The notes under the pieces: model-generated
What the model was told of the DNA's origin: nothing
Seen by the model: only the letters and a program-made list of their open reading frames with translations
Database searches by the model: none
From: Oscillospiraceae bacterium
Lineage (GTDB): Bacteria; Bacillota; Clostridia; Oscillospirales; Acutalibacteraceae
Direction of reading: 5' to 3'
Assembly: GCA_015066385.1 (NCBI GenBank)
Contig: SVOJ01000003.1
Location: forward strand, 1-64,000
Length of the DNA stretch: 64,000 bases
Shown here: one piece after another, positions 1-64,000 of the stretch
Layout of the letters: every line of letters starts with the position of its first letter
Numbering within the stretch: position 1 is the first letter of the stretch
Translations under genes and position numbers: made by a program

Positions 1-79
1 GGAAGTTCAAAAACGAGGATTTTCATGATTTTTACGTCTTTTTATTCAATTTATTCCAAATATTTAACAATACAGACAG

Positions 80-116
80 AAAACCGTGTCTCGCTTGATT
101 GCGAAACACGGTTTTT
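80..116 (-). terminator. Stem-loop downstream of the M28 peptidase
   Basis: A 10-bp outer stem (80-89 with 106-115) and a 3-bp inner CGC/GCG stem enclose a 6-base loop. Read on the minus strand it ends in TTTTCTGTCTGT, a modest T-tract suited to ending the peptidase transcript. Read on the plus strand it also ends in T's, so it may work both ways. Confidence 0.6.
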
Positions 117-126
117 CGACAGTCTG

Positions 127-159
127 ACTCCTTGTTCGCAAGAACAAGGAGTTTTTTTT
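127..159 (+). terminator. Rho-independent terminator, plus strand
   Basis: A perfect 11-bp stem (127-137 with 142-152) with a GCAA tetraloop is followed by seven T's (153-159) on the plus strand. It would stop transcription entering from a gene left of the window. The T-tract abuts the stop codon of the convergent peptidase gene. Confidence 0.75.
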
Positions 160-1400
160 CAGATGCCGTTTTCGTCGAAATCGAAGATTGTCTGCAGGGC
201 AATTTCTAAAGTTTTTTCAATGGTTTCGGGAATAAGGATTTCGGCTGTATCAAGTCTGGTGTGATAATATCTTGCAGGAGCGGGATCCATTGCAACAAAA
301 CTTGCGGCGGCAATACCTGCCTGTGAAGCGGCGGCGGCATCGGTTGAGCCGAGCGGAATGGCGCCGACCGGAACATCTTTGCCGCATTTTCTCGCGGCTT
401 CTTTAAGCAGGGCGCAAACGCGCTTGTCATTAGCAACCGTGCCGGTCATATCCTTTTCATAGATCATCATGTATTCTTCATCGCGGATGGTATCAAAACC
501 GATAAAAATAGTTTCCACACCGTCATTTTTAAGCTCAGGATGGGCTTCAAAATAGGCTTTTGAACCGCGAAGACCCGCTTCTTCACTGCCTGCAAGCATG
601 CACACCACTTCCGTGTTTTCAAAGCGTATATCATTGTCGCTGAGATACTTCATAACAGCGGAAGAAACATAGCAACCCGAAAGGTCATCGTTTGCACCGT
701 CAACATATTTCTTGCTGTTTGTGAACTTATAAAGTGCACCGTAAGCAGGCAGGAATGCTGCCTGACCGAGCGCCATCTTCTTTGCTGTGCAGCCATTTTT
801 GTTTTTCAGAATCGTTGCGGTGGTTGCGGCGGTGTATGCAAGACCTGCGATGGCATAACCTGCAACCATGATAACACCGTGCGAACCGAGTTTGTAGGTA
901 TAAGTCCATTCGGGGGCGGAGTCGGTGTGACCTGAAATTATAATTCTGCGTTTGGTTTCCCCTTTTGCTTTTCTTACGGCAATGACATTGCCTGATTCAT
1001 ATTCCTTGAAGAACGGATCCAGCATCTTCTTATAGAGCACAAATTCGCCTGTGATGCCGGCAAGTGCACCGCCGATGAGTGCAAGTGAACCGATAGCGGT
1101 TTTCGGCTTTTTTTTGAATGCCGCAATCGTATTGAGTGCACTTGCGCCGAGCAGGGCAGAACCTGCAATCGGAACAAAGGACATGAAAGCATCGCGGTTG
1201 ACTTTGAATGTTTCTCTTGCGACAGTATCAGAATAAGCGCTGAGTTCTTCAAGCATTTCATACTGTGCCATAGTTTCGCTGTCATCACCTGCGGCACGCG
1301 GGCCGTATTTCTGACAAATATTGGTTATGCCTTTGATCGCAAAATCCGTGCAGTCGGAAATTTGTGTTTTTACATCTTTGATTTTTTCAGAAAATAACAT
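159..1400 (-). CDS. Membrane-associated M28-family zinc aminopeptidase
   Basis: This 413-residue protein matches peptidase family M28. The expected two-zinc ligand series is visible in order: His in ISGHTDSAPEW, the bridging Asp in DGANDDLSG, the Glu pair in AGSEEAGLRGS, Asp in GFDTI and a late His in YYHTRLDT. Hydrophobic stretches lie before the first metal motif (around SALLGASALNTIAAF and SLALIGGALAGITGEF) and again between the first two motifs, so the protein is probably held at the membrane by segments inserted in the peptidase fold. There is no cleavable signal peptide. I chose the ATG at 1400 because GGAGGAAG lies just upstream; the frame stays open to 1649 but that extension has no ribosome site. 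The gene is monocistronic, divergent from the desaturase gene, with its own promoter. The substrate is unknown. Confidence 0.85.
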   Translation of the reverse strand: MLFSEKIKDVKTQISDCTDFAIKGITNICQKYGPRAAGDDSETMAQYEMLEELSAYSDTVARETFKVNRDAFMSFVPIAGSALLGASALNTIAAFKKKPKTAIGSLALIGGALAGITGEFVLYKKMLDPFFKEYESGNVIAVRKAKGETKRRIIISGHTDSAPEWTYTYKLGSHGVIMVAGYAIAGLAYTAATTATILKNKNGCTAKKMALGQAAFLPAYGALYKFTNSKKYVDGANDDLSGCYVSSAVMKYLSDNDIRFENTEVVCMLAGSEEAGLRGSKAYFEAHPELKNDGVETIFIGFDTIRDEEYMMIYEKDMTGTVANDKRVCALLKEAARKCGKDVPVGAIPLGSTDAAAASQAGIAAASFVAMDPAPARYYHTRLDTAEILIPETIEKTLEIALQTIFDFDENGI

Positions 1401-1430
1401 ATAAATCACTTCCTCCAATGTAATACATCT

Positions 1431-1459
1431 ATTATATAAGCAGGGAACCGAATAATCAA
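1431..1459 (-). promoter_or_regulatory. SigA promoter of the M28 peptidase
   Basis: On the minus strand TTGATT (1459-1454) and TATAAT (1436-1431) are separated by exactly 17 bases, about 30 bases before the start codon. Confidence 0.7.
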
Positions 1460-1500
1460 GAAAAATTTTTTCAGTCTTATAATAAAAAACAAAACAAGGC

Positions 1501-1529
1501 TTGTAAATAAAAAAAGACTGTGTTAAAAT
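1501..1529 (+). promoter_or_regulatory. SigA promoter of the desaturase/reductase pair
   Basis: TTGTAA (1501-1506), a 17-base spacer and TAAAAT (1524-1529) with an extended TGT just upstream. It diverges from the peptidase promoter, with about 40 bases between the two -35 boxes. Confidence 0.7.
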
Positions 1530-1560
1530 ATAAACAATATTGTAAAGGAGAAGTCTATCT

Positions 1561-3120
1561 ATGAGCAAACAATATGATGTCATTGTAATAGGCGCAGGTA
1601 ACGGCGGTCTTGCTGCAGCTGCTACTTGTGCAAGAGCGGGGCTTTCCACGCTTTTGCTGGAACGTCACAACATTCCCGGCGGCTCTGCATCTTCCTTTGT
1701 GCGCGGTCGATTCGAGTTTGAACCCTCTTTGCATGAACTGGCAGGTGTCGGTGCGCCCGACAAATCCGGTCAGATTGAAGACATGTTCATTCGCATGGAA
1801 GGAAATGTCGATTGGTGTCAGCATGATTCCACATTCAGACTTGTCATCCCTGCAAAAGAAGGTGATACGGATACTTTTATCAATGAAAACGGGGTTGAAG
1901 TTGTTGTTGATGCGCGTATGCCGGTCGGTTTTGAACCTTTTGCCCGTAAACTCGATGAACTTGTACCCGGTTCATATGAAAGTTGTATGGAAGCGTTCAG
2001 ATTGTCGGACCGCATGTTCAAGGCTTTTGATTGCATGGATGATCTTTCAAAATTACCCGGCTCATTGAAAGATGTTCCCAATCTGATGCGCATGATTTCG
2101 CATACCATGAAAGAAGCATTGGATGCATTGGGAATGCCCAAGAAAGCACAGGATATTTTTAATACCTATTGGTGCTATCTTGGTTCACCTGCATCACAGC
2201 TTGACTTTTTGTATTACCTGGCCATGCTTCACAGCTATGTCAAGAACGGTACGGGTATTCCGAAACTGAGAAGCCACGAAATGAGTCTTGGGCTCGATGA
2301 TGTCATCCGCAGAAATGGCGGTGAAATCTGGTATAATTCGGAAGTCACAAAAGTAATCGTCAAGGACGGAAAGCCTGCAGGCGTTGTCATCAACGGAAAT
2401 AAGGAAGTGACAGGTAAATACTTCATTTGCAATTCTTATCCTTATGCTGTTTTCAAAGATCTGTTCGATGCGAAAGACATTCCCGAACAACAGTTGAAAA
2501 TGCTCAATGCCCGCAAAACCGCTTGTTCACTCACAACCGTTTATCTCGGTATGAACAAAACAAAGGAAGAACTCGGCATCAAGGACTATTCCGTGTTTAT
2601 TGCTCCCGATTCGGATTCCGACAAACAGTATGAAGTTGCACAGAATTTCTTCAGCGGATACTGCATTATCAACTGTCTGAATGAAATTATCCCCGATTGC
2701 ACCCCTGAAGGCACCAGTCAGTTGTTCCTGACCACCATGACTTTCGGTGATGTCATGAAAGATGTAAAACCCGAAGACTATAAAAAGTTCAAGACCAAGG
2801 TTGCCAGGGATATGATTGAAACTTGTGAAAAGGCACTCAATATTTCCATTATGCCTTATATTGAGGAAATTGAAATTGCACTTCCGCCCACATTCGCAAG
2901 ATATCTCAATACTCCTTTCGGAACACCTTACGGTTATATGCTTGAAAAATGGGACAGCATGATTCCGCGTACCGTGCAGTATCTCAAAGATCAGCCGTTT
3001 GACAATTTCTTCTTCTGCGGTGCTTCGCAGGAACGTGGCGACGGTTACGGCTGTGCATATTACACGGGTGAAAAAGCAGGCGGACTTGTTGTGAATGCAA
3101 TGAAAAAGGAGGGCAAATAA
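1561..3120 (+). CDS. Phytoene-desaturase-like FAD-dependent oxidoreductase
   Basis: This 519-residue protein belongs to the CrtI/phytoene dehydrogenase-like amine-oxidase superfamily. It opens with a dinucleotide-binding motif (IVIGAGNGGLAAAATCARAG), followed by the Glu that binds the FAD ribose (LLLERHNIPGGS) and an aromatic-rich substrate region. The C-terminal flavin motif reads FFCGASQERGDGYGC and is followed by EKAGGLVV. Length is normal for the family. AAAGGAG lies 8 bases before the ATG. The reductase gene begins one base after the stop codon, so the two are almost certainly co-transcribed and probably work together, the reductase supplying electrons from NAD(P)H. No carotenoid pathway gene is nearby, so the substrate is open; saturation or desaturation of a lipid, isoprenoid or other conjugated compound is possible. 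Confidence 0.8.
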   Translation: MSKQYDVIVIGAGNGGLAAAATCARAGLSTLLLERHNIPGGSASSFVRGRFEFEPSLHELAGVGAPDKSGQIEDMFIRMEGNVDWCQHDSTFRLVIPAKEGDTDTFINENGVEVVVDARMPVGFEPFARKLDELVPGSYESCMEAFRLSDRMFKAFDCMDDLSKLPGSLKDVPNLMRMISHTMKEALDALGMPKKAQDIFNTYWCYLGSPASQLDFLYYLAMLHSYVKNGTGIPKLRSHEMSLGLDDVIRRNGGEIWYNSEVTKVIVKDGKPAGVVINGNKEVTGKYFICNSYPYAVFKDLFDAKDIPEQQLKMLNARKTACSLTTVYLGMNKTKEELGIKDYSVFIAPDSDSDKQYEVAQNFFSGYCIINCLNEIIPDCTPEGTSQLFLTTMTFGDVMKDVKPEDYKKFKTKVARDMIETCEKALNISIMPYIEEIEIALPPTFARYLNTPFGTPYGYMLEKWDSMIPRTVQYLKDQPFDNFFFCGASQERGDGYGCAYYTGEKAGGLVVNAMKKEGK

Positions 3121-3121
3121 G

Positions 3122-4327
3122 ATGGCTGATTTAAAAGCATTAAAAGCAAGAAAATTTTTGTCCATGCTTTCCGACCGACAGGAAAGATTTGAAGATGCCA
3201 AAGCGGAATTTCCTGCATTTTCAGACAACGCTTCTGTGATTGCAAAAGCACTGCATCCCAAAAGACAGTATTTGAAAGTAGCCGAAGTCATTGCAAGAGG
3301 CGAAGATTGCAAGAGTTTTGTGCTTGTTCCCGATGCAGACCGCGGAACCGAAAAACTTGCTTATTTCGGGGCAGGCAAATATCTGACCGTGTTTGAAACC
3401 ATTGAAAATATGCCTGTCACAAGAGCCTATTCTATTTCTTCTTCTCCCAAAGATGCTTTGAACGGTAAATATGTTCTTACCATCAAACTGGTTGAAGGCG
3501 GCCTTGTTTCTCGTTATATTCTCGATACATGGACGGTCGGCACCGAAGTCGAAGTTTCCGCACCTTCCGGTAATTTTGAATATCAACCGCTTCGTGATGC
3601 ACAGAAGGTCATCTGTCTTGCAGGCGGCAGCGGTATCACCCCGTTTTTGTCCATGGCAAATGCCATTGCCGACGGTGATGAAGATTTTGAAATGACGCTT
3701 CTGTACGGCAGCAGAAACAAAGATGTTATTCTGTTTAAAGATGAACTCGATGCTGTTGCCGCAAAATGTAGTAAAGTCAAGGTTGTTCATGTTCTGAGTG
3801 ACAATGGTGCGGCCGATGCTTTGGACGGTGCAGAAAGCGGATTTATTACGGCCGAACTCATCAAAAAATATGCACCTGCTGACGAAGCCTATTCCGTATT
3901 CCTTTGCGGACCGCAGCAGATGTATGAATTTGTTGACAAGGAACTTGAAAAACTGAATCTGCCCAAAAAGTTCATCCGTCACGAGATGTTCGGTGAATTC
4001 CATAATCCCACCACACAGGCGGATTATCCTGCAGGTGTTCCCGAAACGGTCAATATCACCGTTACCATTCAGGATTTCACCACCACCGTCAGCGGCTCAA
4101 GCAATGACTCCATTATGCAGATTCTTGAAAAGAACGGTATTTCCGTGCCTGCCCGTTGCAGAAGCGGCGAGTGCGGATTCTGTCATTCCCACCTGATTTC
4201 GGGACAGATTTATGTTCCGAAACATCTTGATTACAGACGTCTGGCAGACTATAAATTCGGTTGTATTCATCCTTGTTGCACATTCCCGCTGTCTGACATA
4301 GTAATCAATGTTCCCGTTGCAAAATAA
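3122..4327 (+). CDS. FAD/NAD(P)-binding reductase with C-terminal [2Fe-2S] ferredoxin domain
   Basis: This 401-residue electron-transfer protein has a ferredoxin-NADP-reductase core with the FAD motif RAYSISSSP near residue 100 and the NAD(P)-binding motif GGSGITPF near residue 165, plus a C-terminal plant-type ferredoxin domain. The cluster ligands are visible as C-x4-C-x2-C in CRSGECGFC and a later Cys in FGCIHPCC. This arrangement is typical of NADH-dependent reductases that feed a partner oxygenase or reductase (Hcr-like). The gene starts one base after the desaturase stop, and its ribosome site (AAGGAGGG) lies inside the end of that gene, indicating translational coupling. The first 50 residues before the FAD domain match nothing I know. 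Confidence 0.85.
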   Translation: MADLKALKARKFLSMLSDRQERFEDAKAEFPAFSDNASVIAKALHPKRQYLKVAEVIARGEDCKSFVLVPDADRGTEKLAYFGAGKYLTVFETIENMPVTRAYSISSSPKDALNGKYVLTIKLVEGGLVSRYILDTWTVGTEVEVSAPSGNFEYQPLRDAQKVICLAGGSGITPFLSMANAIADGDEDFEMTLLYGSRNKDVILFKDELDAVAAKCSKVKVVHVLSDNGAADALDGAESGFITAELIKKYAPADEAYSVFLCGPQQMYEFVDKELEKLNLPKKFIRHEMFGEFHNPTTQADYPAGVPETVNITVTIQDFTTTVSGSSNDSIMQILEKNGISVPARCRSGECGFCHSHLISGQIYVPKHLDYRRLADYKFGCIHPCCTFPLSDIVINVPVAK

Positions 4328-4335
4328 GTTAAACG

Positions 4336-4371
4336 AAAAGCCTGTTGCTCGGAAAAGCAGCAGGCTTTCAC
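4336..4371. terminator. Bidirectional terminator between reductase and murQ
   Basis: A 13-bp stem (4337-4349 with 4356-4368) with T-rich flanks on both sides lies between two convergent genes. The minus-strand side ends TTTTCGTTT. Confidence 0.7.
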
Positions 4372-4376
4372 ATTTG

Positions 4377-5174
4377 TTATTTTATTGCCTCGCGAATGAC
4401 CCAATCGTTCTTTTCAAGACGGTCGACGGCTTCTTTCTGTGTACAGTGCAGGATTTCCGTAACAATGCCGATCATTCGGTTTTTCAGTTTCTTGTTGGTC
4501 GGTTTTAAATTGATCATCAGGTTTTCATATACATGACCGCATTTTACCATAGCGGTGGTTGATATCATATTCAGAATGATTTTTTGTGCCGTTCCTGCTT
4601 TCATGCGGGTAGAGCCTGTAATCACTTCGGGGCCTGTATCCGCACATATGCCGATGTCAGCAATTTTTTGCATTTTTGTGTCCGGATTGTTGGTGACAGA
4701 TACCGTTACCGCATCAATGCTTTTTGCGTATTCAATCGCTCCGATCACATAAGCCGCCGAACCTGATGCAGAAATGCCGATGACAATATCCTTTTCGCAG
4801 ACATTGTGTTCTTGCAAATCGGCAATCGCAAGCTCAGCTTGGTCTTCTTTGTTTTCGCTCGCTTTGAACATACTGTCATGTCCGCCTGCAATAATGCCGT
4901 TGAACAGATCATACGGCACCCCGAATGTGGGTGGGCATTCTGCAGCATCGCAGACCGCCAATCTGCCTGAAGTGCCGGCCCCAATATAAAACACTCTGCC
5001 GCCGTTCTGAATGGCTGTTGTTACGGCGTCACATGCTTTTGCAATAGCGGGCAAGGCTTTGTCAACAGCCGCAGTGACGGTGCTGTTTTCTTCATTGATA
5101 ATTTTAACAATCTCCGTCGTGGGCATTGATTCAAGCTTTGTTGTATTCTGATTTCTTTTTTCGGTATTCAGCAT
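4377..5174 (-). CDS. murQ: N-acetylmuramic acid 6-phosphate etherase
   Basis: MurQ removes the lactyl ether from MurNAc-6-phosphate to give GlcNAc-6-phosphate and D-lactate in the cytoplasm. The 265-residue protein has the family N-terminus (TEKRNQNTTKLESMPTTE), the SIS-domain sugar-phosphate motif GAGTSGRLAVCDAAECPPTF and the later ISASGSAAYV and TGSTRMKAGTAQK segments. It is a little shorter than the usual 300 residues, lacking the C-terminal helical extension. It lies three bases after the kinase gene with GGAGAA before its ATG. Together with that kinase it forms a salvage pathway for cell-wall MurNAc. Confidence 0.92.
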   Translation of the reverse strand: MLNTEKRNQNTTKLESMPTTEIVKIINEENSTVTAAVDKALPAIAKACDAVTTAIQNGGRVFYIGAGTSGRLAVCDAAECPPTFGVPYDLFNGIIAGGHDSMFKASENKEDQAELAIADLQEHNVCEKDIVIGISASGSAAYVIGAIEYAKSIDAVTVSVTNNPDTKMQKIADIGICADTGPEVITGSTRMKAGTAQKIILNMISTTAMVKCGHVYENLMINLKPTNKKLKNRMIGIVTEILHCTQKEAVDRLEKNDWVIREAIK

Positions 5175-5177
5175 ATT

Positions 5178-6068
5178 TTATTCTCCGTTCGCGAAAATGG
5201 AATGTGCTTTTTTCAATGCACCGTTCACAGGGCGATTATTTGAAAAAAGCAGTTCACAGCAGGGAAGATGCTGTTTAAAAAACGGCACTAAAATGTCTTT
5301 TTCATTTGTCAAGCCGCCGCAGATGAAAACAGGTAAATCTTCTGTTTGTGCAATCTTTTGTGCGGTTTTAATAAGACTTGCAACCTCTTGCACGTTTCTG
5401 TTAAGAATGGTTTTTGCGTAATCATCTTTTTGCTTGTAAGCTTCAAATACAATCGGAGTGAAAGATGCGACTTCAGATTTTCCACCTGCATAGATTTCAG
5501 GGATTGCCTCGGGGATGGTTTTGTTTAACTTTTCTTCAATCAGGCTTTTCATTAACATACTGCCGCCTCGACCGTCATAGCAACCCAATGCGCAATATAA
5601 AGCATCTGCACCGATGTGATAACCGCTTCCCGCTTTGTCGAGCAAATACCCCCAACCGCCGATGCGGTGCAGGGTGCTGTTTATCTGACAGAAAACGACG
5701 ATTCCCGTTCCCATGATCACAACAATACCGTCATTTTTTCCGAGTGTCATGGCAATGCAGTTGTCAATATCACTGCCGTTGCAGAAACTGCCAAAGCCGA
5801 ATTGCGATAAAAAGGAATGAATGATTTCTTTATTGTCGCCCGTAATGCCGCCTGCAATGCCTGCAAAACAAGAAATTTCATCAGGGGAAATTCCGTCACA
5901 ACAGTATTCAATACCTTCTTGCAGAACATTCTGCATTTGCTCCATGCCGACATCAACGGGATTTGCACCGCCGAGTGTTAAGTTTTTCATAATGTTCAGA
6001 TTGTGGTCAGCCAGTGCAAAATCTGTTTTTGTGCCGCCCGCATCGATCCCCAAAAGAAATTTTGGCAT
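5178..6068 (-). CDS. murK: BadF/BadG-type N-acetylmuramate/N-acetylglucosamine kinase
   Basis: This 296-residue sugar kinase has the ASKHA nucleotide-binding fold: phosphate-1 motif LLGIDAGGTKTDFALAD at the N-terminus, a GGANPVDVG segment, VVIMGTGIVVF (phosphate 2) and the adenosine motif VFICGGLTNEKDIL. It resembles the clostridial MurK type, which phosphorylates MurNAc and GlcNAc at the 6-position. Direct linkage to murQ (3-base gap) supports MurNAc as the physiological substrate. A GlcNAc-only kinase is possible, but less likely with murQ attached. Ribosome site AAGGAGC precedes the ATG. Confidence 0.85.
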   Translation of the reverse strand: MPKFLLGIDAGGTKTDFALADHNLNIMKNLTLGGANPVDVGMEQMQNVLQEGIEYCCDGISPDEISCFAGIAGGITGDNKEIIHSFLSQFGFGSFCNGSDIDNCIAMTLGKNDGIVVIMGTGIVVFCQINSTLHRIGGWGYLLDKAGSGYHIGADALYCALGCYDGRGGSMLMKSLIEEKLNKTIPEAIPEIYAGGKSEVASFTPIVFEAYKQKDDYAKTILNRNVQEVASLIKTAQKIAQTEDLPVFICGGLTNEKDILVPFFKQHLPCCELLFSNNRPVNGALKKAHSIFANGE

Positions 6069-6099
6069 TTTGACAGCTCCTTGTCTTTGTTTTGATAAT

Positions 6100-6128
6100 A
6101 TTTTATATTACAGAAATATAAATTGCAA
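6100..6128 (-). promoter_or_regulatory. SigA promoter of murK-murQ
   Basis: On the minus strand TTGCAA (6128-6123), a 17-base spacer and TAAAAT (6105-6100), about 30 bases before the murK start. Confidence 0.6.
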
Positions 6129-6153
6129 TCTCAATATAAAAAATAAATTTAGG

Positions 6154-6182
6154 TTGATTATGACTTCATTTTCTGCTATTAT
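6154..6182 (+). promoter_or_regulatory. SigA promoter of the GH36 gene
   Basis: TTGATT (6154-6159), a 17-base spacer and TATTAT (6177-6182) preceded by an extended TGC. The start codon lies 30 bases downstream. Confidence 0.7.
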
Positions 6183-6211
6183 ATATTCATTACCTTGCAG
6201 GAGGAGATAAA

Positions 6212-7888
6212 ATGGATAAACTTTATACAATTCGTTACAAAAATGCGAATGAAGTCATCACCACCCATGAAACCGAAACCGATTTTTTCAAACTCGACAT
6301 TGTTGAAAAGGACAATCGCTATACCGTTACCCTGATTCCCAAAAGGACCTTTGAAATTGTCGATTTTATTGTGGATATGCCTTTTACATTCAAAAAGGGT
6401 GACAAGTTCTTCGGAAACGGTTATCAGTCCTGGACCAAAACAAAGGAATATACCGCAGATGAAATCATGCCCGGCATTATTCATCTGGCCGATATCAGTG
6501 AATTCACCAAAGGCATTGCAAGAAAAACAAGCGATGCCTGGTTTGTTGATTATTCCGAACTGCCCGGTGAATTCCACAGCCATTGCTATACCTACATCCG
6601 CAACGGTGATAACGTAAAACTTTGGGGTTCTCTGACCGAAAAATTCGGTTATACGCTTTTTAAAGTCAAGATGAACGCCAACCGCTTCTTCTTTGTAAAA
6701 GACCTGGAAGGCAAGCTCATCCGTGAGCCGTGGCAGATTTTTGACATTGTTTCTTTTGAGGGCAGTTATGAAGAAGTCTTCGACAAGTATTTTGCAATGT
6801 GGAAAATGCCCGAAACCCGTTTCGGCATGATGAGTGGTTATACCTCCTGGTACAACTATTTCCAGAATATCACCGAAGATATTATCATCCGCGACCTTAA
6901 CGGTCTGGATCCCTATAAAGATCAGGTCAATATCTTCCAGATCGACGACGGTTATGAAACCTTTATCGGTGACTGGCTCGATCCCAATCCCAAGAAATTC
7001 CCCAAGGGTATGAAATACATTGCCGACGAAATTCACAAGAAGGGCTATAAAGCAGGTATCTGGCTTGCTCCTTTCAACTGCCAGAAGGTTTCCCGCATGG
7101 CAAAGGAACATCCCGATTGGCTCATTCAGGATGACAATGGCAAGCCGATGGTCGGTTGCATTGCCTGGGGCGGTGCATATACCTTTGATATCTACAATGA
7201 AGAGGTCCGTGCTTATCTGAAAGAAGTTTTCGATGTTGTCCTCAATGAATGGGGTTATGACATGGTCAAGCTCGACTTCCTTTACAGCCAGTGCATCAAG
7301 CCCCGTCACGGCAAGTGCCGCGGTGAAATTATGTGCGATGCCATGGCATTTCTGCGTGAGTTGGTAGGCGACAAACTCTTCCTTGGTTGCGGTGTACCCA
7401 TCGGTCCCGCTCTCGGTGTTGTGGATGCATGCCGCATCAGCTGTGACGTTGACCTGACTTATTTCGGCAAATTCTACAGCCGTATTCAGGTCAGCAACGA
7501 AATGCTCAATGCAAGAAGTGCCATCAACAACTCGCTGTTCCGTCGCCATCTGAGCAAGCGTGTATGGATGAACGACCCCGACGTTTTCTTCCTGCGTAAA
7601 AACAATCTGACCTTTACCGATGAACAGAAGTATCTGCTCGGCAAGATCAATAATCTCTGCGGTGATGTTCTGTTTGTTTCCGATAATGCAGGCGATTACG
7701 ATGCCAAAACGGGCGAACTGCTGAAGAAGTTCTTCGACAAGACAAACGAAAAGGTTATCGATGCCGAATATCTGCGTGACGAAGTTATCAAAGTCACAAC
7801 CGAAAAAGACGGTGTTGTTTCCTCTTTCACATTCGACCTTGCAAAGGGGGCCTTCATCACGGTGGAAGATTGGAAAAAATATTTCTGA
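6212..7888 (+). CDS. GH36-type alpha-galactosidase (cytoplasmic)
   Basis: This 558-residue glycoside hydrolase belongs to clan GH-D. The (beta/alpha)8 barrel shows FQIDDGYETFIGDW, KAGIWLAPF, the strand carrying the catalytic nucleophile Asp (MVKLDFLYS) and, after CGVPIGPALGVVDACRIS, the segment CDVD that should hold the general acid/base. An N-terminal beta-sandwich of about 200 residues precedes the barrel. The protein is shorter than the common 700-residue GH36 enzymes and has no signal peptide, so it probably acts on imported alpha-galactosides. AGGAGGAG lies before the ATG. It is a single-gene unit, divergent from murK. Related GH36 members act on other alpha-sugars, so the exact specificity is inferred. 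Confidence 0.85.
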   Translation: MDKLYTIRYKNANEVITTHETETDFFKLDIVEKDNRYTVTLIPKRTFEIVDFIVDMPFTFKKGDKFFGNGYQSWTKTKEYTADEIMPGIIHLADISEFTKGIARKTSDAWFVDYSELPGEFHSHCYTYIRNGDNVKLWGSLTEKFGYTLFKVKMNANRFFFVKDLEGKLIREPWQIFDIVSFEGSYEEVFDKYFAMWKMPETRFGMMSGYTSWYNYFQNITEDIIIRDLNGLDPYKDQVNIFQIDDGYETFIGDWLDPNPKKFPKGMKYIADEIHKKGYKAGIWLAPFNCQKVSRMAKEHPDWLIQDDNGKPMVGCIAWGGAYTFDIYNEEVRAYLKEVFDVVLNEWGYDMVKLDFLYSQCIKPRHGKCRGEIMCDAMAFLRELVGDKLFLGCGVPIGPALGVVDACRISCDVDLTYFGKFYSRIQVSNEMLNARSAINNSLFRRHLSKRVWMNDPDVFFLRKNNLTFTDEQKYLLGKINNLCGDVLFVSDNAGDYDAKTGELLKKFFDKTNEKVIDAEYLRDEVIKVTTEKDGVVSSFTFDLAKGAFITVEDWKKYF

Positions 7889-7900
7889 TATTAATAAAAG

Positions 7901-7937
7901 AACAGGCTTGCAGTCCGAAATGGATTGCAAGCCTGTT
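7901..7937. terminator. Stem-loop between GH36 and the small membrane gene
   Basis: A 12-bp stem (7901-7912 with 7926-7937) between convergent genes. The T-tract is better on the minus strand (CTTTTATTA), so it chiefly ends the membrane-protein transcript. Confidence 0.65.
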
Positions 7938-7944
7938 GTGGATG

Positions 7945-8220
7945 TTACTCTATAAGCAAAAAAGATGCTGCGTGATCAATAACAATTAGTAATAGAATAA
8001 TAGTAAGAATTACCTTCTGCCATGTTTTAATTTTTGATGGTATGATAAGACCAATGAAAATTGATGCAAGAAACGGAGGAAGAATTAACATTCCAGCAAC
8101 AAGGAAATTCGGATGTTGGATAATCGATACGGCAATCATAATCAGCAAATCAACTACCGGTATCAGCAAAGAAAAAACCAATGCGACGGTTTGCATTTTA
8201 GTGGCTTTCTGTTTAAACAT
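7945..8220 (-). CDS. Small integral membrane protein, short paralogue of its neighbour
   Basis: A 91-residue protein with three hydrophobic segments and almost no loop. I recognise no family. Its whole length aligns with the first 95 or so residues of the gene immediately upstream: both begin MFKQK-TK-Q--ALVFS and both carry a KTW--TI-IILLLIV segment before the third helix. It therefore looks like a partial duplicate lacking the C-terminal domain. AAGGAGGT lies upstream of the ATG. It sits 42 bases after the longer gene and shares its transcript. Confidence 0.7.
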   Translation of the reverse strand: MFKQKATKMQTVALVFSLLIPVVDLLIMIAVSIIQHPNFLVAGMLILPPFLASIFIGLIIPSKIKTWQKVILTIILLLIVIDHAASFLLIE

Positions 8221-8262
8221 TTCACTACCTCCTTATTAAAAGCCGGGTAAATGTTTTTAGTT

Positions 8263-9060
8263 TTATTTTGATTGAATTTTTTTTACAACATGCTCCCAGC
8301 CGCAGCTTTCGTTGATGAAATCTGTTATTCCGTCATTTTCAATATAGTCAATGTCTGCATCATAAAAAGACATATAAATGATTTGTGAGGTTGCGTCGTT
8401 GGTAATAATGTAAGCCATACTCTTCGGATATTCGAGATTTTCATATGAATCGAATGCCAGCGGACGGAATTGATAGTTGTCAATATTGCCTTTTAAAAAT
8501 GAATAATGCGAAGCATAATATGCTTGCGGATTAGTATCCGTAAAACTGTAAGATTGATTTATAATATCCTTCTGTCTTGTGTATTCTTCTGCATCGTAAG
8601 TGCAGACAAGGTATATAACATGTGTTTCAAAGATGAAATAATAGTTTTCATAATAATAAATTTCAGTTTTTTCTGCATTTTCTACATCGTTGACAAACGG
8701 CAGAATATCGGCATATAGGTGGGAAAAAGTCTCATTGTTTTCTGTTTCTTCCGGCGATATGACCTGTAAATATTCCATTTGTCCGATAAATAAAAACAGT
8801 CCCCATGAAAACAGAACAATAAGCAAAAGAAGAATTATAAGAATCGTCTTTATCCATGTTTTGACTTTTGAAGAAAAGACAAGTAAGATAAAAACTGAAA
8901 CAACAAGCGGAATTAAAAATGAAAACATAAAGACAGACATACTCGGAATTGTGTCAGGCTTCAAGGTCCATACAATTGAAAAAAGTATTCCTAATGCAGG
9001 CAATAGAAAAGAAAAGACCAAAGCGGCAATTTGCTTTTTTGTCGGTTTCTGTTTAAACAT
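8263..9060 (-). CDS. Membrane protein with C-terminal extracytoplasmic domain, unknown function
   Basis: A 265-residue protein with three hydrophobic segments in the first 95 residues, followed by a soluble domain of about 165 residues rich in Tyr, Asp and Glu that is probably outside the membrane. I do not recognise the family. The start at 9060 is chosen because TTAGGAGG lies 9 bases upstream; the frame is open to 9168 but without a ribosome site. The N-terminal domain is repeated in the downstream 91-residue gene. No enzyme motif is visible. Confidence 0.7.
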   Translation of the reverse strand: MFKQKPTKKQIAALVFSFLLPALGILFSIVWTLKPDTIPSMSVFMFSFLIPLVVSVFILLVFSSKVKTWIKTILIILLLLIVLFSWGLFLFIGQMEYLQVISPEETENNETFSHLYADILPFVNDVENAEKTEIYYYENYYFIFETHVIYLVCTYDAEEYTRQKDIINQSYSFTDTNPQAYYASHYSFLKGNIDNYQFRPLAFDSYENLEYPKSMAYIITNDATSQIIYMSFYDADIDYIENDGITDFINESCGWEHVVKKIQSK

Positions 9061-9129
9061 TTCGGAGCCTCCTAACAAATTTTGAAAAAAATGAATTATA
9101 TTTTGTAAACAGATACATAGATCGGCTAT

Positions 9130-9158
9130 ATTATATAACGAATGTGCAAAAAAAGCAA
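9130..9158 (-). promoter_or_regulatory. SigA promoter of the small membrane protein pair
   Basis: On the minus strand TTGCTT (9158-9153), a 17-base spacer and TATAAT (9135-9130), leaving a leader of about 65 bases. Confidence 0.65.
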
Positions 9159-9200
9159 ATTTAAACAAATTGTTGCAATTTGTTTAGTATCAAAGAGAAA

Positions 9201-9231
9201 AGACTTGCGATCCATCAGGACAGCAAGCCTT
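9201..9231 (-). terminator. Terminator of the alpha-mannosidase gene
   Basis: A mismatched stem-loop (9201-9213 with 9218-9230, loop ATCA) just past the stop codon. On the minus strand it is followed by a T-rich run (TTTTCTCTTT). Confidence 0.6.
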
Positions 9232-9242
9232 TTTGTTATGTT

Positions 9243-12200
9243 TTATTTTTCAATCAACAGAGTTTTGATTTCAAACGGTTTGAAGGCAAGTTCAATCACG
9301 CCGTCAACAGCAGTGATTTCTTCTTTTTTGTCTTCAAGCATATTGGTAATCCATACCTTCTTGAACGGTGCGTTGATTGTGATTTTTGCAGTTGTTGCAT
9401 TGCGTTCACAATCATACAGACGAATAACGTAAGCATTTTCAATCAGTTCAGCGGGCTTGACAGCTTCGCAGATGATGTTGGATGCATCAATTTCCATGAA
9501 TGCTTTAGTCTGCTTTGCAACGCCGGGGATAACAACGGTGGGAATGTTGAGTTCGTAGGAAGGCTTAACAACATTGTCCGCACTGAAATCGCCGTCATGC
9601 GGCAACAGGGAATAGGTCATTTCATGTACACCCTTGTCACCCGTGACATCAGGATGTGTGCCGCCTCTGTGTAAAGAAAGACGAAGATTGGCATCCGTTA
9701 CGGTGATACCGTATTTGCAATCATTGAGAAGTGCCACACCGAATCTGCTTTCGGAAACATCAGTCCACTTGTAGTTACAGACTTCAAATTTTGCATATTC
9801 AAGGGAGGTATTTCTGGTGGTGGGACGCTCAACAAAACCGTACTGAATTTCGTTCTTTGCATTGAGGGTACGGATATCAAGATCAAAGCCGACTTTCAGC
9901 AGAGAGTGCGGAGAATTCCAATCCACAAGGGTCTGGAAATCAACACGCGGATTGTTTGCATAAACGACCATATCTTGTGTCAGAGTGGATTTGCCGAATT
10001 TGAATGCGGAACGAATGCGCATTTCAACAGCACCATCGCTGACCACTTCGCGGGAAACAAAACCGTCAACGACCTGCAGTCTTTCAACAACGTCGGTTTC
10101 AAGATCCCAGTTATCCCATACGTGCGGAACATCTTCGCCGAACAGCAGGCAGTTCAGCGGATCACCGCCGTTTTTGCGCAGTTCTCTGCCGGTCTTCTTG
10201 TCGATGAAAGAAGCAATGTAACCGTCTTTTCCGAATGTGATAACAGCAAACGGCGTTTCGAGCTTTTCACCGTCATACTTGAATACGGATGCAGCTTCGG
10301 AAGCCTTGTCGGTCATCTTGATGGTCTTTGCATTGAAGCCTTCAATTGCACCGGCTGCAACGGCAAGACATTTTCTGCCGCAGACATCGGTATACTGCTG
10401 GCTGGGAACATCTGCCGCAAAACGGGTTTCGTTTTCAATGACAGCTACGTCATTTCTTGCAAAGGAAAGCGTATTGTAAAGAGTGACACAATCAGCATCT
10501 TCTGCAGTCAGAAGTGCTGCATATTCATCAGCTTTGTTGTTGAGATCGGAGATCAGTTCATCCATTTCAACATTGTACTTTTCGTAAACGGGGGTAATGC
10601 AGGTGCCGGGAAGAATATCATGGAACTGATTCTTAAGAAGAATCTTTGTCCACTTGTCGGCATATTCACAGGCAGGGGAGTCAGAAACAACATTGAAATA
10701 TTCCATGTTGCGAACGGCAAATTCGCCTTTTCTGTTCTTTCTCTTGACATCGTGCATTTGTGTCAGCGTGCCTCTGTGCAATTCAAGATACAGTTCCCCG
10801 TCATAAGTGGGCAGATATTCGGTATCTTTTTCAAGCTCTTTCATGAAGTTACTGATGGTCATGTTTTCGATCTCGGGCATGCCTTCCATGGAAGAAGCTC
10901 TTCTTGCGGATTCGATCATGCCGTAGGTCGGTCCACCGCCGCCGTCACCGTAGCCGTAGGCAACAAGACGCATATCGTTTGCTTCTTTGAGCGTGATCTG
11001 GTTCACGGCATCTGTGATATCGTCTACATCGGGGAAACAATGCGTTCTGTTGAAGTGTGTGAGAACTGTGCTGCCGTCAATCCCCTTCCATGTAAAGCTT
11101 TCAAACGGGAAGTGGTTCATTTCGTTCCAGCCGATCTTTGTGGTATAGAAATAGGGAACTTCACAACCGCGCATGATCTGCGGAATGTTGGCATTGTAGC
11201 CGAATGTATCCGGAAGCCAGAAAGAGTCGGATGTATAGCCGAAGTGCTCTCTTGTGAACAACTGTCCCTTGAGGAACTGACGGATCATAAATTCACCGCT
11301 GGTAACATTACAGTCGCATTCAACAAAGACACCGCCGTTGGGTTCATATCTGCCCTCAGCTACATATTTCTTCATGTCTTCAAAAATGGTGGGATAATAA
11401 TCCTTCATCCATTCGCAGTGTAGTGCAGAAGACTGAATGAACTTGTATTCGGGATACTGACGCATAAGGGACATGGCATTGCAGTAAGTACGGGCACATT
11501 TGCGGATGGTTTCATCCACAGGCCATAGCCATGCGGTATCCATATGACTGTGGCCGATGATGCCGACACGACCAAACGTGCGGCTGTTGCCACCCTTATT
11601 GAAGAATTCACGTGTGTGCACAAGTGCTTTGCGGACACCTTCCTGAATTTCTTCATCAGTATAATGAAGCGGGTAGAAAATAACACAGTCAGCAACCTTG
11701 TCAAGAACACGCATTGCTCTCGTTCTTGCAAAATTGTTTTTCGGCAACACTTCTCTGGCAGTCAGCAGTTCGCGAACGTCAAAAACAAAATCTTTGATTT
11801 CTTCGTTCATGTAGCAAAGTTGAACGCCGTTGAAAGTGTGCATATAATCTTTGGCAGGGATATCGGGATATCCGTAATTGTCGAAAGGCATGCAATCAAC
11901 ACAGAAATGACCTGCATAGCATTCAAAGGAAAGCTGATAAGTGTCACCTTCCTGTGCATTGTCACAAACGAGCAAAGCGCAATGATTACCGCCAACGAAG
12001 TCATTTTTTGAATTATAAAGTCCCATGGGTTTTCCATCGATGAAGAACAACTGTTCAACACCGCCGCAAGCCGAAACAGCAAACAGTTTTTTGCCTTGTG
12101 CGGCTGCGGGGACGGTTGCTTTGCCCGTAAACCAACGGTTTTGCCATTCGCCCCCCCAAGCAGTACCTTTTTCGGCAGGTGCCCAACCGTCAACGGGAGG

Positions 12201-12341
12201 CTGACGAAGATGCTCTGCGCCGCAATCAACATACTGCATATCTTCAACATTGCCGCAGGGGACAAAGATCTTTTTGCCGTAAATCTCAAGCAGGGCTTCT
12301 AATTTTTTATAGACTTTCTCTTTCAGAGGTTCGTTATACAT
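9243..12341 (-). CDS. GH38 alpha-mannosidase
   Basis: This 1,032-residue enzyme removes alpha-linked mannose, typically from N-glycan or mannan fragments. The zinc site and active-site motifs are present: GHSHMDTAWLWPVDE with its metal-binding His and Asp, then LPDTFGYNANIPQIM with the catalytic nucleophile Asp, then an Asp/Gly-rich loop (GYGDGGGGPT). The N-terminal third is an ancillary beta domain and the C-terminal half the large beta-sandwich region usual in bacterial GH38 proteins. There is no signal peptide, so the enzyme is cytoplasmic. AAAGGAG precedes the ATG. Single-gene unit with its own promoter and terminator. Confidence 0.93.
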   Translation of the reverse strand: MYNEPLKEKVYKKLEALLEIYGKKIFVPCGNVEDMQYVDCGAEHLRQPPVDGWAPAEKGTAWGGEWQNRWFTGKATVPAAAQGKKLFAVSACGGVEQLFFIDGKPMGLYNSKNDFVGGNHCALLVCDNAQEGDTYQLSFECYAGHFCVDCMPFDNYGYPDIPAKDYMHTFNGVQLCYMNEEIKDFVFDVRELLTAREVLPKNNFARTRAMRVLDKVADCVIFYPLHYTDEEIQEGVRKALVHTREFFNKGGNSRTFGRVGIIGHSHMDTAWLWPVDETIRKCARTYCNAMSLMRQYPEYKFIQSSALHCEWMKDYYPTIFEDMKKYVAEGRYEPNGGVFVECDCNVTSGEFMIRQFLKGQLFTREHFGYTSDSFWLPDTFGYNANIPQIMRGCEVPYFYTTKIGWNEMNHFPFESFTWKGIDGSTVLTHFNRTHCFPDVDDITDAVNQITLKEANDMRLVAYGYGDGGGGPTYGMIESARRASSMEGMPEIENMTISNFMKELEKDTEYLPTYDGELYLELHRGTLTQMHDVKRKNRKGEFAVRNMEYFNVVSDSPACEYADKWTKILLKNQFHDILPGTCITPVYEKYNVEMDELISDLNNKADEYAALLTAEDADCVTLYNTLSFARNDVAVIENETRFAADVPSQQYTDVCGRKCLAVAAGAIEGFNAKTIKMTDKASEAASVFKYDGEKLETPFAVITFGKDGYIASFIDKKTGRELRKNGGDPLNCLLFGEDVPHVWDNWDLETDVVERLQVVDGFVSREVVSDGAVEMRIRSAFKFGKSTLTQDMVVYANNPRVDFQTLVDWNSPHSLLKVGFDLDIRTLNAKNEIQYGFVERPTTRNTSLEYAKFEVCNYKWTDVSESRFGVALLNDCKYGITVTDANLRLSLHRGGTHPDVTGDKGVHEMTYSLLPHDGDFSADNVVKPSYELNIPTVVIPGVAKQTKAFMEIDASNIICEAVKPAELIENAYVIRLYDCERNATTAKITINAPFKKVWITNMLEDKKEEITAVDGVIELAFKPFEIKTLLIEK

Positions 12342-12371
12342 ACGAGTCTCCTTTCATAATTATTCATAATA

Positions 12372-12399
12372 AGTATAGCATAAGCAAAAAAAGTTGCAA
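12372..12399 (-). promoter_or_regulatory. SigA promoter of the alpha-mannosidase
   Basis: On the minus strand TTGCAA (12399-12394), a 16-base spacer and TATACT (12377-12372) with an extended TGC. Confidence 0.65.
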
Positions 12400-12456
12400 G
12401 AGTTATCCTTGTAAAAATCAAGACAAAAAATATGTGCAAATTGAACATATAAAAGA

Positions 12457-12490
12457 AAAAGCACACCAACTACGAGAGTTGCAGTGCTTT
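12457..12490 (-). terminator. Terminator behind the truncated hydrolase
   Basis: A bulged stem-loop (AAAGCAC/GTGCTTT outer, AACT/AGTT inner stem), followed on the minus strand by TTTTTCTTTT. The remnant gene has kept its terminator. Confidence 0.65.
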
Positions 12491-12510
12491 CTTGAAACAA
12501 TTATAGATTC

Positions 12511-13060
12511 TTATCCGGGAAAGTATTGATCACAACATTCCTTTAACTTTGCATTATACTTTGCACCGCTGAAGGGCGTAAAAATCAAAATATGGTTGGA
12601 AAAGGGAAAAAGTATAAAGTCATAAACAGCACCCGATTCCTCAAAAGCCTTTTTAACAGATTCGCCGTTTCCTATGGGCACGATGCTGTCTTTGCCGCCG
12701 TAAGCGAATAAGGAGGGGATTGAATTTCCGTTAACATAAGCAACGGGGGAAACAAGTTCAATCAGGTCCTTCTCTTTGCCTTCCTGTATGTATTGGTCGG
12801 AAATTTCCGTGCCTGCAAGCATTCGTGCAATTCCGGGACCCGCTTCTCCCCAGGCTTCCGTAGTGAAGTCGGAGGGGCCTGCCTTATTTGCGGCAAAAGC
12901 AAGGGGGATCGCGCTTTCGTCTGCTCGTGAATAGGAATAAAGCATAGACAGATGTGCACCGGCTGAGTAGCCCGAGGTTGCCATTTTTGTTATATTAAGA
13001 CCTTTCTCCTCAGAAAATCTTTTTATTTCTTCAATATAAAACTCACCTTGTATATGAAAC
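12511..13060 (-). pseudogene. 5'-truncated alpha/beta-hydrolase (esterase/lipase) remnant
   Basis: The frame encodes the C-terminal part of a serine hydrolase: nucleophile elbow GYSAGAH, catalytic Asp in YGGKDSIVP and His in PFSNHIL. It is in phase from about 13060 (residues GEFYIEEIKRFSEEKG...) with no start codon before the Met at 12984, which sits only three residues before the elbow. The oxyanion HGG region and first strands, about 100 residues in this family, are absent, and an in-frame stop lies at 13078-13080. The lost end coincides with the promoter of the divergent GH95 gene, so a rearrangement probably removed the N-terminal half. A 157-residue product from 12984 could not form the usual fold. 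The terminator survives at 12457-12490. Confidence 0.75.
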
Positions 13061-13076
13061 TGAATTATGATATAAT
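13048..13076 (+). promoter_or_regulatory. SigA promoter of the GH95 gene
   Basis: TTGTAT (13048-13053), a 17-base spacer and TATAAT (13071-13076) with an extended TGA. It overlaps the broken end of the hydrolase remnant. Confidence 0.75.
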
Positions 13077-13113
13077 ATCAATCAACTTTTTTATCAAAAG
13101 AGGGTATGCAAAA

Positions 13114-15444
13114 ATGTCAACCAAACTTTGGCACGAGGACTATGAGCGTGATTGGATGCGTGCATTTCCGCTGGGTAACGGGCGTGTCGGTGCAATGCTT
13201 TACGGCGATCCGTACGAAGAAACGATTGAAATTAACGAGGAGTCACTTTGGAGCGGCAGACAGATTCAGGAAAAATATAATTGCTCCCCCGAAATGCTTG
13301 CGAGAATTCGACAGCTTTTACTTGATGAGTGCTACGAAGAAGCTGCTGAACTTTGCAGCAAAACATTTATGGCAAACCCGGAACGCGTGCGTTTTTTTGA
13401 AAGTATGGGTGAGATTCGCATTGAATTTCCCGACAAAAGCCGATATGAAAACTATCGCAAGGAACTGGAACTCAGCGAGGCTATCGGCCGAGTATCATAT
13501 AAAAAAGGTAAAATTGATTTTTTCAGTGAAACCTTTGTCAGCGAAAAATATGACGGTCTTGTTTACAAAGTAACTGCAACATCGGCATTTGATTGCCACA
13601 TCACCATGGAACGCGGTCAGGATGCCTACACTTCTGCACTTCGCAACGATCTGCTTTTCATGAACGGACGCGTAACCTATTACGATGAGGATGCGTATGG
13701 TGAGGGCGGAGAAGGTATGTCATTCGGAGCCAATATTTTTGTCCGTACAGATGGTAAACTTCTGAATGACAAAAAACGTATCATTGTTCACGATGCGACC
13801 CGGGTTATTATTTACGGCGTATTTGAAACAAATTACAATGTTGAAAAATATGATATTGACGAATCGATTGACTACCGTGCAGTTCTTAAGCACAAACTTG
13901 ATGTTATGACAGCCGTCGATTACGATACCATAAAAGCGGAGCATATTGCAGCACACAAAGCTGTCTTTGACAAAGTGTCGTTTAAACTTAATGCGCCGAC
14001 CTACGATGACATCCCCGTTGATTGGCGTCTTTATTTTCTGCAGCGCAATCGTCAGGAAGATCTGGATATGTACGAGTTGTATTATAATTTCGGACGCTAT
14101 CTGCTTATTGAAAGCTCCGGAAAAAACGCAACTCTGCCTGCAAATCTTCAGGGCATCTGGTGCAACGGCTTCCGACCGGAATGGGGCAGCGATTACCACA
14201 CAAATATCAATATGCAAATGAACTATTGGCCTGCTGAGCCTGCCAACATGGCAGAAACCATGCTCCCGTTTAAACATTTTATGAAGATGATCAGCAAGTT
14301 TGGCAGGCAAACTGCTGAGAAGCTGCTCGGTTGCAACGGTTGGGTTATAAACCACACCACAGACATATTCGGGCGCATCGGTCCTCATGATACCATTCAT
14401 TGCTTTTTTCCGATGGCAGGTCCGTGGCTGTGTCTTAATTTGTGGGAACATTATGAATTTTCCGGCGATACGGATGTGTTAAAAGAAATTTATCCGATTC
14501 TCAAAGGTGCATGCGAATTTGTCCGTGACTATTTGATCGAAGACGGGGATGGAAGACTGACCACTGCACCGTCAAATTCTCCCGAAAACTGGTTCTATTA
14601 CTATGATAAAAACGGTGAGAGAAAGAGCAGTATGTTTACACATGGTGCAACAATTGACTTTGAAATAATTTATGCACTCTATACCCGCATGGTTCACGCC
14701 TGCAGAGTTCTCGGAATCGATGCCGATTTTGCAGCTTGTATGGAGAATATTCTGACAAAACTGCCTGCACTGTACATAAGCGAACGCTACGGCACGGTTT
14801 GCGAATGGAATAGGGACTATGAAGAGGTTGAACCCAATCATCGTCATATTTCGCATATGTTTGCTCTTTATCCGGGCGATCAGATAAACGAAACAAATCC
14901 CGAAATCTATGAAGCCGCAAAAAAGACGATTGCACGGCGCCTCTCTCGTGGCGGCGGTTCCACGGGGTGGTCACGTGCATGGATCGTCAACTTCTATGCT
15001 CGTCTTAAGGACGGTGAAAAAGCATGGGAGCACCTGCAACAACTTATTAAGCAATTCACCGCAAACAATCTTTTTGATATTCATCCGCCTTTTCAGATTG
15101 ACGGCAACTTCGGCGGTGTGGCAGGCATCAACGAAATGCTGTTGCAGAGCCATCTGGGTGAGCCCGGTAAGCGTGTTATTGAAATCCTGCCGGCATTGCC
15201 CGCTGCATGGAACAACGGCTCTGTGACCGGTTTGAAGGCACGCGGCAATTTTACCGTTGATGTCGCATGGAATGAAGGCAAAGCAACAAAAATGGCAGTA
15301 ACTTCCGAACACGACAATGTGCTGCGGGTAAAACTCAACGACAAAACAGGTGAGTTCAAAACTGCAAAGGCATATACCGTTGAAAACGGCGTTCTTATAA
15401 TGAAACTTGATGCCGGTGAAACCGTTGAAATAGCATTTTTATAA
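13114..15444 (+). CDS. GH95 alpha-L-fucosidase (or alpha-L-galactosidase)
   Basis: This 776-residue inverting hydrolase shows the GH95 hallmarks: N-terminal LGNGRVGAMLYGDPYEETIEI, then LQGIWCNGF and TNINMQMNYWPAEP carrying the two Asn that help activate water, APSNSPENWF with the general-acid Glu, and IDGNFGGVAGINEML with the catalytic Asp. Length is normal for the intracellular clostridial type. There is no signal peptide. I use the ATG at 13114 (weak AAAGAGGG upstream, 38 bases after the -10 box) rather than the in-frame ATG at 13048, which lies at the -35 box. GH95 members cleave alpha-1,2-fucose or alpha-L-galactose; which applies here is not readable. The convergent membrane gene ends 112 bases later, with no clear terminator between. 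Confidence 0.92.
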   Translation: MSTKLWHEDYERDWMRAFPLGNGRVGAMLYGDPYEETIEINEESLWSGRQIQEKYNCSPEMLARIRQLLLDECYEEAAELCSKTFMANPERVRFFESMGEIRIEFPDKSRYENYRKELELSEAIGRVSYKKGKIDFFSETFVSEKYDGLVYKVTATSAFDCHITMERGQDAYTSALRNDLLFMNGRVTYYDEDAYGEGGEGMSFGANIFVRTDGKLLNDKKRIIVHDATRVIIYGVFETNYNVEKYDIDESIDYRAVLKHKLDVMTAVDYDTIKAEHIAAHKAVFDKVSFKLNAPTYDDIPVDWRLYFLQRNRQEDLDMYELYYNFGRYLLIESSGKNATLPANLQGIWCNGFRPEWGSDYHTNINMQMNYWPAEPANMAETMLPFKHFMKMISKFGRQTAEKLLGCNGWVINHTTDIFGRIGPHDTIHCFFPMAGPWLCLNLWEHYEFSGDTDVLKEIYPILKGACEFVRDYLIEDGDGRLTTAPSNSPENWFYYYDKNGERKSSMFTHGATIDFEIIYALYTRMVHACRVLGIDADFAACMENILTKLPALYISERYGTVCEWNRDYEEVEPNHRHISHMFALYPGDQINETNPEIYEAAKKTIARRLSRGGGSTGWSRAWIVNFYARLKDGEKAWEHLQQLIKQFTANNLFDIHPPFQIDGNFGGVAGINEMLLQSHLGEPGKRVIEILPALPAAWNNGSVTGLKARGNFTVDVAWNEGKATKMAVTSEHDNVLRVKLNDKTGEFKTAKAYTVENGVLIMKLDAGETVEIAFL

Positions 15445-15555
15445 ACCGTTTTTTTGGTCAATTACAACACCGGAAAAACAATGCAACAACAGTAAAAACA
15501 AAAGCATGCATGGATCTACACGCCGCCATATTTTATCCGCAAGCATGGATTATGA

Positions 15556-16989
15556 TTATCTGAAGTGGATTCTACCGAAAATCAACAAGGCGGTCATCAT
15601 AAGCAGGTATGTAGGATATACGGTTGAAGAGCAGCCAAATGAAGCAATAAACTGACCAAGGGTTTTCGACTTTCGGCGATTTTCAATAACGAGTTTCGGG
15701 CGGAACATAAAGAACGCCTCAAACACAAGATAGCCGCAACAGTAGAATATCCATGTTTCCCAAAGCGTATACCCCCTTACAATCTGACCGACAAGGGCAG
15801 CAGCCCCCACAAGTATCAGGAAGATGCGGATAAATTTAATGCCCTTATAATCCCAGTAGCGCTCAAGTCCGTCGTGCTGTGCGATGACATAGTACATGGT
15901 AAAACAACAGATAATACTTGCCATGGTTGTTGAACCGAGCATAATAAGCGCAAGCGGACCTACCATGTAGCAGGGTCGTTCAAGCACTTCAACGATGTTC
16001 ATATCAACCTCGCCGAAAGCCTTTGTTATTTTATTGCCGTTTCTGCGATAAGGAATGATAAACAGAAAAATCGTCAGAATAATCAGAACGCAGAATATCC
16101 ATGAGAGAACGGTGTCAACATTCTGCGGAACGGGATGCCACAGTGCACCTGTCGATTCGGCAGCCGCGAGCTTTTCTTGTGCAAGCGGCCATGCAATTAC
16201 AAATGCCACGGAAATGCCGAAGCCCTGCGCAAGGCCCTGCACAAACTCCATCATTTTCCAACCGTCGATGACTTTAAGTTCATCAAGTTTCCCGAACATG
16301 CGCTTGCCGTTCTTGAGCGGGTGGCACTCTTTATCGTAAAGGGTTATGCCGATAACCCAGCCGATTGCGCCGAACAGGGCACCGCCAATCCACATGATAA
16401 TTGAAAAGATATCTCTGCGTATTGCCATCATCAATAGCAATTGGGCAACTATTACAACATTGCGGCCCCATTCCTCGCGACTGTCTTCTGAAAAACCGAT
16501 TTTCGGCATTCTGCCGTTTTCGGGGTCATAGGGGGTGTTGAAAACGCGGTAGCCGATTTCCTGCGATAAGGGTACGAGTGCAAAGAAAATAACAAAATCA
16601 TACCACTTGTAAACAACACCGCTCATAGCAGAAAAGCTGATACCTAAAAAAGCCGCGCCGAGACCGCCCCATATAGAGCCTTTAAAGGTAAGGGCAAGGT
16701 AACCCAGCGGCGGGTTATAGCGGGGTTTGTCGTGGTGAAGAATGAGGAACATGGTTGAGGCATATGGCTCCATGCCGCCGTAAAAATAACCGAGTGCGCA
16801 GGCGGCAGCAAACAGAAATGCATTTTCCATAAGAAGCGCAGAGCCCGTGTACCATACGCACATAATACCCATAAATGCACCGGGAAGCATAGCGCCTTTC
16901 TCTCCGCCGATTGCTGAGCCACGGATACCCCAGCCAAAACACATGGCGAGCATACTGAAAACAATGAACATAAAAGGACTTTCGGTCAT
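15556..16989 (-). CDS. Polytopic membrane protein, unknown family (copy 2)
   Basis: A 477-residue protein with about eleven hydrophobic segments and no family I recognise. It is closely related to the gene just upstream: long stretches such as GEVDMNIVEVLERPCYMVG, TMASIICCFTMYYVIAQ and GYTLWETWIFYC are nearly identical. The first helix carries a conserved FGWG--GSAIGGEKGAMLPG segment with polar and charged residues that could line a transport path. AAAGGAG lies 8 bases before the ATG. It is the last gene of the cluster that also holds two sialidase-fold proteins and a KdsB-like enzyme. A role in uptake of the cluster's substrate is an inference from position only. Confidence 0.75.
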   Translation of the reverse strand: MTESPFMFIVFSMLAMCFGWGIRGSAIGGEKGAMLPGAFMGIMCVWYTGSALLMENAFLFAAACALGYFYGGMEPYASTMFLILHHDKPRYNPPLGYLALTFKGSIWGGLGAAFLGISFSAMSGVVYKWYDFVIFFALVPLSQEIGYRVFNTPYDPENGRMPKIGFSEDSREEWGRNVVIVAQLLLMMAIRRDIFSIIMWIGGALFGAIGWVIGITLYDKECHPLKNGKRMFGKLDELKVIDGWKMMEFVQGLAQGFGISVAFVIAWPLAQEKLAAAESTGALWHPVPQNVDTVLSWIFCVLIILTIFLFIIPYRRNGNKITKAFGEVDMNIVEVLERPCYMVGPLALIMLGSTTMASIICCFTMYYVIAQHDGLERYWDYKGIKFIRIFLILVGAAALVGQIVRGYTLWETWIFYCCGYLVFEAFFMFRPKLVIENRRKSKTLGQFIASFGCSSTVYPTYLLMMTALLIFGRIHFR

Positions 16990-17022
16990 TATTACAACTC
17001 CTTTTCACTATTTTTATGAATT

Positions 17023-17053
17023 AAGCCGGTGCATCAGCTTGGATGACCGGCTT
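17023..17053 (-). other. Intercistronic stem-loop between the paired membrane genes
   Basis: Outer stem 17023-17030 with 17046-17053 and inner stem 17032-17035 with 17042-17045, lying just after the stop of the first membrane gene. On the minus strand no T-run follows, so it is unlikely to be a full terminator. It may stabilise the upstream message or tune expression of the second copy. Confidence 0.5.
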
Positions 17054-17064
17054 TGTTTTATTTT

Positions 17065-18501
17065 TTAACGGAAGTTTATATAACCGAAAACAAGCAGCCC
17101 GGCCATTAAAACATGGAAGAACGGAAGGACCGTGATATCGCCGCCGAAGGATACAAGAAACTCTTTGACGGATTTTGATTTTCTGTAGTTTTCGATGACT
17201 CTCTGGGGACGGTAGAAGTACGCAAGATCGAACAGAATATAACCGACACAGTAGAAAATCCATGTTTCCCAAAGGGTATAGCCTCTTATAATCTGACCGA
17301 CCAGAATAACAGCACCAAGCAGAATCAGGAATATGCGGATGAGTTTGATGCCTTTATAATCCCAATAACGCTCAAGACCGTCATGCTGTGCAATGACATA
17401 GTACATCGTGAAACAGCAAATAATGCTTGCCATGGTTGTTGAACCGAGCATAACAAGTGCAAGCGGACCTACCATATAGCAGGGGCGTTCAAGCACTTCG
17501 ACAATGTTCATATCAACTTCACCGAATGCACGGGTGATTTTGTTGCCGTTTCTGCGGTAGGGGATTATGAAAAGGAAGATAGTGAGAATGATCAGTGCGC
17601 AGAATACCCATGAAAGGGTAATATCAACCTTTTCGGGGAGCATATACCACAGTTTACCTGCGGCTTCTGCCTGCTCAAGATTTTTGGCGGCAAGAGGCCA
17701 ACCGAGAACAAACGCGGCACTGATGCCAAGTCCGTTAAAGCAGCCCTGTGTGAACTCCATGATTTTCCAACCGTCAATAATGTTAAGTTCATCCAACTTG
17801 CCGAAAAGCCGTTTGCCGTTTTTGAGCGGATGCATCTGCTTATCGTAGAATGTAATGGCAACGACCCAACCGATCGAGCCTGCAAGTGCGCCGCCGATCC
17901 ACATGAGAATACCGAAAATATCGCGGCGGATTGCCATAAGTATCAACAGACCTGCTACGATTACAATATTACGTCCCCATTCCTCACGGCTGTCCTTTGA
18001 AAAGCAGACCTTTGGCATTTTACCGTTTTCGGGGTCATAGGGTGTGTTGAAAATGTGATAGCCGATTTCCTGCACAAAGGGAACAAGTGCAAAGAAAATA
18101 ACGAAGTCGTACCATTTGTAAACAACACCGCTCATAGCGGAGAAACTGACACCTAAAAATCCCGCACCGAGACCGCTCCATATGGAGCCTTTGAATGCCA
18201 ATGCCAGATATCCCAACGGCGGACTGTAGCGCGGTGAATCATGGTCAAGGACAAGCCCCATTGTTGAGCCGTAGGGTTCCATACCGCCATAAAAGTAGCC
18301 GAGAGCGCAAGCGGCTGCAAATAAAAATACATTATCCATCAGAAGCTCTGAGCCTGTGTACCAGACACAGAGAATGCCCATGAAAGCACCGGGTAACATA
18401 GCGCCTTTTTCGCCGCCGATTGCCGAGCCGCGCATACCCCATCCAAAACACATGGTAATCATGCTGATTGCTAAAAATAAAAATATGTTTTGCGTTTCCA
18501 T
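17065..18501 (-). CDS. Polytopic membrane protein, unknown family (copy 1)
   Basis: A 478-residue protein with about eleven hydrophobic segments, paralogous over its full length to the downstream gene. The two share the first-helix segment CFGWGMRGSAIGGEKGAMLP and the glycine-rich block GYFYGGMEPYGSTM. Hydrophilic loops include the conserved FNTPYDPENGKMPK and HPLKNGKR-FGKLDELN. No ATP-binding, PTS or MFS signature is visible. The ATG at 18501 fits AAAGGG 8 bases upstream better than the TTG at 18507. It follows the second sialidase-fold gene by 26 bases and is clearly in the same operon. Two adjacent copies may form a heteromeric membrane unit or reflect recent duplication. Confidence 0.75.
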   Translation of the reverse strand: METQNIFLFLAISMITMCFGWGMRGSAIGGEKGAMLPGAFMGILCVWYTGSELLMDNVFLFAAACALGYFYGGMEPYGSTMGLVLDHDSPRYSPPLGYLALAFKGSIWSGLGAGFLGVSFSAMSGVVYKWYDFVIFFALVPFVQEIGYHIFNTPYDPENGKMPKVCFSKDSREEWGRNIVIVAGLLILMAIRRDIFGILMWIGGALAGSIGWVVAITFYDKQMHPLKNGKRLFGKLDELNIIDGWKIMEFTQGCFNGLGISAAFVLGWPLAAKNLEQAEAAGKLWYMLPEKVDITLSWVFCALIILTIFLFIIPYRRNGNKITRAFGEVDMNIVEVLERPCYMVGPLALVMLGSTTMASIICCFTMYYVIAQHDGLERYWDYKGIKLIRIFLILLGAVILVGQIIRGYTLWETWIFYCVGYILFDLAYFYRPQRVIENYRKSKSVKEFLVSFGGDITVLPFFHVLMAGLLVFGYINFR

Positions 18502-18527
18502 ATGCAAAGCCCTTTCTTAAACCTTGT

Positions 18528-19544
18528 TTATTTTTCGATACGAACCACAGCGTAGCCGATTTTTTTTCGTGCACAGGTATAGACCATGTGAAGAAGATTA
18601 CCCTGCGCAACAATGGACGGATATGAAAATTCTACACCGGGTTGCGTTTCAAGTTCAATGCGGACAGGGTATGTAGCACCGTTATCCTCCGAAAGGAACA
18701 GGCAAAGCGGGGTGCGGTCACCCCAGTTTTCGCTTACCGGGTTGCAGATCAGTCCTAAAACACCGCAATCGGTCATCGCAGCACCGATACCGCTGTTGTT
18801 GTTTGGCATATCGGTAGGTCTGGCAACAGACCAGGTGCGACCGAAGTCTTTTGATTCACTGCAATAAATCCAATTCAGATTCGTACGGGCAAGCATATAA
18901 ACTCTGCCGTCGTGAGCCTGATCTTCCCATACGGCAGGCTGAATCAGCCCCTCGCCATCCTTGGGAAGTTCCTCTTTGCGGTTGCAGATCGTGCCGTCGG
19001 GCAGTTCAAATGCAACGGGTGCAGAAAGTTTCCATGTTTTGCCGTTGTCTTCACTGTAGTCTGTCCATGACTCCCAACGGTCACACAGATCCTCAGTAGA
19101 ACCGGGGGCAAGAAGTGCACCGTTTGAAAGTCTTATCATCTGATTTTTAACGGGCCCTCTTCCGCCGATGTCACCGGGCACAAGCTCAGTGGGGGTTGAC
19201 CATGTCTTACCTCCGTCGGAAGAAACACTTTTCATTGAGTACCAATGGCCTTCGTCAATGCCGCTTTTATAAATCAGCGTCAGAACGCCGTCCTCAGCAA
19301 AAAGAGTCGGGTTCCAGTCTGCCTCGCCGTCGTCAGGCGTTACGGGAACGGGTGTGCTCCAAGTACCGTCACGTCGTGAAAACCATATGCGAACATTGGG
19401 ATTTTTTTCTTTTATACCGCCAAACCACGCTGCGGTGGGGCTGCCGTCGCAAATCGCAACCGTTGCGGCATGACATTCGCCGGTTTCTTCGTTAATTCCT
19501 TCGGTTTCTATGTATTCCTGATATAAAACCTCTGCCTTAATCAT
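18528..19544 (-). CDS. BNR-repeat sialidase-fold protein (exo-alpha-sialidase-like)
   Basis: This 338-residue six-bladed propeller-type protein resembles the BNR_2 group. Asp-box-like motifs are visible (SSDGGKTWS, SEDNGKTWK, SKDFGRTWS, SEDNGATYP). The conserved start GECHAATVAICDG--TAAWFGG and end FSYPSIVAQGNLLHMVYT are typical of this group. It lacks a signal peptide, unlike classic secreted sialidases. The first codon overlaps the stop of the upstream BNR gene (ATGA), so translation is coupled. Relatives include sialidases and other enzymes of acidic sugars. I cannot assign a catalytic triad with confidence, so the substrate is left open. Confidence 0.75.
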   Translation of the reverse strand: MIKAEVLYQEYIETEGINEETGECHAATVAICDGSPTAAWFGGIKEKNPNVRIWFSRRDGTWSTPVPVTPDDGEADWNPTLFAEDGVLTLIYKSGIDEGHWYSMKSVSSDGGKTWSTPTELVPGDIGGRGPVKNQMIRLSNGALLAPGSTEDLCDRWESWTDYSEDNGKTWKLSAPVAFELPDGTICNRKEELPKDGEGLIQPAVWEDQAHDGRVYMLARTNLNWIYCSESKDFGRTWSVARPTDMPNNNSGIGAAMTDCGVLGLICNPVSENWGDRTPLCLFLSEDNGATYPVRIELETQPGVEFSYPSIVAQGNLLHMVYTCARKKIGYAVVRIEK

Positions 19545-20584
19545 TTGTTAAACTCTCCTAAATCCGAAATTACGGTGTCCGCTACAAAACGGGGGGCTTC
19601 CTCACCGAGATTATAGTAATAAAGAATATGTACCTCGTTATTAAATACAGCTATACGGGGATAACCGATGTCTGTGTTGACCGCATCCGTACGCAGTGCC
19701 TGCGGTTCACTCCAGAGTTTACCGTCACGTGTGGTTGTAATGAAAAGTCCGCAAGGAGCCTGCCTGCGAAAGAATGCAAGCATTACCGTTCCGTCGGGCA
19801 ACGAACACAGGGCTGGCGGGCTGCCTCCGCTCATATCTTCATCAATGTATGCAAGTTTCGTTTCGTAGACCCAGGTTTTTCCTTCATCATTGCTCAGATA
19901 CACATCAAGTTGTGTGAATCCGGGTTCATTTTCACTGGCATAACGTGCAATTCCGAGCAGCGAACCGTCAGGAAGTCTTGCAAGAGCAGGCATAATTCGA
20001 AAATCGCCCTTGGGCGGGTCTTCGCCCATCATGCCCAGTTTTTCCCATTTACCGTCAAAAGTAAGTTTTGCGGCAAAAGCATTACCTTCGTAGCCGTCAG
20101 CCTTTACGCCTGTCATGGCAAGAAGAAAATAACCGTCACAGACAAGATAATCGGTTCTTGCACTGACACCGACAAGACCAAAATCGGGAATATAGAACGG
20201 ACCTTCCCAGTTTTTGCCTCCGTCGTTAGTAACTAAAAACTGTGTGAATACATTGCCGTCCCATCCCGAAGGCATCAGATACAGTGCGCTTTCAGCAGAG
20301 AGCAGGTCTGCAGGTACATCGGGAAGACATTTCGTGTTTTCATAGTCAATTGCAGGAATTTCGGGAAATTCGTGTACCCATCCTGTTTCAGAACGAAATC
20401 TTGCAAACATCCGCAAGGTAGGGATGGTTCTGTCAAGTGCATGAACACCCGGTCCGTTGTAGTGATGGATACCCTTTTCAAAACCCACAAGCAGTTCGTC
20501 ATTGAATTTCCATATACCGTGATTGGCAGGCCAACCGTAAAAACTCGGCTTATCAAAAGCAACGATATCATGTTTGATTTTCAT
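19541..20584 (-). CDS. BNR-repeat sialidase-fold protein, first of a pair
   Basis: This 347-residue protein has three Asp-box motifs (TNDGGKNW, SNDEGKTW, TTRDGKLW) and a propeller-like pattern, with no signal peptide. It shares the fold but little sequence with the following gene. The segment RTIPTLRMFARF near residue 50 could stand in for the Arg-rich N-terminal sialidase motif, but this is uncertain. The ATG at 20584 has AAAAGG nine bases upstream; the frame is open to 20626, inside the preceding terminator. It is separated from kdsB by that stem-loop, so expression relative to kdsB may be reduced by partial termination. Possible role: cleavage or binding of a sialic- or ulosonic-acid glycan. 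Confidence 0.72.
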   Translation of the reverse strand: MKIKHDIVAFDKPSFYGWPANHGIWKFNDELLVGFEKGIHHYNGPGVHALDRTIPTLRMFARFRSETGWVHEFPEIPAIDYENTKCLPDVPADLLSAESALYLMPSGWDGNVFTQFLVTNDGGKNWEGPFYIPDFGLVGVSARTDYLVCDGYFLLAMTGVKADGYEGNAFAAKLTFDGKWEKLGMMGEDPPKGDFRIMPALARLPDGSLLGIARYASENEPGFTQLDVYLSNDEGKTWVYETKLAYIDEDMSGGSPPALCSLPDGTVMLAFFRRQAPCGLFITTTRDGKLWSEPQALRTDAVNTDIGYPRIAVFNNEVHILYYYNLGEEAPRFVADTVISDLGEFNK

Positions 20585-20615
20585 ATCCGTAAACCTTTTC
20601 TGATATTTTAATTGA

Positions 20616-20652
20616 AAAAGCCCCACTTAAAACGGAAGTATTGCAAGTGGGG
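20616..20652 (-). terminator. Terminator or attenuator after kdsB
   Basis: An 8-bp GC-rich stem (20621-20628 with 20645-20652) with a 16-base loop, followed on the minus strand by CTTTTTC. It lies inside the gene cluster, so it probably lowers rather than abolishes read-through into the BNR genes. Confidence 0.65.
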
Positions 20653-20665
20653 ACTTGCTTAAAAC

Positions 20666-21415
20666 TCAGCAGCCATGCAATTCTTTGTAAATGCGGATGA
20701 CCTCCTGCAGGTCTTCTTCTGTGTCCACACTGACGGCTTTATAATGTGCCGGTGCGGGAACGATTTTGATTTTGTAGCCGTGTTCAAGTACTTTGAGCTG
20801 TTCAAGAGACTCAGCCTCGGAAAGCGGCGTGGGGGCGAGTTTTGTATATTGATTGAGGAATTCATGCGTATAAGCATAAATGCCGATGTGTTCAAAATAT
20901 CTTGCATGTTCTGCATGACGGGGATACGGAATGGGAGAACGGGAGAAATAAATTGCATTGCCGTTGACATCGCTGACGACCTTGACAACGGTGTTGTTGA
21001 GCACATATTCTTCATCACCCGTGATTTCCAGACTGCCTGTTGCCATGACACAATCGGGGCTGTTGATCAGCGCAGAACTGATATCGTCAATAATTTCAGG
21101 GGGAACGAGAGGTTCGTCACCCTGAATATTGATAACATAGTCGCAATCATAATGGCTTGCTGCTTCTGCAACACGGTCAGAGCCCGTGGGATGATTAACG
21201 CTTGTCATAACTGCTTCGCCGCCGAATGCAATAACTGCATCATAAACTCGCTGATCATCTGTTGCAACAACAACCTTGCTGAGAATCTTTGATTTACTTG
21301 CATTTTCATAAACATGCTGAATCATCGGTTTGCCGCAGATATCTTTAAGGGGCTTGCCGGGAAGACGGGAAGAGCCGTAACGGGCGGGAATAACACCTAA
21401 AACTTTAGCACTCAT
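20666..21415 (-). CDS. kdsB: 3-deoxy-manno-octulosonate cytidylyltransferase (CMP-Kdo synthetase)
   Basis: KdsB activates Kdo with CTP to give CMP-Kdo. The 249-residue protein carries the signature set: GVIPARYGSSRLPGKPL at the N-terminus, VVVATDD, HPTGSDRVAEAA, VINIQGDEPLVPP and the Kdo-specific AIYFSRSPIPYPR, ending SVDTEEDL. This fits KdsB better than the related CMP-sialate synthetase NeuA. AAAAGGAG lies upstream of the ATG, 25 bases after the previous gene. A Kdo-activating enzyme is unexpected in a Gram-positive-type cell without lipopolysaccharide. No kdsA, kdsC, kdsD or Kdo transferase is in the window. It may activate a salvaged or capsular acid sugar. Confidence 0.88.
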   Translation of the reverse strand: MSAKVLGVIPARYGSSRLPGKPLKDICGKPMIQHVYENASKSKILSKVVVATDDQRVYDAVIAFGGEAVMTSVNHPTGSDRVAEAASHYDCDYVINIQGDEPLVPPEIIDDISSALINSPDCVMATGSLEITGDEEYVLNNTVVKVVSDVNGNAIYFSRSPIPYPRHAEHARYFEHIGIYAYTHEFLNQYTKLAPTPLSEAESLEQLKVLEHGYKIKIVPAPAHYKAVSVDTEEDLQEVIRIYKELHGC

Positions 21416-21439
21416 TATATAAAACTCCTTTTCTTAAAC

Positions 21440-22651
21440 TCAAAAACTGTATTTGTCGCGCAGCGCATTGCGCATTTTATTAAGAGAGAACGGCTTGATT
21501 TCGTCGCAAATGCGCTCACGCATTGCCTTGCCTTCTTCCGTATTTTGCGGTGCACTCGTGAAGTCGAGCGTTACGCCGAGTTCCTTGCAGATGCGGTCGA
21601 TAAAAATCGGCCAAAGTTCGCCGATATCACCGATAACGGGAATGCTGTTTTCGAGACGTGTAAATGCGGACATTTCCATACGGAAAGGGATTTTGGTAAG
21701 TTTGGTTTTTGGAAGCCCTTCATTGATTGCTTTCTGAATAATTTCGCTCTGTTTGTTGAGATCCCACGAACGCTTGAGATTTTCGTCAAGGTCAAAGCGG
21801 ATGAGAGTTTTGTCCTTGAGGCTGTAGGTGGGCAGACCGTTCATTGAAGCCCAAATGCCGTGACCGGTATATGTTTCAAAAGGACCGTCGTGGATTTCCT
21901 GCGTAAGCGCAACTGCAGATTCAATAATAACATCTGCTTCAGAAAGCATTTTTGCAATACGCTTGCATCGCTGACTTACGGGAATACTGTCAGAGATACA
22001 AAGACCGACCTGGCCGCCGCCGATAAGCTGAGGAACACTGACAAGGACAGGTACACCCTTAATTGCGCCTGCGCCAATCATTGTATTCGGATCCGCTCCG
22101 AGACCTGCAACGTACTCGAAGCTTTCGCCGAGTGTCTGCGCCGCAACCATAACCTCAGTAGAAACAGTTTCGTTAAAGTAGCCAACGGGGTAAGCCATAT
22201 TTCCTGCTGCTTTAATGATAACTTTGCCCTCTGCCTTTTCACAGATGGAAACCAATTCTTCATCAAGCGGAAGCTCTGAACGAATTCGTGCCCATTCTTC
22301 TTCGCTGAGTTGTGTAAGTTCATAGATATTACCGCGGCAACGGATGTTTTCCGGACATTTGTCGCCGAGAATATCCGCATCAAAACGCTTGACTCTGTCA
22401 AGAGTGCCGCCCATTTCGTGAGATATAACGGCAGAACTTGTTGTTACGCCGTCAATAAGACCTGCGTGAATGAGAGCAGCAATAAGCGTTGTAACACCCT
22501 CGTGAAGATTCGGGCCGCTTCCTATAACAGCCGCAACTTTGCCGCCGCGCTTTTTTACTTCTATAACCTTTTCAATCGCAGTGTTTAAAAATTCCTTTGT
22601 TTCATCAGGGAGTGCCTGATAAAGCTGTTCAACCAAAGCAGGTGATGCCAT
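21440..22651 (-). CDS. Conserved protein of unknown function, possible NAD-binding fold
   Basis: This 403-residue soluble protein matches no family I can name with certainty. Glycine-rich segments suggest a nucleotide-binding fold: AAVIGSGPNLHEGVTTLIAA near residue 45, AGLGADPNTMIGAGA and PQLIGGGQVGL. The N-terminal block, followed by HAGLIDGVTTSSAV-SHEMGG, weakly recalls deoxyhypusine-synthase-like proteins, but I would not assign that activity. The ATG at 22651 is preceded by AGGAG at 8 bases; an in-frame TTG at 22657 is too close to it. It lies 25 bases before kdsB and is co-transcribed with it. A role in handling the same acid sugar is inferred from position only. Confidence 0.7.
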   Translation of the reverse strand: MASPALVEQLYQALPDETKEFLNTAIEKVIEVKKRGGKVAAVIGSGPNLHEGVTTLIAALIHAGLIDGVTTSSAVISHEMGGTLDRVKRFDADILGDKCPENIRCRGNIYELTQLSEEEWARIRSELPLDEELVSICEKAEGKVIIKAAGNMAYPVGYFNETVSTEVMVAAQTLGESFEYVAGLGADPNTMIGAGAIKGVPVLVSVPQLIGGGQVGLCISDSIPVSQRCKRIAKMLSEADVIIESAVALTQEIHDGPFETYTGHGIWASMNGLPTYSLKDKTLIRFDLDENLKRSWDLNKQSEIIQKAINEGLPKTKLTKIPFRMEMSAFTRLENSIPVIGDIGELWPIFIDRICKELGVTLDFTSAPQNTEEGKAMRERICDEIKPFSLNKMRNALRDKYSF

Positions 22652-22713
22652 AATCAAATCTCCTGTTCTTAATTATTCAACAAATTTTTTGCTTAACTCT
22701 TTTTGATAAAAAT

Positions 22714-23274
22714 TCACTTGATTTTTTTGCCGAAGCAAGCATCATCATGATCAAGTGATAAAAGTGTGAAATCATATTTTTTGTAGAAGTTTACTGCTCT
22801 TTCGTTTCTCGGACCGCAGGTCAGGCAGACGCCACAGACCCCTTTTTTTGCCAAATGGTCACACATAGTGTCAATGAGTTTACCGCCCAGCCCCATTCTC
22901 TGATATTCGGGAAGAATATTTATATGAAAATGTGCAGGATATTCTTCCTTGAATTTTTCGGGGACATTGTATGCGGTCGATGCCCACTCGTATCTGTCAT
23001 CGCCGTAACTGTCCGAGCGTGGAAGATATTCACTGTCGAAAATCTTCTTAAATCTGTCAAAATTTTCTGCACAGATTATATAACCTACCACTCTGTCGTC
23101 ATCTTCGAGAACAAAGCAGTTTTCAGGCTCGTGTTCGATGTAATAATTACAAAACGTGTTATGGTAAAACTGTCCCGTTAAATAATTCGGCACTTCCTCG
23201 GGCCCCTCGCTGTTATCGCAGACAAAATGCATATCAGCACGGTCCTTTTCTTCATACTTTCTGATAAATATCAT
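22714..23274 (-). CDS. GNAT-family N-acetyltransferase
   Basis: This 186-residue protein shows the acetyl-CoA-binding motif HINILPEYQRMGLGGKLID (the Q-x-x-G-x-G/A loop) followed by LTCGPRNERAVNFYKKYDF, the usual GNAT C-terminal pattern. An N-terminal insertion (LPRSDSYGDDRYEWAS) is unusual. The acceptor is unknown; being first in the kdsB/BNR cluster, an amino-sugar acceptor is possible. No terminator is visible in the 62 bases before the next gene. The ribosome site (GGTGAG) is weak. Confidence 0.8.
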   Translation of the reverse strand: MIFIRKYEEKDRADMHFVCDNSEGPEEVPNYLTGQFYHNTFCNYYIEHEPENCFVLEDDDRVVGYIICAENFDRFKKIFDSEYLPRSDSYGDDRYEWASTAYNVPEKFKEEYPAHFHINILPEYQRMGLGGKLIDTMCDHLAKKGVCGVCLTCGPRNERAVNFYKKYDFTLLSLDHDDACFGKKIK

Positions 23275-23309
23275 TATAACTCACCACCCTCAATCCGGTT
23301 TACAGGTAT

Positions 23310-23338
23310 AGAGTATCATAAAGATTTAAAAAAAGCAA
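23310..23338 (-). promoter_or_regulatory. Promoter of the GNAT/kdsB/BNR cluster
   Basis: On the minus strand TTGCTT (23338-23333), a 17-base spacer and TACTCT (23315-23310) with an extended TGA. Its -35 box is only 8 bases from that of the divergent ceramidase-like operon, so one regulator could control both. Confidence 0.5.
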
Positions 23339-23346
23339 TAATTTAC

Positions 23347-23375
23347 TTGAATTTTTTTTGAAATAGATGTATAGT
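23347..23375 (+). promoter_or_regulatory. Promoter of the ceramidase-like pair
   Basis: TTGAAT (23347-23352), a 17-base spacer and TATAGT (23370-23375), 30 bases before the start codon. Confidence 0.6.
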
Positions 23376-23405
23376 AAAGATATACAGTTTTCAGGAGGGT
23401 TGAAT

Positions 23406-24884
23406 ATGAGTTTTAAGGACAATTTAACAAAAAAAGCGGTAAATGTCCTGATAAATTCCATCCTTTCAACTATGCCGAAAGGATGCTTCACAACGCAGGA
23501 AAGTTCGGATAAATTTATGCTGTCCGGTAATGACAGCTTTTCATATATTCCGGGTGAAAAATGGACCTGCGGCTTTGGCAAGGCATCATTTACCCCTGCC
23601 GACTACAACAGCAAAACATATTATATTGCCGGCTATGATTCGAATAACCCCGTAAAGGGAGTTCTTGATGACCTGTATGCAAGAGCAGTTTATCTTGACG
23701 ACAACAGAGGTGACGGCGGTGTGATTTTCTGTTCACTTGATTGCGTGGGCATGAGCAGAAAGGACATAAACGACATAAGAAAAATTGCTCTTGAAAGCGG
23801 CAGACTCGGCAAAATCAAATCATTGAATATTGCTTCGACTCATACACACGCGGGAATTGATACCCAGGGTCTTTGGGGCGAAAAAATTTACAAAAGCGGC
23901 AAAGATAAAGTTTTTATGGAAAATCTTAAAAAATCTGCGGCGCAGGCTGTCATTACAGCTTTTGAAAACAGAAAAGACGGCAGGCTTTTTATGGGTTACT
24001 CCGTTGTTGAGGATATGCAGGCAGATGTCAGAACACCCGTAACCTACGACAAGAACCTGACAAGATTCCGCTTTTCACCCGACGACAAATCAGGCGATAT
24101 TTATATAGTGAATTTTGCTTCTCACGCAGAGTTACTCGGAACAACATCGGTTATCAGCGCCGATTTTCCTGCATACCTAATCAGAGAAATTGAAGAACGC
24201 ATACCCGGCTCAGATGCCGTGTTCTTCAACGGGGCCATAGGAGGTATGATTTCCGCTAAAGAAATAAAAAAGGTTTACAGGGATTCCATTGACTGCGAAG
24301 CATATATGAAAGGCTTCGGAAAGCAATTGGGAGAAATAGCTCTTTCCGTTAATAACGAAACGGAATTAAATCCTGTCCTTAACATAAAATCCAGGGGTAT
24401 TGCCGTTCCCGGTGACAACACGGTGCTGATTCTTGCAAGATATCTTAAGGTGCTTAATAATGATATCGGCAGAACAGAAAAGAGAAACAAGGTGTGCATT
24501 TATTCCGAAGTGGGATATATGGAATTGGGCGATAAGGATGTTGCCGTCTTCCTGGTGCCCGGCGAGCTCTTTCCCGAACTTTATAACGGAGATTTTCTTA
24601 CGGAAAAAGACAGTGCAAACCACACAACGGCAAACTATCGGAAGGTGCTTGCCGATATGACAGAATGCAGGCACAAATTCGTTATCGGTCTTTGTAACGA
24701 CGAACTTGGCTACATTCTTGCAGAAAACGATTTCCTGCTGAACGAAACGCTGCCTTACATCAATGAGGCTACCGATGATATGGACAGAGACCACTATGAG
24801 GAAACAAACTCAACCGGTCCCGAAACAGGGAAAATTATTCTTGATGAAACAGAAAGCCTGATTAAATCGGCTTATAATTGCTAA
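23406..24884 (+). CDS. Neutral-ceramidase-like zinc hydrolase, cytoplasmic form
   Basis: This 492-residue protein resembles the neutral/alkaline ceramidase N-terminal domain family. Four expected active-site elements are visible in order: the zinc-His segment IASTHTHAG (about residue 145), a second His in NFASHAELL (about 239), the zinc Glu in LVPGELFPE (about 387) and a conserved Tyr in CNDELGYIL (about 435). The second paralogue follows after 30 bases. There is no signal peptide. The ATG at 23406 is preceded by AGGAGGG; the ATG at 23367 lies within the promoter. Family members hydrolyse ceramides, but many bacterial relatives are uncharacterised, so an N-acyl or other amide substrate is also possible. 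Confidence 0.78.
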   Translation: MSFKDNLTKKAVNVLINSILSTMPKGCFTTQESSDKFMLSGNDSFSYIPGEKWTCGFGKASFTPADYNSKTYYIAGYDSNNPVKGVLDDLYARAVYLDDNRGDGGVIFCSLDCVGMSRKDINDIRKIALESGRLGKIKSLNIASTHTHAGIDTQGLWGEKIYKSGKDKVFMENLKKSAAQAVITAFENRKDGRLFMGYSVVEDMQADVRTPVTYDKNLTRFRFSPDDKSGDIYIVNFASHAELLGTTSVISADFPAYLIREIEERIPGSDAVFFNGAIGGMISAKEIKKVYRDSIDCEAYMKGFGKQLGEIALSVNNETELNPVLNIKSRGIAVPGDNTVLILARYLKVLNNDIGRTEKRNKVCIYSEVGYMELGDKDVAVFLVPGELFPELYNGDFLTEKDSANHTTANYRKVLADMTECRHKFVIGLCNDELGYILAENDFLLNETLPYINEATDDMDRDHYEETNSTGPETGKIILDETESLIKSAYNC

Positions 24885-24914
24885 ACCAACAATATAATAA
24901 GGAGATGTAAAAAA

Positions 24915-26657
24915 ATGAAAAAACTTTCCCGCTCTTTTATCGCGATTCTTCTTGTGTTTACCATTCTGTTTTCTGCAAATTCAACAATGGCATTTGCAAT
25001 CAGCGAGCAGAGATGCAATCCCATTTACACTGTCTCAAACGTATTCGGAGGTATTATTGATGGCTTAATCAAATTATTAGGGGTGTTAACGCCTACACCT
25101 GACTACCCGACGGTTGAGGAATATTTTGCGGCGGACAGTGCAAATTTCTATGAAGGAACAGAAATTTTTATTGACAGTGCTGTCGCCGGTGCAAAATGGT
25201 CGCTTGGCTTCGGCAAGGAAAGTATTGTTCCCAACAATCTTCGTGACGGAAGTAAGAAATACTATACCGGCGGATACTTTACGCAAAAGGTAAATGGTGT
25301 TTTTGATGATCAAAGAGCTATTGCGATTGCACTTAACGACGGTTCAGGCAGAGGTACAACAATTTTTGCTTCAATTGACGGCATCGGCGTTGCCAATGCG
25401 GATGTCCGTGCTGTAAGAAGTGCTGTTGTGCAAAAACTCAAAGCAAACGGCATTGACAGCGATATCAATGCTATCAACATAAACGCAACTCATTGTCATA
25501 CAGTTATTGACACCCAGGGTATAGGACTTGACCTGCTGCCGAAAATTTTCCGCAGTTTCTTCGGCGGTGCAAAAAGGTCAATGGATACCGAGTTCCTTGA
25601 TGTTATGATTGACCGCACCTCCGACGCAATTGTTGAGGCATATACTAATATGGAAACGGGCAAACTTTTTTATTTTGAAACCGCAGGTATTGGCAAAGAC
25701 GAAGAAAACGGCTTATATCTTGAAGATGAATATCCGTATCTCGTCAATAAGAGATATTATACCGAAGGCTATCAGCATGTGTTTGCCTGCTTCAAGTTCG
25801 TTCCTGACAACGAAGCATCTGCAGCAACAGTCTTTACAAATATAGGTGCACATCCTACAGTTGTTGATGAATCAACAACTCTGCTTTCCGCAGACTTCCC
25901 CGCCTTTATGGAAGAAAAAATCAACGGCGCAGGTATGAATTTTATGTTTATTCAGGGTGCACAGGCTCCTGTTTCCGTCAACAAATGGGCTGATATGCCG
26001 GAAGTGATTAACAATGAGGTTGATACGAAAATTGCCGTAAATCCTGTTGCGGAAGATTATAAAACAGCAATACTTCTCGGTTACGAGTACGCAAGGCTTG
26101 TGCTTGAAGCGCAGAATAACGCAAAAGAAATTGAACCCATACTCAATGTAAAGATGACTGAATATACAGTCAGACTAGAAACAGGTCTTTTTGGTTACGG
26201 TGCAACAGAAGGCTTTATAGGCACAACAACAGTAAAGGATTCTGACAGCAAAACCGGCTATTCCATTGTTACGGAGGCAGGTTACATAGAAATAGGAAAA
26301 GATATTGTTTTGCTTACTGCACCGGGTGAAATCGTTCCTCAGCTTATCTACGGTAATGCTGTTTCGGCAGAAGACTCGTATCGCGGCACAGAATGGACCT
26401 ATGAAGCAACTGCAAGTCTTGTTCCCGAAGAAAAAACAGTGCTTGTAATGGGACTTTGTAACGATGCTATAGGCTATATTCTTCCGGATAATGACTACGC
26501 ACACTTTATTACAGACATGATTTGGGACGCTGACGGTGCCGATAAACTTTACGGCCCCTACCACAGACATTATGAAGAAATGCTTTCAGCCGGCAGTTCA
26601 TCCGGATCCGTAACCGTTTCTATCCTGAATGAACTCGTGAAAAGCGAAAACCCCTGA
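24915..26657 (+). CDS. Neutral-ceramidase-like zinc hydrolase, secreted form
   Basis: This 580-residue paralogue of the preceding gene has a signal peptide (positive start, hydrophobic core FIAILLVFTILF, cleavage near MAFA), then a short linker before the catalytic domain. Active-site elements match: NATHCHTVID (about residue 191), NIGAHPTVV (about 310), TAPGEIVPQ (about 469) and CNDAIGYIL (about 518). AAGGAGATG precedes the ATG. A strong terminator follows at 26669-26709. A secreted and a cytoplasmic copy in one operon suggest extracellular attack on a substrate and further handling of the imported product. No cell-wall anchor is visible. Confidence 0.78.
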   Translation: MKKLSRSFIAILLVFTILFSANSTMAFAISEQRCNPIYTVSNVFGGIIDGLIKLLGVLTPTPDYPTVEEYFAADSANFYEGTEIFIDSAVAGAKWSLGFGKESIVPNNLRDGSKKYYTGGYFTQKVNGVFDDQRAIAIALNDGSGRGTTIFASIDGIGVANADVRAVRSAVVQKLKANGIDSDINAININATHCHTVIDTQGIGLDLLPKIFRSFFGGAKRSMDTEFLDVMIDRTSDAIVEAYTNMETGKLFYFETAGIGKDEENGLYLEDEYPYLVNKRYYTEGYQHVFACFKFVPDNEASAATVFTNIGAHPTVVDESTTLLSADFPAFMEEKINGAGMNFMFIQGAQAPVSVNKWADMPEVINNEVDTKIAVNPVAEDYKTAILLGYEYARLVLEAQNNAKEIEPILNVKMTEYTVRLETGLFGYGATEGFIGTTTVKDSDSKTGYSIVTEAGYIEIGKDIVLLTAPGEIVPQLIYGNAVSAEDSYRGTEWTYEATASLVPEEKTVLVMGLCNDAIGYILPDNDYAHFITDMIWDADGADKLYGPYHRHYEEMLSAGSSSGSVTVSILNELVKSENP

Positions 26658-26668
26658 GTGTTAATTTG

Positions 26669-26709
26669 AACTGTCGGTTCGATACAACAATGAACCGACA
26701 GTTTTTTTT
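26669..26709 (+). terminator. Strong terminator between ceramidase-like pair and GH3
   Basis: A perfect 12-bp stem (26669-26680 with 26692-26703) followed by six more T's (26704-26709). The GH3 start codon is only 24 bases further and no promoter is visible between, so the downstream genes would depend on read-through. Confidence 0.85.
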
Positions 26710-26732
26710 CAATCAATACAGGAGGTTCTTTT

Positions 26733-28840
26733 ATGACAAAAGAAACAGCCAGACAAAAAGCCAAAGAGCTTGTTGCAAAAATGACGGTTGAAGAAAAACT
26801 TTCACAGCTGTTATATAATGCTCCCGCGATAGAGAGGCTTGGTATAGAAGAATACAATTGGTGGAACGAAAGTTCTCACGGTATTCACGGTGCTGGTACG
26901 GCTACTGTGTTTCCTCATGCTATCGCAATGGCTTCGACCTTTGACCCTGTGCTTGTGGGAAAGGTTGCCGATGCGGTTTCAACGGAAGGAAGAGCAAAGT
27001 ATAACAAGCATATAAAATACGGCGACCATGATATTTTTAAGGGAATTACTTTTTGGGCACCCAATATCAACATTTTTCGTGACCCCCGTTGGGGCAGAGG
27101 TCAGGAAACCTTCGGTGAAGATCCGTTTCTCACCTCGATGCTTGCTGTTTCCTATATCAACGGAATTCAGGCAACGGCGAATTCCTTAAAGCGGCTGCTT
27201 GCTCAAAGCATTTTGCCGCTCATTCGGGTCCTGAAAAAAACAGACACGGATTTAATGCCGTTGTTGATAAGCACGACCTTTTTGAAACATATCTCCCTGC
27301 ATTTGAAAAAACCGTTAAAGCCGGTGTTTCGGGAGTTATGGGTGCATATAACCGCTTAAACGGCGAGCCTTGTTGCTCTCATTCATATCTTATCCCGCAG
27401 ATACTCCGTAAAGACTGGAATTTTGATGGTTATGTTGTTTCTGACTGCGGTGCACTCAAAGATATTTATAAATTTCACCAATTTGTTGAAACAAGAGCCC
27501 AAGCCGCTGCTGTTGCTTTAAAAAGCACCTGCGACCTTAACTGCGGCGATACCTATGATGCCCTTGTTGATGCATATGAGCAGGATTTAATAAGCGAAGA
27601 TGATATCACTGTTGCTGCAGAAAATCTTTTTGCAATCCGTTACCGTCTGGGTGAATTTGAAGAAACAAGACCGTATTCCGATATCGGATACGATATGATT
27701 GACAGCAAGGAGCATAAGGAACTCAACCTGAAAACAGCAGAGCAATGTATTATTCTACTTGAAAATAAGGATAATTTTCTTCCTCTTGACAAAAACACAA
27801 ACAAAAGAATTGCGGTTGTAGGACCCAACTCTCTTGCCGTTACTGCTCTTGAGGGCAACTACAACGGCTATGCTTCCGAATACGTAACTGTTGCAGACGG
27901 TATCAGAAGAGTGTTTGGCAATGCTGAAATCAGCGTTGAAAAGGGCTGTAATTATTGTGATGAATATCTGAATCATTGGAGCGGCTTTCAAAACATGATA
28001 AGTGACGGTATTGCAGCCGCCGCCGAAGCAGATATCACAATTCTTGCACTCGGTCTTGACCGAACGATCGAAGGTGAGGATACGGGCTTCAATGATGATT
28101 ACACGGCCAGTGGAGATAAACGTTCACTTTGTCTTCCGGCAACGCAACAAAAACTTGCAGAGGCAGTTTGCGATGTGTGTGATAACGTTATTGTTGTTCT
28201 TCTGTGCGGAAGTTCGATTGACATTGACGAAAAGGTAAGAAGCCACGCAAAGGCTGTTTTGCAGGCATGGTATCCCGGTTCACTCGGCGGTCTTGCGCTT
28301 GCAAATATTCTTGCAGGCGATGTAAATCCATCGGCAAAACTTCCTGTTACGATTTATAAGGGAAATCACGATATGCCTGATTTTGAAGACTACGACATGA
28401 AGGGCAGAACCTACAGATATATTAACGGCGATGCTCTTTATCCGTTCGGCTTTGGGCTTTCATATACAAGTTACAAGTATAACAAAGCAAAGGTTGTTGC
28501 GGAAGATGCTGAAAAAATAATCGTCAGCACAGAGGTTGAAAATGCAGGCGATATTGCGGGCAAAGAAATCGTTCAGGTTTATGCCGCATATACCGACAGC
28601 CGTGTTGCAACTCCTCATTGGCAACTTTGCTCACTCAAACCCGTTCTCCTTGAAGCCGGCAAAAAGGAAGTGGTATCTCTCGATATCGACCGCTACTGGG
28701 TCAAAGCTGTTACTACGGACGGCAGAAGAGTTGACCCCGACGGGGAGATTGTTTTCTACATCGGTGGTCATCAGCCTGATGCCGTGAGCACCCGCTTGCT
28801 GGGGTATTCATGCCTTAAAATCGAGCTGCAAAAGGGGTAA
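26733..28840 (+). pseudogene. GH3 beta-glucosidase/beta-xylosidase split by a one-base frameshift
   Basis: Two overlapping frames (26733-27359 and 27338-28840) together encode a complete GH3 enzyme. The first holds the N-terminus (WWNESSHGIHGAGTATVFP, DPRWGRGQETFGEDP). The second holds the nucleophile Asp in VVSDCGALKD, the second domain and FGFGLSYTSYKY. Between them the second frame continues as EFLKAAACSKHFAAHSGPEK, exactly what the family has after YINGIQG. One missing G at about 27170-27171 (GG where GGG is expected) explains the break, and restoring it gives a single 702-residue frame. AGGAGG precedes the ATG. It is either a real inactivating mutation or an assembly error. If intact, it would act on beta-glucosides or xylosides in the cytoplasm, upstream of GH42. 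Confidence 0.85.
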
Positions 28841-28845
28841 AAACA

Positions 28846-30855
28846 ATGGCGAAAAAGTTTTTTGATCACATAATACACGGCGGCGATTACAATCCTGATC
28901 AATGGATAAAAACGCCGGAAATATGGGATGAGGATATGCGACTTATGAAACTGGCTCACATCAACAGCGCAACGGTCGGCATTTTTTCCTGGGCAGCGAT
29001 TGAACGCGAGGAAGGCGTTTACGATTTTGAATGGCTTGATACAATACTTGATAAAATGCATCGCAACGGGATCTCTGCAATACTTGCCACTCCGTCGGGT
29101 GCCCGTCCAGCGTGGCTTGCCGAAAAGTATTCCGAGGTTCTGAGAACAGACGAAAACGGAATACGCAATAAATTCGGCGAAAGGCACAATCATTGTCTTA
29201 CCTCCTCGATTTACAGGGAAAAGGTACGCAACATCAACAGAAAACTTGCGGAAAGATACAAAAACCATCCCGCATTAAAAATGTGGCACATTTCAAATGA
29301 ATACAGCGGTGAGTGTCACTGTGCACTTTGCTGTGAGGCTTTCAGAAAATGGCTTAAAGAATACTATCACAATGATATTGATGAACTTAATTTTAAATGG
29401 TGGAACGGGTTCTGGTCTCATTCTTTCAACAGTTTTGAACAGATAAATCCGCCTTCCGGCAGAGGTGAAAGTAACACCACAGGTCTTTACCTTGCGTGGA
29501 AACGGTTTATAACCGACAGTCACATTTCATTTTTTGAAAACGAAATTGCGCCTCTGCGTGAAATTACGCCGGATATACCGGTTACCACCAACTTTATGCG
29601 AAGATACAACGGCATTGACTATCAAAAATTTGCAGGACACGTTGACCTTGTATCTTGGGATAATTATCCTGCTTGGGACAGAGGGAAAAACCTTGGTGAG
29701 GCACTTGAAGCGGCTTTTTTGCACGATTTTTTTCGTTCAACAAAATTTGGTCAGCCGTTTTTTTTGATGGAAAGCACACCGTCACTGGTAAACTGGCACG
29801 ATGTCAATAAACTTCCCAAATCAGGAATACATGAGCTTGCTTCAATGCAGGCAATTGCACACGGTGCAGACAGCATACAGTATTTCCAATGGAGAAAAGG
29901 AAGAGGTGGCGACGAAAAATTCCACGGTGCAGTTGTGGATCATTGCGGACACGAAAACACAAGAGTTTTCAGCAATGTAACGAAACTCGGCAAAGTTCTC
30001 GAAAAGCTCGGGTCGGCAGTCGGCACGGAAACCGCAAGCAGGGTGGCCGTTATATATGATTGGGAAAACGGTTGGGCGGTAAGTTCTTTCTGCGGTTATA
30101 ACAATATCCACCGTGATTACGTTAAGGAGTGCATAAAATGGTACGCACCGTTCTATAAGAGAGGAATCGGCGTTGATGTAATTTCAATGCAAGATGATTT
30201 TTCAAAATACGATGCCGTTATTGCGCCGTTTCTTTATATGCTGAAGGACGGTACGGAAGAACGGATTGAAAAATATGTCAAAAACGGCGGCTGTTTTGTT
30301 GCAACATACCTTACGGGCATCGTTGATTCAGACGACCTTTGTAAACTTGGCGGTTTTCCTGCCGGAAATCTGAAGAAGGTTTTCGGTGTTTGGTGCGAAG
30401 AAACAGATTCTCTTCCCGAGGATATGCCGGGTAAGGCGGAATTCAACGGCAAAGTTTATGAAGTAAATCACATCTGCGATATTATCCACACAAACGGTGC
30501 AAAAGTTTTGGGTAAATACAAAAGCGATTTCTACAATGGTCAGCCCTGTGTTACCGAAAATGCTTTCGGAAAGGGTAAGGCATATTATGCCGCTTTCAGA
30601 AACGATAGCGATTTTGCCGATGATTTCTGCGAGATGTTTATCAAATGTAATGCCATTGCTCCGGATGCGGAGATACCTCTCGGTGACGGCATATTTTTAA
30701 GAAAGCGCGGCAACAACATATTCATTATGAACTTCAATGATGATGAAAGAGATATTGTTCTTGATAAGGAATACACAAATGTAATAACATGCGAAACTGT
30801 TTGCGGCAAAATAACCTTGCCTGTTTGCGGATATATCGTGATAAAGCAGTGTTGA
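28846..30855 (+). CDS. GH42 beta-galactosidase
   Basis: This 669-residue enzyme has the GH42 layout: barrel start GGDYNPDQW, acid/base Glu in MWHISNEYSGEC, the Cys cluster (GECHCALCC) typical of the zinc-binding members, and nucleophile Glu in FFLMESTPSLVNW. Trimerisation-like and C-terminal beta domains follow. It lacks a signal peptide. It starts 6 bases after the GH3 stop with AAAAGGGG overlapping it, so the two form one operon. It releases terminal beta-galactose from short imported oligosaccharides. Some GH42 members prefer arabinogalactan fragments. Confidence 0.92.
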   Translation: MAKKFFDHIIHGGDYNPDQWIKTPEIWDEDMRLMKLAHINSATVGIFSWAAIEREEGVYDFEWLDTILDKMHRNGISAILATPSGARPAWLAEKYSEVLRTDENGIRNKFGERHNHCLTSSIYREKVRNINRKLAERYKNHPALKMWHISNEYSGECHCALCCEAFRKWLKEYYHNDIDELNFKWWNGFWSHSFNSFEQINPPSGRGESNTTGLYLAWKRFITDSHISFFENEIAPLREITPDIPVTTNFMRRYNGIDYQKFAGHVDLVSWDNYPAWDRGKNLGEALEAAFLHDFFRSTKFGQPFFLMESTPSLVNWHDVNKLPKSGIHELASMQAIAHGADSIQYFQWRKGRGGDEKFHGAVVDHCGHENTRVFSNVTKLGKVLEKLGSAVGTETASRVAVIYDWENGWAVSSFCGYNNIHRDYVKECIKWYAPFYKRGIGVDVISMQDDFSKYDAVIAPFLYMLKDGTEERIEKYVKNGGCFVATYLTGIVDSDDLCKLGGFPAGNLKKVFGVWCEETDSLPEDMPGKAEFNGKVYEVNHICDIIHTNGAKVLGKYKSDFYNGQPCVTENAFGKGKAYYAAFRNDSDFADDFCEMFIKCNAIAPDAEIPLGDGIFLRKRGNNIFIMNFNDDERDIVLDKEYTNVITCETVCGKITLPVCGYIVIKQC

Positions 30856-30861
30856 AGAAAC

Positions 30862-30912
30862 AACAACCCGCTTCAGCGGTGCAAAGCATCAATGAAGCGG
30901 GTTGTTGTTTTT
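30862..30912 (+). terminator. Terminator of the GH3-GH42 operon
   Basis: A perfect 14-bp stem (30862-30875 with 30893-30906) followed by GTTTTT. Confidence 0.85.
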
Positions 30913-30937
30913 AACATATGCAAAACTCTATTTAAGC

Positions 30938-30984
30938 AAAAAAAATTGAGTATTCACAGGTCAAATCCCTTATGAATACTCAAT
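30938..30984 (-). terminator. Terminator of tRNA-Leu
   Basis: A perfect 12-bp stem (30973-30984 with 30945-30956) followed on the minus strand by a run of T's (complement of 30938-30944). It begins two bases after the encoded CCA. Confidence 0.85.
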
Positions 30985-30985
30985 A

Positions 30986-31072
30986 TGGTGCGGATGACGG
31001 GACTTGAACCCACATGAACTTGCATTCACTAGAACCTGAATCTAGCGCGTCTGCCAATTCCGCCACATCCGC
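30986..31072 (-). tRNA. tRNA-Leu, anticodon CAG
   Basis: Read on the minus strand it begins GCGGATG and ends CATCCGC-A-CCA, so the acceptor stem pairs and the CCA is encoded. The anticodon arm is CTAGA-TTCAGGT-TCTAG with anticodon CAG, a long variable arm marks a class II tRNA, and the T-loop reads GGGTTCAAGTCCC. It has its own promoter and terminator. Confidence 0.95.
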
Positions 31073-31092
31073 ATGTCTCAGCGACATGCATT

Positions 31093-31121
31093 ATAATAGC
31101 ACTACTGACAGCAAAAGTCAA
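31093..31121 (-). promoter_or_regulatory. Promoter of tRNA-Leu
   Basis: On the minus strand TTGACT (31121-31116), a 17-base spacer and TATTAT (31098-31093) with an extended TGC. Confidence 0.75.
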
Positions 31122-31159
31122 GAGCTTTTTTTGTAACAACGAAAAAAAATTATAAAGAG

Positions 31160-31206
31160 TGAATTCCCAAAGTAAATTCCACTGTGGAATTTACTTTGGG
31201 AATTCA
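31160..31206. repeat. Perfect 23-bp inverted repeat upstream of the giant gene
   Basis: Arms 31160-31182 and 31184-31206 are exact reverse complements around one central base, including two GAATTC sites at the ends. No T-tract follows on either strand, so it is not a standard terminator. It lies between the divergent tRNA promoter and the promoter of the giant protein. Possible roles: operator, cruciform-forming element or trace of a small mobile repeat. Confidence 0.85.
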
Positions 31207-31242
31207 CGAAAATGTTTTAACTTGGTTTTGTGTTTAACATTA

Positions 31243-31271
31243 TTGACAAAATATTTGGAAGGTGTTAGAAT
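31243..31271 (+). promoter_or_regulatory. Strong SigA promoter of the giant GLUG protein
   Basis: Consensus TTGACA (31243-31248), a 17-base spacer and TAGAAT (31266-31271) with an extended TGT. The start codon is 35 bases downstream. Confidence 0.8.
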
Positions 31272-31305
31272 ATTTTATATATTTCTTACAGGAGGTATGG
31301 TTGTT

Positions 31306-34300
31306 ATGCAAAAAAACTATAAGTCCGCAAAAAAAATAATCAGTCTGTTTTTGTCAATGTTGATGATTATTTCATGCTGCAGTGCCGCTGTCCCCGGGCT
31401 GGCTGTGTTTGCACTTGCATGGGACGGCGCAACAAGTACGCAACCGTCAGCCATTGATGGCGTGTATCAGATCGGTACTGCAGAAGAACTTGCCTGGTTT
31501 GCCGCACAGGTCAATGCGGGGAATACTGCGTACAATGCCTTATTGACGGCAGATATTGATTTGTCGGGGCAGGTCTGGACTCCGATCGGAAATGATTCCA
31601 AACGCTATGCAGGTACATTTGACGGTAATAATTTTACTGTTTCAAATGTATATATCACAACAACTTCCGTAGACAGAGGTTTGTTCGGCAAAACGGCCAA
31701 TGCAACCATCCGCAATCTGAATCTTGATACGGTTCGCATTATGACCGCCCGCAACTATACAGGTACCGTTGTCGGTGTTATCAACGGCGGTGCGGTTGAA
31801 AACTGCCATGTTACGGGTGTGTATCTTGCAACATCCAACGGCTATCTCGGAGGCCTGATCGGACAGGTGGAGGGCACTTCGCCTGTTGTCAGAAACTGTA
31901 CCGTCAGTGGTACAAACGATTATGCAACCATCAGCGGCAAGGAGTTTGCCGGTGGTCTTATCGGTCGTGTTACCGTGACGACAACCATTGAAAACTGTCA
32001 TACATACGATCTTACTGTCAGCGGTACGGGTTCTGTCGGTGGTCTGATCGGCCGAACCACGACCACATGTACAATATCGGATTGTTCAGCCAATCGAAAT
32101 AATCTTATTGCTACTGCCGCATACTCCGGCGGTTTTGCAGGCTTGTTGACAGGCGGAACGGTTGATAATTGTAATGTAAATGAAGTCACTCTCAGCGGTA
32201 CTTCATATGTTGGCGGTTTTGTCGGTTATGCATATGATAAAGCAATATCCTATTCCGATTGTCATGTGACAAAGGCGGATCTGACCGCAAGCAGTACCTA
32301 TGAAGGTGGTTTTGTCGGCGGATTGAATGTTGCCAATACTTTTTATAATTGTTCCGTAACCGATGCAGACCTCAAAGGTTCTTCTACTTATCGCGGCGGA
32401 TTTGCAGGTTATGCAAATGCCAAAATGACAGCCGAAAACTGCTTTGTAAAAGATATCAGCATCATCGGAACGCAGTATAACGGCGGTTTTTCGGGTCTTA
32501 TCACAGGCGGCTCGTCTGTAACAAAATGTGGTGTTGAAAATCTTACAATGCAGACCGACAATACCTATAACGGTGGGTTTGTCGGAAATCTCACAGGTTC
32601 TGCCAATACATTGCAGTATAACTATGTTGTCAATGCAAGCATCGACGGCAGTAATAAATCATACCTCGGCGGTTTTATCGGTTATTCACAGAGCAATGCC
32701 CATAAAGTGCGTGAAAATTATCTGCAACTTACTTCGTTTGGCGGTACTGCCACCTACACGGGGGCTTTTGTCGGCAGAATCGCAACGGGCTTTTTTGCTG
32801 ATAACTTTGTAACAACGGTTGATGCATTGCCTATGGTCGGCAGCGCAACTGCAGGTGTTGCAGGCGCTGAAACAGGTATTACAGCCATCACGCAAACTGA
32901 TGTTGCAGACGGAGCGCTTTGTGCAACGCTTAACGGCATTACAAATGTGTGGGAACAGTCTGCTGACGGATATCCGACGGTTGGCGAAAATGCAACCGCC
33001 CCCGAACTTTCCGACGGCTATTACCTTATTTATAATGGTTATCAGCTTGAATGGTTTATGAAGCAGGTCAATGGTGGTAATCTGACCATCAATGCAAAAC
33101 TGATGGCTGATATTGATTTGCACAACAAGGATTGGACACCTATCGGCAGTGATGCAAAACAATACAACGGTATTTTTGACGGCAATGGCTTTACGGTCAG
33201 TAATATTTATATCACCGTTACGGGTGTCGAACGCGGATTTTTCGGCAAAACAAATGCAAATGCGGTTATTAAGAATCTGAATCTGCAGAATGTCAGTGTG
33301 ACGGGAAACAATGATTACAGCGGATCGCTCATTGGTGTTGTCAATGGCTCGGATATTGAAAACTGTCACGTTGTTGGTGTTTATCTCAATACCGGCAAAG
33401 CACATGCAGGTGCATTTATCGGTCGTATCAGCGGAACCGCACCGACGGTCAAAAATTGTTCGGTCAAGGGTACGGAAACCATGCATTCCGTCAGCGGTAC
33501 TCAGTATCTCGGCGCCTTTGTCGGTTATATGAATACGGCTGTGAAGATTTCGGACTGTTATGCTGAAAATGTTGAAGTGACTGCTTCCAATTCTTCTTCC
33601 TATATCGGCGGATTCTTCGGTTCTTCCACGGAATCTTCCAGCATTTACGAAAATTGTCATGTCAAAGATGTTGTTCTCAACGGTGTCAACTACATTGGCG
33701 GTTTTAGTTATGCTTTCTGCAAAACTTCCACAATCAATAAATCTTCCGTTGTCAATGTTACGATCAATTCCACATCTACATCAGCAGAAGCCCGACTCGG
33801 CGGTTTCTTCGGCAATGTCGGTTGGGAAGGGATCAACATGATCACTTACTGCTATGCGGTCGGTGTCACGATCAATGCTCCGTCTGCAGGTCAGGTCGGT
33901 GGTTTTGCAGGTTATACCAACAACAAAGTGCACGTTTTTACTGAATGTTATGCACAGGTTGATTTGATCAACAGCACCAATAAAAATGTCGGTATGTTCG
34001 TCGGTCAGCGTGCAACGGGTACCTTCAATGATTGCTTTGTAACTGACAGTGACACCTATCCGCTTGTCGGCAGCGGCACGGCATTTGTGGCAGGCACGCA
34101 AACAGGTATTTCCGCTGTGACAAATGAAGAAATCTTTACCGGTGCTCTGACTGATAAACTCAATGATGTCACCGAAATCTGGCAACAGCATAATGATGAT
34201 TTCACGGCAGGCTGGCCCGAACTCGGCAATGCCGAAGCGCCTGCATTGAATGCGGACGGGTTCTATGAAATTTACAACTCCTTCCAGCTCCGTTGGTTCA

Positions 34301-37300
34301 GAGATCAGGTCAATGCGGCAAATGTGAACATCAACGCCATTCTGATGGCTGACATTGATCTTAAAAACCGCACATGGGATCCCATCGGCAATTCCGATGC
34401 TGATAAATATACGGGTACTTTTGACGGTAACGGTCACACAATTTATAATGTAATGATTACAACCACTTCCTATGACCGCGGATTCTTCGGTCAAGTCACC
34501 AATGCAACCATCAAAAATCTTACACTTGATGGTGTATCCATCAGCGGCAACCGCAACTACGCAGGCGGTATTGTCGGTATTGCGAATGGTGTAACCTTGA
34601 CGGATTGTACGGTATGCAATGTTACCGTCAATACGGCAGGCTATGAACGCATCGGCGGTCTGATCGGTTTTGCAAGAACCAATCAGTATACCGTCAGCAA
34701 TTGTACGGTTGAAAATGCAACGCTGACAGGCTCGGGCAGTATCGGCGGTCTGATCGGCAGATCGGAAGTCAAAGGGACTGTCCGTGATTGTCTTGCAAAA
34801 AATATTACGATTACATCCACAGCGGCTTATATCGGTGGTGCACTTGGTTATGCATACAATGTCACTTCTGAAAACAATACCGTACAGGGGATTTATATCA
34901 ATTCCACAAATTCCAATGCAGGCGGTTTTGTCGGCGAAACACAGAACACCGCTCCGACATTCATCAATTGTTCAGTTATTGCGCTTGATGAAAACACACC
35001 TAACACAATAAGGGGTGCATCATATGTCGGCGGTTTTGCAGGGCGTACCTATAGCGGTACGGGTACATTTACAAATTGCTCTGTTGAAGATATGCAGATC
35101 ACGGCAACAGGGGACAGAATCGGCGGTTTTGTCGGTGAAAACTACAGTGCTTTCAACGCAACGGATTGTTCCGTAAAGAACGTTGTTATCAGCGGTAAAA
35201 CGTTGATAGGCGGTTTTATCGGTCAATCCAATTCCGCTTCCGCTTTTGAAAATTGCGATGTTGATACTGTCACTATTACCGGCACACAGTATAATGCAGG
35301 CTTTATCGGCTCGATGAATGTTGCATCTACCTACAAAAAGTGTGATGTCAGCAATATCAACATTACGGGTACTTCCACACCGTCTTATACTGCAGGTTTC
35401 GGCGGCTATATTACAGAAAAGGTTGTTGCAATTGATGCGTGTAATGTTGTCAATGCCAAACTGACGGGTACTGCAAATATCGGCGGGTTCCTTGGCGTGT
35501 TGAACAAAGGCTCAACCGTACAGAAATCGTCTGTCGTCAATGCCGAAATCAAATCGACGTCTGTTTATACAAACGGCGATTATGCAATCGGCGGATTCAT
35601 CGGTATTGTCGGTTGGGGGACAGCAAACACGGTGCAGTATTGCTTTGCACAGAATGTATCCATTGATGCAGATAGTCTGAATGTCGGCGGCTTTATCGGA
35701 AAAATGGACAATGCCGTCCATCAGATCAAAGAAGTCTATGCAAATGCTGTTGCTATCAATTCTACCAAGACTTATGTCGGCTCCTTTCTCGGCAGATGGG
35801 ATTCGGGTACGACAACAGACTGCTATGCGGTTGCGGTTGACGGGCTTCCGCTTGTTGGTTCTGCAACAGCAGGGCAGTCTCATGTAAATGCGAATGTGAT
35901 TGCTGTTTCTGCCGATGATGTCAAAGACGGTACTTTGACGGAAAATCTTGCAGACATCACCGCTGTATGGAAACAGCATAATGACGACACCGAAAACGGT
36001 TGGCCCGAAATCGGTGAAGCTGCTTTGCCGGAATTGAAAGACGGTTATTATGAAATTTATAATTCCTTCCAGCTTCGTTGGTTCCGAGATGCCGTCAATG
36101 CAGGCGAGTTGACCGCCAATGCAAAACTGATGGCGGATATTGATCTCAAAAACAGAGACTGGTATCCCATCGGTAATGATTCAAAGCGCTATGCAGGTCA
36201 TTTTGACGGGAACGGCCACACCGTCAGCAATGTGAGCATTTCCACGACTGCGGTTGACCGCGGTTTCTTCGGCAAAACAAACAATGCAACCGTTACGGAT
36301 CTTACTCTGGACGGCGTTGCAATCACAACCGTGAGCGATTATGCAGGCGGCCTGATCGCTGTCGCGCTCGGCGGCACATTTGAAAATTGTTCAGTCAGAA
36401 ATGTCTCGATCAATAATACCGGCAAGAGCTACAACGGCGGTTTCATCGGTTTATTCGGCACCAACACGGCTACATTTGTCAATTGCCATACTGAAAATGT
36501 CACCATCAACGGTGCACAGTATAACGCAGGTTTTATTGGCAGAGCCGAAAAACAGGCAACCTATACGGATTGCTCTGCAACCAATGTAACCATCAACGCA
36601 AGCGGTGCTTTTTCGGCAGGTTTCATCGGTTGGGCGGCTGTTGAAAGAATTGAAAACTGCACGGTCACAGGTGTATATATCACTTCGTCCAACACAAACA
36701 ACGGCGGTTTTATCGGCGAAACACAGGATATTGCTGCCGTGATAGCGAATTGTTCCGTTCAACCCTATGACGGAAAAGACAACTTTGTCGGCGGCACTAA
36801 ATATGTCGGCGGCTTCATCGGGCGCATCTATGACGGCGCATCTCTTACTGTCGACGGTTGTTCGGTTGTTTCTACGGATGTTCCGGCAACAAATGCCTAT
36901 GTCGGCGGCTTTGTCGGTGAAAACAATACAACGGGTTATTTTACCGATTGCTCTGTTTATGATGCACAGATCAACGGTACGCAGTATGTCGGCGGTTTCA
37001 ACGGCTATGCAGGCAAGGCCGGCACTTATGAAAACTGTATCGTGCAAACGGCCTCCGTCACAGGTACTGCAAGCCCGACATATGCAGGCGGTTTCTTCGG
37101 TTATATCAACGCAAAAAGTATCATAACCGATTGTCATGTTAATATGATTGCCGTAACAGGACCGTATTATCTCGGCGGTTTCTCGTCTAACCTTGCTGCG
37201 GGCAGTGAAATTCTTTTCTCGAGTGTTGTTGATGCGCAGATCAAGTCCACGCAGACCACAACAACCACCAATGTCTGTGTCGGCGGCTTTATCGGTACCG

Positions 37301-40300
37301 TAGGTTGGGGAACCCCGAATAAGATTCAATACAGTTTTGCACAGAATGTATCGATCGAAGCAACGGGCAAGAATGTCGGCGGCTTTATCGGTTTGGCCGA
37401 TTCTTCCGTTCACAATATCAGTGAATGCTATGTGAATGCGATTACTGTTCCGGGCGAAAACGCTTATACAGGTGCATTTCTCGGCAACCGCACAACAGGT
37501 AACTACAGTGATTTGTTTGCTGTCAATGTTGAAAATCTTCCGTTTGTCGGCAGTGCAACCGTGGCAGTTTCCGGCAATGAAACAGGCATTACAGGTGTTG
37601 CATCCTCGGATGTTTATGACGGCACACTTGAAAGTAAACTCAATGCTGTTACGCCCGTATGGAAGAATCTGAATGAGGATTATGAACACGGCTATCCCGT
37701 CATTGATGACGGAGTCGTTATTGCTCCGACGCAGAATGCGGAAGGCTATTATGAAATCTATACTTCTTATCAGCTTGAATGGTTTGTCAAGTTTGTCAAT
37801 GCCGGCAATGTCAATGCAAATGCAATTCTGATGGATGACATTGACCTTTGTAACAAAGCATGGTTCTCTATGGGTAATAATTCCAATCGTTATGCAGGCA
37901 CTTTCAACGGCAATCAGAAAACTGTTAAGAATATCAATATTTCTGCAACGACTGACAATCAGGGATTCTTCGGCTCTACCGCAGCAACGTTCACAGTGTT
38001 TGATCTGACCCTTGAAAATGTCAGCGTGCAGTCCACCGCTTCTTATGTCGGTGCGCTGGCGGGCGTTCTTCGCGGGAATGCAAAGAACATCACTGTGAAA
38101 AATGTGAATGTTAAAGCCGCATCCTATGCCGGCGGTATGGTCGGCTATGTGGATACCGCCATCACGGTTGAAAATTGCAATGTTGATACTGTCAGTGTCA
38201 GCGGAGCACAGTTTACAGGCGGTATGTTCGGCAGAATCAATGCGCTGTGTACGGTTGCAGACTGCCGTGTTGATAATGTTACGCTTCGTGCAACCAACAC
38301 GTATGCAGGCGGTTTCGCCGGCCTTGTTGCGGGAACGGATTTCACCAATTGCCATGTAAACGGCTTTGATATTGAAAGCACCACATCCAATGTCGGCGCT
38401 ATGTTCGGCAGAGTAGAAGGCACAACACCTTCGCTTGTCAATTGTTCCGCAACCGGCACGGAAAATATGAACCGCATCAAAGCAACGCAATACATCGGCG
38501 GTATCAGCGGTTATATGAATTCTGCTGTTGCTCTTAACGGTATCACGGTTAAAAATATCAATATCACCGCAACTGCAGGTGATTCCTATATCGGCGGTAT
38601 TTACGGTGCTTCTTCCGAGGCCGCAAGCACGTATGAAAGCTGTCTTATCGAAGATATTTCTTTGACCGGTAATAACTATATGGGCGGTTTCTCCGGCACA
38701 TTGTGCAAAGCAACTTCCGTGGTCAAATCAGGTGTTGTCAATGTTTCAGTCAACAGTTCTTCAACCTCTGATAATGCATATGTCGGTGGTTTTATCGGTG
38801 TTGTCGGCTGGGGCGGTATCAATACAATACAGTATTGCTATGCATATGGTGTTGATATTGATGCGGTGAATGCAGGCAATGTCGGCGGATTTATCGGGAA
38901 TACTAATAATGTACAGCATCTCATCAGTGAATGTTATGCCTCCGTCAACTCCATTAACAGCACAAAGAAATATGTCGGCTCGTTCATCGGTCAGCGGGCA
39001 ACGGGTGTGTTTGCAGACTGTTTTGCAACTGCGTTTGAAAATTACCCGCTGATCGGCAGCGCTACCGCATTTGTAAGCGGCGATGTTTCTGCTATTACGG
39101 AAGTGACTTTCGATCAGGTTCATAACGGTGAACTTGCAGATGAATTGAACAGTGTTACGGAAGTGTGGAAGCAACATAATAACGAGCTCACGGCAGGATG
39201 GCCCGAAATCGGCACAGCCGATCCGCCTGTATTGAATGAGAACGGTTATTATGAAATCTACAATTCCTTCCAACTCCGTTGGTTCCGTGATACGGTTAAC
39301 GACGGAAATATAAATATCAATGCCATCCTGATGGCAGATATCAACCTCAAGAACCGTACTTGGGAGCCCATCGGTAATGACGGCAAACGATATGCAGGTC
39401 ATTTTGACGGTAACGGTCATACAGTCAGTAACGTACTTATTTCTTCAGTTGCGGTGGATCGCGGTTTCTTCGGGCAGATTACCAATGCAACGATCGAAAA
39501 TCTGTCACTTGACGGTTTGACTGTCAACGGCAACCGCAGTTATTCGGGTGGTCTTGTCGGTGTTGCAAACGGTGTCACTCTTAAAAATTGTGAAGTCAGA
39601 AACGTTCTGATTGATACGGCAGGTTATGAAAGTGCGTCCGCTCTTGTCGGTTATATTCGTACAAATGCATCTGAAATCACGAACTGCCGTGTTGTTAATG
39701 CGCAGATAAGGGGTTCCAAATATGTCGGCGGTCTTGTTGCCAGAATCGATATTGCAACTACCATTTCCGATTGTCTTGCTGAAAATATCATGATTTCTGC
39801 AACAAACACTTATGTCGGTGGTATGGTCGGTTATGCAAACGGATGCAATATTTCCGATTCAATTGTGAAAGGAATTTATATCACGTCGACAAGCAACAAT
39901 GCAGGTGGCTTTATCGGTGAATCGCAGGGCGGTATCACTGTAACGAATTGTTCAGTTGAACCTCTTGCTGAAGATGTTCCAAATTCGATTTCCGCTGTGA
40001 ATTATGTCGGTGGCTTCATTGGCAGACATTATGCAGGCGATGCAAAGTTTGAAAATTGTACGGTTTCGGATGTCACCGTAACAGACAGCGGCAGCTATGT
40101 CGGTGGTTTTATCGGTGAAAATTACAAGTCAGCAACCTTTGTTTCCTGCGCGACACAGAATATTACAATGGACAGTGATAAGTATGCAGGCGGTTTCATC
40201 GGTTATCTTTCCGCGGTTGCAACTATGGCTAAATGCACAACAACTGACACTGTTATCAATGCAACGGGAACGGATCCCTATGTCGGCGGTTTCGCAGGTT

Positions 40301-43300
40301 ACACAAATGCAAAAATGACAGCCAATGAATGCGAAGTGCATGACATTCAGATTACAGCGATCGGAACCATCGGCGGTTTCTCGGGCAATCTTGCTGCAGG
40401 TTCGCAGATTGAAAAGAGCTTTGTTGTCAATGCCGAATTGTATCCCGCCGCCGCAAGTACCGCCGCGGCAAACACGGGTGGTTTCATCGGCGTCTGCGGT
40501 TGGTCAACTGCCAACAGTATCACATGGTCTTATGTTGCAAAAACCATCATTGACGGTGAAGGTCAGAATATCGGTGGCTTTATCGGAAAAACAGACAATG
40601 CCGCCCACATTATAAAAGAATGCTATGCTGATGCCGAAATTGCAAGCACTGCGGCTTATGTCGGGTCGTTTGCAGGTTACAAGTCAAGCGGAACATTTAC
40701 GGATTGCTTTGCTTCAACAGACGGTCGTATCCCTGCTGTCGGCAGTGATGTGGCAGACCTTGTTGAAACAGTTTCCGTTGCCGAAGTGCGTGACGGCACA
40801 CTGGCAAATATTCTTGACAGCATCAGCGGCATCTGGAGACAATATAATAACGACTACACAAACGGCTATCCCGTCATCGGGCAAGCAAATCCCCCTGTGC
40901 AGAATGCAGACGGGTATTATGAAATTTACACAGCATATCAGTTGCGTTGGTTTATGAGCCATGTCAATGCATCTACAGAAAATGCAGCAGCCAATGCAAT
41001 TCTGATGGAAAATATCAATCTTAACTTCCGTGAATGGACACCCATCGGCAAGCATGCAAATCAGTATGCGGGTACATTTGACGGCAACGGCAAGACCATT
41101 TCAGGGGTGCTGATAGCAACAACAGCCTCTGATCGCGGTTTCTTCGGCAAAATCGCAGCAACGGCAGTTGTTAAGAATCTGACTCTTGATGGAATTCGTG
41201 TAACAACTGCTCTCGATTACACAGGTTCTGTTGTCGGTGTTGTCAACGGTGGGCAGGTGCTGAACTGTCATGTCAAAAATATGACAGTTGAAAGTGCGAA
41301 CAGTTCCAAATCTTATGTCGGCGGTCTTGTCGGACAGGTAGAAGGTACTGCTCCCGTGATTCAGAACTGTACCGTAAACGAAATCCTTCTCAACGGATCA
41401 TCTTATGTCGGCGGTCTTATCGGTCTTCTGAAAACAACTGCAACGGTTGAAAATTGCTTTGTGACCAATATTACCGTTCAGTCAACCGCAAAATATGCAG
41501 GCGGTATGTTCGGTGCCGTAACAGCAAATAATACAATCAGAAACAGTGCTGTTATCAACGTGAATGCAACAGCGGCACAGTATCTCGGCGGTTTTGTCGG
41601 CTATACTTCCGCTACGCAAAACTTTGAAAACTGTCATGTAACTGGCGTTAATCTTACCGCTACAAGCACGTCTGTCGGTGGTTTTTCCGGTGAGAGTGCA
41701 GGTGCGGCTGTCTTTGATTCCTGTTCTGTAAAACAGCAGGGAACAGATCGCAATGTTGTAAGCGGCACAAACTATATCGGCGGCTTTGTCGGTCGCGTAT
41801 ATTCCGGTAACAATACCTTTGCAGATTGTTCGACTGTATGCTGTGATGTGATTGCGAACGGTTATAACGCAGGCGGCTTTATGGGTGAAAATAATTCTAC
41901 CGTTCTGCTGACAGATTGTCATGCAACGGATGTGGTTGTTGAAGGTACATATAACGTCGGCGGTTTTGTCGGCGACAGCAGTGCCGCTGCTACTTATACA
42001 CGCTGTTCTGTTGACACTGCTGCTGTTTATGCAAGCAAAACCACGGAATCCAATGCAGGCGGTTTTGCAGGATTCACTTCCGCAAAGGCTGTAATCAATG
42101 ATTGCTATGTGACGGATGCTGACGTGTCAGGGTATATCCGTGTGGCAGGATTTATCGGTGCACTCGGCGGCGGTTCTTCCATACAGAAATCTTATGTATT
42201 GCGTACGGCGGTGCGTTCCGATGCCCAAAGCAATACCACGGATGTCAAGATCGGCGGTTTTGCAGGTACAATCGGGTGGGACAGCGCAAATACCATTCTG
42301 TATTGTTATGCAAATGATGTCACCGTTTCCGCAATCGGTGAAGAAGTCGGCGGCTTTGCAGGCAATATGAATAATGCCGCACATATTGTCAGCGAATGCT
42401 ATGTGAATGCAACAGCTGTTGAATCCGATGCCGCTTATGTCGGCACATTTGTCGGCATCAAATCGAGCGGAACAATCACGGATTGTTATGCAAGTGCGGT
42501 TGCTGCTCTTCCGCGCATCGGTTCCGCAACAGCAGGTGTTGAAGCAGACAATGCAGATGCTGTAAATATCACCAATGCTTCTGAAGTTGCCGATGGCACC
42601 TTGGTTGACAGGATGAATGAAATCACCAACATCTGGCAGCAGTATAATGAAGATTATGAAAACGGATGGCCTGTTATTGATCCGACTGCTACGGAACCTC
42701 TTCTTTCGGAAGACGGTTATTATGAAATCTATACTGCTTACCAGCTTGAATGGTTCACAAAATATGTCAATGCAGGCACAACCACGGCAAAAGCAAGGCT
42801 GATGGCGGATATTGATCTGCAGAGCAAACCTTGGAAATCCATCGGCACAGACAGCAAGAAGTATGCCGGTGTATTCGATGGTAATAATCATACCGTTACA
42901 AATCTGTATATCAATGCAACCGCAAACGATGCAGGCTTCTTCGGGGCAACCGCAGCCGGATTCACGGTATCGGATCTTACTCTGACCAATGTAAATGTAA
43001 CTTCTACCAAGAGTTATGTCGGTGGTCTGGTCGGTGTCCTCAGAGGAAATGTCGAAAATTGCAAGGTGGAAGGTCTTACACTCAGCGGCGCTTCATATGT
43101 CGGTGGTCTTGCAGGTAAAACAGAAGGCAATGTCACAATTGCCGGCAGTTCGGTTGTCGGAACACTGAATCAGAATACAATTGCAAGCAACGGTGAATAT
43201 GCAGGCGGTCTGATCGGCCAGTCTTCTGCAAATCCCTGTGCGATCCGTAATTGTACTGCTGAAAATCTTAAAATCAGCGGCACACAGCGTGTCGGCGGTG

Positions 43301-46300
43301 CTGTCGGTGACATGAGTGATGTCAGCATAATGATTGTCAACACCTTCGCAAAAAATATCTCCATCACTGCAAACCGTTATGTCGGTGGTCTTTCCTATTC
43401 ACTTCGCGCAGGTTCCAACATGATCAACTGTGGCAGTGAAAACATCTCTGTTGTATGTTCGGCAACAGGTGCAATTGAAACAGGTGGTCTTGTCGGTCTT
43501 CTCAACGGCGGCGCAAGCATTGCAGGTTCTTATGCAAAGCGAATTCAATTGCAGACAAACGGCAATAATGTCGGAGGTCTTGTCGGTAATGCCGATAAGG
43601 GAACCGTGTCCGAATGTTGGGCATATGCACTGAATGCAGCAGGTGATACCAATGTCGGCAGCATGATCGGCAGAAGCGGAACGCTTACGCTGATGAACAG
43701 CACATTTGTCGGCAAGAAAGATCAGAATTCTGTCGGCAATAATGTTGCTTTTGACAGTCTTGAAGCAGTCGTTGCAAAGGATATTGCGGACAATTGGTTT
43801 GTATTATTTGAAGAACTGGCAAATACATATTCCGCAGAAGATGTTCTTGCTTTAGCTGCTGAAGAATTTGATGTCCTTTATGCAAAGTTGTTGAATCATT
43901 ACAATATTGTTCTTTATTACGCTGATGTTGCTTATGCATCTATGGTAACCGAAAACGGTTTCGGCATTGCGGATGTGCATGAATTTATGTCTTTGTTCTT
44001 GCTTCGTCATAATGTTGAAATTTTCACGGAATTTATGCAGGATGAAGAAAATCTGCTGGATGCATTCTTTACAGATGAACTTCTTGCAACAGATGTTACA
44101 TCCCTTGCAACGAGTGTTCTGCTTTATGATTATTACGAAGAAGGCAGAGATCTTTGGAATTCTCTGGTTGAAGAATATACATCAGAGGCAATGCTTGCCG
44201 TCCTTGGCGAAACTCGATTTGTTGCAATTGAAAACTTCCTTGCAGATTGTTTCAATGAGCTCACGGCGGCTCGTCTTGAAGCGGAACTGGATGCAGTTAT
44301 TCTTCCTTATGAAGAACAGGGAAGTCGCATCAATATGCTCAACTTCCGTGAAATTGGCAATGCATGCTCAGCAGTTGAAACAGTGATTTATGACGAATTG
44401 CTTGATGAGTTGTCTGATAAACTGAAAGAAAAGTATGCGTATTATCTTATTATCAAAGAACAGCAGCAGAACTTCGTCAAGAACGATGCATTCTCTGTCT
44501 TTGAAAGCAGTACAGTGGAATATCCCACCCGTGTTGTCCGTGAAGATGATGTGGCAAGAGATGAAAGCCCCTCAGAAGACTATGTTGTCACACAGGAAAA
44601 GATGGATGCAATCGTCGAAAAAATCGATACCGTTCTCATGGGTGATGATTTTGCCTATGTTCTCGGACTCGATGAGCCGCTGGACGGAACACTTCGCACG
44701 CTGATCAATGAAGAACTTTATAACGATGAAATCATCAATTCTCTCGTTGAAAGTACATATGTGAAAGCCTGCGAAGAACTTGAGAAAGCCATCGAGGAAG
44801 AAGCCTCAATCAAGGTTCTCGGCATTACCATCACATTCAGAGGAAAAGCGCGTGATGTTATTGAATCCATGATCAAATCGTTCGGTTTGTATCTGCAACC
44901 CAAAGCCTTGGCAGGTGTTATTGACGGAGAAAAGTACCCCCGGGCTAAGGCAGTGCTTCTTGCGGCCGGTGCTGATTGGTCAAAGGTTGAACTTGAAGAT
45001 CCGACTTCGGAAAATTACCTGTATTGGGGTGTAACGGATAAAGACAGTTTCATTGATGCAATGGGCAATTCTTTCCGCGGTCTGTATCCTGCCGCAAGAC
45101 CTCTGTTTACCACCCATTCGTTCTCAAAACAGGCAACGGAAGATGTTATTTCCGGTTGTGACCTGAAAGTGAAACTGACAGTCAATTCCGTTGATGCGTA
45201 TGACGAAACAATTATTCCGCTGTTTGAAACACTCGGCATTACTGATTTGACGGATTCTGCAACATTCAATACCTACACAAGTACCGATGAATACTTCGAC
45301 AGCATTCTTTATCCGCTTTGCAATTGGGTTGAAGATACGCTTGCAAATGCCCCGCTGGCCACTGTTGCAGAGATGTTACCGAATCTTGCATATTACATGG
45401 AATTCGGATTCCTTGAGCAGTGGCTGAAAGCCTTGGCTACATCCATTCATTATGATATTGATGTAACCGTGGGTACATCCTGGGCACACAAGACGGTTGA
45501 CGTTACCAAGGGTTCGATCGACCTGAGTGTTTATGATATGTTGTCAGAAGATGAAGATGACATTCTGTATGGTGCGGATCTTTACAGCATCAGCGGATTG
45601 TTGGATGTAATTCTCAACGCAACGGAAATCGATATGCGACTTCCCGTCAGTGAGAATTCTTATCTTGCTTCACTTGGTGAAATGGTGCAAATGCCTTCTG
45701 CAAACTCCGCAGGAATAAGATATTATGTCAAAGCAAACCGCGGTGATGTTATGTATGTGGTTCTGCGTTATCTCGCACGTGCGCTTGGCAATCGCGATTT
45801 CGTGGAGCATGCACTGAATGCCTTTAATGATGAGGATGAACCTTTTGAACCGCTTGATGATACGCTTGCGGAAATTGTTGACAATATCGGTGCCTCTGCA
45901 GAAGATACGGTTGCTGCAATTGCCGAACTTTGCTTCCCGCAGGAATACAATATGAACCCCGTATCCGTAGCAACGGCAGCCCCCGTCAAGCCTGCAAAGG
46001 TTGTTTATACCAAAGCATGGGCAAAGGAAGATGCGCAGTATATCGTTGATAATCTTTCTGATTTCATTGACAATATGTTCTACCTGCTCGGCATGCAGGA
46101 ACTTGATGTAATGCTCAGTGATCTTGTGGGCGGTGAGATCTACAGAAATGAAAATCTTTCCAAGATCATCATTGAAATCCGTGATCTGGTAACAGATATT
46201 GACGGTTACGAAGAAATTCTGTATCTGCTCAATATGGATATTTCCGATTGGAACGATGTAACGGAAGATTCGCAATGGGGCTTTGAAGACGGTGATAAGG

Positions 46301-47388
46301 ATGGATTCCTTGATGCCCTTTGCGTGGCTCTTGCTCCCGTCAATAATCTGCTTGCATTTATTCTTGCTGATCAGGATATTGTTATTCTTGACGGACAGAT
46401 CACGGCATTCGGTTACGAGGGCTATGCACACGGTATTGTGCCGATTCTCGAAGCACTCGGCTGTGATGATAAGGATATTGTAAGTGCACAGCGGTACCTT
46501 GCAGATACACAGGCCGATCAGAGTTTTATTCTGAAACACATTATCGTTCCGATATTCAATCTGCTTGACCGTGTTTATGCAGATCCTGCTGTTGAGTTGT
46601 TTAATATTCTGCCCAATATTCTGTATTTTGCACAGTCCGGTATGCTTTCGACTGCTGTTGAAAATGTATTGCACGGTGTGTTTGTACTTCTCGATACAAT
46701 CCGCCCGATCTACAATCTGCAGTTTGAATCGGAAATTGATATCAACGGTTTGCTTATAGGGCTTCTTGCCGATGTTTTTGAAGATACCGGTTTTGAACTT
46801 CCGGAAGACGAATCAATTCTCAATTTCCTTGTCGGCGGTGTAAATGAAAAAACTTCGGCAACAGGTGAAACCATTTATATTGTGGAAGGTGCAAGCGCCG
46901 ATCTGTTGACCATCCTCCTTCGTTATGCATTGAAGATCATTTTCTATAAGAACAATGAAGACATTATTGTGGAATTGATTTGTGAAGATAATGAATTTGA
47001 TGTAAGTGAACGCGAAACGCTGACAGGTGTATTCACTGCACTTGAAAAACTTTGCGAGCAGGGAACATACGGCAGTGATAATATTCTTGCAGTGCTTTAT
47101 TGGATCTATGTCGGCGGATATGCTGCAAGTGAAGGTGTTTCCGATTTCCTCAAGGATTTCAACGGCTCATGGAGGTTTATGCTGGATCTTCTGCGATTCA
47201 GTGATGATGAACAGGTTAAGAACTTTGGCATGCAGCTGGCAGACTTCCTGAATCTGAAATTTGATTCCGTGCTTGATGAAGACGGTTTGGCATCCAATGG
47301 TCTCATCTCTTTCTTCGAACGAATCATTGAATGGTTCAAGATGATTTTCGAAAAGATCAAAGCCTTTTTCGAAGGTTTGGCAAATTGA
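31306..47388 (+). CDS. Giant secreted GLUG-repeat surface protein (about 5,360 residues)
   Basis: A signal peptide (lysine-rich start, core IISLFLSMLMIISCC, cleavage near VFALA) is followed by eight homologous modules beginning near residues 52, 570, 984, 1579, 2146, 2646, 3202 and 3803. Each opens with a YEIYNSFQLRWF-type block and FDGNGHTVSN, then strings of GLUG-type repeats ending (Y/N)-V-G-G-F-(I/V)-G, and closes with VWKQHNDD...GWPEIG. I count about 93 such repeats. From about residue 4140 to the end the sequence is acidic and mostly helical, with none of the repeats. The last 26 residues form an aromatic amphipathic helix (SFFERIIEWFKMIFEKIKA...). There is no LPXTG, dockerin or SLH domain. 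The ATG at 31306 lies 10 bases after GGAGG; an ATG overlapping that site at 31297 is too close. A role as adhesin or surface stalk is inferred from GLUG relatives. Confidence 0.88.
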   Translation: MQKNYKSAKKIISLFLSMLMIISCCSAAVPGLAVFALAWDGATSTQPSAIDGVYQIGTAEELAWFAAQVNAGNTAYNALLTADIDLSGQVWTPIGNDSKRYAGTFDGNNFTVSNVYITTTSVDRGLFGKTANATIRNLNLDTVRIMTARNYTGTVVGVINGGAVENCHVTGVYLATSNGYLGGLIGQVEGTSPVVRNCTVSGTNDYATISGKEFAGGLIGRVTVTTTIENCHTYDLTVSGTGSVGGLIGRTTTTCTISDCSANRNNLIATAAYSGGFAGLLTGGTVDNCNVNEVTLSGTSYVGGFVGYAYDKAISYSDCHVTKADLTASSTYEGGFVGGLNVANTFYNCSVTDADLKGSSTYRGGFAGYANAKMTAENCFVKDISIIGTQYNGGFSGLITGGSSVTKCGVENLTMQTDNTYNGGFVGNLTGSANTLQYNYVVNASIDGSNKSYLGGFIGYSQSNAHKVRENYLQLTSFGGTATYTGAFVGRIATGFFADNFVTTVDALPMVGSATAGVAGAETGITAITQTDVADGALCATLNGITNVWEQSADGYPTVGENATAPELSDGYYLIYNGYQLEWFMKQVNGGNLTINAKLMADIDLHNKDWTPIGSDAKQYNGIFDGNGFTVSNIYITVTGVERGFFGKTNANAVIKNLNLQNVSVTGNNDYSGSLIGVVNGSDIENCHVVGVYLNTGKAHAGAFIGRISGTAPTVKNCSVKGTETMHSVSGTQYLGAFVGYMNTAVKISDCYAENVEVTASNSSSYIGGFFGSSTESSSIYENCHVKDVVLNGVNYIGGFSYAFCKTSTINKSSVVNVTINSTSTSAEARLGGFFGNVGWEGINMITYCYAVGVTINAPSAGQVGGFAGYTNNKVHVFTECYAQVDLINSTNKNVGMFVGQRATGTFNDCFVTDSDTYPLVGSGTAFVAGTQTGISAVTNEEIFTGALTDKLNDVTEIWQQHNDDFTAGWPELGNAEAPALNADGFYEIYNSFQLRWFRDQVNAANVNINAILMADIDLKNRTWDPIGNSDADKYTGTFDGNGHTIYNVMITTTSYDRGFFGQVTNATIKNLTLDGVSISGNRNYAGGIVGIANGVTLTDCTVCNVTVNTAGYERIGGLIGFARTNQYTVSNCTVENATLTGSGSIGGLIGRSEVKGTVRDCLAKNITITSTAAYIGGALGYAYNVTSENNTVQGIYINSTNSNAGGFVGETQNTAPTFINCSVIALDENTPNTIRGASYVGGFAGRTYSGTGTFTNCSVEDMQITATGDRIGGFVGENYSAFNATDCSVKNVVISGKTLIGGFIGQSNSASAFENCDVDTVTITGTQYNAGFIGSMNVASTYKKCDVSNINITGTSTPSYTAGFGGYITEKVVAIDACNVVNAKLTGTANIGGFLGVLNKGSTVQKSSVVNAEIKSTSVYTNGDYAIGGFIGIVGWGTANTVQYCFAQNVSIDADSLNVGGFIGKMDNAVHQIKEVYANAVAINSTKTYVGSFLGRWDSGTTTDCYAVAVDGLPLVGSATAGQSHVNANVIAVSADDVKDGTLTENLADITAVWKQHNDDTENGWPEIGEAALPELKDGYYEIYNSFQLRWFRDAVNAGELTANAKLMADIDLKNRDWYPIGNDSKRYAGHFDGNGHTVSNVSISTTAVDRGFFGKTNNATVTDLTLDGVAITTVSDYAGGLIAVALGGTFENCSVRNVSINNTGKSYNGGFIGLFGTNTATFVNCHTENVTINGAQYNAGFIGRAEKQATYTDCSATNVTINASGAFSAGFIGWAAVERIENCTVTGVYITSSNTNNGGFIGETQDIAAVIANCSVQPYDGKDNFVGGTKYVGGFIGRIYDGASLTVDGCSVVSTDVPATNAYVGGFVGENNTTGYFTDCSVYDAQINGTQYVGGFNGYAGKAGTYENCIVQTASVTGTASPTYAGGFFGYINAKSIITDCHVNMIAVTGPYYLGGFSSNLAAGSEILFSSVVDAQIKSTQTTTTTNVCVGGFIGTVGWGTPNKIQYSFAQNVSIEATGKNVGGFIGLADSSVHNISECYVNAITVPGENAYTGAFLGNRTTGNYSDLFAVNVENLPFVGSATVAVSGNETGITGVASSDVYDGTLESKLNAVTPVWKNLNEDYEHGYPVIDDGVVIAPTQNAEGYYEIYTSYQLEWFVKFVNAGNVNANAILMDDIDLCNKAWFSMGNNSNRYAGTFNGNQKTVKNINISATTDNQGFFGSTAATFTVFDLTLENVSVQSTASYVGALAGVLRGNAKNITVKNVNVKAASYAGGMVGYVDTAITVENCNVDTVSVSGAQFTGGMFGRINALCTVADCRVDNVTLRATNTYAGGFAGLVAGTDFTNCHVNGFDIESTTSNVGAMFGRVEGTTPSLVNCSATGTENMNRIKATQYIGGISGYMNSAVALNGITVKNINITATAGDSYIGGIYGASSEAASTYESCLIEDISLTGNNYMGGFSGTLCKATSVVKSGVVNVSVNSSSTSDNAYVGGFIGVVGWGGINTIQYCYAYGVDIDAVNAGNVGGFIGNTNNVQHLISECYASVNSINSTKKYVGSFIGQRATGVFADCFATAFENYPLIGSATAFVSGDVSAITEVTFDQVHNGELADELNSVTEVWKQHNNELTAGWPEIGTADPPVLNENGYYEIYNSFQLRWFRDTVNDGNININAILMADINLKNRTWEPIGNDGKRYAGHFDGNGHTVSNVLISSVAVDRGFFGQITNATIENLSLDGLTVNGNRSYSGGLVGVANGVTLKNCEVRNVLIDTAGYESASALVGYIRTNASEITNCRVVNAQIRGSKYVGGLVARIDIATTISDCLAENIMISATNTYVGGMVGYANGCNISDSIVKGIYITSTSNNAGGFIGESQGGITVTNCSVEPLAEDVPNSISAVNYVGGFIGRHYAGDAKFENCTVSDVTVTDSGSYVGGFIGENYKSATFVSCATQNITMDSDKYAGGFIGYLSAVATMAKCTTTDTVINATGTDPYVGGFAGYTNAKMTANECEVHDIQITAIGTIGGFSGNLAAGSQIEKSFVVNAELYPAAASTAAANTGGFIGVCGWSTANSITWSYVAKTIIDGEGQNIGGFIGKTDNAAHIIKECYADAEIASTAAYVGSFAGYKSSGTFTDCFASTDGRIPAVGSDVADLVETVSVAEVRDGTLANILDSISGIWRQYNNDYTNGYPVIGQANPPVQNADGYYEIYTAYQLRWFMSHVNASTENAAANAILMENINLNFREWTPIGKHANQYAGTFDGNGKTISGVLIATTASDRGFFGKIAATAVVKNLTLDGIRVTTALDYTGSVVGVVNGGQVLNCHVKNMTVESANSSKSYVGGLVGQVEGTAPVIQNCTVNEILLNGSSYVGGLIGLLKTTATVENCFVTNITVQSTAKYAGGMFGAVTANNTIRNSAVINVNATAAQYLGGFVGYTSATQNFENCHVTGVNLTATSTSVGGFSGESAGAAVFDSCSVKQQGTDRNVVSGTNYIGGFVGRVYSGNNTFADCSTVCCDVIANGYNAGGFMGENNSTVLLTDCHATDVVVEGTYNVGGFVGDSSAAATYTRCSVDTAAVYASKTTESNAGGFAGFTSAKAVINDCYVTDADVSGYIRVAGFIGALGGGSSIQKSYVLRTAVRSDAQSNTTDVKIGGFAGTIGWDSANTILYCYANDVTVSAIGEEVGGFAGNMNNAAHIVSECYVNATAVESDAAYVGTFVGIKSSGTITDCYASAVAALPRIGSATAGVEADNADAVNITNASEVADGTLVDRMNEITNIWQQYNEDYENGWPVIDPTATEPLLSEDGYYEIYTAYQLEWFTKYVNAGTTTAKARLMADIDLQSKPWKSIGTDSKKYAGVFDGNNHTVTNLYINATANDAGFFGATAAGFTVSDLTLTNVNVTSTKSYVGGLVGVLRGNVENCKVEGLTLSGASYVGGLAGKTEGNVTIAGSSVVGTLNQNTIASNGEYAGGLIGQSSANPCAIRNCTAENLKISGTQRVGGAVGDMSDVSIMIVNTFAKNISITANRYVGGLSYSLRAGSNMINCGSENISVVCSATGAIETGGLVGLLNGGASIAGSYAKRIQLQTNGNNVGGLVGNADKGTVSECWAYALNAAGDTNVGSMIGRSGTLTLMNSTFVGKKDQNSVGNNVAFDSLEAVVAKDIADNWFVLFEELANTYSAEDVLALAAEEFDVLYAKLLNHYNIVLYYADVAYASMVTENGFGIADVHEFMSLFLLRHNVEIFTEFMQDEENLLDAFFTDELLATDVTSLATSVLLYDYYEEGRDLWNSLVEEYTSEAMLAVLGETRFVAIENFLADCFNELTAARLEAELDAVILPYEEQGSRINMLNFREIGNACSAVETVIYDELLDELSDKLKEKYAYYLIIKEQQQNFVKNDAFSVFESSTVEYPTRVVREDDVARDESPSEDYVVTQEKMDAIVEKIDTVLMGDDFAYVLGLDEPLDGTLRTLINEELYNDEIINSLVESTYVKACEELEKAIEEEASIKVLGITITFRGKARDVIESMIKSFGLYLQPKALAGVIDGEKYPRAKAVLLAAGADWSKVELEDPTSENYLYWGVTDKDSFIDAMGNSFRGLYPAARPLFTTHSFSKQATEDVISGCDLKVKLTVNSVDAYDETIIPLFETLGITDLTDSATFNTYTSTDEYFDSILYPLCNWVEDTLANAPLATVAEMLPNLAYYMEFGFLEQWLKALATSIHYDIDVTVGTSWAHKTVDVTKGSIDLSVYDMLSEDEDDILYGADLYSISGLLDVILNATEIDMRLPVSENSYLASLGEMVQMPSANSAGIRYYVKANRGDVMYVVLRYLARALGNRDFVEHALNAFNDEDEPFEPLDDTLAEIVDNIGASAEDTVAAIAELCFPQEYNMNPVSVATAAPVKPAKVVYTKAWAKEDAQYIVDNLSDFIDNMFYLLGMQELDVMLSDLVGGEIYRNENLSKIIIEIRDLVTDIDGYEEILYLLNMDISDWNDVTEDSQWGFEDGDKDGFLDALCVALAPVNNLLAFILADQDIVILDGQITAFGYEGYAHGIVPILEALGCDDKDIVSAQRYLADTQADQSFILKHIIVPIFNLLDRVYADPAVELFNILPNILYFAQSGMLSTAVENVLHGVFVLLDTIRPIYNLQFESEIDINGLLIGLLADVFEDTGFELPEDESILNFLVGGVNEKTSATGETIYIVEGASADLLTILLRYALKIIFYKNNEDIIVELICEDNEFDVSERETLTGVFTALEKLCEQGTYGSDNILAVLYWIYVGGYAASEGVSDFLKDFNGSWRFMLDLLRFSDDEQVKNFGMQLADFLNLKFDSVLDEDGLASNGLISFFERIIEWFKMIFEKIKAFFEGLAN
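31459..43720 (+). repeat. Eight tandem GLUG modules within the giant gene
   Basis: Module starts lie near 31459, 33013, 34255, 36040, 37741, 39241, 40909 and 42712, so the period varies from 1.0 to 1.8 kb. Modules 3, 4 and 6 have almost the same header at DNA level (near 34265, 36051 and 39250). Modules 2-7 share a closing block with a VGW or ICGW motif, a following His and an ECYA-type segment, which module 1 has only in part and module 8 lacks. The pattern fits duplication of whole modules followed by divergence. Confidence 0.85.
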
Positions 47389-47399
47389 CTTTGTAATTG

Positions 47400-47436
47400 A
47401 AAACGGTGGCTGATATTCAATATCAGTCACCGTTTT
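47400..47436 (+). terminator. Stem-loop behind the giant gene
   Basis: A long stem (AAAACGGTG and CTGATAT arms with one mismatch) with a two-base tip. Only a short T-run follows, so termination may be partial. Confidence 0.6.
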
Positions 47437-47513
47437 CAGTGTTGATTTTGCACAAAAAGACATATTGTTGTTTGTATAATAAGCAGAAATGAAAAAATGT
47501 CGACCAATGTTTA

Positions 47514-47542
47514 TTGACGAAAGTATAAAACAGAGATAAAAT
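47514..47542 (+). promoter_or_regulatory. Promoter of the secreted phosphoesterase
   Basis: TTGACG (47514-47519), a 17-base spacer and TAAAAT (47537-47542), 31 bases before the start codon. Confidence 0.65.
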
Positions 47543-47573
47543 ATCAACATCCATAACTATAGGAGCGATGTGT

Positions 47574-49265
47574 ATGAAAAAATTTTTATCCGTCTTTTTG
47601 TCAGCAGTTCTGTTGCTGTCATGTTTTGGTTCCTTTGCAGTCGCGGCAGATGCCCCTCTTGTTGTTTCTGTTGCCAATGACCTGCATTTTGATCCTGAAA
47701 TTGTAACAACACCCGTTACAAAGCACAACAATGTAAATCCTGATTTCTTCCACGCCGGACACGGCGGCCAGATGCCGGAGGAATCGGTTGCACTGTTGCA
47801 TGCTTATCTTGCGCTTGCTGAAACCGATGAATGCGATATTGTTTTGTTGCCCGGTGATATCACAAACGACGGCATGATTGAACAGCACACCGTACTGGCA
47901 TCATTGCTTGCCGAGTTTGAAGCAAAAAGCGGTAAACAGGTTTTTGTCATCCCCGGAAATCACGATCTTTTCAATACCTCGGCGGAAGAATTCGGTCAGA
48001 TTTATACCGATTTCGGTTACGCTGCGGCGATTGCACGGGATTCGCAATCTGCTTCTTATGTATCAGAACTCAACGGCGAATACAGATTGCTTGCAATTGA
48101 CAGTACAAATCCCGGTCAGAGCTCGCACGGAATGAATGCAGAGCGTGCGGAGTGGGTTCGTCAGCAGTGTGTAAAAGCAAAAGAAGACGGTAAAAAACTG
48201 ATTGCCATGATGCATCACAATCTTACAGACCATTTTGTTTTTGCAAAACAACTGCATCCGACCGCCATTGTTGAAGGCGATGTTGCTCTTGCTGAAATTC
48301 TTGCAACGAATGGTGTGAAGTATATTTTTACAGGACATACGCATGACCATGATATTGCTAACTACACTGCGGAAGACGGATCTGTAATATATGATGTTGT
48401 TACAGGCTCCATGTTCTGCTATCCTTGCCCTTATCGTATTGTTACCTTCTCTGATGATGTTAAATTTGAAACCCGCAGAGTAACATCCGTTGACACTGTT
48501 TTACTGCCTCCCGGCATTACGGAAACAGCACTTGCCCTGGCGGCAACGGACATGACTGCATACTCCAAGATCTGCACATGGATCGGTATGCGCAGTACTG
48601 TCCTTTCCTATACAAAAACAGCATCTGTGCTTAAATTGATGAAACTTGACAAAGAAACGGATGCTCAGATGTATGACATCATGACAAGAGTGCTTGACAA
48701 GGCAAATGAAGTCATTGTATGGCCCTTCTATGAGAAGGATGCCGAAGATGGTGAAATGAGCATTGAATCGTATCTCGGTCAGTATGATATTTCAATTCCT
48801 GCGAGTGATTATGCTGATCTTGTTGATCTTGCAGTTGAAATTTATCAGGCTGAGGTTGTCGGTGACGAAAACTTTCAGGGATACAGCCCTGAAGTCATGC
48901 TTGTCACAAGAGGTCTTGCCGCAGTATTGCATTATGCACTTGCAGATGTGTCTGCCGAAGAATTTGCAGCCGTTCTTGCGTTTGTGACCAACTTGCTCGG
49001 CTATGATGTGAATGAAGATTTGCTGCGCTATGCAGGGGATGCGATCAGCCGCATGAGGGGGCTTGAATTGGTTCTTATGACCGTAGCAATGCCGCTTGTT
49101 TGTGAATTTACAATTGACAATGCTCCTGCAGACAGCAATGTGACACTGCCCGGTTACGACGATGATACGACTGCAGATAATCTGAGTTTCTTTGCGCAGA
49201 TTATTAACTTCCTGAAGAGTATTTATAATGCGTTGATGACATTCTTTGCACACTTCTTCGGTTAA
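47574..49265 (+). CDS. Secreted calcineurin-like metallophosphoesterase
   Basis: A 563-residue protein with a signal peptide (MKKFLSVFLSAVLLLSCFGS, cleavage near VAA) and all metal-site motifs of the family: NDLHFD, PGDITNDG, PGNHDLF, MMHHN and GHTHDHD. The substrate could be a phosphodiester, nucleotide or phosphorylated glycan. The C-terminal 200 residues are helical and unassigned, and the end (SFFAQIINFLKSIYNALMTF...) closely matches the end of the giant protein just upstream. The ATG at 47574 is 8 bases after AGGAG; the ATG at 47568 is too close to it. No transmembrane anchor or LPXTG is present. Confidence 0.88.
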   Translation: MKKFLSVFLSAVLLLSCFGSFAVAADAPLVVSVANDLHFDPEIVTTPVTKHNNVNPDFFHAGHGGQMPEESVALLHAYLALAETDECDIVLLPGDITNDGMIEQHTVLASLLAEFEAKSGKQVFVIPGNHDLFNTSAEEFGQIYTDFGYAAAIARDSQSASYVSELNGEYRLLAIDSTNPGQSSHGMNAERAEWVRQQCVKAKEDGKKLIAMMHHNLTDHFVFAKQLHPTAIVEGDVALAEILATNGVKYIFTGHTHDHDIANYTAEDGSVIYDVVTGSMFCYPCPYRIVTFSDDVKFETRRVTSVDTVLLPPGITETALALAATDMTAYSKICTWIGMRSTVLSYTKTASVLKLMKLDKETDAQMYDIMTRVLDKANEVIVWPFYEKDAEDGEMSIESYLGQYDISIPASDYADLVDLAVEIYQAEVVGDENFQGYSPEVMLVTRGLAAVLHYALADVSAEEFAAVLAFVTNLLGYDVNEDLLRYAGDAISRMRGLELVLMTVAMPLVCEFTIDNAPADSNVTLPGYDDDTTADNLSFFAQIINFLKSIYNALMTFFAHFFG

Positions 49266-49278
49266 ACACTTTAATATA

Positions 49279-49307
49279 GAAAGCCGTGGCAATCTGCCAC
49301 GGCTTTC
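49279..49307. terminator. Bidirectional stem-loop between phosphoesterase and symporter
   Basis: A perfect 13-bp stem (49279-49291 with 49295-49307) with a 3-base loop between convergent genes. T-tracts on both sides are short. Confidence 0.65.
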
Positions 49308-49316
49308 CGTTAGAAC

Positions 49317-50801
49317 TTATTCTGCTGTTGCAACCTGTTTTGATTCTTCAAGTGCTTTCGCTCGTCTTTGCTGTAATTCTTCCTGAATCGGAATCAGCTT
49401 TTTCTTGGAAAGCGGATAGATAATCGTCAGAATCAGAATCAAAGTGTAAACAATCGCAGGTACGATGGCGCACATTCTGTAAATATTGTGTCCGACAGAG
49501 CCTTTTGCGGTTGAGATTGTATCCTTGAGTTTGTCGCTGTATCCTGTCTTTTTAAGCAACTGCATTCCGCCGGAATCTGCAATGGTCTGACCGACTTTTC
49601 TTGCAAATGTGTACACAGCATAAATGGCACTTTCGCTTTTTTCGTATGTTGTGTATTCGTGATAATCGATGCAGTCCATCACGATTGCCCAGTTTGTGAT
49701 GCTCATGAAGGAATAGCCGAGACCGATAAGTGCCTGCATGACGAAGTATAAAATTTTACCCGGAAGGAATACGGCATTGAAAATTGCAGCGGCAGAAGAA
49801 AGGCACAAACCGCATACGCAAAGTTCCTTTTTGCCGAATCTTTCAACCATTTTGGGCACAAAGAGGATGAGTGCAGCCATGGGGCCGTAGGTACAAAGTG
49901 TGTTGAAAATGCCGAGATTGGAATCCCCGAAATAGTTTTTATAAAGATACTGCGAGAAGGAACCGAACTGCAGAAGGCCGCTGATAAGCACACCGGAAAT
50001 CATGACCATCATGAACGGCAGGCTCTTGAACAGGGAGCCGTAGGTATTTTTGATGTCGATTTTCTTCTTTTCGGGTGCAGACTGAATTCGTTCTTTGGTG
50101 GTTTTGAGGCAAGTCAGATACATTGCGGCAGAAGCCACGGAGAATGCAAGAACAAGAATAAATGCACGTTTGTCGCTGAATTGTGAGGCAATGGTTCCGT
50201 CGGCTTGTTCGATCTTGCTGTAAATGAGAGCCTGTCCGACAAGGGTGGGCATTGCACCGCCGACACCGCCGCCGATGGAACGGAAGGTCGAAAGCAGAGT
50301 TCTGCCTTTCGGATCATCCGTAATGACCGAAGCAAGAGAGCCGTAGGGGATATTCATGCCTGTATATAACATACCGAAAGCGGTATATGTGATATACGCA
50401 AAGGCAAGAAGAATGGTATAATTGCTGATAAATTTGCTGATATTCAGGAAACAGAGAATACAGGACACGGCAAGCGGTATGCTGACCACTTTGATATAAG
50501 GCCTGAATTTTCCGTCCTTTGTCGGTTTTCTTGCATCTACAATCAAGCCCCACATCGGATCATTGATTGCATCCCACAGACGGACAACAAGGAACAGAAC
50601 CGTAATGTCATTGTAAACCTTATCCGCATCAAAACCGACCATCAGACTGTCGGTATAGAACACTTTGAGAAATGTCGAGATGAAGGTCAATACCAGCAGA
50701 TTACCGATATCACCGAACATGTAACCGATGCCTTCTTTGATACCGATTGCATTCGGATGTCGCAATGCAGTCGGCGGTGCGGCCGCTTTTTTCTTTTTCA
50801 T
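49317..50801 (-). CDS. GPH-family (glycoside-pentoside-hexuronide) sugar symporter
   Basis: A 494-residue major facilitator with about twelve hydrophobic segments and the GPH hallmarks: GYMFGDIGN in helix 1, the loop VRLWDAINDPMWGLIVD with its key acidic residues, and GKFRPYIKV. It imports a glycoside with a cation. The ATG at 50801 follows AAAGGAGG at 10 bases; an in-frame TTG at 50810 is too close. It is divergent from the TIM-barrel isomerase gene with back-to-back promoters, suggesting shared control of uptake and metabolism of one sugar. Confidence 0.9.
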   Translation of the reverse strand: MKKKKAAAPPTALRHPNAIGIKEGIGYMFGDIGNLLVLTFISTFLKVFYTDSLMVGFDADKVYNDITVLFLVVRLWDAINDPMWGLIVDARKPTKDGKFRPYIKVVSIPLAVSCILCFLNISKFISNYTILLAFAYITYTAFGMLYTGMNIPYGSLASVITDDPKGRTLLSTFRSIGGGVGGAMPTLVGQALIYSKIEQADGTIASQFSDKRAFILVLAFSVASAAMYLTCLKTTKERIQSAPEKKKIDIKNTYGSLFKSLPFMMVMISGVLISGLLQFGSFSQYLYKNYFGDSNLGIFNTLCTYGPMAALILFVPKMVERFGKKELCVCGLCLSSAAAIFNAVFLPGKILYFVMQALIGLGYSFMSITNWAIVMDCIDYHEYTTYEKSESAIYAVYTFARKVGQTIADSGGMQLLKKTGYSDKLKDTISTAKGSVGHNIYRMCAIVPAIVYTLILILTIIYPLSKKKLIPIQEELQQRRAKALEESKQVATAE

Positions 50802-50841
50802 GGAAAACAATCCTCCTTTGTTAATTTGTTAATATGAATTC

Positions 50842-50870
50842 ATTTTACACAATAAAACAGCATCTGTCAA
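50842..50870 (-). promoter_or_regulatory. SigA promoter of the GPH symporter
   Basis: On the minus strand consensus TTGACA (50870-50865), a 17-base spacer and TAAAAT (50847-50842). Confidence 0.75.
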
Positions 50871-50884
50871 TCAAATGTTCAAGG

Positions 50885-50913
50885 TTGACACATGGATATG
50901 AAAGAAATATAAT
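50885..50913 (+). promoter_or_regulatory. SigA promoter of the TIM-barrel isomerase gene
   Basis: Consensus TTGACA (50885-50890), a 17-base spacer and perfect TATAAT (50908-50913). The two divergent -35 boxes are 14 bases apart. Confidence 0.8.
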
Positions 50914-50945
50914 ATAATTATGTGTTAGCGAGATGGGGTGTTGCA

Positions 50946-51785
50946 ATGTTTTTTCTTTCTGCATTTGCTGATGAATATGATCTGGATTTTGACAAGCAGT
51001 TGCAAGGGTTGAAACAGAATCATTTGCAATATATTGAAGTGCGCAATGCGGACGGTATCAATGTTGCGCAATGGCCGGAAAACAAAGCAACGGAAATTGC
51101 AGAGAAATTAAATAAATATAATATTCAGGTGTCTGCAATCGGCTCGCCGCTCGGTAAAGTCTCCGCAGACTGTGCCATGTCGGAATATATAAAAACAATA
51201 GAAAATGTTTGTTACATTGCGGATATTCTTTCCTGTAACCTGATTCGTATTTTCAGTTTTTACAGACCGGACGGTATGTCCGATCCTGCGTATAAAAATA
51301 CAGTTTTCGATAAAACAGAAAAAATGCTGCATGTTGCTGCAAGATACAATAAACAACTTTGTCTTGAAAATGAAGCGGGACTTTACGGTGAATCTCCCGA
51401 AAAATGTCTGGAACTGTTGGACTGCTTCGGCGGTGTGTTGAAATGTTGTTTTGATATGGGCAATTTCAGATTACAGGGGTATGATCCCTATCCCGCCGCA
51501 TATGAACTTTTAAAAAAGTATATTGCGTATTTTCATATCAAAGATTCTTTTGATCATGGTGCAATTGTTCCTGCCGGTTGCGGCAATGCAAAAATCAAAG
51601 AAATATTGACAGCATATGACCGTGAGTTTGGTCGTGATTGCTTTGTGTCCGTTGAACCGCACCTTGTTACATTTGACGGTTTGAACGATCTGACAAGTGA
51701 AAAGATTGAACATAAATTTGTTTATGCAACCAAGGAAGCTGCTTTTGCAGATGCCGTACAGCGATTCAGATTATTGATGCAATAA
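50946..51785 (+). CDS. TIM-barrel sugar phosphate isomerase/epimerase
   Basis: A 279-residue xylose-isomerase-like TIM barrel (AP endonuclease family 2 fold). Recognisable elements are LQYIEVRNADG, CLENEAGLYGESP (metal-binding Glu), CFDMGNFR (metal-binding Asp), YFHIKDS and VSVEPHL. Members isomerise or epimerise sugars, inositols or related compounds; the substrate is not readable. The ATG at 50946 is preceded by GGGGTG; an earlier in-frame TTG at 50922 has no ribosome site. It is divergent from the GPH symporter. Confidence 0.82.
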   Translation: MFFLSAFADEYDLDFDKQLQGLKQNHLQYIEVRNADGINVAQWPENKATEIAEKLNKYNIQVSAIGSPLGKVSADCAMSEYIKTIENVCYIADILSCNLIRIFSFYRPDGMSDPAYKNTVFDKTEKMLHVAARYNKQLCLENEAGLYGESPEKCLELLDCFGGVLKCCFDMGNFRLQGYDPYPAAYELLKKYIAYFHIKDSFDHGAIVPAGCGNAKIKEILTAYDREFGRDCFVSVEPHLVTFDGLNDLTSEKIEHKFVYATKEAAFADAVQRFRLLMQ

Positions 51786-51788
51786 AAA

Positions 51789-51809
51789 TGCGGCGAAAAA
51801 ATCGCCGCA
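51789..51809 (-). terminator. Terminator of the serine dehydratase gene
   Basis: An 8-bp GC-rich stem (51789-51796 with 51802-51809), followed on the minus strand by TTTTTATT. Confidence 0.75.
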
Positions 51810-51830
51810 AAAAAAATATTTTATGCACAG

Positions 51831-53060
51831 TTACGGTAGTTGCCTTTTGATGCTCATTTTCTTTTTCTGATACAATTTTGCAAGGCCGCCTTCGCTCGTT
51901 TCGCGATATTGATAAGCGAGATCCCTGCCTGTTTCATGCATGGTTTCAACCACCATGTCAAAACTGATTTTTCTTGAACCTGAAAGGAAATTTGCGAGGC
52001 TCAATGCATTGATTGCACGCATGGCGGCAACAGCATTTCTCTCAATGCAGGGAATTTGTACAAGCCCGTGAATCGGGTCACAGGTAAGGCCGAGATGATG
52101 TTCCATTGCAACTTCAGCCGCATATTCAATTTGTCCGATTCCCATTTCATACAGTTCGGCAAGTGCCGCAGCTGCCATGGAGCAGGCGGAGCCGATTTCT
52201 GCCTGACAGCCTGATGCCGCGCCTGAAATGGTGGCATTGGTTTTGATCAGATTGCCGATGATGCCGCCGACGGCCAATGCGCGGATAATATCATCATCCG
52301 AAAATCCTTTTTTTAGTTGCGTATAATACAAAGCCGCGGGGACAACACCGCAAGCCCCGCAAGTGGGAGCGGTAACCACAATACCTGCATCAGCGTTCTG
52401 TTCGCTTGCGGCATATGCATATGCGCACACAAGACGGTTTTCTCTTGTTGCTTCGCTTTCATCGATGTGCCGCTGATTGAAAAGATACTGTGCCTTTCTT
52501 TCAACATGAAGCCCGCCCGGCAATTCTCCGGAAGCGGCAAGACCTGCAGCAATGCAGTGTTTCATGGTCTGCCACACGGTTGCAAGATGTGCTTTTATTT
52601 CTTCACCTTCGCGCAAGAAGCAATAATCCGAAATGCGCATGTTATGTTCAATGCAGAACGCGGCAATTTCCCTGAATGTGTTTTCGGGATAGATGTCAAG
52701 TGTGTCAATATCAGGTCTGCCTTCGACCTTGATTGCACCGCCGCCGACACTGTAAACACGCATAAATGCAATTTCAGCATCATTTTTGTATGCTTTCATG
52801 TCCATCGTGTTGGGATGGGGCATGCTTTCATTTTCTTCATCGAAAATGATATTGCAAGGGATCGGATCAAGGGTTTCTTTGATTGCGCGGTCGGTCTGGT
52901 GACCTTTTCCCGTAAGTGCTAATGAACCGTACAGTGTAACTTCAAAACGATCAACATCCGCATTTTCAGTTGCAAAAAGTTTTGCCGCTTTGACAGGGCC
53001 CATAGTATGAGAACTTGACGGACCGCGTCCGATGCAGTATAATTCTTTCAGAGATTTCAT
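51831..53060 (-). CDS. sdaA: L-serine dehydratase, iron-sulfur dependent, single chain
   Basis: This 409-residue enzyme converts L-serine to pyruvate and ammonia with an oxygen-labile [4Fe-4S] cluster. The beta domain at the N-terminus contains GRGPSSSHTMGP. The alpha domain carries the conserved cysteines in APTCGACGVVPA, GSACSMAAAAL and LTCDPIHGLVQIPCIERN. Both domains are fused, as in the Gram-negative-type single polypeptide, whereas many Clostridia encode them separately. GGAGAC precedes the ATG at 53060; the earlier ATG at 53072 overlaps that ribosome site. Single-gene unit. Confidence 0.93.
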   Translation of the reverse strand: MKSLKELYCIGRGPSSSHTMGPVKAAKLFATENADVDRFEVTLYGSLALTGKGHQTDRAIKETLDPIPCNIIFDEENESMPHPNTMDMKAYKNDAEIAFMRVYSVGGGAIKVEGRPDIDTLDIYPENTFREIAAFCIEHNMRISDYCFLREGEEIKAHLATVWQTMKHCIAAGLAASGELPGGLHVERKAQYLFNQRHIDESEATRENRLVCAYAYAASEQNADAGIVVTAPTCGACGVVPAALYYTQLKKGFSDDDIIRALAVGGIIGNLIKTNATISGAASGCQAEIGSACSMAAAALAELYEMGIGQIEYAAEVAMEHHLGLTCDPIHGLVQIPCIERNAVAAMRAINALSLANFLSGSRKISFDMVVETMHETGRDLAYQYRETSEGGLAKLYQKKKMSIKRQLP

Positions 53061-53176
53061 AATTGTCTCCATTTTGGTTGTTTTTTTACATTTTACCCCT
53101 CTTTACGCAAAAAGTAAAGCATAATTTAACTCTTTTCGACTATTTTTAATTTGTAAAATAAAAGGAGATCTTTCGC

Positions 53177-53821
53177 ATGAAAAAAAATATTGGTTATTTA
53201 TTGATGCTTGTATTGGTTTGTTTGTGTTGTACTGCCTGTAACAATGCAGACATACCGGTTTCAGATGTTGTAACTGATCCGGAAACAGGCGAGGTGATCA
53301 ACACTGCTACGGAGTATGTGACAAATAATAACGGTTATATTGTACAACCGTCCAATGCGTTGCAGGAACCCATTTCCGGAATGCTGATGTGTTATCTTGA
53401 TTATATCGTGGAGGATGTGGCTTATCTTGAGCATGTTTCGGTTGCGGTTACTCCTGAAATTATTCAGACGCCTGCTCAATTTGAGGAGTTTTTTGCAACG
53501 CCGGAACAACCTGATTCGATTGCAAAAGCAAATGCTTTGTATTCGGAAATGACGGCAACACCGGAAGGCGCGGCAATTTATCGCAATTCTGATTTCTATG
53601 ATTCATGGAATCTGATTGTGCTTTCTGTTCGTGAAGCCAATGCGGAAACAAAACACACCATTGATTCTGTTTCGTATAATGTTGACAGTTGTATTTTTTA
53701 TGTCAACGGCACAAGAGATGTTGCAGATGCAGAAGGCGAAGCTGTGGTTCGTCATTATGTGTTCCGTGTGCCGAAAAATGTATACAACGGCGTCAGCCAC
53801 AGTTTTACAAAAGTTGAATAA
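53177..53821 (+). CDS. Predicted lipoprotein, unknown function
   Basis: A 214-residue protein with a lipoprotein signal: positively charged start, hydrophobic core YLLMLVLVCLC and CTAC ending in the acylated Cys at about residue 21. The mature part is acidic and soluble, rich in Asp, Glu and Tyr. I recognise no domain. AAAGGAG lies before the ATG. It stands alone, followed by a clear terminator. Confidence 0.75.
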   Translation: MKKNIGYLLMLVLVCLCCTACNNADIPVSDVVTDPETGEVINTATEYVTNNNGYIVQPSNALQEPISGMLMCYLDYIVEDVAYLEHVSVAVTPEIIQTPAQFEEFFATPEQPDSIAKANALYSEMTATPEGAAIYRNSDFYDSWNLIVLSVREANAETKHTIDSVSYNVDSCIFYVNGTRDVADAEGEAVVRHYVFRVPKNVYNGVSHSFTKVE

Positions 53822-53827
53822 TGTAAC

Positions 53828-53870
53828 AAAAGGTGTATCATCGGTAATTTTTTTGATACACCTTTGCTTT
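53828..53870 (+). terminator. Terminator of the lipoprotein gene
   Basis: A perfect 12-bp stem (53829-53840 with 53854-53865) followed by GCTTTTG. Confidence 0.75.
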
Positions 53871-53911
53871 TGCATAAAAACAAAAATATACAAGAAAATA
53901 TGCAAAAAAAC

Positions 53912-53940
53912 TTGTATATAAAATTTTAATATGCTATAAT
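53912..53940 (+). promoter_or_regulatory. SigA promoter of the nusB-recN run
   Basis: TTGTAT (53912-53917), a 17-base spacer and perfect TATAAT (53935-53940) with an extended TGC, 33 bases before nusB. No other clear promoter appears before 63303. Confidence 0.75.
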
Positions 53941-53972
53941 ACTCCAAAATATTGTATACAGGGGACTTGGAT

Positions 53973-54383
53973 ATGACGAGAAGAGAAATGCGCGAGCAGG
54001 CTTTTGTATTGCTTTTTGAGAAAATGTTCAATGCCGAAAGCACTCTGCAGGAACTTGCTGAATTTGCAGATGAAAGCGGATTGTTTGCGGTTGATTCGTT
54101 TGCAATGGAAATTGCTGTTCGCACAATGGAAAATATTGCAAATATTGATGAGAGACTTTCTGCACTTTCACAAAAATGGGCACTGAACAGACTTTCAAGA
54201 GTTACGCTGACTGTTTTGCGTCTTGCGGCAAGTGAAATGCTGTATTTTGACGATATCCCCGTATCGGTTTCAATCAATGAGGCTGTTGAACTTGCCAAAA
54301 AGTATGCAACAACGGAAGATGCGTCCTTTATCAACGGTGTACTCGGCTCCTTGTCACGTGAACTTGCTGATTCTGCTGAATAA
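53973..54383 (+). CDS. nusB: Transcription antitermination factor NusB
   Basis: A 136-residue all-helical RNA-binding protein that works with NusE/S10 in rRNA antitermination. It shows the family start MTRREMREQAFVLLF and the C-terminal pattern VSINEAVELAKKYATTEDASFINGVLGS. The ATG at 53973 follows AGGGGA; the ATG at 53952 has no site. The stop overlaps the next start (TAATG). Confidence 0.93.
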   Translation: MTRREMREQAFVLLFEKMFNAESTLQELAEFADESGLFAVDSFAMEIAVRTMENIANIDERLSALSQKWALNRLSRVTLTVLRLAASEMLYFDDIPVSVSINEAVELAKKYATTEDASFINGVLGSLSRELADSAE

Positions 54384-55324
54384 TGACGATGTCTTGTTAT
54401 CTCGGAATTGATACAAGTAATTATACAACAAGTCTTTCTTTATTTTCGCCTCAATCGGGCATTGTCGGTTTTCAGCGCCGCATTCTGAAAGTAAAGGACG
54501 GAGAAGTCGGACTGCGTCAGCGCGATGCGGTTTTTCAGCACGTGCAGAATTTGCCGCAATTGATGCAGGATTTGTATCAGCATGAAAAAATTGCTGTTGA
54601 TGCGATCGGGGTATCCGTGTCGCCCCGTGATGAAGAAGGCTCCTATATGCCGTGTTTTACGGTCGGTAAGGCACTCGCCGAAAGTATGGCTTGTGCCATG
54701 CGGATTCCCGTTTATCATTTTTCACATCAGTGTGGGCATATTGCCGCTGCCGCTTTTTCCGCAAACAGGGAAGATCTGTTGCAGAAAGAACATATTGCAT
54801 TTCATGTTTCGGGTGGTACGACCGAAGCGGTATTGGTACAGCCCGATTTGCATAAAATAATAAAAACCCGCCTGATTGCATCTTCTTTGGATCTGAAAGC
54901 CGGACAGGCTGTTGACCGTGTCGGACAAATGTTGCATTTGCCGTTTCCGGCCGGCCGATATTTGGAAGATCTTGCTGGACAAAGTAATAAAAAATACAAA
55001 ATAAAACCCTTCATGCGGGATGGTTCTCCAAGTTTGTCGGGGCTTGAAAACAAGTGTCGGCAGATGCTTGAAAAAGGGGGCTTGCCTGCGGATATTGCCG
55101 CTTATTGTCTTGCTTATATTGCCGCGGCATTGCGCTTGATGGCGGAAAATTGTGTGCAGAAATACCCTGATCTTCCGATTCTGTTTTCCGGCGGTGTTAT
55201 GTCTGATCTGATTATCAGAGATGAACTGCAAAAGCATTTTGATTGTGTTTTTTCAGATCCTTTTTATTCTTCGGATAATGCCGCAGGAATTGCTTATTTA
55301 ACATACCTAATGAATACCCGGTGA
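54383..55324 (+). CDS. TsaD/Kae1-like ASKHA protein (Gcp paralogue)
   Basis: A 313-residue protein with the Kae1/TsaD fold: LGIDTSNYTTSLSLF, the metal-binding His pair in HQCGHIAAA, VSGGTTEAVLV, LKAGQAVDRVG and the C-terminal LFSGGVMSD plus SDNAAGIAY. The sequence differs from true TsaD (SHxEGH replaced by SHQCGH; shorter), so this is the clostridial paralogue rather than the essential tRNA t6A enzyme. Its role is not established. Start and stop codons overlap with both neighbours, so translation is coupled within the nusB-xseA run. Confidence 0.8.
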   Translation: MTMSCYLGIDTSNYTTSLSLFSPQSGIVGFQRRILKVKDGEVGLRQRDAVFQHVQNLPQLMQDLYQHEKIAVDAIGVSVSPRDEEGSYMPCFTVGKALAESMACAMRIPVYHFSHQCGHIAAAAFSANREDLLQKEHIAFHVSGGTTEAVLVQPDLHKIIKTRLIASSLDLKAGQAVDRVGQMLHLPFPAGRYLEDLAGQSNKKYKIKPFMRDGSPSLSGLENKCRQMLEKGGLPADIAAYCLAYIAAALRLMAENCVQKYPDLPILFSGGVMSDLIIRDELQKHFDCVFSDPFYSSDNAAGIAYLTYLMNTR

Positions 55325-55329
55325 AAAGA

Positions 55330-56571
55330 ATGCAGAAAATTGCAATCAGCGTTTCACAATTGAATTTGTTTGTAAAAAGTCTTCTTGATGCAGATACGCG
55401 TCTTGCGGATGTGTTGATTTGCGGCGAAATTTCCAATTTTTCGGGACATTATCGCTCGGGGCATCTTTATTTTACACTCAAGGATGCACAGGCGGCTGTG
55501 AAGGCTGTTATGTTCAGCCGGAGTGCTGCAAAACTTCGTTTTGCGCCGCAGAACGGAATGAAAGTAATTGTTCGCGGCAGAGTGAGTGTGTATGAACGTG
55601 ACGGCGTGTATCAGATTTATGTTGAAGATATGCAACCCGACGGTGTCGGTGCATTGGCAATCGCTTTTGAACAGTTGAAAAAACGGCTTGAAACAGAAGG
55701 ACTTTTTGCTGTTTCGCATAAAAAGAAAATCCCTGCTTATCCGAAACGCATCGGTGTTGTAACGTCGCCGACGGGGGCGGCTGTGCAGGATATTCTGAAT
55801 ATTATTTCCCGCCGATGGCCTGTTGCAACGGTTGTGTTTTGTCCTGTCAGTGTGCAGGGGGAGGCGGCGGCAACTGAAATCCGTTGTGCTATTGCGGCAA
55901 TGGATGTAAAAAAAGTTTGCGATGTTATTATTTTCGGTCGCGGTGGCGGTTCCATAGAAGATTTGTGGGCTTTTAATGATGAAACGCTGGTGCGCACGGT
56001 TTATCATTGCACAACGCCGATTGTATCGGCTGTCGGCCATGAAACAGATTTCACGCTTTGTGATTTTGTTGCAGATTTGCGTGCGCCTACACCATCTGCG
56101 GCGGCTGAATTGGTTACCCCTGATATAAATGAAGAAAGCAGAAAAAATCAGGCTTTATACAATACGATTTTTTCGTTGGTGAATGAAAAAATAACGGATG
56201 AACGGATGTGTCTTGATTCCTTGCTTCGTGCACGCAGTTTTTCTGCTCCCGCGCATTTTTTTGATACAGAAAAACAATATGCGGATGCATTGTCTGCGCG
56301 CTTAAAGAATGCTCGGCTGGATTTTCTTACAAAACAAAGAAACAAATGCGGGCTGCTGATTGCAAAATTGGATTCATTGAGTCCGTTGAAAGTACTCAGC
56401 CGCGGTTATGCTGTTGTTTATAAAAATGAAAAAATCATATCCGATGCACGTAATTTGAAAAACGGAGATCGGATTGCTGTTTCCATGATCGACGGTACTG
56501 TAAAATGTGCGGTTGACTCGGTTGAAATATTTGAGAAAGTCGGTGGCGAATATGCCAAAAATGACATATGA
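55330..56571 (+). CDS. xseA: Exodeoxyribonuclease VII large subunit
   Basis: This 413-residue nuclease subunit has the OB-fold start (SVSQLNLFVKSLL, ICGEISNFSGHYRSGHLYF) and the catalytic core RIGVVTSPTGAAVQDI, IIFGRGGGSIEDLWAFN and SAVGHETDFTLCDFVADLRAPTP. I prefer the ATG at 55330; a GTG at 55321 overlapping the previous stop (GTGA) is also possible. It forms exonuclease VII with XseB, whose gene overlaps its end by 20 bases. Confidence 0.93.
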   Translation: MQKIAISVSQLNLFVKSLLDADTRLADVLICGEISNFSGHYRSGHLYFTLKDAQAAVKAVMFSRSAAKLRFAPQNGMKVIVRGRVSVYERDGVYQIYVEDMQPDGVGALAIAFEQLKKRLETEGLFAVSHKKKIPAYPKRIGVVTSPTGAAVQDILNIISRRWPVATVVFCPVSVQGEAAATEIRCAIAAMDVKKVCDVIIFGRGGGSIEDLWAFNDETLVRTVYHCTTPIVSAVGHETDFTLCDFVADLRAPTPSAAAELVTPDINEESRKNQALYNTIFSLVNEKITDERMCLDSLLRARSFSAPAHFFDTEKQYADALSARLKNARLDFLTKQRNKCGLLIAKLDSLSPLKVLSRGYAVVYKNEKIISDARNLKNGDRIAVSMIDGTVKCAVDSVEIFEKVGGEYAKNDI

Positions 56572-56752
56572 ATCTGCAATCAGACAACTTGAAGAAATTG
56601 TCTTGAAACTTGAGAACGGAAATCTTTCCTTGGATGAAGCTGTTAAATTGTTTGAAAAAGGAGCAAAACTATCTTCCTTTTGTGATAAAACTTTAAAAGA
56701 AGCAGAACTGAAAATCATGACTTTGGACGAAACGGAGGCACAAGATGTCTGA
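56552..56752 (+). CDS. xseB: Exodeoxyribonuclease VII small subunit
   Basis: A 66-residue coiled-coil protein with the family pattern TYESAIRQLEEIVLKLENGNLSLDEAVKLFEKG. It starts inside the end of xseA and ends inside the start of ispA, so the three are tightly coupled. The ATG at 56552 is used (GGTGGCG upstream); one at 56561 is possible. Confidence 0.92.
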   Translation: MPKMTYESAIRQLEEIVLKLENGNLSLDEAVKLFEKGAKLSSFCDKTLKEAELKIMTLDETEAQDV

Positions 56753-57614
56753 TAGAATGACCGTTACCGGCTATGCTCAAATGTTTGAAGAAGCCTTGCC
56801 GTCTTTTGTTGCTGTTGCAGAGCATGAAAAAGCTGATATGCGTGAAATGCTGATGTATTCTTTAGAGAGCGGCGGAAAACGCGTGCGCCCCGTGCTTTGT
56901 CTTGCATTTTGTGAACTTTGTGGTGGCAAAGCCGAAAATGCACTTCCTTTTGCCGCGGCTGTTGAGTTCATTCACACCTATTCTCTGGTGCATGATGATC
57001 TGCCTTGCATGGATAATGATGATTATCGCAGAGGTAAACTTTCCAGCCACAAAAAATATGGTGAAGCCAATGCGTTGCTTGCAGGTGATGCATTATTAAC
57101 ACATGCATTTTCATTGATTGCACAGGCTGTCGAACAAAAATCTGTTTCTGCACAAGCCGCAATCAAAGCAGTCGGCGTTTTGTCTTCCTGTGCAGGGCTG
57201 AACGGCATGATCGGCGGTCAATTTGTGGATCTTGCTATGGAAGGCAAAAAAAGTACGATTGATGATTTGTTCCTGATGGATCGCTACAAAACCGCCGCAT
57301 TGATCAGGGCCGCTTGTCAACTCGGTTGTATTGCGGCAGGGGCAACAGCAGAAATGATTGAAAAATCAGGACAGTTTGCCGAAAATCTCGGGCTTGCTTT
57401 TCAGATCGTCGATGATCTTCTGGATGATGAAGATGAAACATCCAGCGATAAAGTGAACAACAAAGCAACATATCCCGCATTGCTCGGTGCGCAACGGGCA
57501 CGTGAGCTTGCGGAGGAATATACAAAAAATGCTGTGGATGCATTATCTGTATTCGGAGAGCGCGCCGTATTTCTGCGGGCATTTGCATTACAGCTTGTGA
57601 ACAGAAAAGTATAA
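56745..57614 (+). CDS. ispA: Polyprenyl (farnesyl/geranylgeranyl) diphosphate synthase
   Basis: A 289-residue prenyltransferase with both Asp-rich motifs: first HDDLPCMDNDDYRRG, second QIVDDLLDDEDE. GGKRVRPVL binds the diphosphate. It extends dimethylallyl diphosphate with isopentenyl diphosphate, upstream of undecaprenol and quinone-type lipids. Two Cys/Tyr residues before the first motif (FIHTYSLVHDD) favour a C15 product, an inference. GGAGG precedes the ATG. It is followed within two bases by dxs, so start and middle of the isoprenoid pathway are paired. Confidence 0.92.
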   Translation: MSDRMTVTGYAQMFEEALPSFVAVAEHEKADMREMLMYSLESGGKRVRPVLCLAFCELCGGKAENALPFAAAVEFIHTYSLVHDDLPCMDNDDYRRGKLSSHKKYGEANALLAGDALLTHAFSLIAQAVEQKSVSAQAAIKAVGVLSSCAGLNGMIGGQFVDLAMEGKKSTIDDLFLMDRYKTAALIRAACQLGCIAAGATAEMIEKSGQFAENLGLAFQIVDDLLDDEDETSSDKVNNKATYPALLGAQRARELAEEYTKNAVDALSVFGERAVFLRAFALQLVNRKV

Positions 57615-57615
57615 A

Positions 57616-59478
57616 ATGGAAATGAAGTATTTGCCGACGGTGCACTCGCCGTCGGATCTGAAAAAAATACCCGATGCGCAACTGCCTGTTCTTGCGCAGG
57701 AGATCAGAAATACGCTGATTGAAACCCTGAGTGTCAACGGTGGACATCTTGCATCGAACCTGGGGGCGGTGGAATTGACAATCGCCCTGCATAAAGTGTT
57801 TGCATCTCCCGACGATGCCATCGTGTGGGATGTCGGACATCAATCGTATGTCCACAAATTACTCACCGGGCGGTATGAGCGATTCTCAACTATCCGTCAG
57901 CCCGGTGGTTTGTCGGGCTTTACAAGAACGACGGAAAGCGAACATGATAAGTTTAATTCCGGGCATTCAAGCACGGCTTTGTCTGCGGCATACGGGCTTG
58001 CACAGGCAAATAAAATCAAAAAAAATGATGCATATACCGTTGCTGTTGTCGGGGACGGTGCTTTTACGGGTGGTATGGTTTATGAAGCACTCAACAATGC
58101 AGGCCGCTCAGATTGTCGCTTGCTTGTTATTCTCAATGACAATGAAATGTCCATTTCGCAGAATGTCGGTGCACTTGCACGTTATTTTGCCGTAATTCGT
58201 GCCAACCCGCGGTATGTGAAATTCAAAGCAGGTACCGAACGTTTTCTGATGCATATTCCGCTTGTCGGTAAGTCGCTGGCAAAAGCGGTTTATAATTTGA
58301 AAACCAATATTAAAAACATGATCTACAACAGCACTATGTTTGAAGATCTCGGCTTCCGTTATATCGGCCCGATCGACGGTCATAACATCGAACAGTTGTG
58401 TACAGCCATGGAAGCGGCGAAGTCGATGAATATTCCCGTTGTGTTGCACATCAATACCGTAAAGGGAAAAGGTTTTGAACAGGCGGAAAAATTGCCTGAA
58501 GTCTTTCACGGTATTTCACGTTTTGACCCCGTGACGGGGGAGCCCCCCGCAAGCGGTGAAAACTTTTCTTCCTGTTTTGGAGATTTTATGGTACAGGCGG
58601 CGGCAAAAGATAAACGCATCTGTGCCGTCACCGCGGCAATGGCTGTCGGAACCGGGCTTGCTGATTTCGCGGGAAAATACCCGGAACGCTTTTTTGATGC
58701 CGGCATTGCAGAAGAACACGCCGCAACATTTTGTTCCGGCCTGGCAAAAGGCGGGATGTTGCCTGTTTTTGCTGTTTATTCCTCATTTCTGCAACGTTCT
58801 TATGATCAGATTATTCATGATGCCGCAATGCAGAATCTGAAAATGATATTTGCAATTGACAGAGCCGGTTTTGTTGGGGAAGACGGTATGTCGCATCAAG
58901 GGATTTTTGATGCCGCTTTTCTCAATACAATCCCCAATGTGACTGTTTACAGTCCCGCAAGTTACAAAGAACTTAACAACAGTCTTGTCAACGCCTTTTA
59001 TCATTCCGACGGCGTGACTGCCGTTCGGTATCCGCGTGGCAAAGAATCCGCATTGCCCGATGACTTTACCCCCTCTTTTGAGGCTTTTGATTACTATGGC
59101 GACGAAAATGCAGAAGTGCTTCTTGTTACATACGGCAGAATTTTTGCAAATGCCGCCAATGCCGTGCAGAAATTGAAAAATGAAATTCCTTGCGCAGTTC
59201 TGAAACTTAACAGAATTAAACCCATAGATAAAAAAGCAATTGAAACAGCGAATTCAAAAAAATATGTTATCTTCTTTGAAGAAGGACAAAAGCATGGCGG
59301 AATCTGTGAAACATTCGCTATGGATCTGCTTGAAAAAGGATTCAATGGTGCTTACCGCAGTGTTGCCGTTGAAGATGCTTTTCCGATTCATAATACCGTG
59401 CAGGCGCAACTTGCAAAATATCGTCTTGATACAGACGGCATGATCAAAACCGTTCAGGAGGTGACCGGAAGTGGCTGA
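57616..59478 (+). CDS. dxs: 1-deoxy-D-xylulose-5-phosphate synthase
   Basis: A 620-residue thiamine diphosphate enzyme making DXP from pyruvate and glyceraldehyde 3-phosphate, the first step of the MEP pathway. Visible motifs are GGHLASNLGAVELT, WDVGHQSYVHKLLTGR, the ThDP motif VVGDGAFTGGMVYEALNNAG, AGIAEEHAATF and IDRAGFVGEDGMSHQG. Length is normal. The ribosome site is weak, consistent with coupling to ispA. The end overlaps tlyA by 8 bases. Confidence 0.96.
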   Translation: MEMKYLPTVHSPSDLKKIPDAQLPVLAQEIRNTLIETLSVNGGHLASNLGAVELTIALHKVFASPDDAIVWDVGHQSYVHKLLTGRYERFSTIRQPGGLSGFTRTTESEHDKFNSGHSSTALSAAYGLAQANKIKKNDAYTVAVVGDGAFTGGMVYEALNNAGRSDCRLLVILNDNEMSISQNVGALARYFAVIRANPRYVKFKAGTERFLMHIPLVGKSLAKAVYNLKTNIKNMIYNSTMFEDLGFRYIGPIDGHNIEQLCTAMEAAKSMNIPVVLHINTVKGKGFEQAEKLPEVFHGISRFDPVTGEPPASGENFSSCFGDFMVQAAAKDKRICAVTAAMAVGTGLADFAGKYPERFFDAGIAEEHAATFCSGLAKGGMLPVFAVYSSFLQRSYDQIIHDAAMQNLKMIFAIDRAGFVGEDGMSHQGIFDAAFLNTIPNVTVYSPASYKELNNSLVNAFYHSDGVTAVRYPRGKESALPDDFTPSFEAFDYYGDENAEVLLVTYGRIFANAANAVQKLKNEIPCAVLKLNRIKPIDKKAIETANSKKYVIFFEEGQKHGGICETFAMDLLEKGFNGAYRSVAVEDAFPIHNTVQAQLAKYRLDTDGMIKTVQEVTGSG

Positions 59479-60283
59479 AAAGAAAAGACTTGATGCTTTC
59501 TTGTTTGAAAAAGGTCTGAGCGAAAGCCGTGAAAAAGCAAAGGCTTTTATTATGTCCGGCATTGTGTATGTCAATGATCAGAAGGCACTCAAAGCCGGCA
59601 TGACGGTCACGGAAGATGACCGCATTGAAGTACGCGGCGGAATGGAATTTGTAAGCCGCGGCGGATATAAACTGAAAAAAGCCATGCAGAATTTTCCGAT
59701 CACGCTACAGGATAAAATCTGCATGGATGTCGGTGCATCAACGGGCGGATTTACGGATTGTATGCTCAAAAACGGCGCCAAAAAGGTCTTTTGCGTGGAT
59801 GTAGGCTACGGGCAGCTTGCCTGGAAACTGCGTAGTGACGACCGTGTTGTGAATCTCGAACGCACAAACATCCGCTACGTTACCAATGAACAAATTCCCG
59901 ATTCGATTGATTTCTTCAGTGTGGATGTATCGTTTATTTCTCTGAAACTTGTTTTGCCTGCCGTGTTACCGTTGCTGACGGATTGCGGACAAGGGGTCTG
60001 CCTGATTAAACCGCAGTTTGAAGCCGGCAGGGAACGGGTCGGCAAGAAAGGTGTTGTCAGGGATATGCAGACACATATCGATGTTGTTCGCGAAATTACT
60101 GATTTTACAAATGAAAACGGATTTTCCGTACTCGGCCTTGACTTTTCTCCGATTAAAGGTCCGGAAGGGAATATTGAATATCTGATGTACATTCAAAAAG
60201 GGAGCGGCAATGCACAAAATGTGGATCCGCAGGCCGTTGTACAGGCTTCTCACGATTTGTTGAATGGCGGTGATACGGAATGA
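59471..60283 (+). CDS. tlyA: TlyA-type rRNA 2'-O-methyltransferase
   Basis: A 270-residue protein with an N-terminal S4 RNA-binding domain (RLDAFLFEKGLSESREKAKAF) and an FtsJ-like methyltransferase domain (MDVGASTGGFTDCML, VDVGYGQLAWKL, DVSFISLKLVLP). It starts with GTG inside dxs, with AGGAGGTG upstream. Family members methylate ribosomal RNA; some are haemolysin-like by name only. The stop overlaps the nadK start (ATGA). Confidence 0.92.
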   Translation: MAEKKRLDAFLFEKGLSESREKAKAFIMSGIVYVNDQKALKAGMTVTEDDRIEVRGGMEFVSRGGYKLKKAMQNFPITLQDKICMDVGASTGGFTDCMLKNGAKKVFCVDVGYGQLAWKLRSDDRVVNLERTNIRYVTNEQIPDSIDFFSVDVSFISLKLVLPAVLPLLTDCGQGVCLIKPQFEAGRERVGKKGVVRDMQTHIDVVREITDFTNENGFSVLGLDFSPIKGPEGNIEYLMYIQKGSGNAQNVDPQAVVQASHDLLNGGDTE

Positions 60284-61143
60284 CAGTCGCTGTTATACCG
60301 AATCTGACCCGTCAGAATGCGTTTGATATTACTTTGAATGTTTGCAAAGAGCTTGACTTGCTGCAGATCAATTATTTGTTTTCCGATACTCTGCAATTGA
60401 CCTTCAAAGATGTGAAAAATGCACGGTTTCTGCCTGAGGAAGATCTGACGGATTCTTGTGATTTTGTGATTTCTGTCGGCGGTGACGGCAGTATGATCCA
60501 TGCCGCAAAAATGGCGGCGGTCAAAGGAAAACGCATTCTCGGGATCAATGCAGGGCATCTTGCTTATCTTTGCGGTGTGGATGCCGATGAGTTACAGATG
60601 CTCCGCTGTCTTGTAACAGGGAAGTATGAAATCGAAGAACGGATGCTTCTGAAAGCGGATCTGTATGAAAGAGATGAACTGATTACAAGCGGAATCTGTG
60701 TCAATGACCTTGTTGTTTCAAGAGGAATGAACAATATGAGTCTTGTTGATATTGAAGTCCGTCTGTCGGGGCAATTGATCGCCGACTACATTGCAGACGG
60801 TGTTATCGTTTCCACGCCGACAGGTTCAACCGCATACACATTAGCCGCCGGAGGTCCGATTGCCGAGCCGACATTGGATGCAATGTTGCTGACTCCCATT
60901 TGTCCGCATCAATTGAATTTGCGCCCCTTTATTTTCAGACCCGACTCTGTGCTGGAACTTTCTTGCGGAAAGCGCAGGGAAACGGGTGTACTTGTGGCTT
61001 CTTATGACGGAGAGCCTCCCGTCACACTCAATGAGAATTCTGTTTTAAAGGTTACGAAAGCTGATATCAAAGCGGAATTTATAAAAATCAAACCGATCAA
61101 CTTTGTAGATGTTCTGAATGTCAAAATGTCACTCAATCGGTAA
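60280..61143 (+). CDS. nadK: NAD kinase
   Basis: A 287-residue enzyme phosphorylating NAD to NADP. Motifs: SVGGDGSMIHAAK, GINAGHLAYLCGV, CVNDLVVSRG and VSTPTGSTAYTLAAGGPI. The ND in place of the usual NE is common in clostridial members. Length and position between tlyA and argR are typical for Clostridia. Confidence 0.95.
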   Translation: MTVAVIPNLTRQNAFDITLNVCKELDLLQINYLFSDTLQLTFKDVKNARFLPEEDLTDSCDFVISVGGDGSMIHAAKMAAVKGKRILGINAGHLAYLCGVDADELQMLRCLVTGKYEIEERMLLKADLYERDELITSGICVNDLVVSRGMNNMSLVDIEVRLSGQLIADYIADGVIVSTPTGSTAYTLAAGGPIAEPTLDAMLLTPICPHQLNLRPFIFRPDSVLELSCGKRRETGVLVASYDGEPPVTLNENSVLKVTKADIKAEFIKIKPINFVDVLNVKMSLNR

Positions 61144-61162
61144 ACGGAAAGAAGGAAAGATG

Positions 61163-61624
61163 ATGTTGAAAAAAAACAGACAGGCTCTGATTGTGCAGAT
61201 TATTGAACAGAACTGTGTCAGCACACAGGAAGACCTGATGAATAAGCTGTGTGAAGCAGGGGTGGAAGTCACACAGGCGACGGTTTCAAGAGATATTAAG
61301 GAACTGCGAATAGTCAAGCAGTCTTCCGCTACGGGCGAATATAAATACTGTATTCCCGCAAATAATCCTGATAGTAAACTGAATAAATATCATGCTATTT
61401 TTGCAGAATCCGTGGTTTATACGGATTGCGCCATGGGCATCTGCCTTGTTAAGTGTCATGTCGGTACGGCGCAGGCGGCTTGTGCGGCTATTGACTCCAT
61501 GAATCTGCCCGGTGTGGTCGGTACACTTGCGGGGGATGATACCATTTTCATTCTTTGCCGTAACGAAGCAGGTGCAGCAGAAATCAAAAAGACGATCGAC
61601 GAAGTTATTTCAAGTATTAAATAA
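61163..61624 (+). CDS. argR: Arginine repressor
   Basis: A 153-residue regulator with an N-terminal winged helix (QEDLMNKLCEAGVEVTQATV, then SRDIKELR) and a C-terminal oligomerisation and arginine-binding domain (GTLAGDDTIFILCRNEAGA). It acts as an arginine-responsive repressor; no ARG box is evident here. Two adjacent ATGs (61160, 61163) follow GAAGGA; the second has better spacing. Confidence 0.94.
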   Translation: MLKKNRQALIVQIIEQNCVSTQEDLMNKLCEAGVEVTQATVSRDIKELRIVKQSSATGEYKYCIPANNPDSKLNKYHAIFAESVVYTDCAMGICLVKCHVGTAQAACAAIDSMNLPGVVGTLAGDDTIFILCRNEAGAAEIKKTIDEVISSIK

Positions 61625-61635
61625 GTTTTATTACC

Positions 61636-63291
61636 ATGCTTTGCAATTTACAGATTGAAAACATTGCCATCATTGAAAAAGCATCTGTTGACTTTGTCAA
61701 CGGATTTAATGTGCTGACGGGTGAAACGGGTGCAGGAAAGTCCATTATTATTGATTCTATCAATGCCGTTCTCGGTGAAAAAACGTCCCGTGAACTCATC
61801 CGTACCGGCTGTGTATCAGCCAATGTGTCGGCGTATTTTGCTTTTGTTGCAAAACCGGTCAATGATCTGCTGGAATCCCTGGAACTGCCTGTTGAATCTG
61901 ACGGCAGTCTGTTATTGCAGCGAAAACTGTATAAAGACGGCAGAAATCTGTGTCATGTCAACGGTGCAACTGTAACTGTATCTGTTTTGCGCAGAATCGG
62001 TATGATGCTGATGAATATTCACGGTCAGCGAGACAGTCAGGATCTTCTGAATGCTGAGCAGCATTTTCAGTTTGTTGATAGTTACGGTGATCTTGAAGAA
62101 AATTTCAATGCATATAAAACTGCTTTTGAGATTTGGTCTTCGTGTAAAGCGGAACTGAAAAAGGCCATACAGTCTGAAACCGACAAGGAACGCCGAATGG
62201 ATCTTCTGCAATATCAGATCCGTGAGCTTGAGGTTGCTGATATCAGAATTGGTGAACGAGAGCAGTTGAATGCACAGAAAAAGATGATTCGTAATCTTGA
62301 TAAACTCAACAAAGCTTTGAACGGTGCGTTTGTTTCTCTTGACAATGCAGTTTCGTCAGTTGACCATGCTGTGCATTGCATTGATGAGGCTTCAAAAGTC
62401 AGTCCGTCAGTTTCGGTTTTGAATACAAGTCTGCAGGAAGCAATATCTATTCTTTATGATTGCCGTGAGGAAACATCCTCTGTCTTGTCACAGGTAGATG
62501 GTGCGGATTCGGATCTTGATCAAATCGAAGAACGACTCGACCTTTTATACCGTCTTTCCAAAAAATACGGCAACGATGAAGGGCAGATGCTTAACTTTTT
62601 GCAGGATTGCCGTGAGGAATATGACAGGCTTATCAATGCGCAGGCGGTTATAGAAAAATTACAAGTGAAATGTGATAAAGCGGAACAGGAATTGCTTGCC
62701 GTTGCAAAAATACTTTCCGATAAACGAAAGTCTGCGGCGGAAAAACTTCGCTTGTGCATTGAAGATGAACTTCATTTTCTGGATATGCCCAATGCAAGTT
62801 TTCTTGTGCATTTCATGTCAACAGAACCGACTGAAACGGGAGCGGATAATATTGAATTTTATATTACGGCAAATCCCGGTGAGGATCCGAAACCTTTGGC
62901 AAAAGTTGCATCCGGAGGTGAATTGTCCCGTGTTATGCTGGCTATCAAAAATGCGCTTGCGGACAAGGACATTGTGTCTACGCTGATTTTTGATGAAATT
63001 GATGCAGGGGTCAGCGGCAGAGCAGCTGAAAAGATCGGTAAAAAACTCAAGCAGGCGGCAAAAAACAGGCAGGTGCTTTGCATTACGCATCTTTCGCAGA
63101 TTGCCAGCCGCGCCGATGCGCATTTTTTAATAGAAAAAAATGTGCGTGATGAAAAGACTTACACTTCCATTTCTGCGCTTGATATCGATGGCAGAATCAA
63201 TGAACTCGCCCGCATGAACGGCGGAATCACGCTTACGCAAGTCCACCGTGATGCCGCAAGGCAACTGTTGGTGGATGCAGGTGTGTTATAA
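61636..63291 (+). CDS. recN: DNA repair protein RecN
   Basis: A 551-residue SMC-like ATPase for double-strand break repair. Walker A is GETGAGKSIIIDSINAVLG; the signature and Walker B region reads VASGGELSRVMLAIKNAL and LIFDEIDAGVSG, with a central coiled coil. It lacks a clear ribosome site and starts 11 bases after argR, so translation is probably coupled. Last gene of the run. Confidence 0.96.
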   Translation: MLCNLQIENIAIIEKASVDFVNGFNVLTGETGAGKSIIIDSINAVLGEKTSRELIRTGCVSANVSAYFAFVAKPVNDLLESLELPVESDGSLLLQRKLYKDGRNLCHVNGATVTVSVLRRIGMMLMNIHGQRDSQDLLNAEQHFQFVDSYGDLEENFNAYKTAFEIWSSCKAELKKAIQSETDKERRMDLLQYQIRELEVADIRIGEREQLNAQKKMIRNLDKLNKALNGAFVSLDNAVSSVDHAVHCIDEASKVSPSVSVLNTSLQEAISILYDCREETSSVLSQVDGADSDLDQIEERLDLLYRLSKKYGNDEGQMLNFLQDCREEYDRLINAQAVIEKLQVKCDKAEQELLAVAKILSDKRKSAAEKLRLCIEDELHFLDMPNASFLVHFMSTEPTETGADNIEFYITANPGEDPKPLAKVASGGELSRVMLAIKNALADKDIVSTLIFDEIDAGVSGRAAEKIGKKLKQAAKNRQVLCITHLSQIASRADAHFLIEKNVRDEKTYTSISALDIDGRINELARMNGGITLTQVHRDAARQLLVDAGVL

Positions 63292-63302
63292 AAAGAAAAT
63301 GC

Positions 63303-63331
63303 TTGACAATTATTTTTCATATGTGTATAAT
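63303..63331 (+). promoter_or_regulatory. SigA promoter of tyrS
   Basis: Consensus TTGACA (63303-63308), a 17-base spacer and TATAAT (63326-63331). Confidence 0.85.
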
Positions 63332-63337
63332 ACATTC

Positions 63338-63597
63338 AATGGCGAAGACGGGAAGAAGTAACCCTGCATCCGATGCGAAGAGAGGTTTCGGTTGGTGTAA
63401 GAAACCGTGAGGGGCGAGTGAAATACATCCCTGAGCTGCAATGCTGAATAAATCAGTAGGCGTTGCCGTGCGCGCACGTTACAGCGCCGGAAGTTTTTTG
63501 ACTTCGTAAGGTCATATCCGCGAGGATGTGATAAACTGAGGTGGTACCACGCATATTCTGCGTCCTCGGAATATATCCGGGGACGTTATTTTTTTTC
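63338..63597 (+). promoter_or_regulatory. Tyrosine T-box riboswitch with terminator
   Basis: The leader shows the T-box elements in order: AG-rich bulge (GAAGTAA), distal stem I loop (GGTTTCGGTTGGTGTAAG), a specifier-loop sequence with the Tyr codon TAC (GTGAAATACATCC) and the T-box TGAGGTGGTACCACGC at 63537-63552, which binds the uncharged tRNA end. It is followed by a 10-bp terminator stem (63561-63570 with 63576-63585) and a T-run. Uncharged tRNA-Tyr would switch on tyrS. This fills the 321-base gap between recN and tyrS. Confidence 0.93.
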
Positions 63598-63612
63598 AGG
63601 AGGAAAAAATAT

Positions 63613-64000
63613 ATGACTGTTTTTGAAGAACTCAAAGCAAGAGGTTTGATTGCGCAGACAACAGATGAAGAAAAAATCAAGGATCTTATCACCAACGAAA
63701 AGATTCGTTTCTATATCGGTTTTGATCCCACGGCAGACAGCCTTCATGTCGGCCATTTTGTACAGGTCATGGTTATGGCACACATGCAGAGAGCGGGCCA
63801 TACTCCTATCGCACTGTTCGGTGGCGGCACGGGCATGGTCGGTGACCCTTCGGGCAAGACCGATATGAGAAAAATGCTCACCCGTGAAACCATCGATCAT
63901 AACATTGAATGCTTCCGCAAGCAGATGTCCCGTCTTGTTGACTTCTCTGACGGTAAAGCTGTCATGGTCAACAATGCAGACTGGTTGTTGAATCTCAACT
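63613..64000 (+). CDS. tyrS: Tyrosyl-tRNA synthetase, N-terminal part (runs off the window)
   Basis: The 129 visible residues begin [20 protein letters not shown] and contain the class I signature [14 protein letters not shown] and the active-site segment [17 protein letters not shown]. The gene continues past the right edge. AGGAGG precedes the ATG. It is controlled by the T-box upstream. Confidence 0.95.

Follow-up and report, generated by a model that had tools for sequence, protein, structure and literature searches.

Gene content and organization of the array

The window analysed here, a 64,000-nucleotide stretch of a contig from an Oscillospiraceae bacterium (the host), carries seven genes on the minus strand between positions 15556 and 23274 (Table 1). 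All seven open reading frames were found where an earlier note on this DNA had placed them. The co-directional arrangement that it described was confirmed, as was its single ATGA overlap, which lies at 19544-19541 between BNR-B and BNR-A. The BNR-B frame extends to 20626, but alignment with orthologues points to a start close to 20584. For every array gene dN was far below dS in three comparisons per gene, dS being saturated in four of the 21 comparisons. The seven genes are under purifying selection, and because dN is far below dS none of them is a chance open reading frame.

Table 1. Genes and putative transcription signals of the array and its neighbours
Feature	Position	Strand	Evidence
GNAT-family N-acetyltransferase of 186 aa, opening unit 1	22714..23274	-	Pfam PF00583 5.5e-14
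unk405, uncharacterised 405-aa protein	21440..22657	-	below every family cut-off; kdsB adjoins in 26/26 loci
KdsB-type CMP-ulosonate synthetase (CMP-Kdo synthetase family)	20666..21415	-	TIGR00466 8e-67
Terminator-like hairpin between the two units, then CTTTTTC	20621..20652	-	18/23 orthologous spacers
BNR-B, sialidase-superfamily propeller protein, optional member	19541..20584	-	PF13088 35 bits
BNR-A, BNR_2-family sialidase-superfamily protein	18528..19544	-	PF13088 7.5e-63
mem2, polytopic membrane protein, unnamed family	17065..18507	-	no family cut-off reached; AlphaFold2 model
mem1, second copy of the mem family	15556..16989	-	76% identity to mem2
Terminator-like hairpin after mem1	15503..15524	-	consensus scan only
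Ceramidase_alk-like protein, divergent neighbour, without hydrophobic N-terminus	23367..24884	+	PF04734 30.7 bits
Second Ceramidase_alk-like protein, hydrophobic N-terminal segment	24915..26657	+	PF04734 28.2 bits

Searches against Pfam and NCBIfam upheld the family calls made earlier for the GNAT protein, KdsB and both BNR proteins, and left the 405-aa protein (unk405), mem1 and mem2 below every family cut-off. The two membrane proteins had been taken for separate novel families; their 76% identity rules this out and makes them a duplicate pair of one family. The first Ceramidase_alk-like neighbour scored just below the PF04734 cut-off of 32.1 bits and the second also below it. They were present in 20 and 21, respectively, of the 26 related loci with unk405 described below.

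A terminator-like hairpin occupies the spacer between kdsB and BNR-B. Hairpins were found in 18 of the 23 orthologous spacers compared with 7 of 920 shuffles, which preserved dinucleotides only approximately. These spacers come from 23 of the 26 unk405 loci; in L006, L009 and L029 kdsB-unk405 and BNR-A-mem are divergently oriented and no such spacer exists. An alignment of the 18 positive spacers and the window, with the negatives L005, L015, L020, L024 and L026 left out, displayed compensatory change, with both sides altered at 8 of 11 pairs, the same changes recurring in related sequences. The hairpin after mem1 was not reported by the rule used for this test. Because of the hairpin between kdsB and BNR-B, the array is unlikely to be transcribed in one piece. 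It probably consists of two transcription units, GNAT-unk405-kdsB (unit 1) and BNR-B-BNR-A-mem2-mem1 (unit 2). The gene set proposed earlier stands, and the conserved hairpin argues against a single seven-gene operon. The hairpin may possibly act as a leaky terminator or as an mRNA processing stem.

Linkage of the array in related genomes

The array family is kept together in many related genomes from gut bacteria of plant-eating animals. A total of 31 related loci were retrieved with mem as the query, so that mem is present in them by construction, and many are near relatives and not independent events. The unk405 gene was detected in 26 of the 31. In all 26, kdsB adjoins unk405 on one strand with 15-36 nt between the matched ends, and BNR-A is also present; the GNAT gene occurs in 23 of them. 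BNR-B was identified in 11 of the 31 loci, and at least two mem copies in eight. The earlier note had named linkage in related genomes as the point on which its own reading could fail, and linkage holds. Given these counts, chance clustering of the array genes is very unlikely.

Among 150 genomes of the family, unk405 and close mem copies were found in the same four, namely the host and three genomes (G802, G814 and G817) judged to be the same assemblies as those that carry loci L028, L017 and L023. Partial arrangements were also detected. One 20-kb locus (L022) contains BNR-A-mem with an adjoining sulfatase gene and neither kdsB nor unk405, and four loci (L030-L033), on stretches of 6-18 kb, contain mem without any other part of the array. 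No relative of unk405 or mem was identified in the plasmid collection or the viral contigs, and spread by plasmids or viruses was therefore rejected. Searches of open-licence papers listed no description of this gene set.

The unk405 gene also occurs in G011, G624, G502 and G671. The gene order in G011 is unk405-DUF386-KdsB-DHDPS-(FG-GAP)-BNR_2, including YhcH/DUF386 and a DHDPS-family aldolase, and that in G624 is KdsB-ABC sugar transporter-DHDPS-BNR_2-unk405; no mem match was found on the contigs read, which were 8.7 and 9.1 kb long. These aldolase, YhcH/DUF386 and sugar transporter genes bear out the acid-sugar context proposed in the earlier note. One of the five DHDPS-family genes of the host shares 27-28% identity with the G011 aldolase. 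In G502, unk405 adjoins waaA2, encoding a second Kdo transferase, which suggests that unk405 chemistry may also modify sugars of the LPS type; the canonical waaA-kdsB-kdsA locus of this genome is on another contig. In G671, unk405 is cut by the end of a contig carrying lpxC/lptB, and this genome had no match to KdsB or WaaA and none to KdsA above the cut-off.

Properties of the encoded proteins

KdsB-type activation of acid sugars is most familiar from outer-membrane bacteria, and the Kdo pathway runs in the order KdsD-KdsA-KdsC-KdsB-WaaA. By its sequence, the array KdsB is a full-length member of the KdsB family. It scored 225.1 bits against TIGR00466 (cut-off 155.2) and 222.2 against the second equivalog model NF003948, which is under the cut-off of 281. 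Its best solved relative is 1gq9 (7.3e-61), and the alignment to solved KdsBs spans nearly the whole chain. KdsB is rare in Clostridia, being above the cut-off in 3 of 148 genomes of one class-wide sample; in two of these three, the host and G011, unk405 adjoins kdsB or lies one gene away. Phylogenetic analysis grouped the unk405-linked KdsBs together (83/84 support), apart from those of the LPS loci of G502 and G478. The HMGL-type KdsB loci found in G034 and G104 were considered as possible relatives and then put aside; they have another aldolase-like partner (named by eye), no unk405 was seen there, and their KdsBs branch apart.

The host genome (completeness 97.38%) gave no match to KdsA (TIGR01362), to WaaA (PF04413) or to a NeuB-family synthase (PF03102), a pattern compatible with salvage or with a route other than the canonical one. 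A transferase search confined to WaaA found no user of a CMP-sugar in the host, and the surface use proposed in the earlier note gains no support from this search.

Four unk405 members gave weak matches over their N-terminal ~80 aa to the GSU2086, TIGR00300 and dhys models, the best at 6.6e-7 (L082) and all far below the cut-offs. GSU2086 is the nearest named relative of this N-terminal part. In a passage of one article, this Geobacter protein appears as a hypothetical protein of a sugar biosynthesis operon, placed between hldE and gmhA (PMC5585712). The structure model of unk405 was poor (pLDDT 47.1). Foldseek returned AgrE, ArgZ and DHS at E 0.025-0.1, with Sir2 also present, amid unrelated G-alpha chains; the top row was an unrelated rhodopsin-Gi complex (3.9e-3), and all rows had E > 0.001. 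The profiles and, more weakly, the structure model hint that unk405 is probably a distant, NAD-binding member of the deoxyhypusine synthase/ArgZ superfamily. Its C-terminal part displays the invariant motifs HDGPFE, GLPKTKL and PFRMEMS.

BNR-B scored above the PF13088 cut-off of 31.4 bits, and its nearest solved chain is 5hx0, Dfer_1899 (8e-17). The glutamate of the TECQVVE-type motif is a catalytic residue of GH33 sialidases. The corresponding glutamate of NanI aligns to Gln202 of BNR-A, which is invariant in 10 sequences including a 31% relative. Arg220 aligned to a NanI Arg, while a reading by eye indicated that the first Arg of the triad is replaced by C24-H25 and that R277/Y308 are kept. 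With Gln202 at the position of the GH33 glutamate, neither GH33 sialidase activity of BNR-A nor a reading of the BNR proteins as sialidases finds support. A simple hydropathy scan detected no hydrophobic segment in BNR-A or BNR-B, so both proteins look cytosolic.

The AlphaFold2 model of mem2 was confident (pLDDT 81.7, pTM 0.88). None of 214 Foldseek matches in the PDB had E <= 0.001, and the TM-score was at most 0.21 in the 50 listed of these 214. The mem family thus offers a confident model without a Foldseek counterpart among solved structures. The motif W-x2-RG-x3-G-x-E-x2-A-x-LPG is invariant in 19 members, as are the charged residues R26, E33, K106, K248 and E251 (mem2 numbering); a search for an internal repeat found none. 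Neither the Pfam/NCBIfam profiles nor Foldseek against the PDB linked mem to a known transporter family or fold, and the import proposed in the earlier note drew no backing from these comparisons. Near 12 distant mem paralogues, Gfo/Idh-type genes occurred at four loci, aldolase genes at two and GNAT genes at two, the last being relatives (41% in L113 and 37% in L115) of the array GNAT that directly adjoin the paralogue. No match to unk405, KdsB, BNR-A or BNR-B was found on these 12 stretches.

A candidate ulosonic-acid module and its relation to known systems

We tentatively favour, at somewhat below an even chance, the reading that the array is a module for a Kdo-like ulosonic acid formed by two co-inherited units, the first making the activated sugar and the second importing and processing its source. 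Unit 1 (unk405-KdsB, usually with GNAT) would yield a CMP-activated ulosonic acid without classical KdsA or NeuB. The unk405 protein might supply or remodel this acid, e.g. through a transient oxidation with epimerisation or isomerisation, KdsB would couple the acid to CMP, and the GNAT protein may acetylate it. Unit 2 (BNR-A, optional BNR-B and at least one mem copy) would import an acid-sugar conjugate through mem and process it in the cytosol, the BNR proteins possibly cleaving it, to give the raw material. In its favour are the unk405-kdsB adjacency in 26 of 26 loci, the shared occurrence of unk405 and close mem copies in the family, the G011, G624 and G502 clusters, the host without a KdsA, WaaA or NeuB match, the superfamily hints for unk405 and the sugar-operon setting of GSU2086. 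Of the earlier proposal, the linkage and the acid-sugar context are supported; sialidase activity of the BNR proteins, import by mem and surface use would be conjectural. Some observations run against it: G671 has unk405 without a KdsB match, L022 has BNR-A-mem without unit 1 and L030-L033 have mem alone; the 12 distant mem stretches gave no match to unk405, KdsB or BNR, and the contigs read in G011 and G624 none to mem; no CMP-sugar user was found in the host (WaaA), and the unk405 model is poor.

It is rather unlikely that the array is catabolic. In that case the BNR proteins would cleave an imported conjugate, a DHDPS-family aldolase encoded elsewhere would split it, and KdsB and unk405 would form a side branch or have been recruited for degradation. 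DHDPS-family proteins are encoded inside the G011 and G624 clusters. Another of the five host genes of this family, 47-64% identical to the aldolases of G011, G778 and G681, is beside a Gfo/Idh oxidoreductase gene and a divergent GNAT gene (contig C11, 87-90 kb; 23 kb past the window end), and the Gfo/Idh-type, aldolase and GNAT genes near distant mem paralogues point in the same direction. However, activation with CMP spends a high-energy bond and would serve no obvious purpose in degradation, unk405 adjoins a Kdo transferase in G502, the window cluster contains no aldolase, and at 8 of the 12 distant mem loci no Gfo/Idh or aldolase gene is found within three genes of mem.

The conserved KdsB in a host without a KdsA or NeuB match, the waaA2-unk405 pair of G502 and the invariant charged residues of mem, which has no solved Foldseek counterpart, would also suit a de novo route with export. 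Here unk405 would contribute to a new way of building an ulosonic acid out of central metabolites, KdsB would activate the product, mem would act as a transferase or flippase onto a surface polymer, and the BNR proteins would trim it; ulosonic acids are known in wall polymers of some Gram-positives. We consider this route unlikely, since the BNR proteins look cytosolic and the mem family occurs in genomes without unk405 (9 of 13 mem-positive genomes of the family). Least probable is that two unrelated units travel together, unit 1 making a CMP-sugar acid and unit 2 handling another plant or host glycan, as the conserved hairpin, the divergent L006, L009 and L029 and the sulfatase-linked BNR-A-mem of L022 would allow, but both units persist in 26 of 26 unk405 loci despite rearrangement (in loci retrieved with the mem query), and in both G011 and G624 the unk405 cluster includes a BNR_2 gene.

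Beyond the favoured ulosonic-acid module, a wider proposal, which we regard as doubtful, is that an NAD-dependent unk405 of the DHS superfamily would provide a third CMP-ulosonate route in monoderm gut Clostridia, that mem, with a fold so far absent from solved structures, would move acidic sugars, and that unk405 would feed a second, WaaA-dependent sugar of the surface in diderm Firmicutes. The pairing of KdsB with unk405 in a host where KdsA, NeuB and WaaA went undetected offers a testable hypothesis of an unrecorded making or salvage of activated ulosonic acids, and of a sugar on the surface of hindgut bacteria.

Compared with the Kdo pathway, the array shares a kdsB product above the curated cut-off and closest in the PDB to 1gq9; it differs in that the partner of kdsB is unk405 and that neither KdsA nor WaaA gave a match in the host. 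With GH33 sialidases and sialic acid salvage it shares the BNR_2 propeller family and the Arg220 aligned to a NanI Arg, whereas BNR-A has Gln202 for the glutamate and Cys-His at the N-terminal Arg position (by eye), the BNR proteins show no hydrophobic signal segment, and the host gave no NeuB match. The NAD-binding-like N-terminal stretch of unk405 weakly resembles the deoxyhypusine synthase/ArgZ-AgrE/GSU2086 superfamily, from which unk405 differs by bit scores far below the curated cut-offs and by C-terminal motifs of its own. The LPS gene cluster of diderm Firmicutes is given, in a passage of one article, as lpxACDIBK/waaM/waaA/kdsABCD (PMC5007114). The host differs from these bacteria by the undetected KdsA and WaaA, and the unk405-waaA2 pair of G502 does not share a contig with the canonical locus; the likeness is that unk405 adjoins a waaA-type gene in G502 and is on the lpxC/lptB contig in G671.

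Composition and division of the gene array

Seven ORFs, all co-directional as the earlier note had stated, were found between 15556 and 23274 in a host genome of 3.17 Mb (97.38% complete), and the reported ATGA overlap was also present in the sequence. For every array gene, dN was far under dS (three comparisons per gene, with dS saturated in 4 of the 21). The two polytopic membrane proteins, listed in the earlier note as two novel membrane proteins, are duplicates with 76% identity (mem1 and mem2). A search of genome contigs using the mem pair as query identified 31 loci, and eight of these carried two or more mem copies.

Features of the window and related loci
Feature	Location	Strand	Remark
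GNAT	22714-23274	minus	first in transcription order
unk405 (405 aa)	21440-22657	minus	reaches no family cut-off
KdsB	20666-21415	minus	well above TIGR00466 cut-off
BNR-B	19541 to about 20584	minus	PF13088 at 1.3e-8
BNR-A	18528-19544	minus	PF13088 at 7.5e-63
mem2	17065-18507	minus	reaches no family cut-off
mem1	15556-16989	minus	last in transcription order; reaches no family cut-off
Paired ceramidase-like genes	23367-26657	plus	
Split GH3 gene	26733-28840	plus	
BD-FAE esterase-like ORF	12511-12984	minus	
5409-aa ORF	31159-47388	plus	
Second ceramidase-like pairs	L005:18140-21082, L023:15284-18126		
KdsB-like/HMGL-like pairs	L075:4327-6851, L076:10091-12449		polysaccharide-type locus
DHDPS-family protein, Gfo/Idh oxidoreductase, divergent GNAT	L149:7269-9839 (host contig C11, about 87.3-89.8 kb)		

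The two sialidase-fold proteins of the earlier note are BNR-A and BNR-B. BNR-A matched PF13088 and was alignable to sialidases over parts of the propeller, with Arg220 retained. The Glu of NanI TECQVVE aligned with Gln202 of BNR-A, a residue without variation across ten sequences, one of them a 31% relative. Its N-terminal Arg site was Cys24-His25, as read by eye. The nearest solved structure to BNR-B was the uncharacterised protein 5hx0, and neither protein had a hydrophobic segment. Both may act on acidic sugars, but the name sialidase is not justified for either.

The kdsB/BNR-B spacer contained the inverted repeat CCCCACTT/AAGTGGGG followed by CTTTTTC (20621-20652), which was not reported by a terminator scan with a loop limit of 8 bases. 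Using a purpose-made rule permitting longer loops, candidate hairpins were detected in 18 of 23 orthologous spacers vs 7 of 920 shuffled spacers, and changes on both sides occurred in 8 of 11 predicted pairs when the 18 positive spacers were aligned with the window. Moreover, kdsB-unk405 was divergent from BNR-A-mem in L006, L009 and L029. Based on the hairpin and this divergence, the array is described as two predicted units, GNAT-unk405-kdsB and BNR-B-BNR-A-mem2-mem1, split at a putative terminator. An IclR-family regulator was located between BNR-A and mem2 in the divergent loci (L006:7727, L029:6201, L009:3012), named by Pfam in L006 and by common cluster in the others.

Elsewhere in the window, a GH3 glycosidase gene was divided between an ORF of 208 aa and one of 500 aa that overlap in different frames, through a natural frameshift or through a mistake in the assembly. 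The match of a 157-aa ORF to the BD-FAE esterase profile begins only at position 92 and runs to 213 of 215; this ORF looks like what is left of a truncated gene. The 5409-aa single ORF, a giant surface-type protein, is built mostly of repeats in which G-G-F-x-G motifs abound; close to its N-terminus, a hydrophobic stretch was seen by eye.

Linkage and distribution

The record titles of all 31 loci named metagenome assemblies of Oscillospiraceae or Clostridia; where a source was given, it was goat, sheep, cattle or deer gut. The supposed linkage was conserved: unk405 was present in 26 loci, and in each of them kdsB shared its strand at a distance of 15-36 nt. One rival explanation is that the array consists of two unrelated units; BNR-A occurred in all 26 unk405 loci, always on the mem strand. 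GNAT was present in 23 of the 26, and the two ceramidase-like neighbours in 20 and 21. Since second ceramidase-like pairs (31-54% identical to the window pair) lay near murQ and a second GNAT in L005 and L023, the GNAT and ceramidase-like genes may be a separate module. BNR-B was detected in 11 of the 31 loci and was reduced to a 27-residue match in L005. Among the loci without unk405, L022 encoded BNR-A and mem with an adjoining sulfatase, and L030-L033 mem by itself.

In an even draw of 150 genomes from the host's family, unk405 was found in four, the same four with mem above 900 bits; nine further genomes had distant mem paralogues only. unk405 was identified in 2 of 291 class genomes and 5 of 398 phylum genomes, host counted. 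KdsB exceeded the cut-off in 3 of 148 class genomes (host, G011 and G034), with a partner other than unk405 in G034. Clostridia also have KdsB in another setting: in G034 and G104, a divergent KdsB-like gene had as its partner an aldolase gene of HMGL-like type, recognised by eye.

The unk405 of G011 (60% identity) lay in the order polysaccharide-deacetylase-type gene, subtilase, unk405, DUF386/YhcH, KdsB, DHDPS-family, FG-GAP and BNR_2 start. The G624 cluster comprised KdsB, a sugar transporter of the ABC type with permeases recognised by eye, a DHDPS-family protein, BNR_2, unk405 (part of it masked) and a xylose-isomerase-like gene. In G502 (52% identity), a Kdo-transferase gene (PF04413, 2e-51) immediately preceded unk405, while canonical waaA, kdsB and kdsA were together on contig C55. 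In G478, a contig start cut unk405 and a second waaA ended close to a contig end, consistent with a waaA-unk405 pair as in G502. A contig start also cut unk405 in G671, with lpxC and lptB downstream on the same 13.5-kb contig; in this genome neither KdsB nor WaaA was matched, nor did any KdsA hit pass the cut-off, which speaks against a fixed dependence. A tree of ten KdsBs placed those linked to unk405 (four window-type, G011 and G624) in one group at 83/84, separate from the LPS-locus (93/91) and HMGL-linked (100/99) pairs.

Nature of unk405 and the mem family

The N-terminal part of four unk405 members matched the GSU2086, TIGR00300 (ornithine cyclodeaminase) and deoxyhypusine synthase models, at best 6.6e-7, 5.5e-6 and 7.9e-7 respectively for the G502 member, far below cut-offs; the window protein reached only 0.1 against the dhys model. 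PMC5585712 places GSU2086 between hldE and gmhA and describes it as the product of a sugar biosynthesis operon. The AlphaFold2 model of unk405 was poor (pLDDT 47.1, pTM 0.52). Its Foldseek search gave AgrE, ArgZ and several deoxyhypusine synthases in the first 15 rows, none at E <= 0.001, with a rhodopsin-Gi complex at the top and G-alpha proteins in many other rows. Enzymes of the deoxyhypusine synthase/ArgZ superfamily are known to depend on NAD while causing no net redox change. Therefore, we infer that unk405 acts in an NAD-dependent manner on an ulosonic acid or on the CMP-activated form of it.

The mem2 model was confident (pLDDT 81.7, pTM 0.88) and almost entirely helical. Against 350,542 PDB chains, none of 214 Foldseek matches had E <= 0.001, and TM-scores were <= 0.21 among the 50 matches listed; the lack of a strong match does not prove a new fold. 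Twenty-six residues were invariant across 19 divergent members, including R26, E33, K106, K248 and E251. A third host copy (29%, contig C47) adjoined a PLP decarboxylase, with a DUF4838 protein nearby. Among 12 neighbourhoods of distant paralogues (L109-L119, L044), a Gfo/Idh-cluster gene was within two genes in four and a GNAT directly adjoining in two; no more than three genes away lay a DHDPS-family aldolase in two and a ceramidase-like gene in one. Seven had none of these nearby. The host also had an aldolase, Gfo/Idh and GNAT trio 23 kb past the window, with no mem adjoining. The Gfo/Idh, GNAT and aldolase neighbours and this trio weakly suggest a sugar-acid role for the wider mem family.

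Proposed pathway and comparison with known systems

In the pathway that we propose, the BNR-mem unit would import and process an acid-sugar conjugate, unk405 would turn the product into a KdsB substrate, KdsB would activate the acid sugar so supplied, and the activated product would pass to some surface acceptor. As a whole this is tentative, a little short of an even chance, and the uptake/processing and surface-acceptor steps are the weakest. The array might instead be catabolic, or serve de novo synthesis and export. No KdsA, WaaA or NeuB match was found in the host genome at E <= 0.001. One of its five DHDPS-family genes was 47% identical to the G011-cluster protein and the others 24-28%; the DHDPS-family protein of L149 has CQSSE where a GTTGE-type motif is usual. 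G802, G814 and G817, family genomes with unk405, carried genes with 59-63% identity to the G681 aldolase. Like the earlier note, searches of open-licence literature found no described system with this gene set; the KdsB activation of ulosonic acids in the proposed pathway is of an already known kind.
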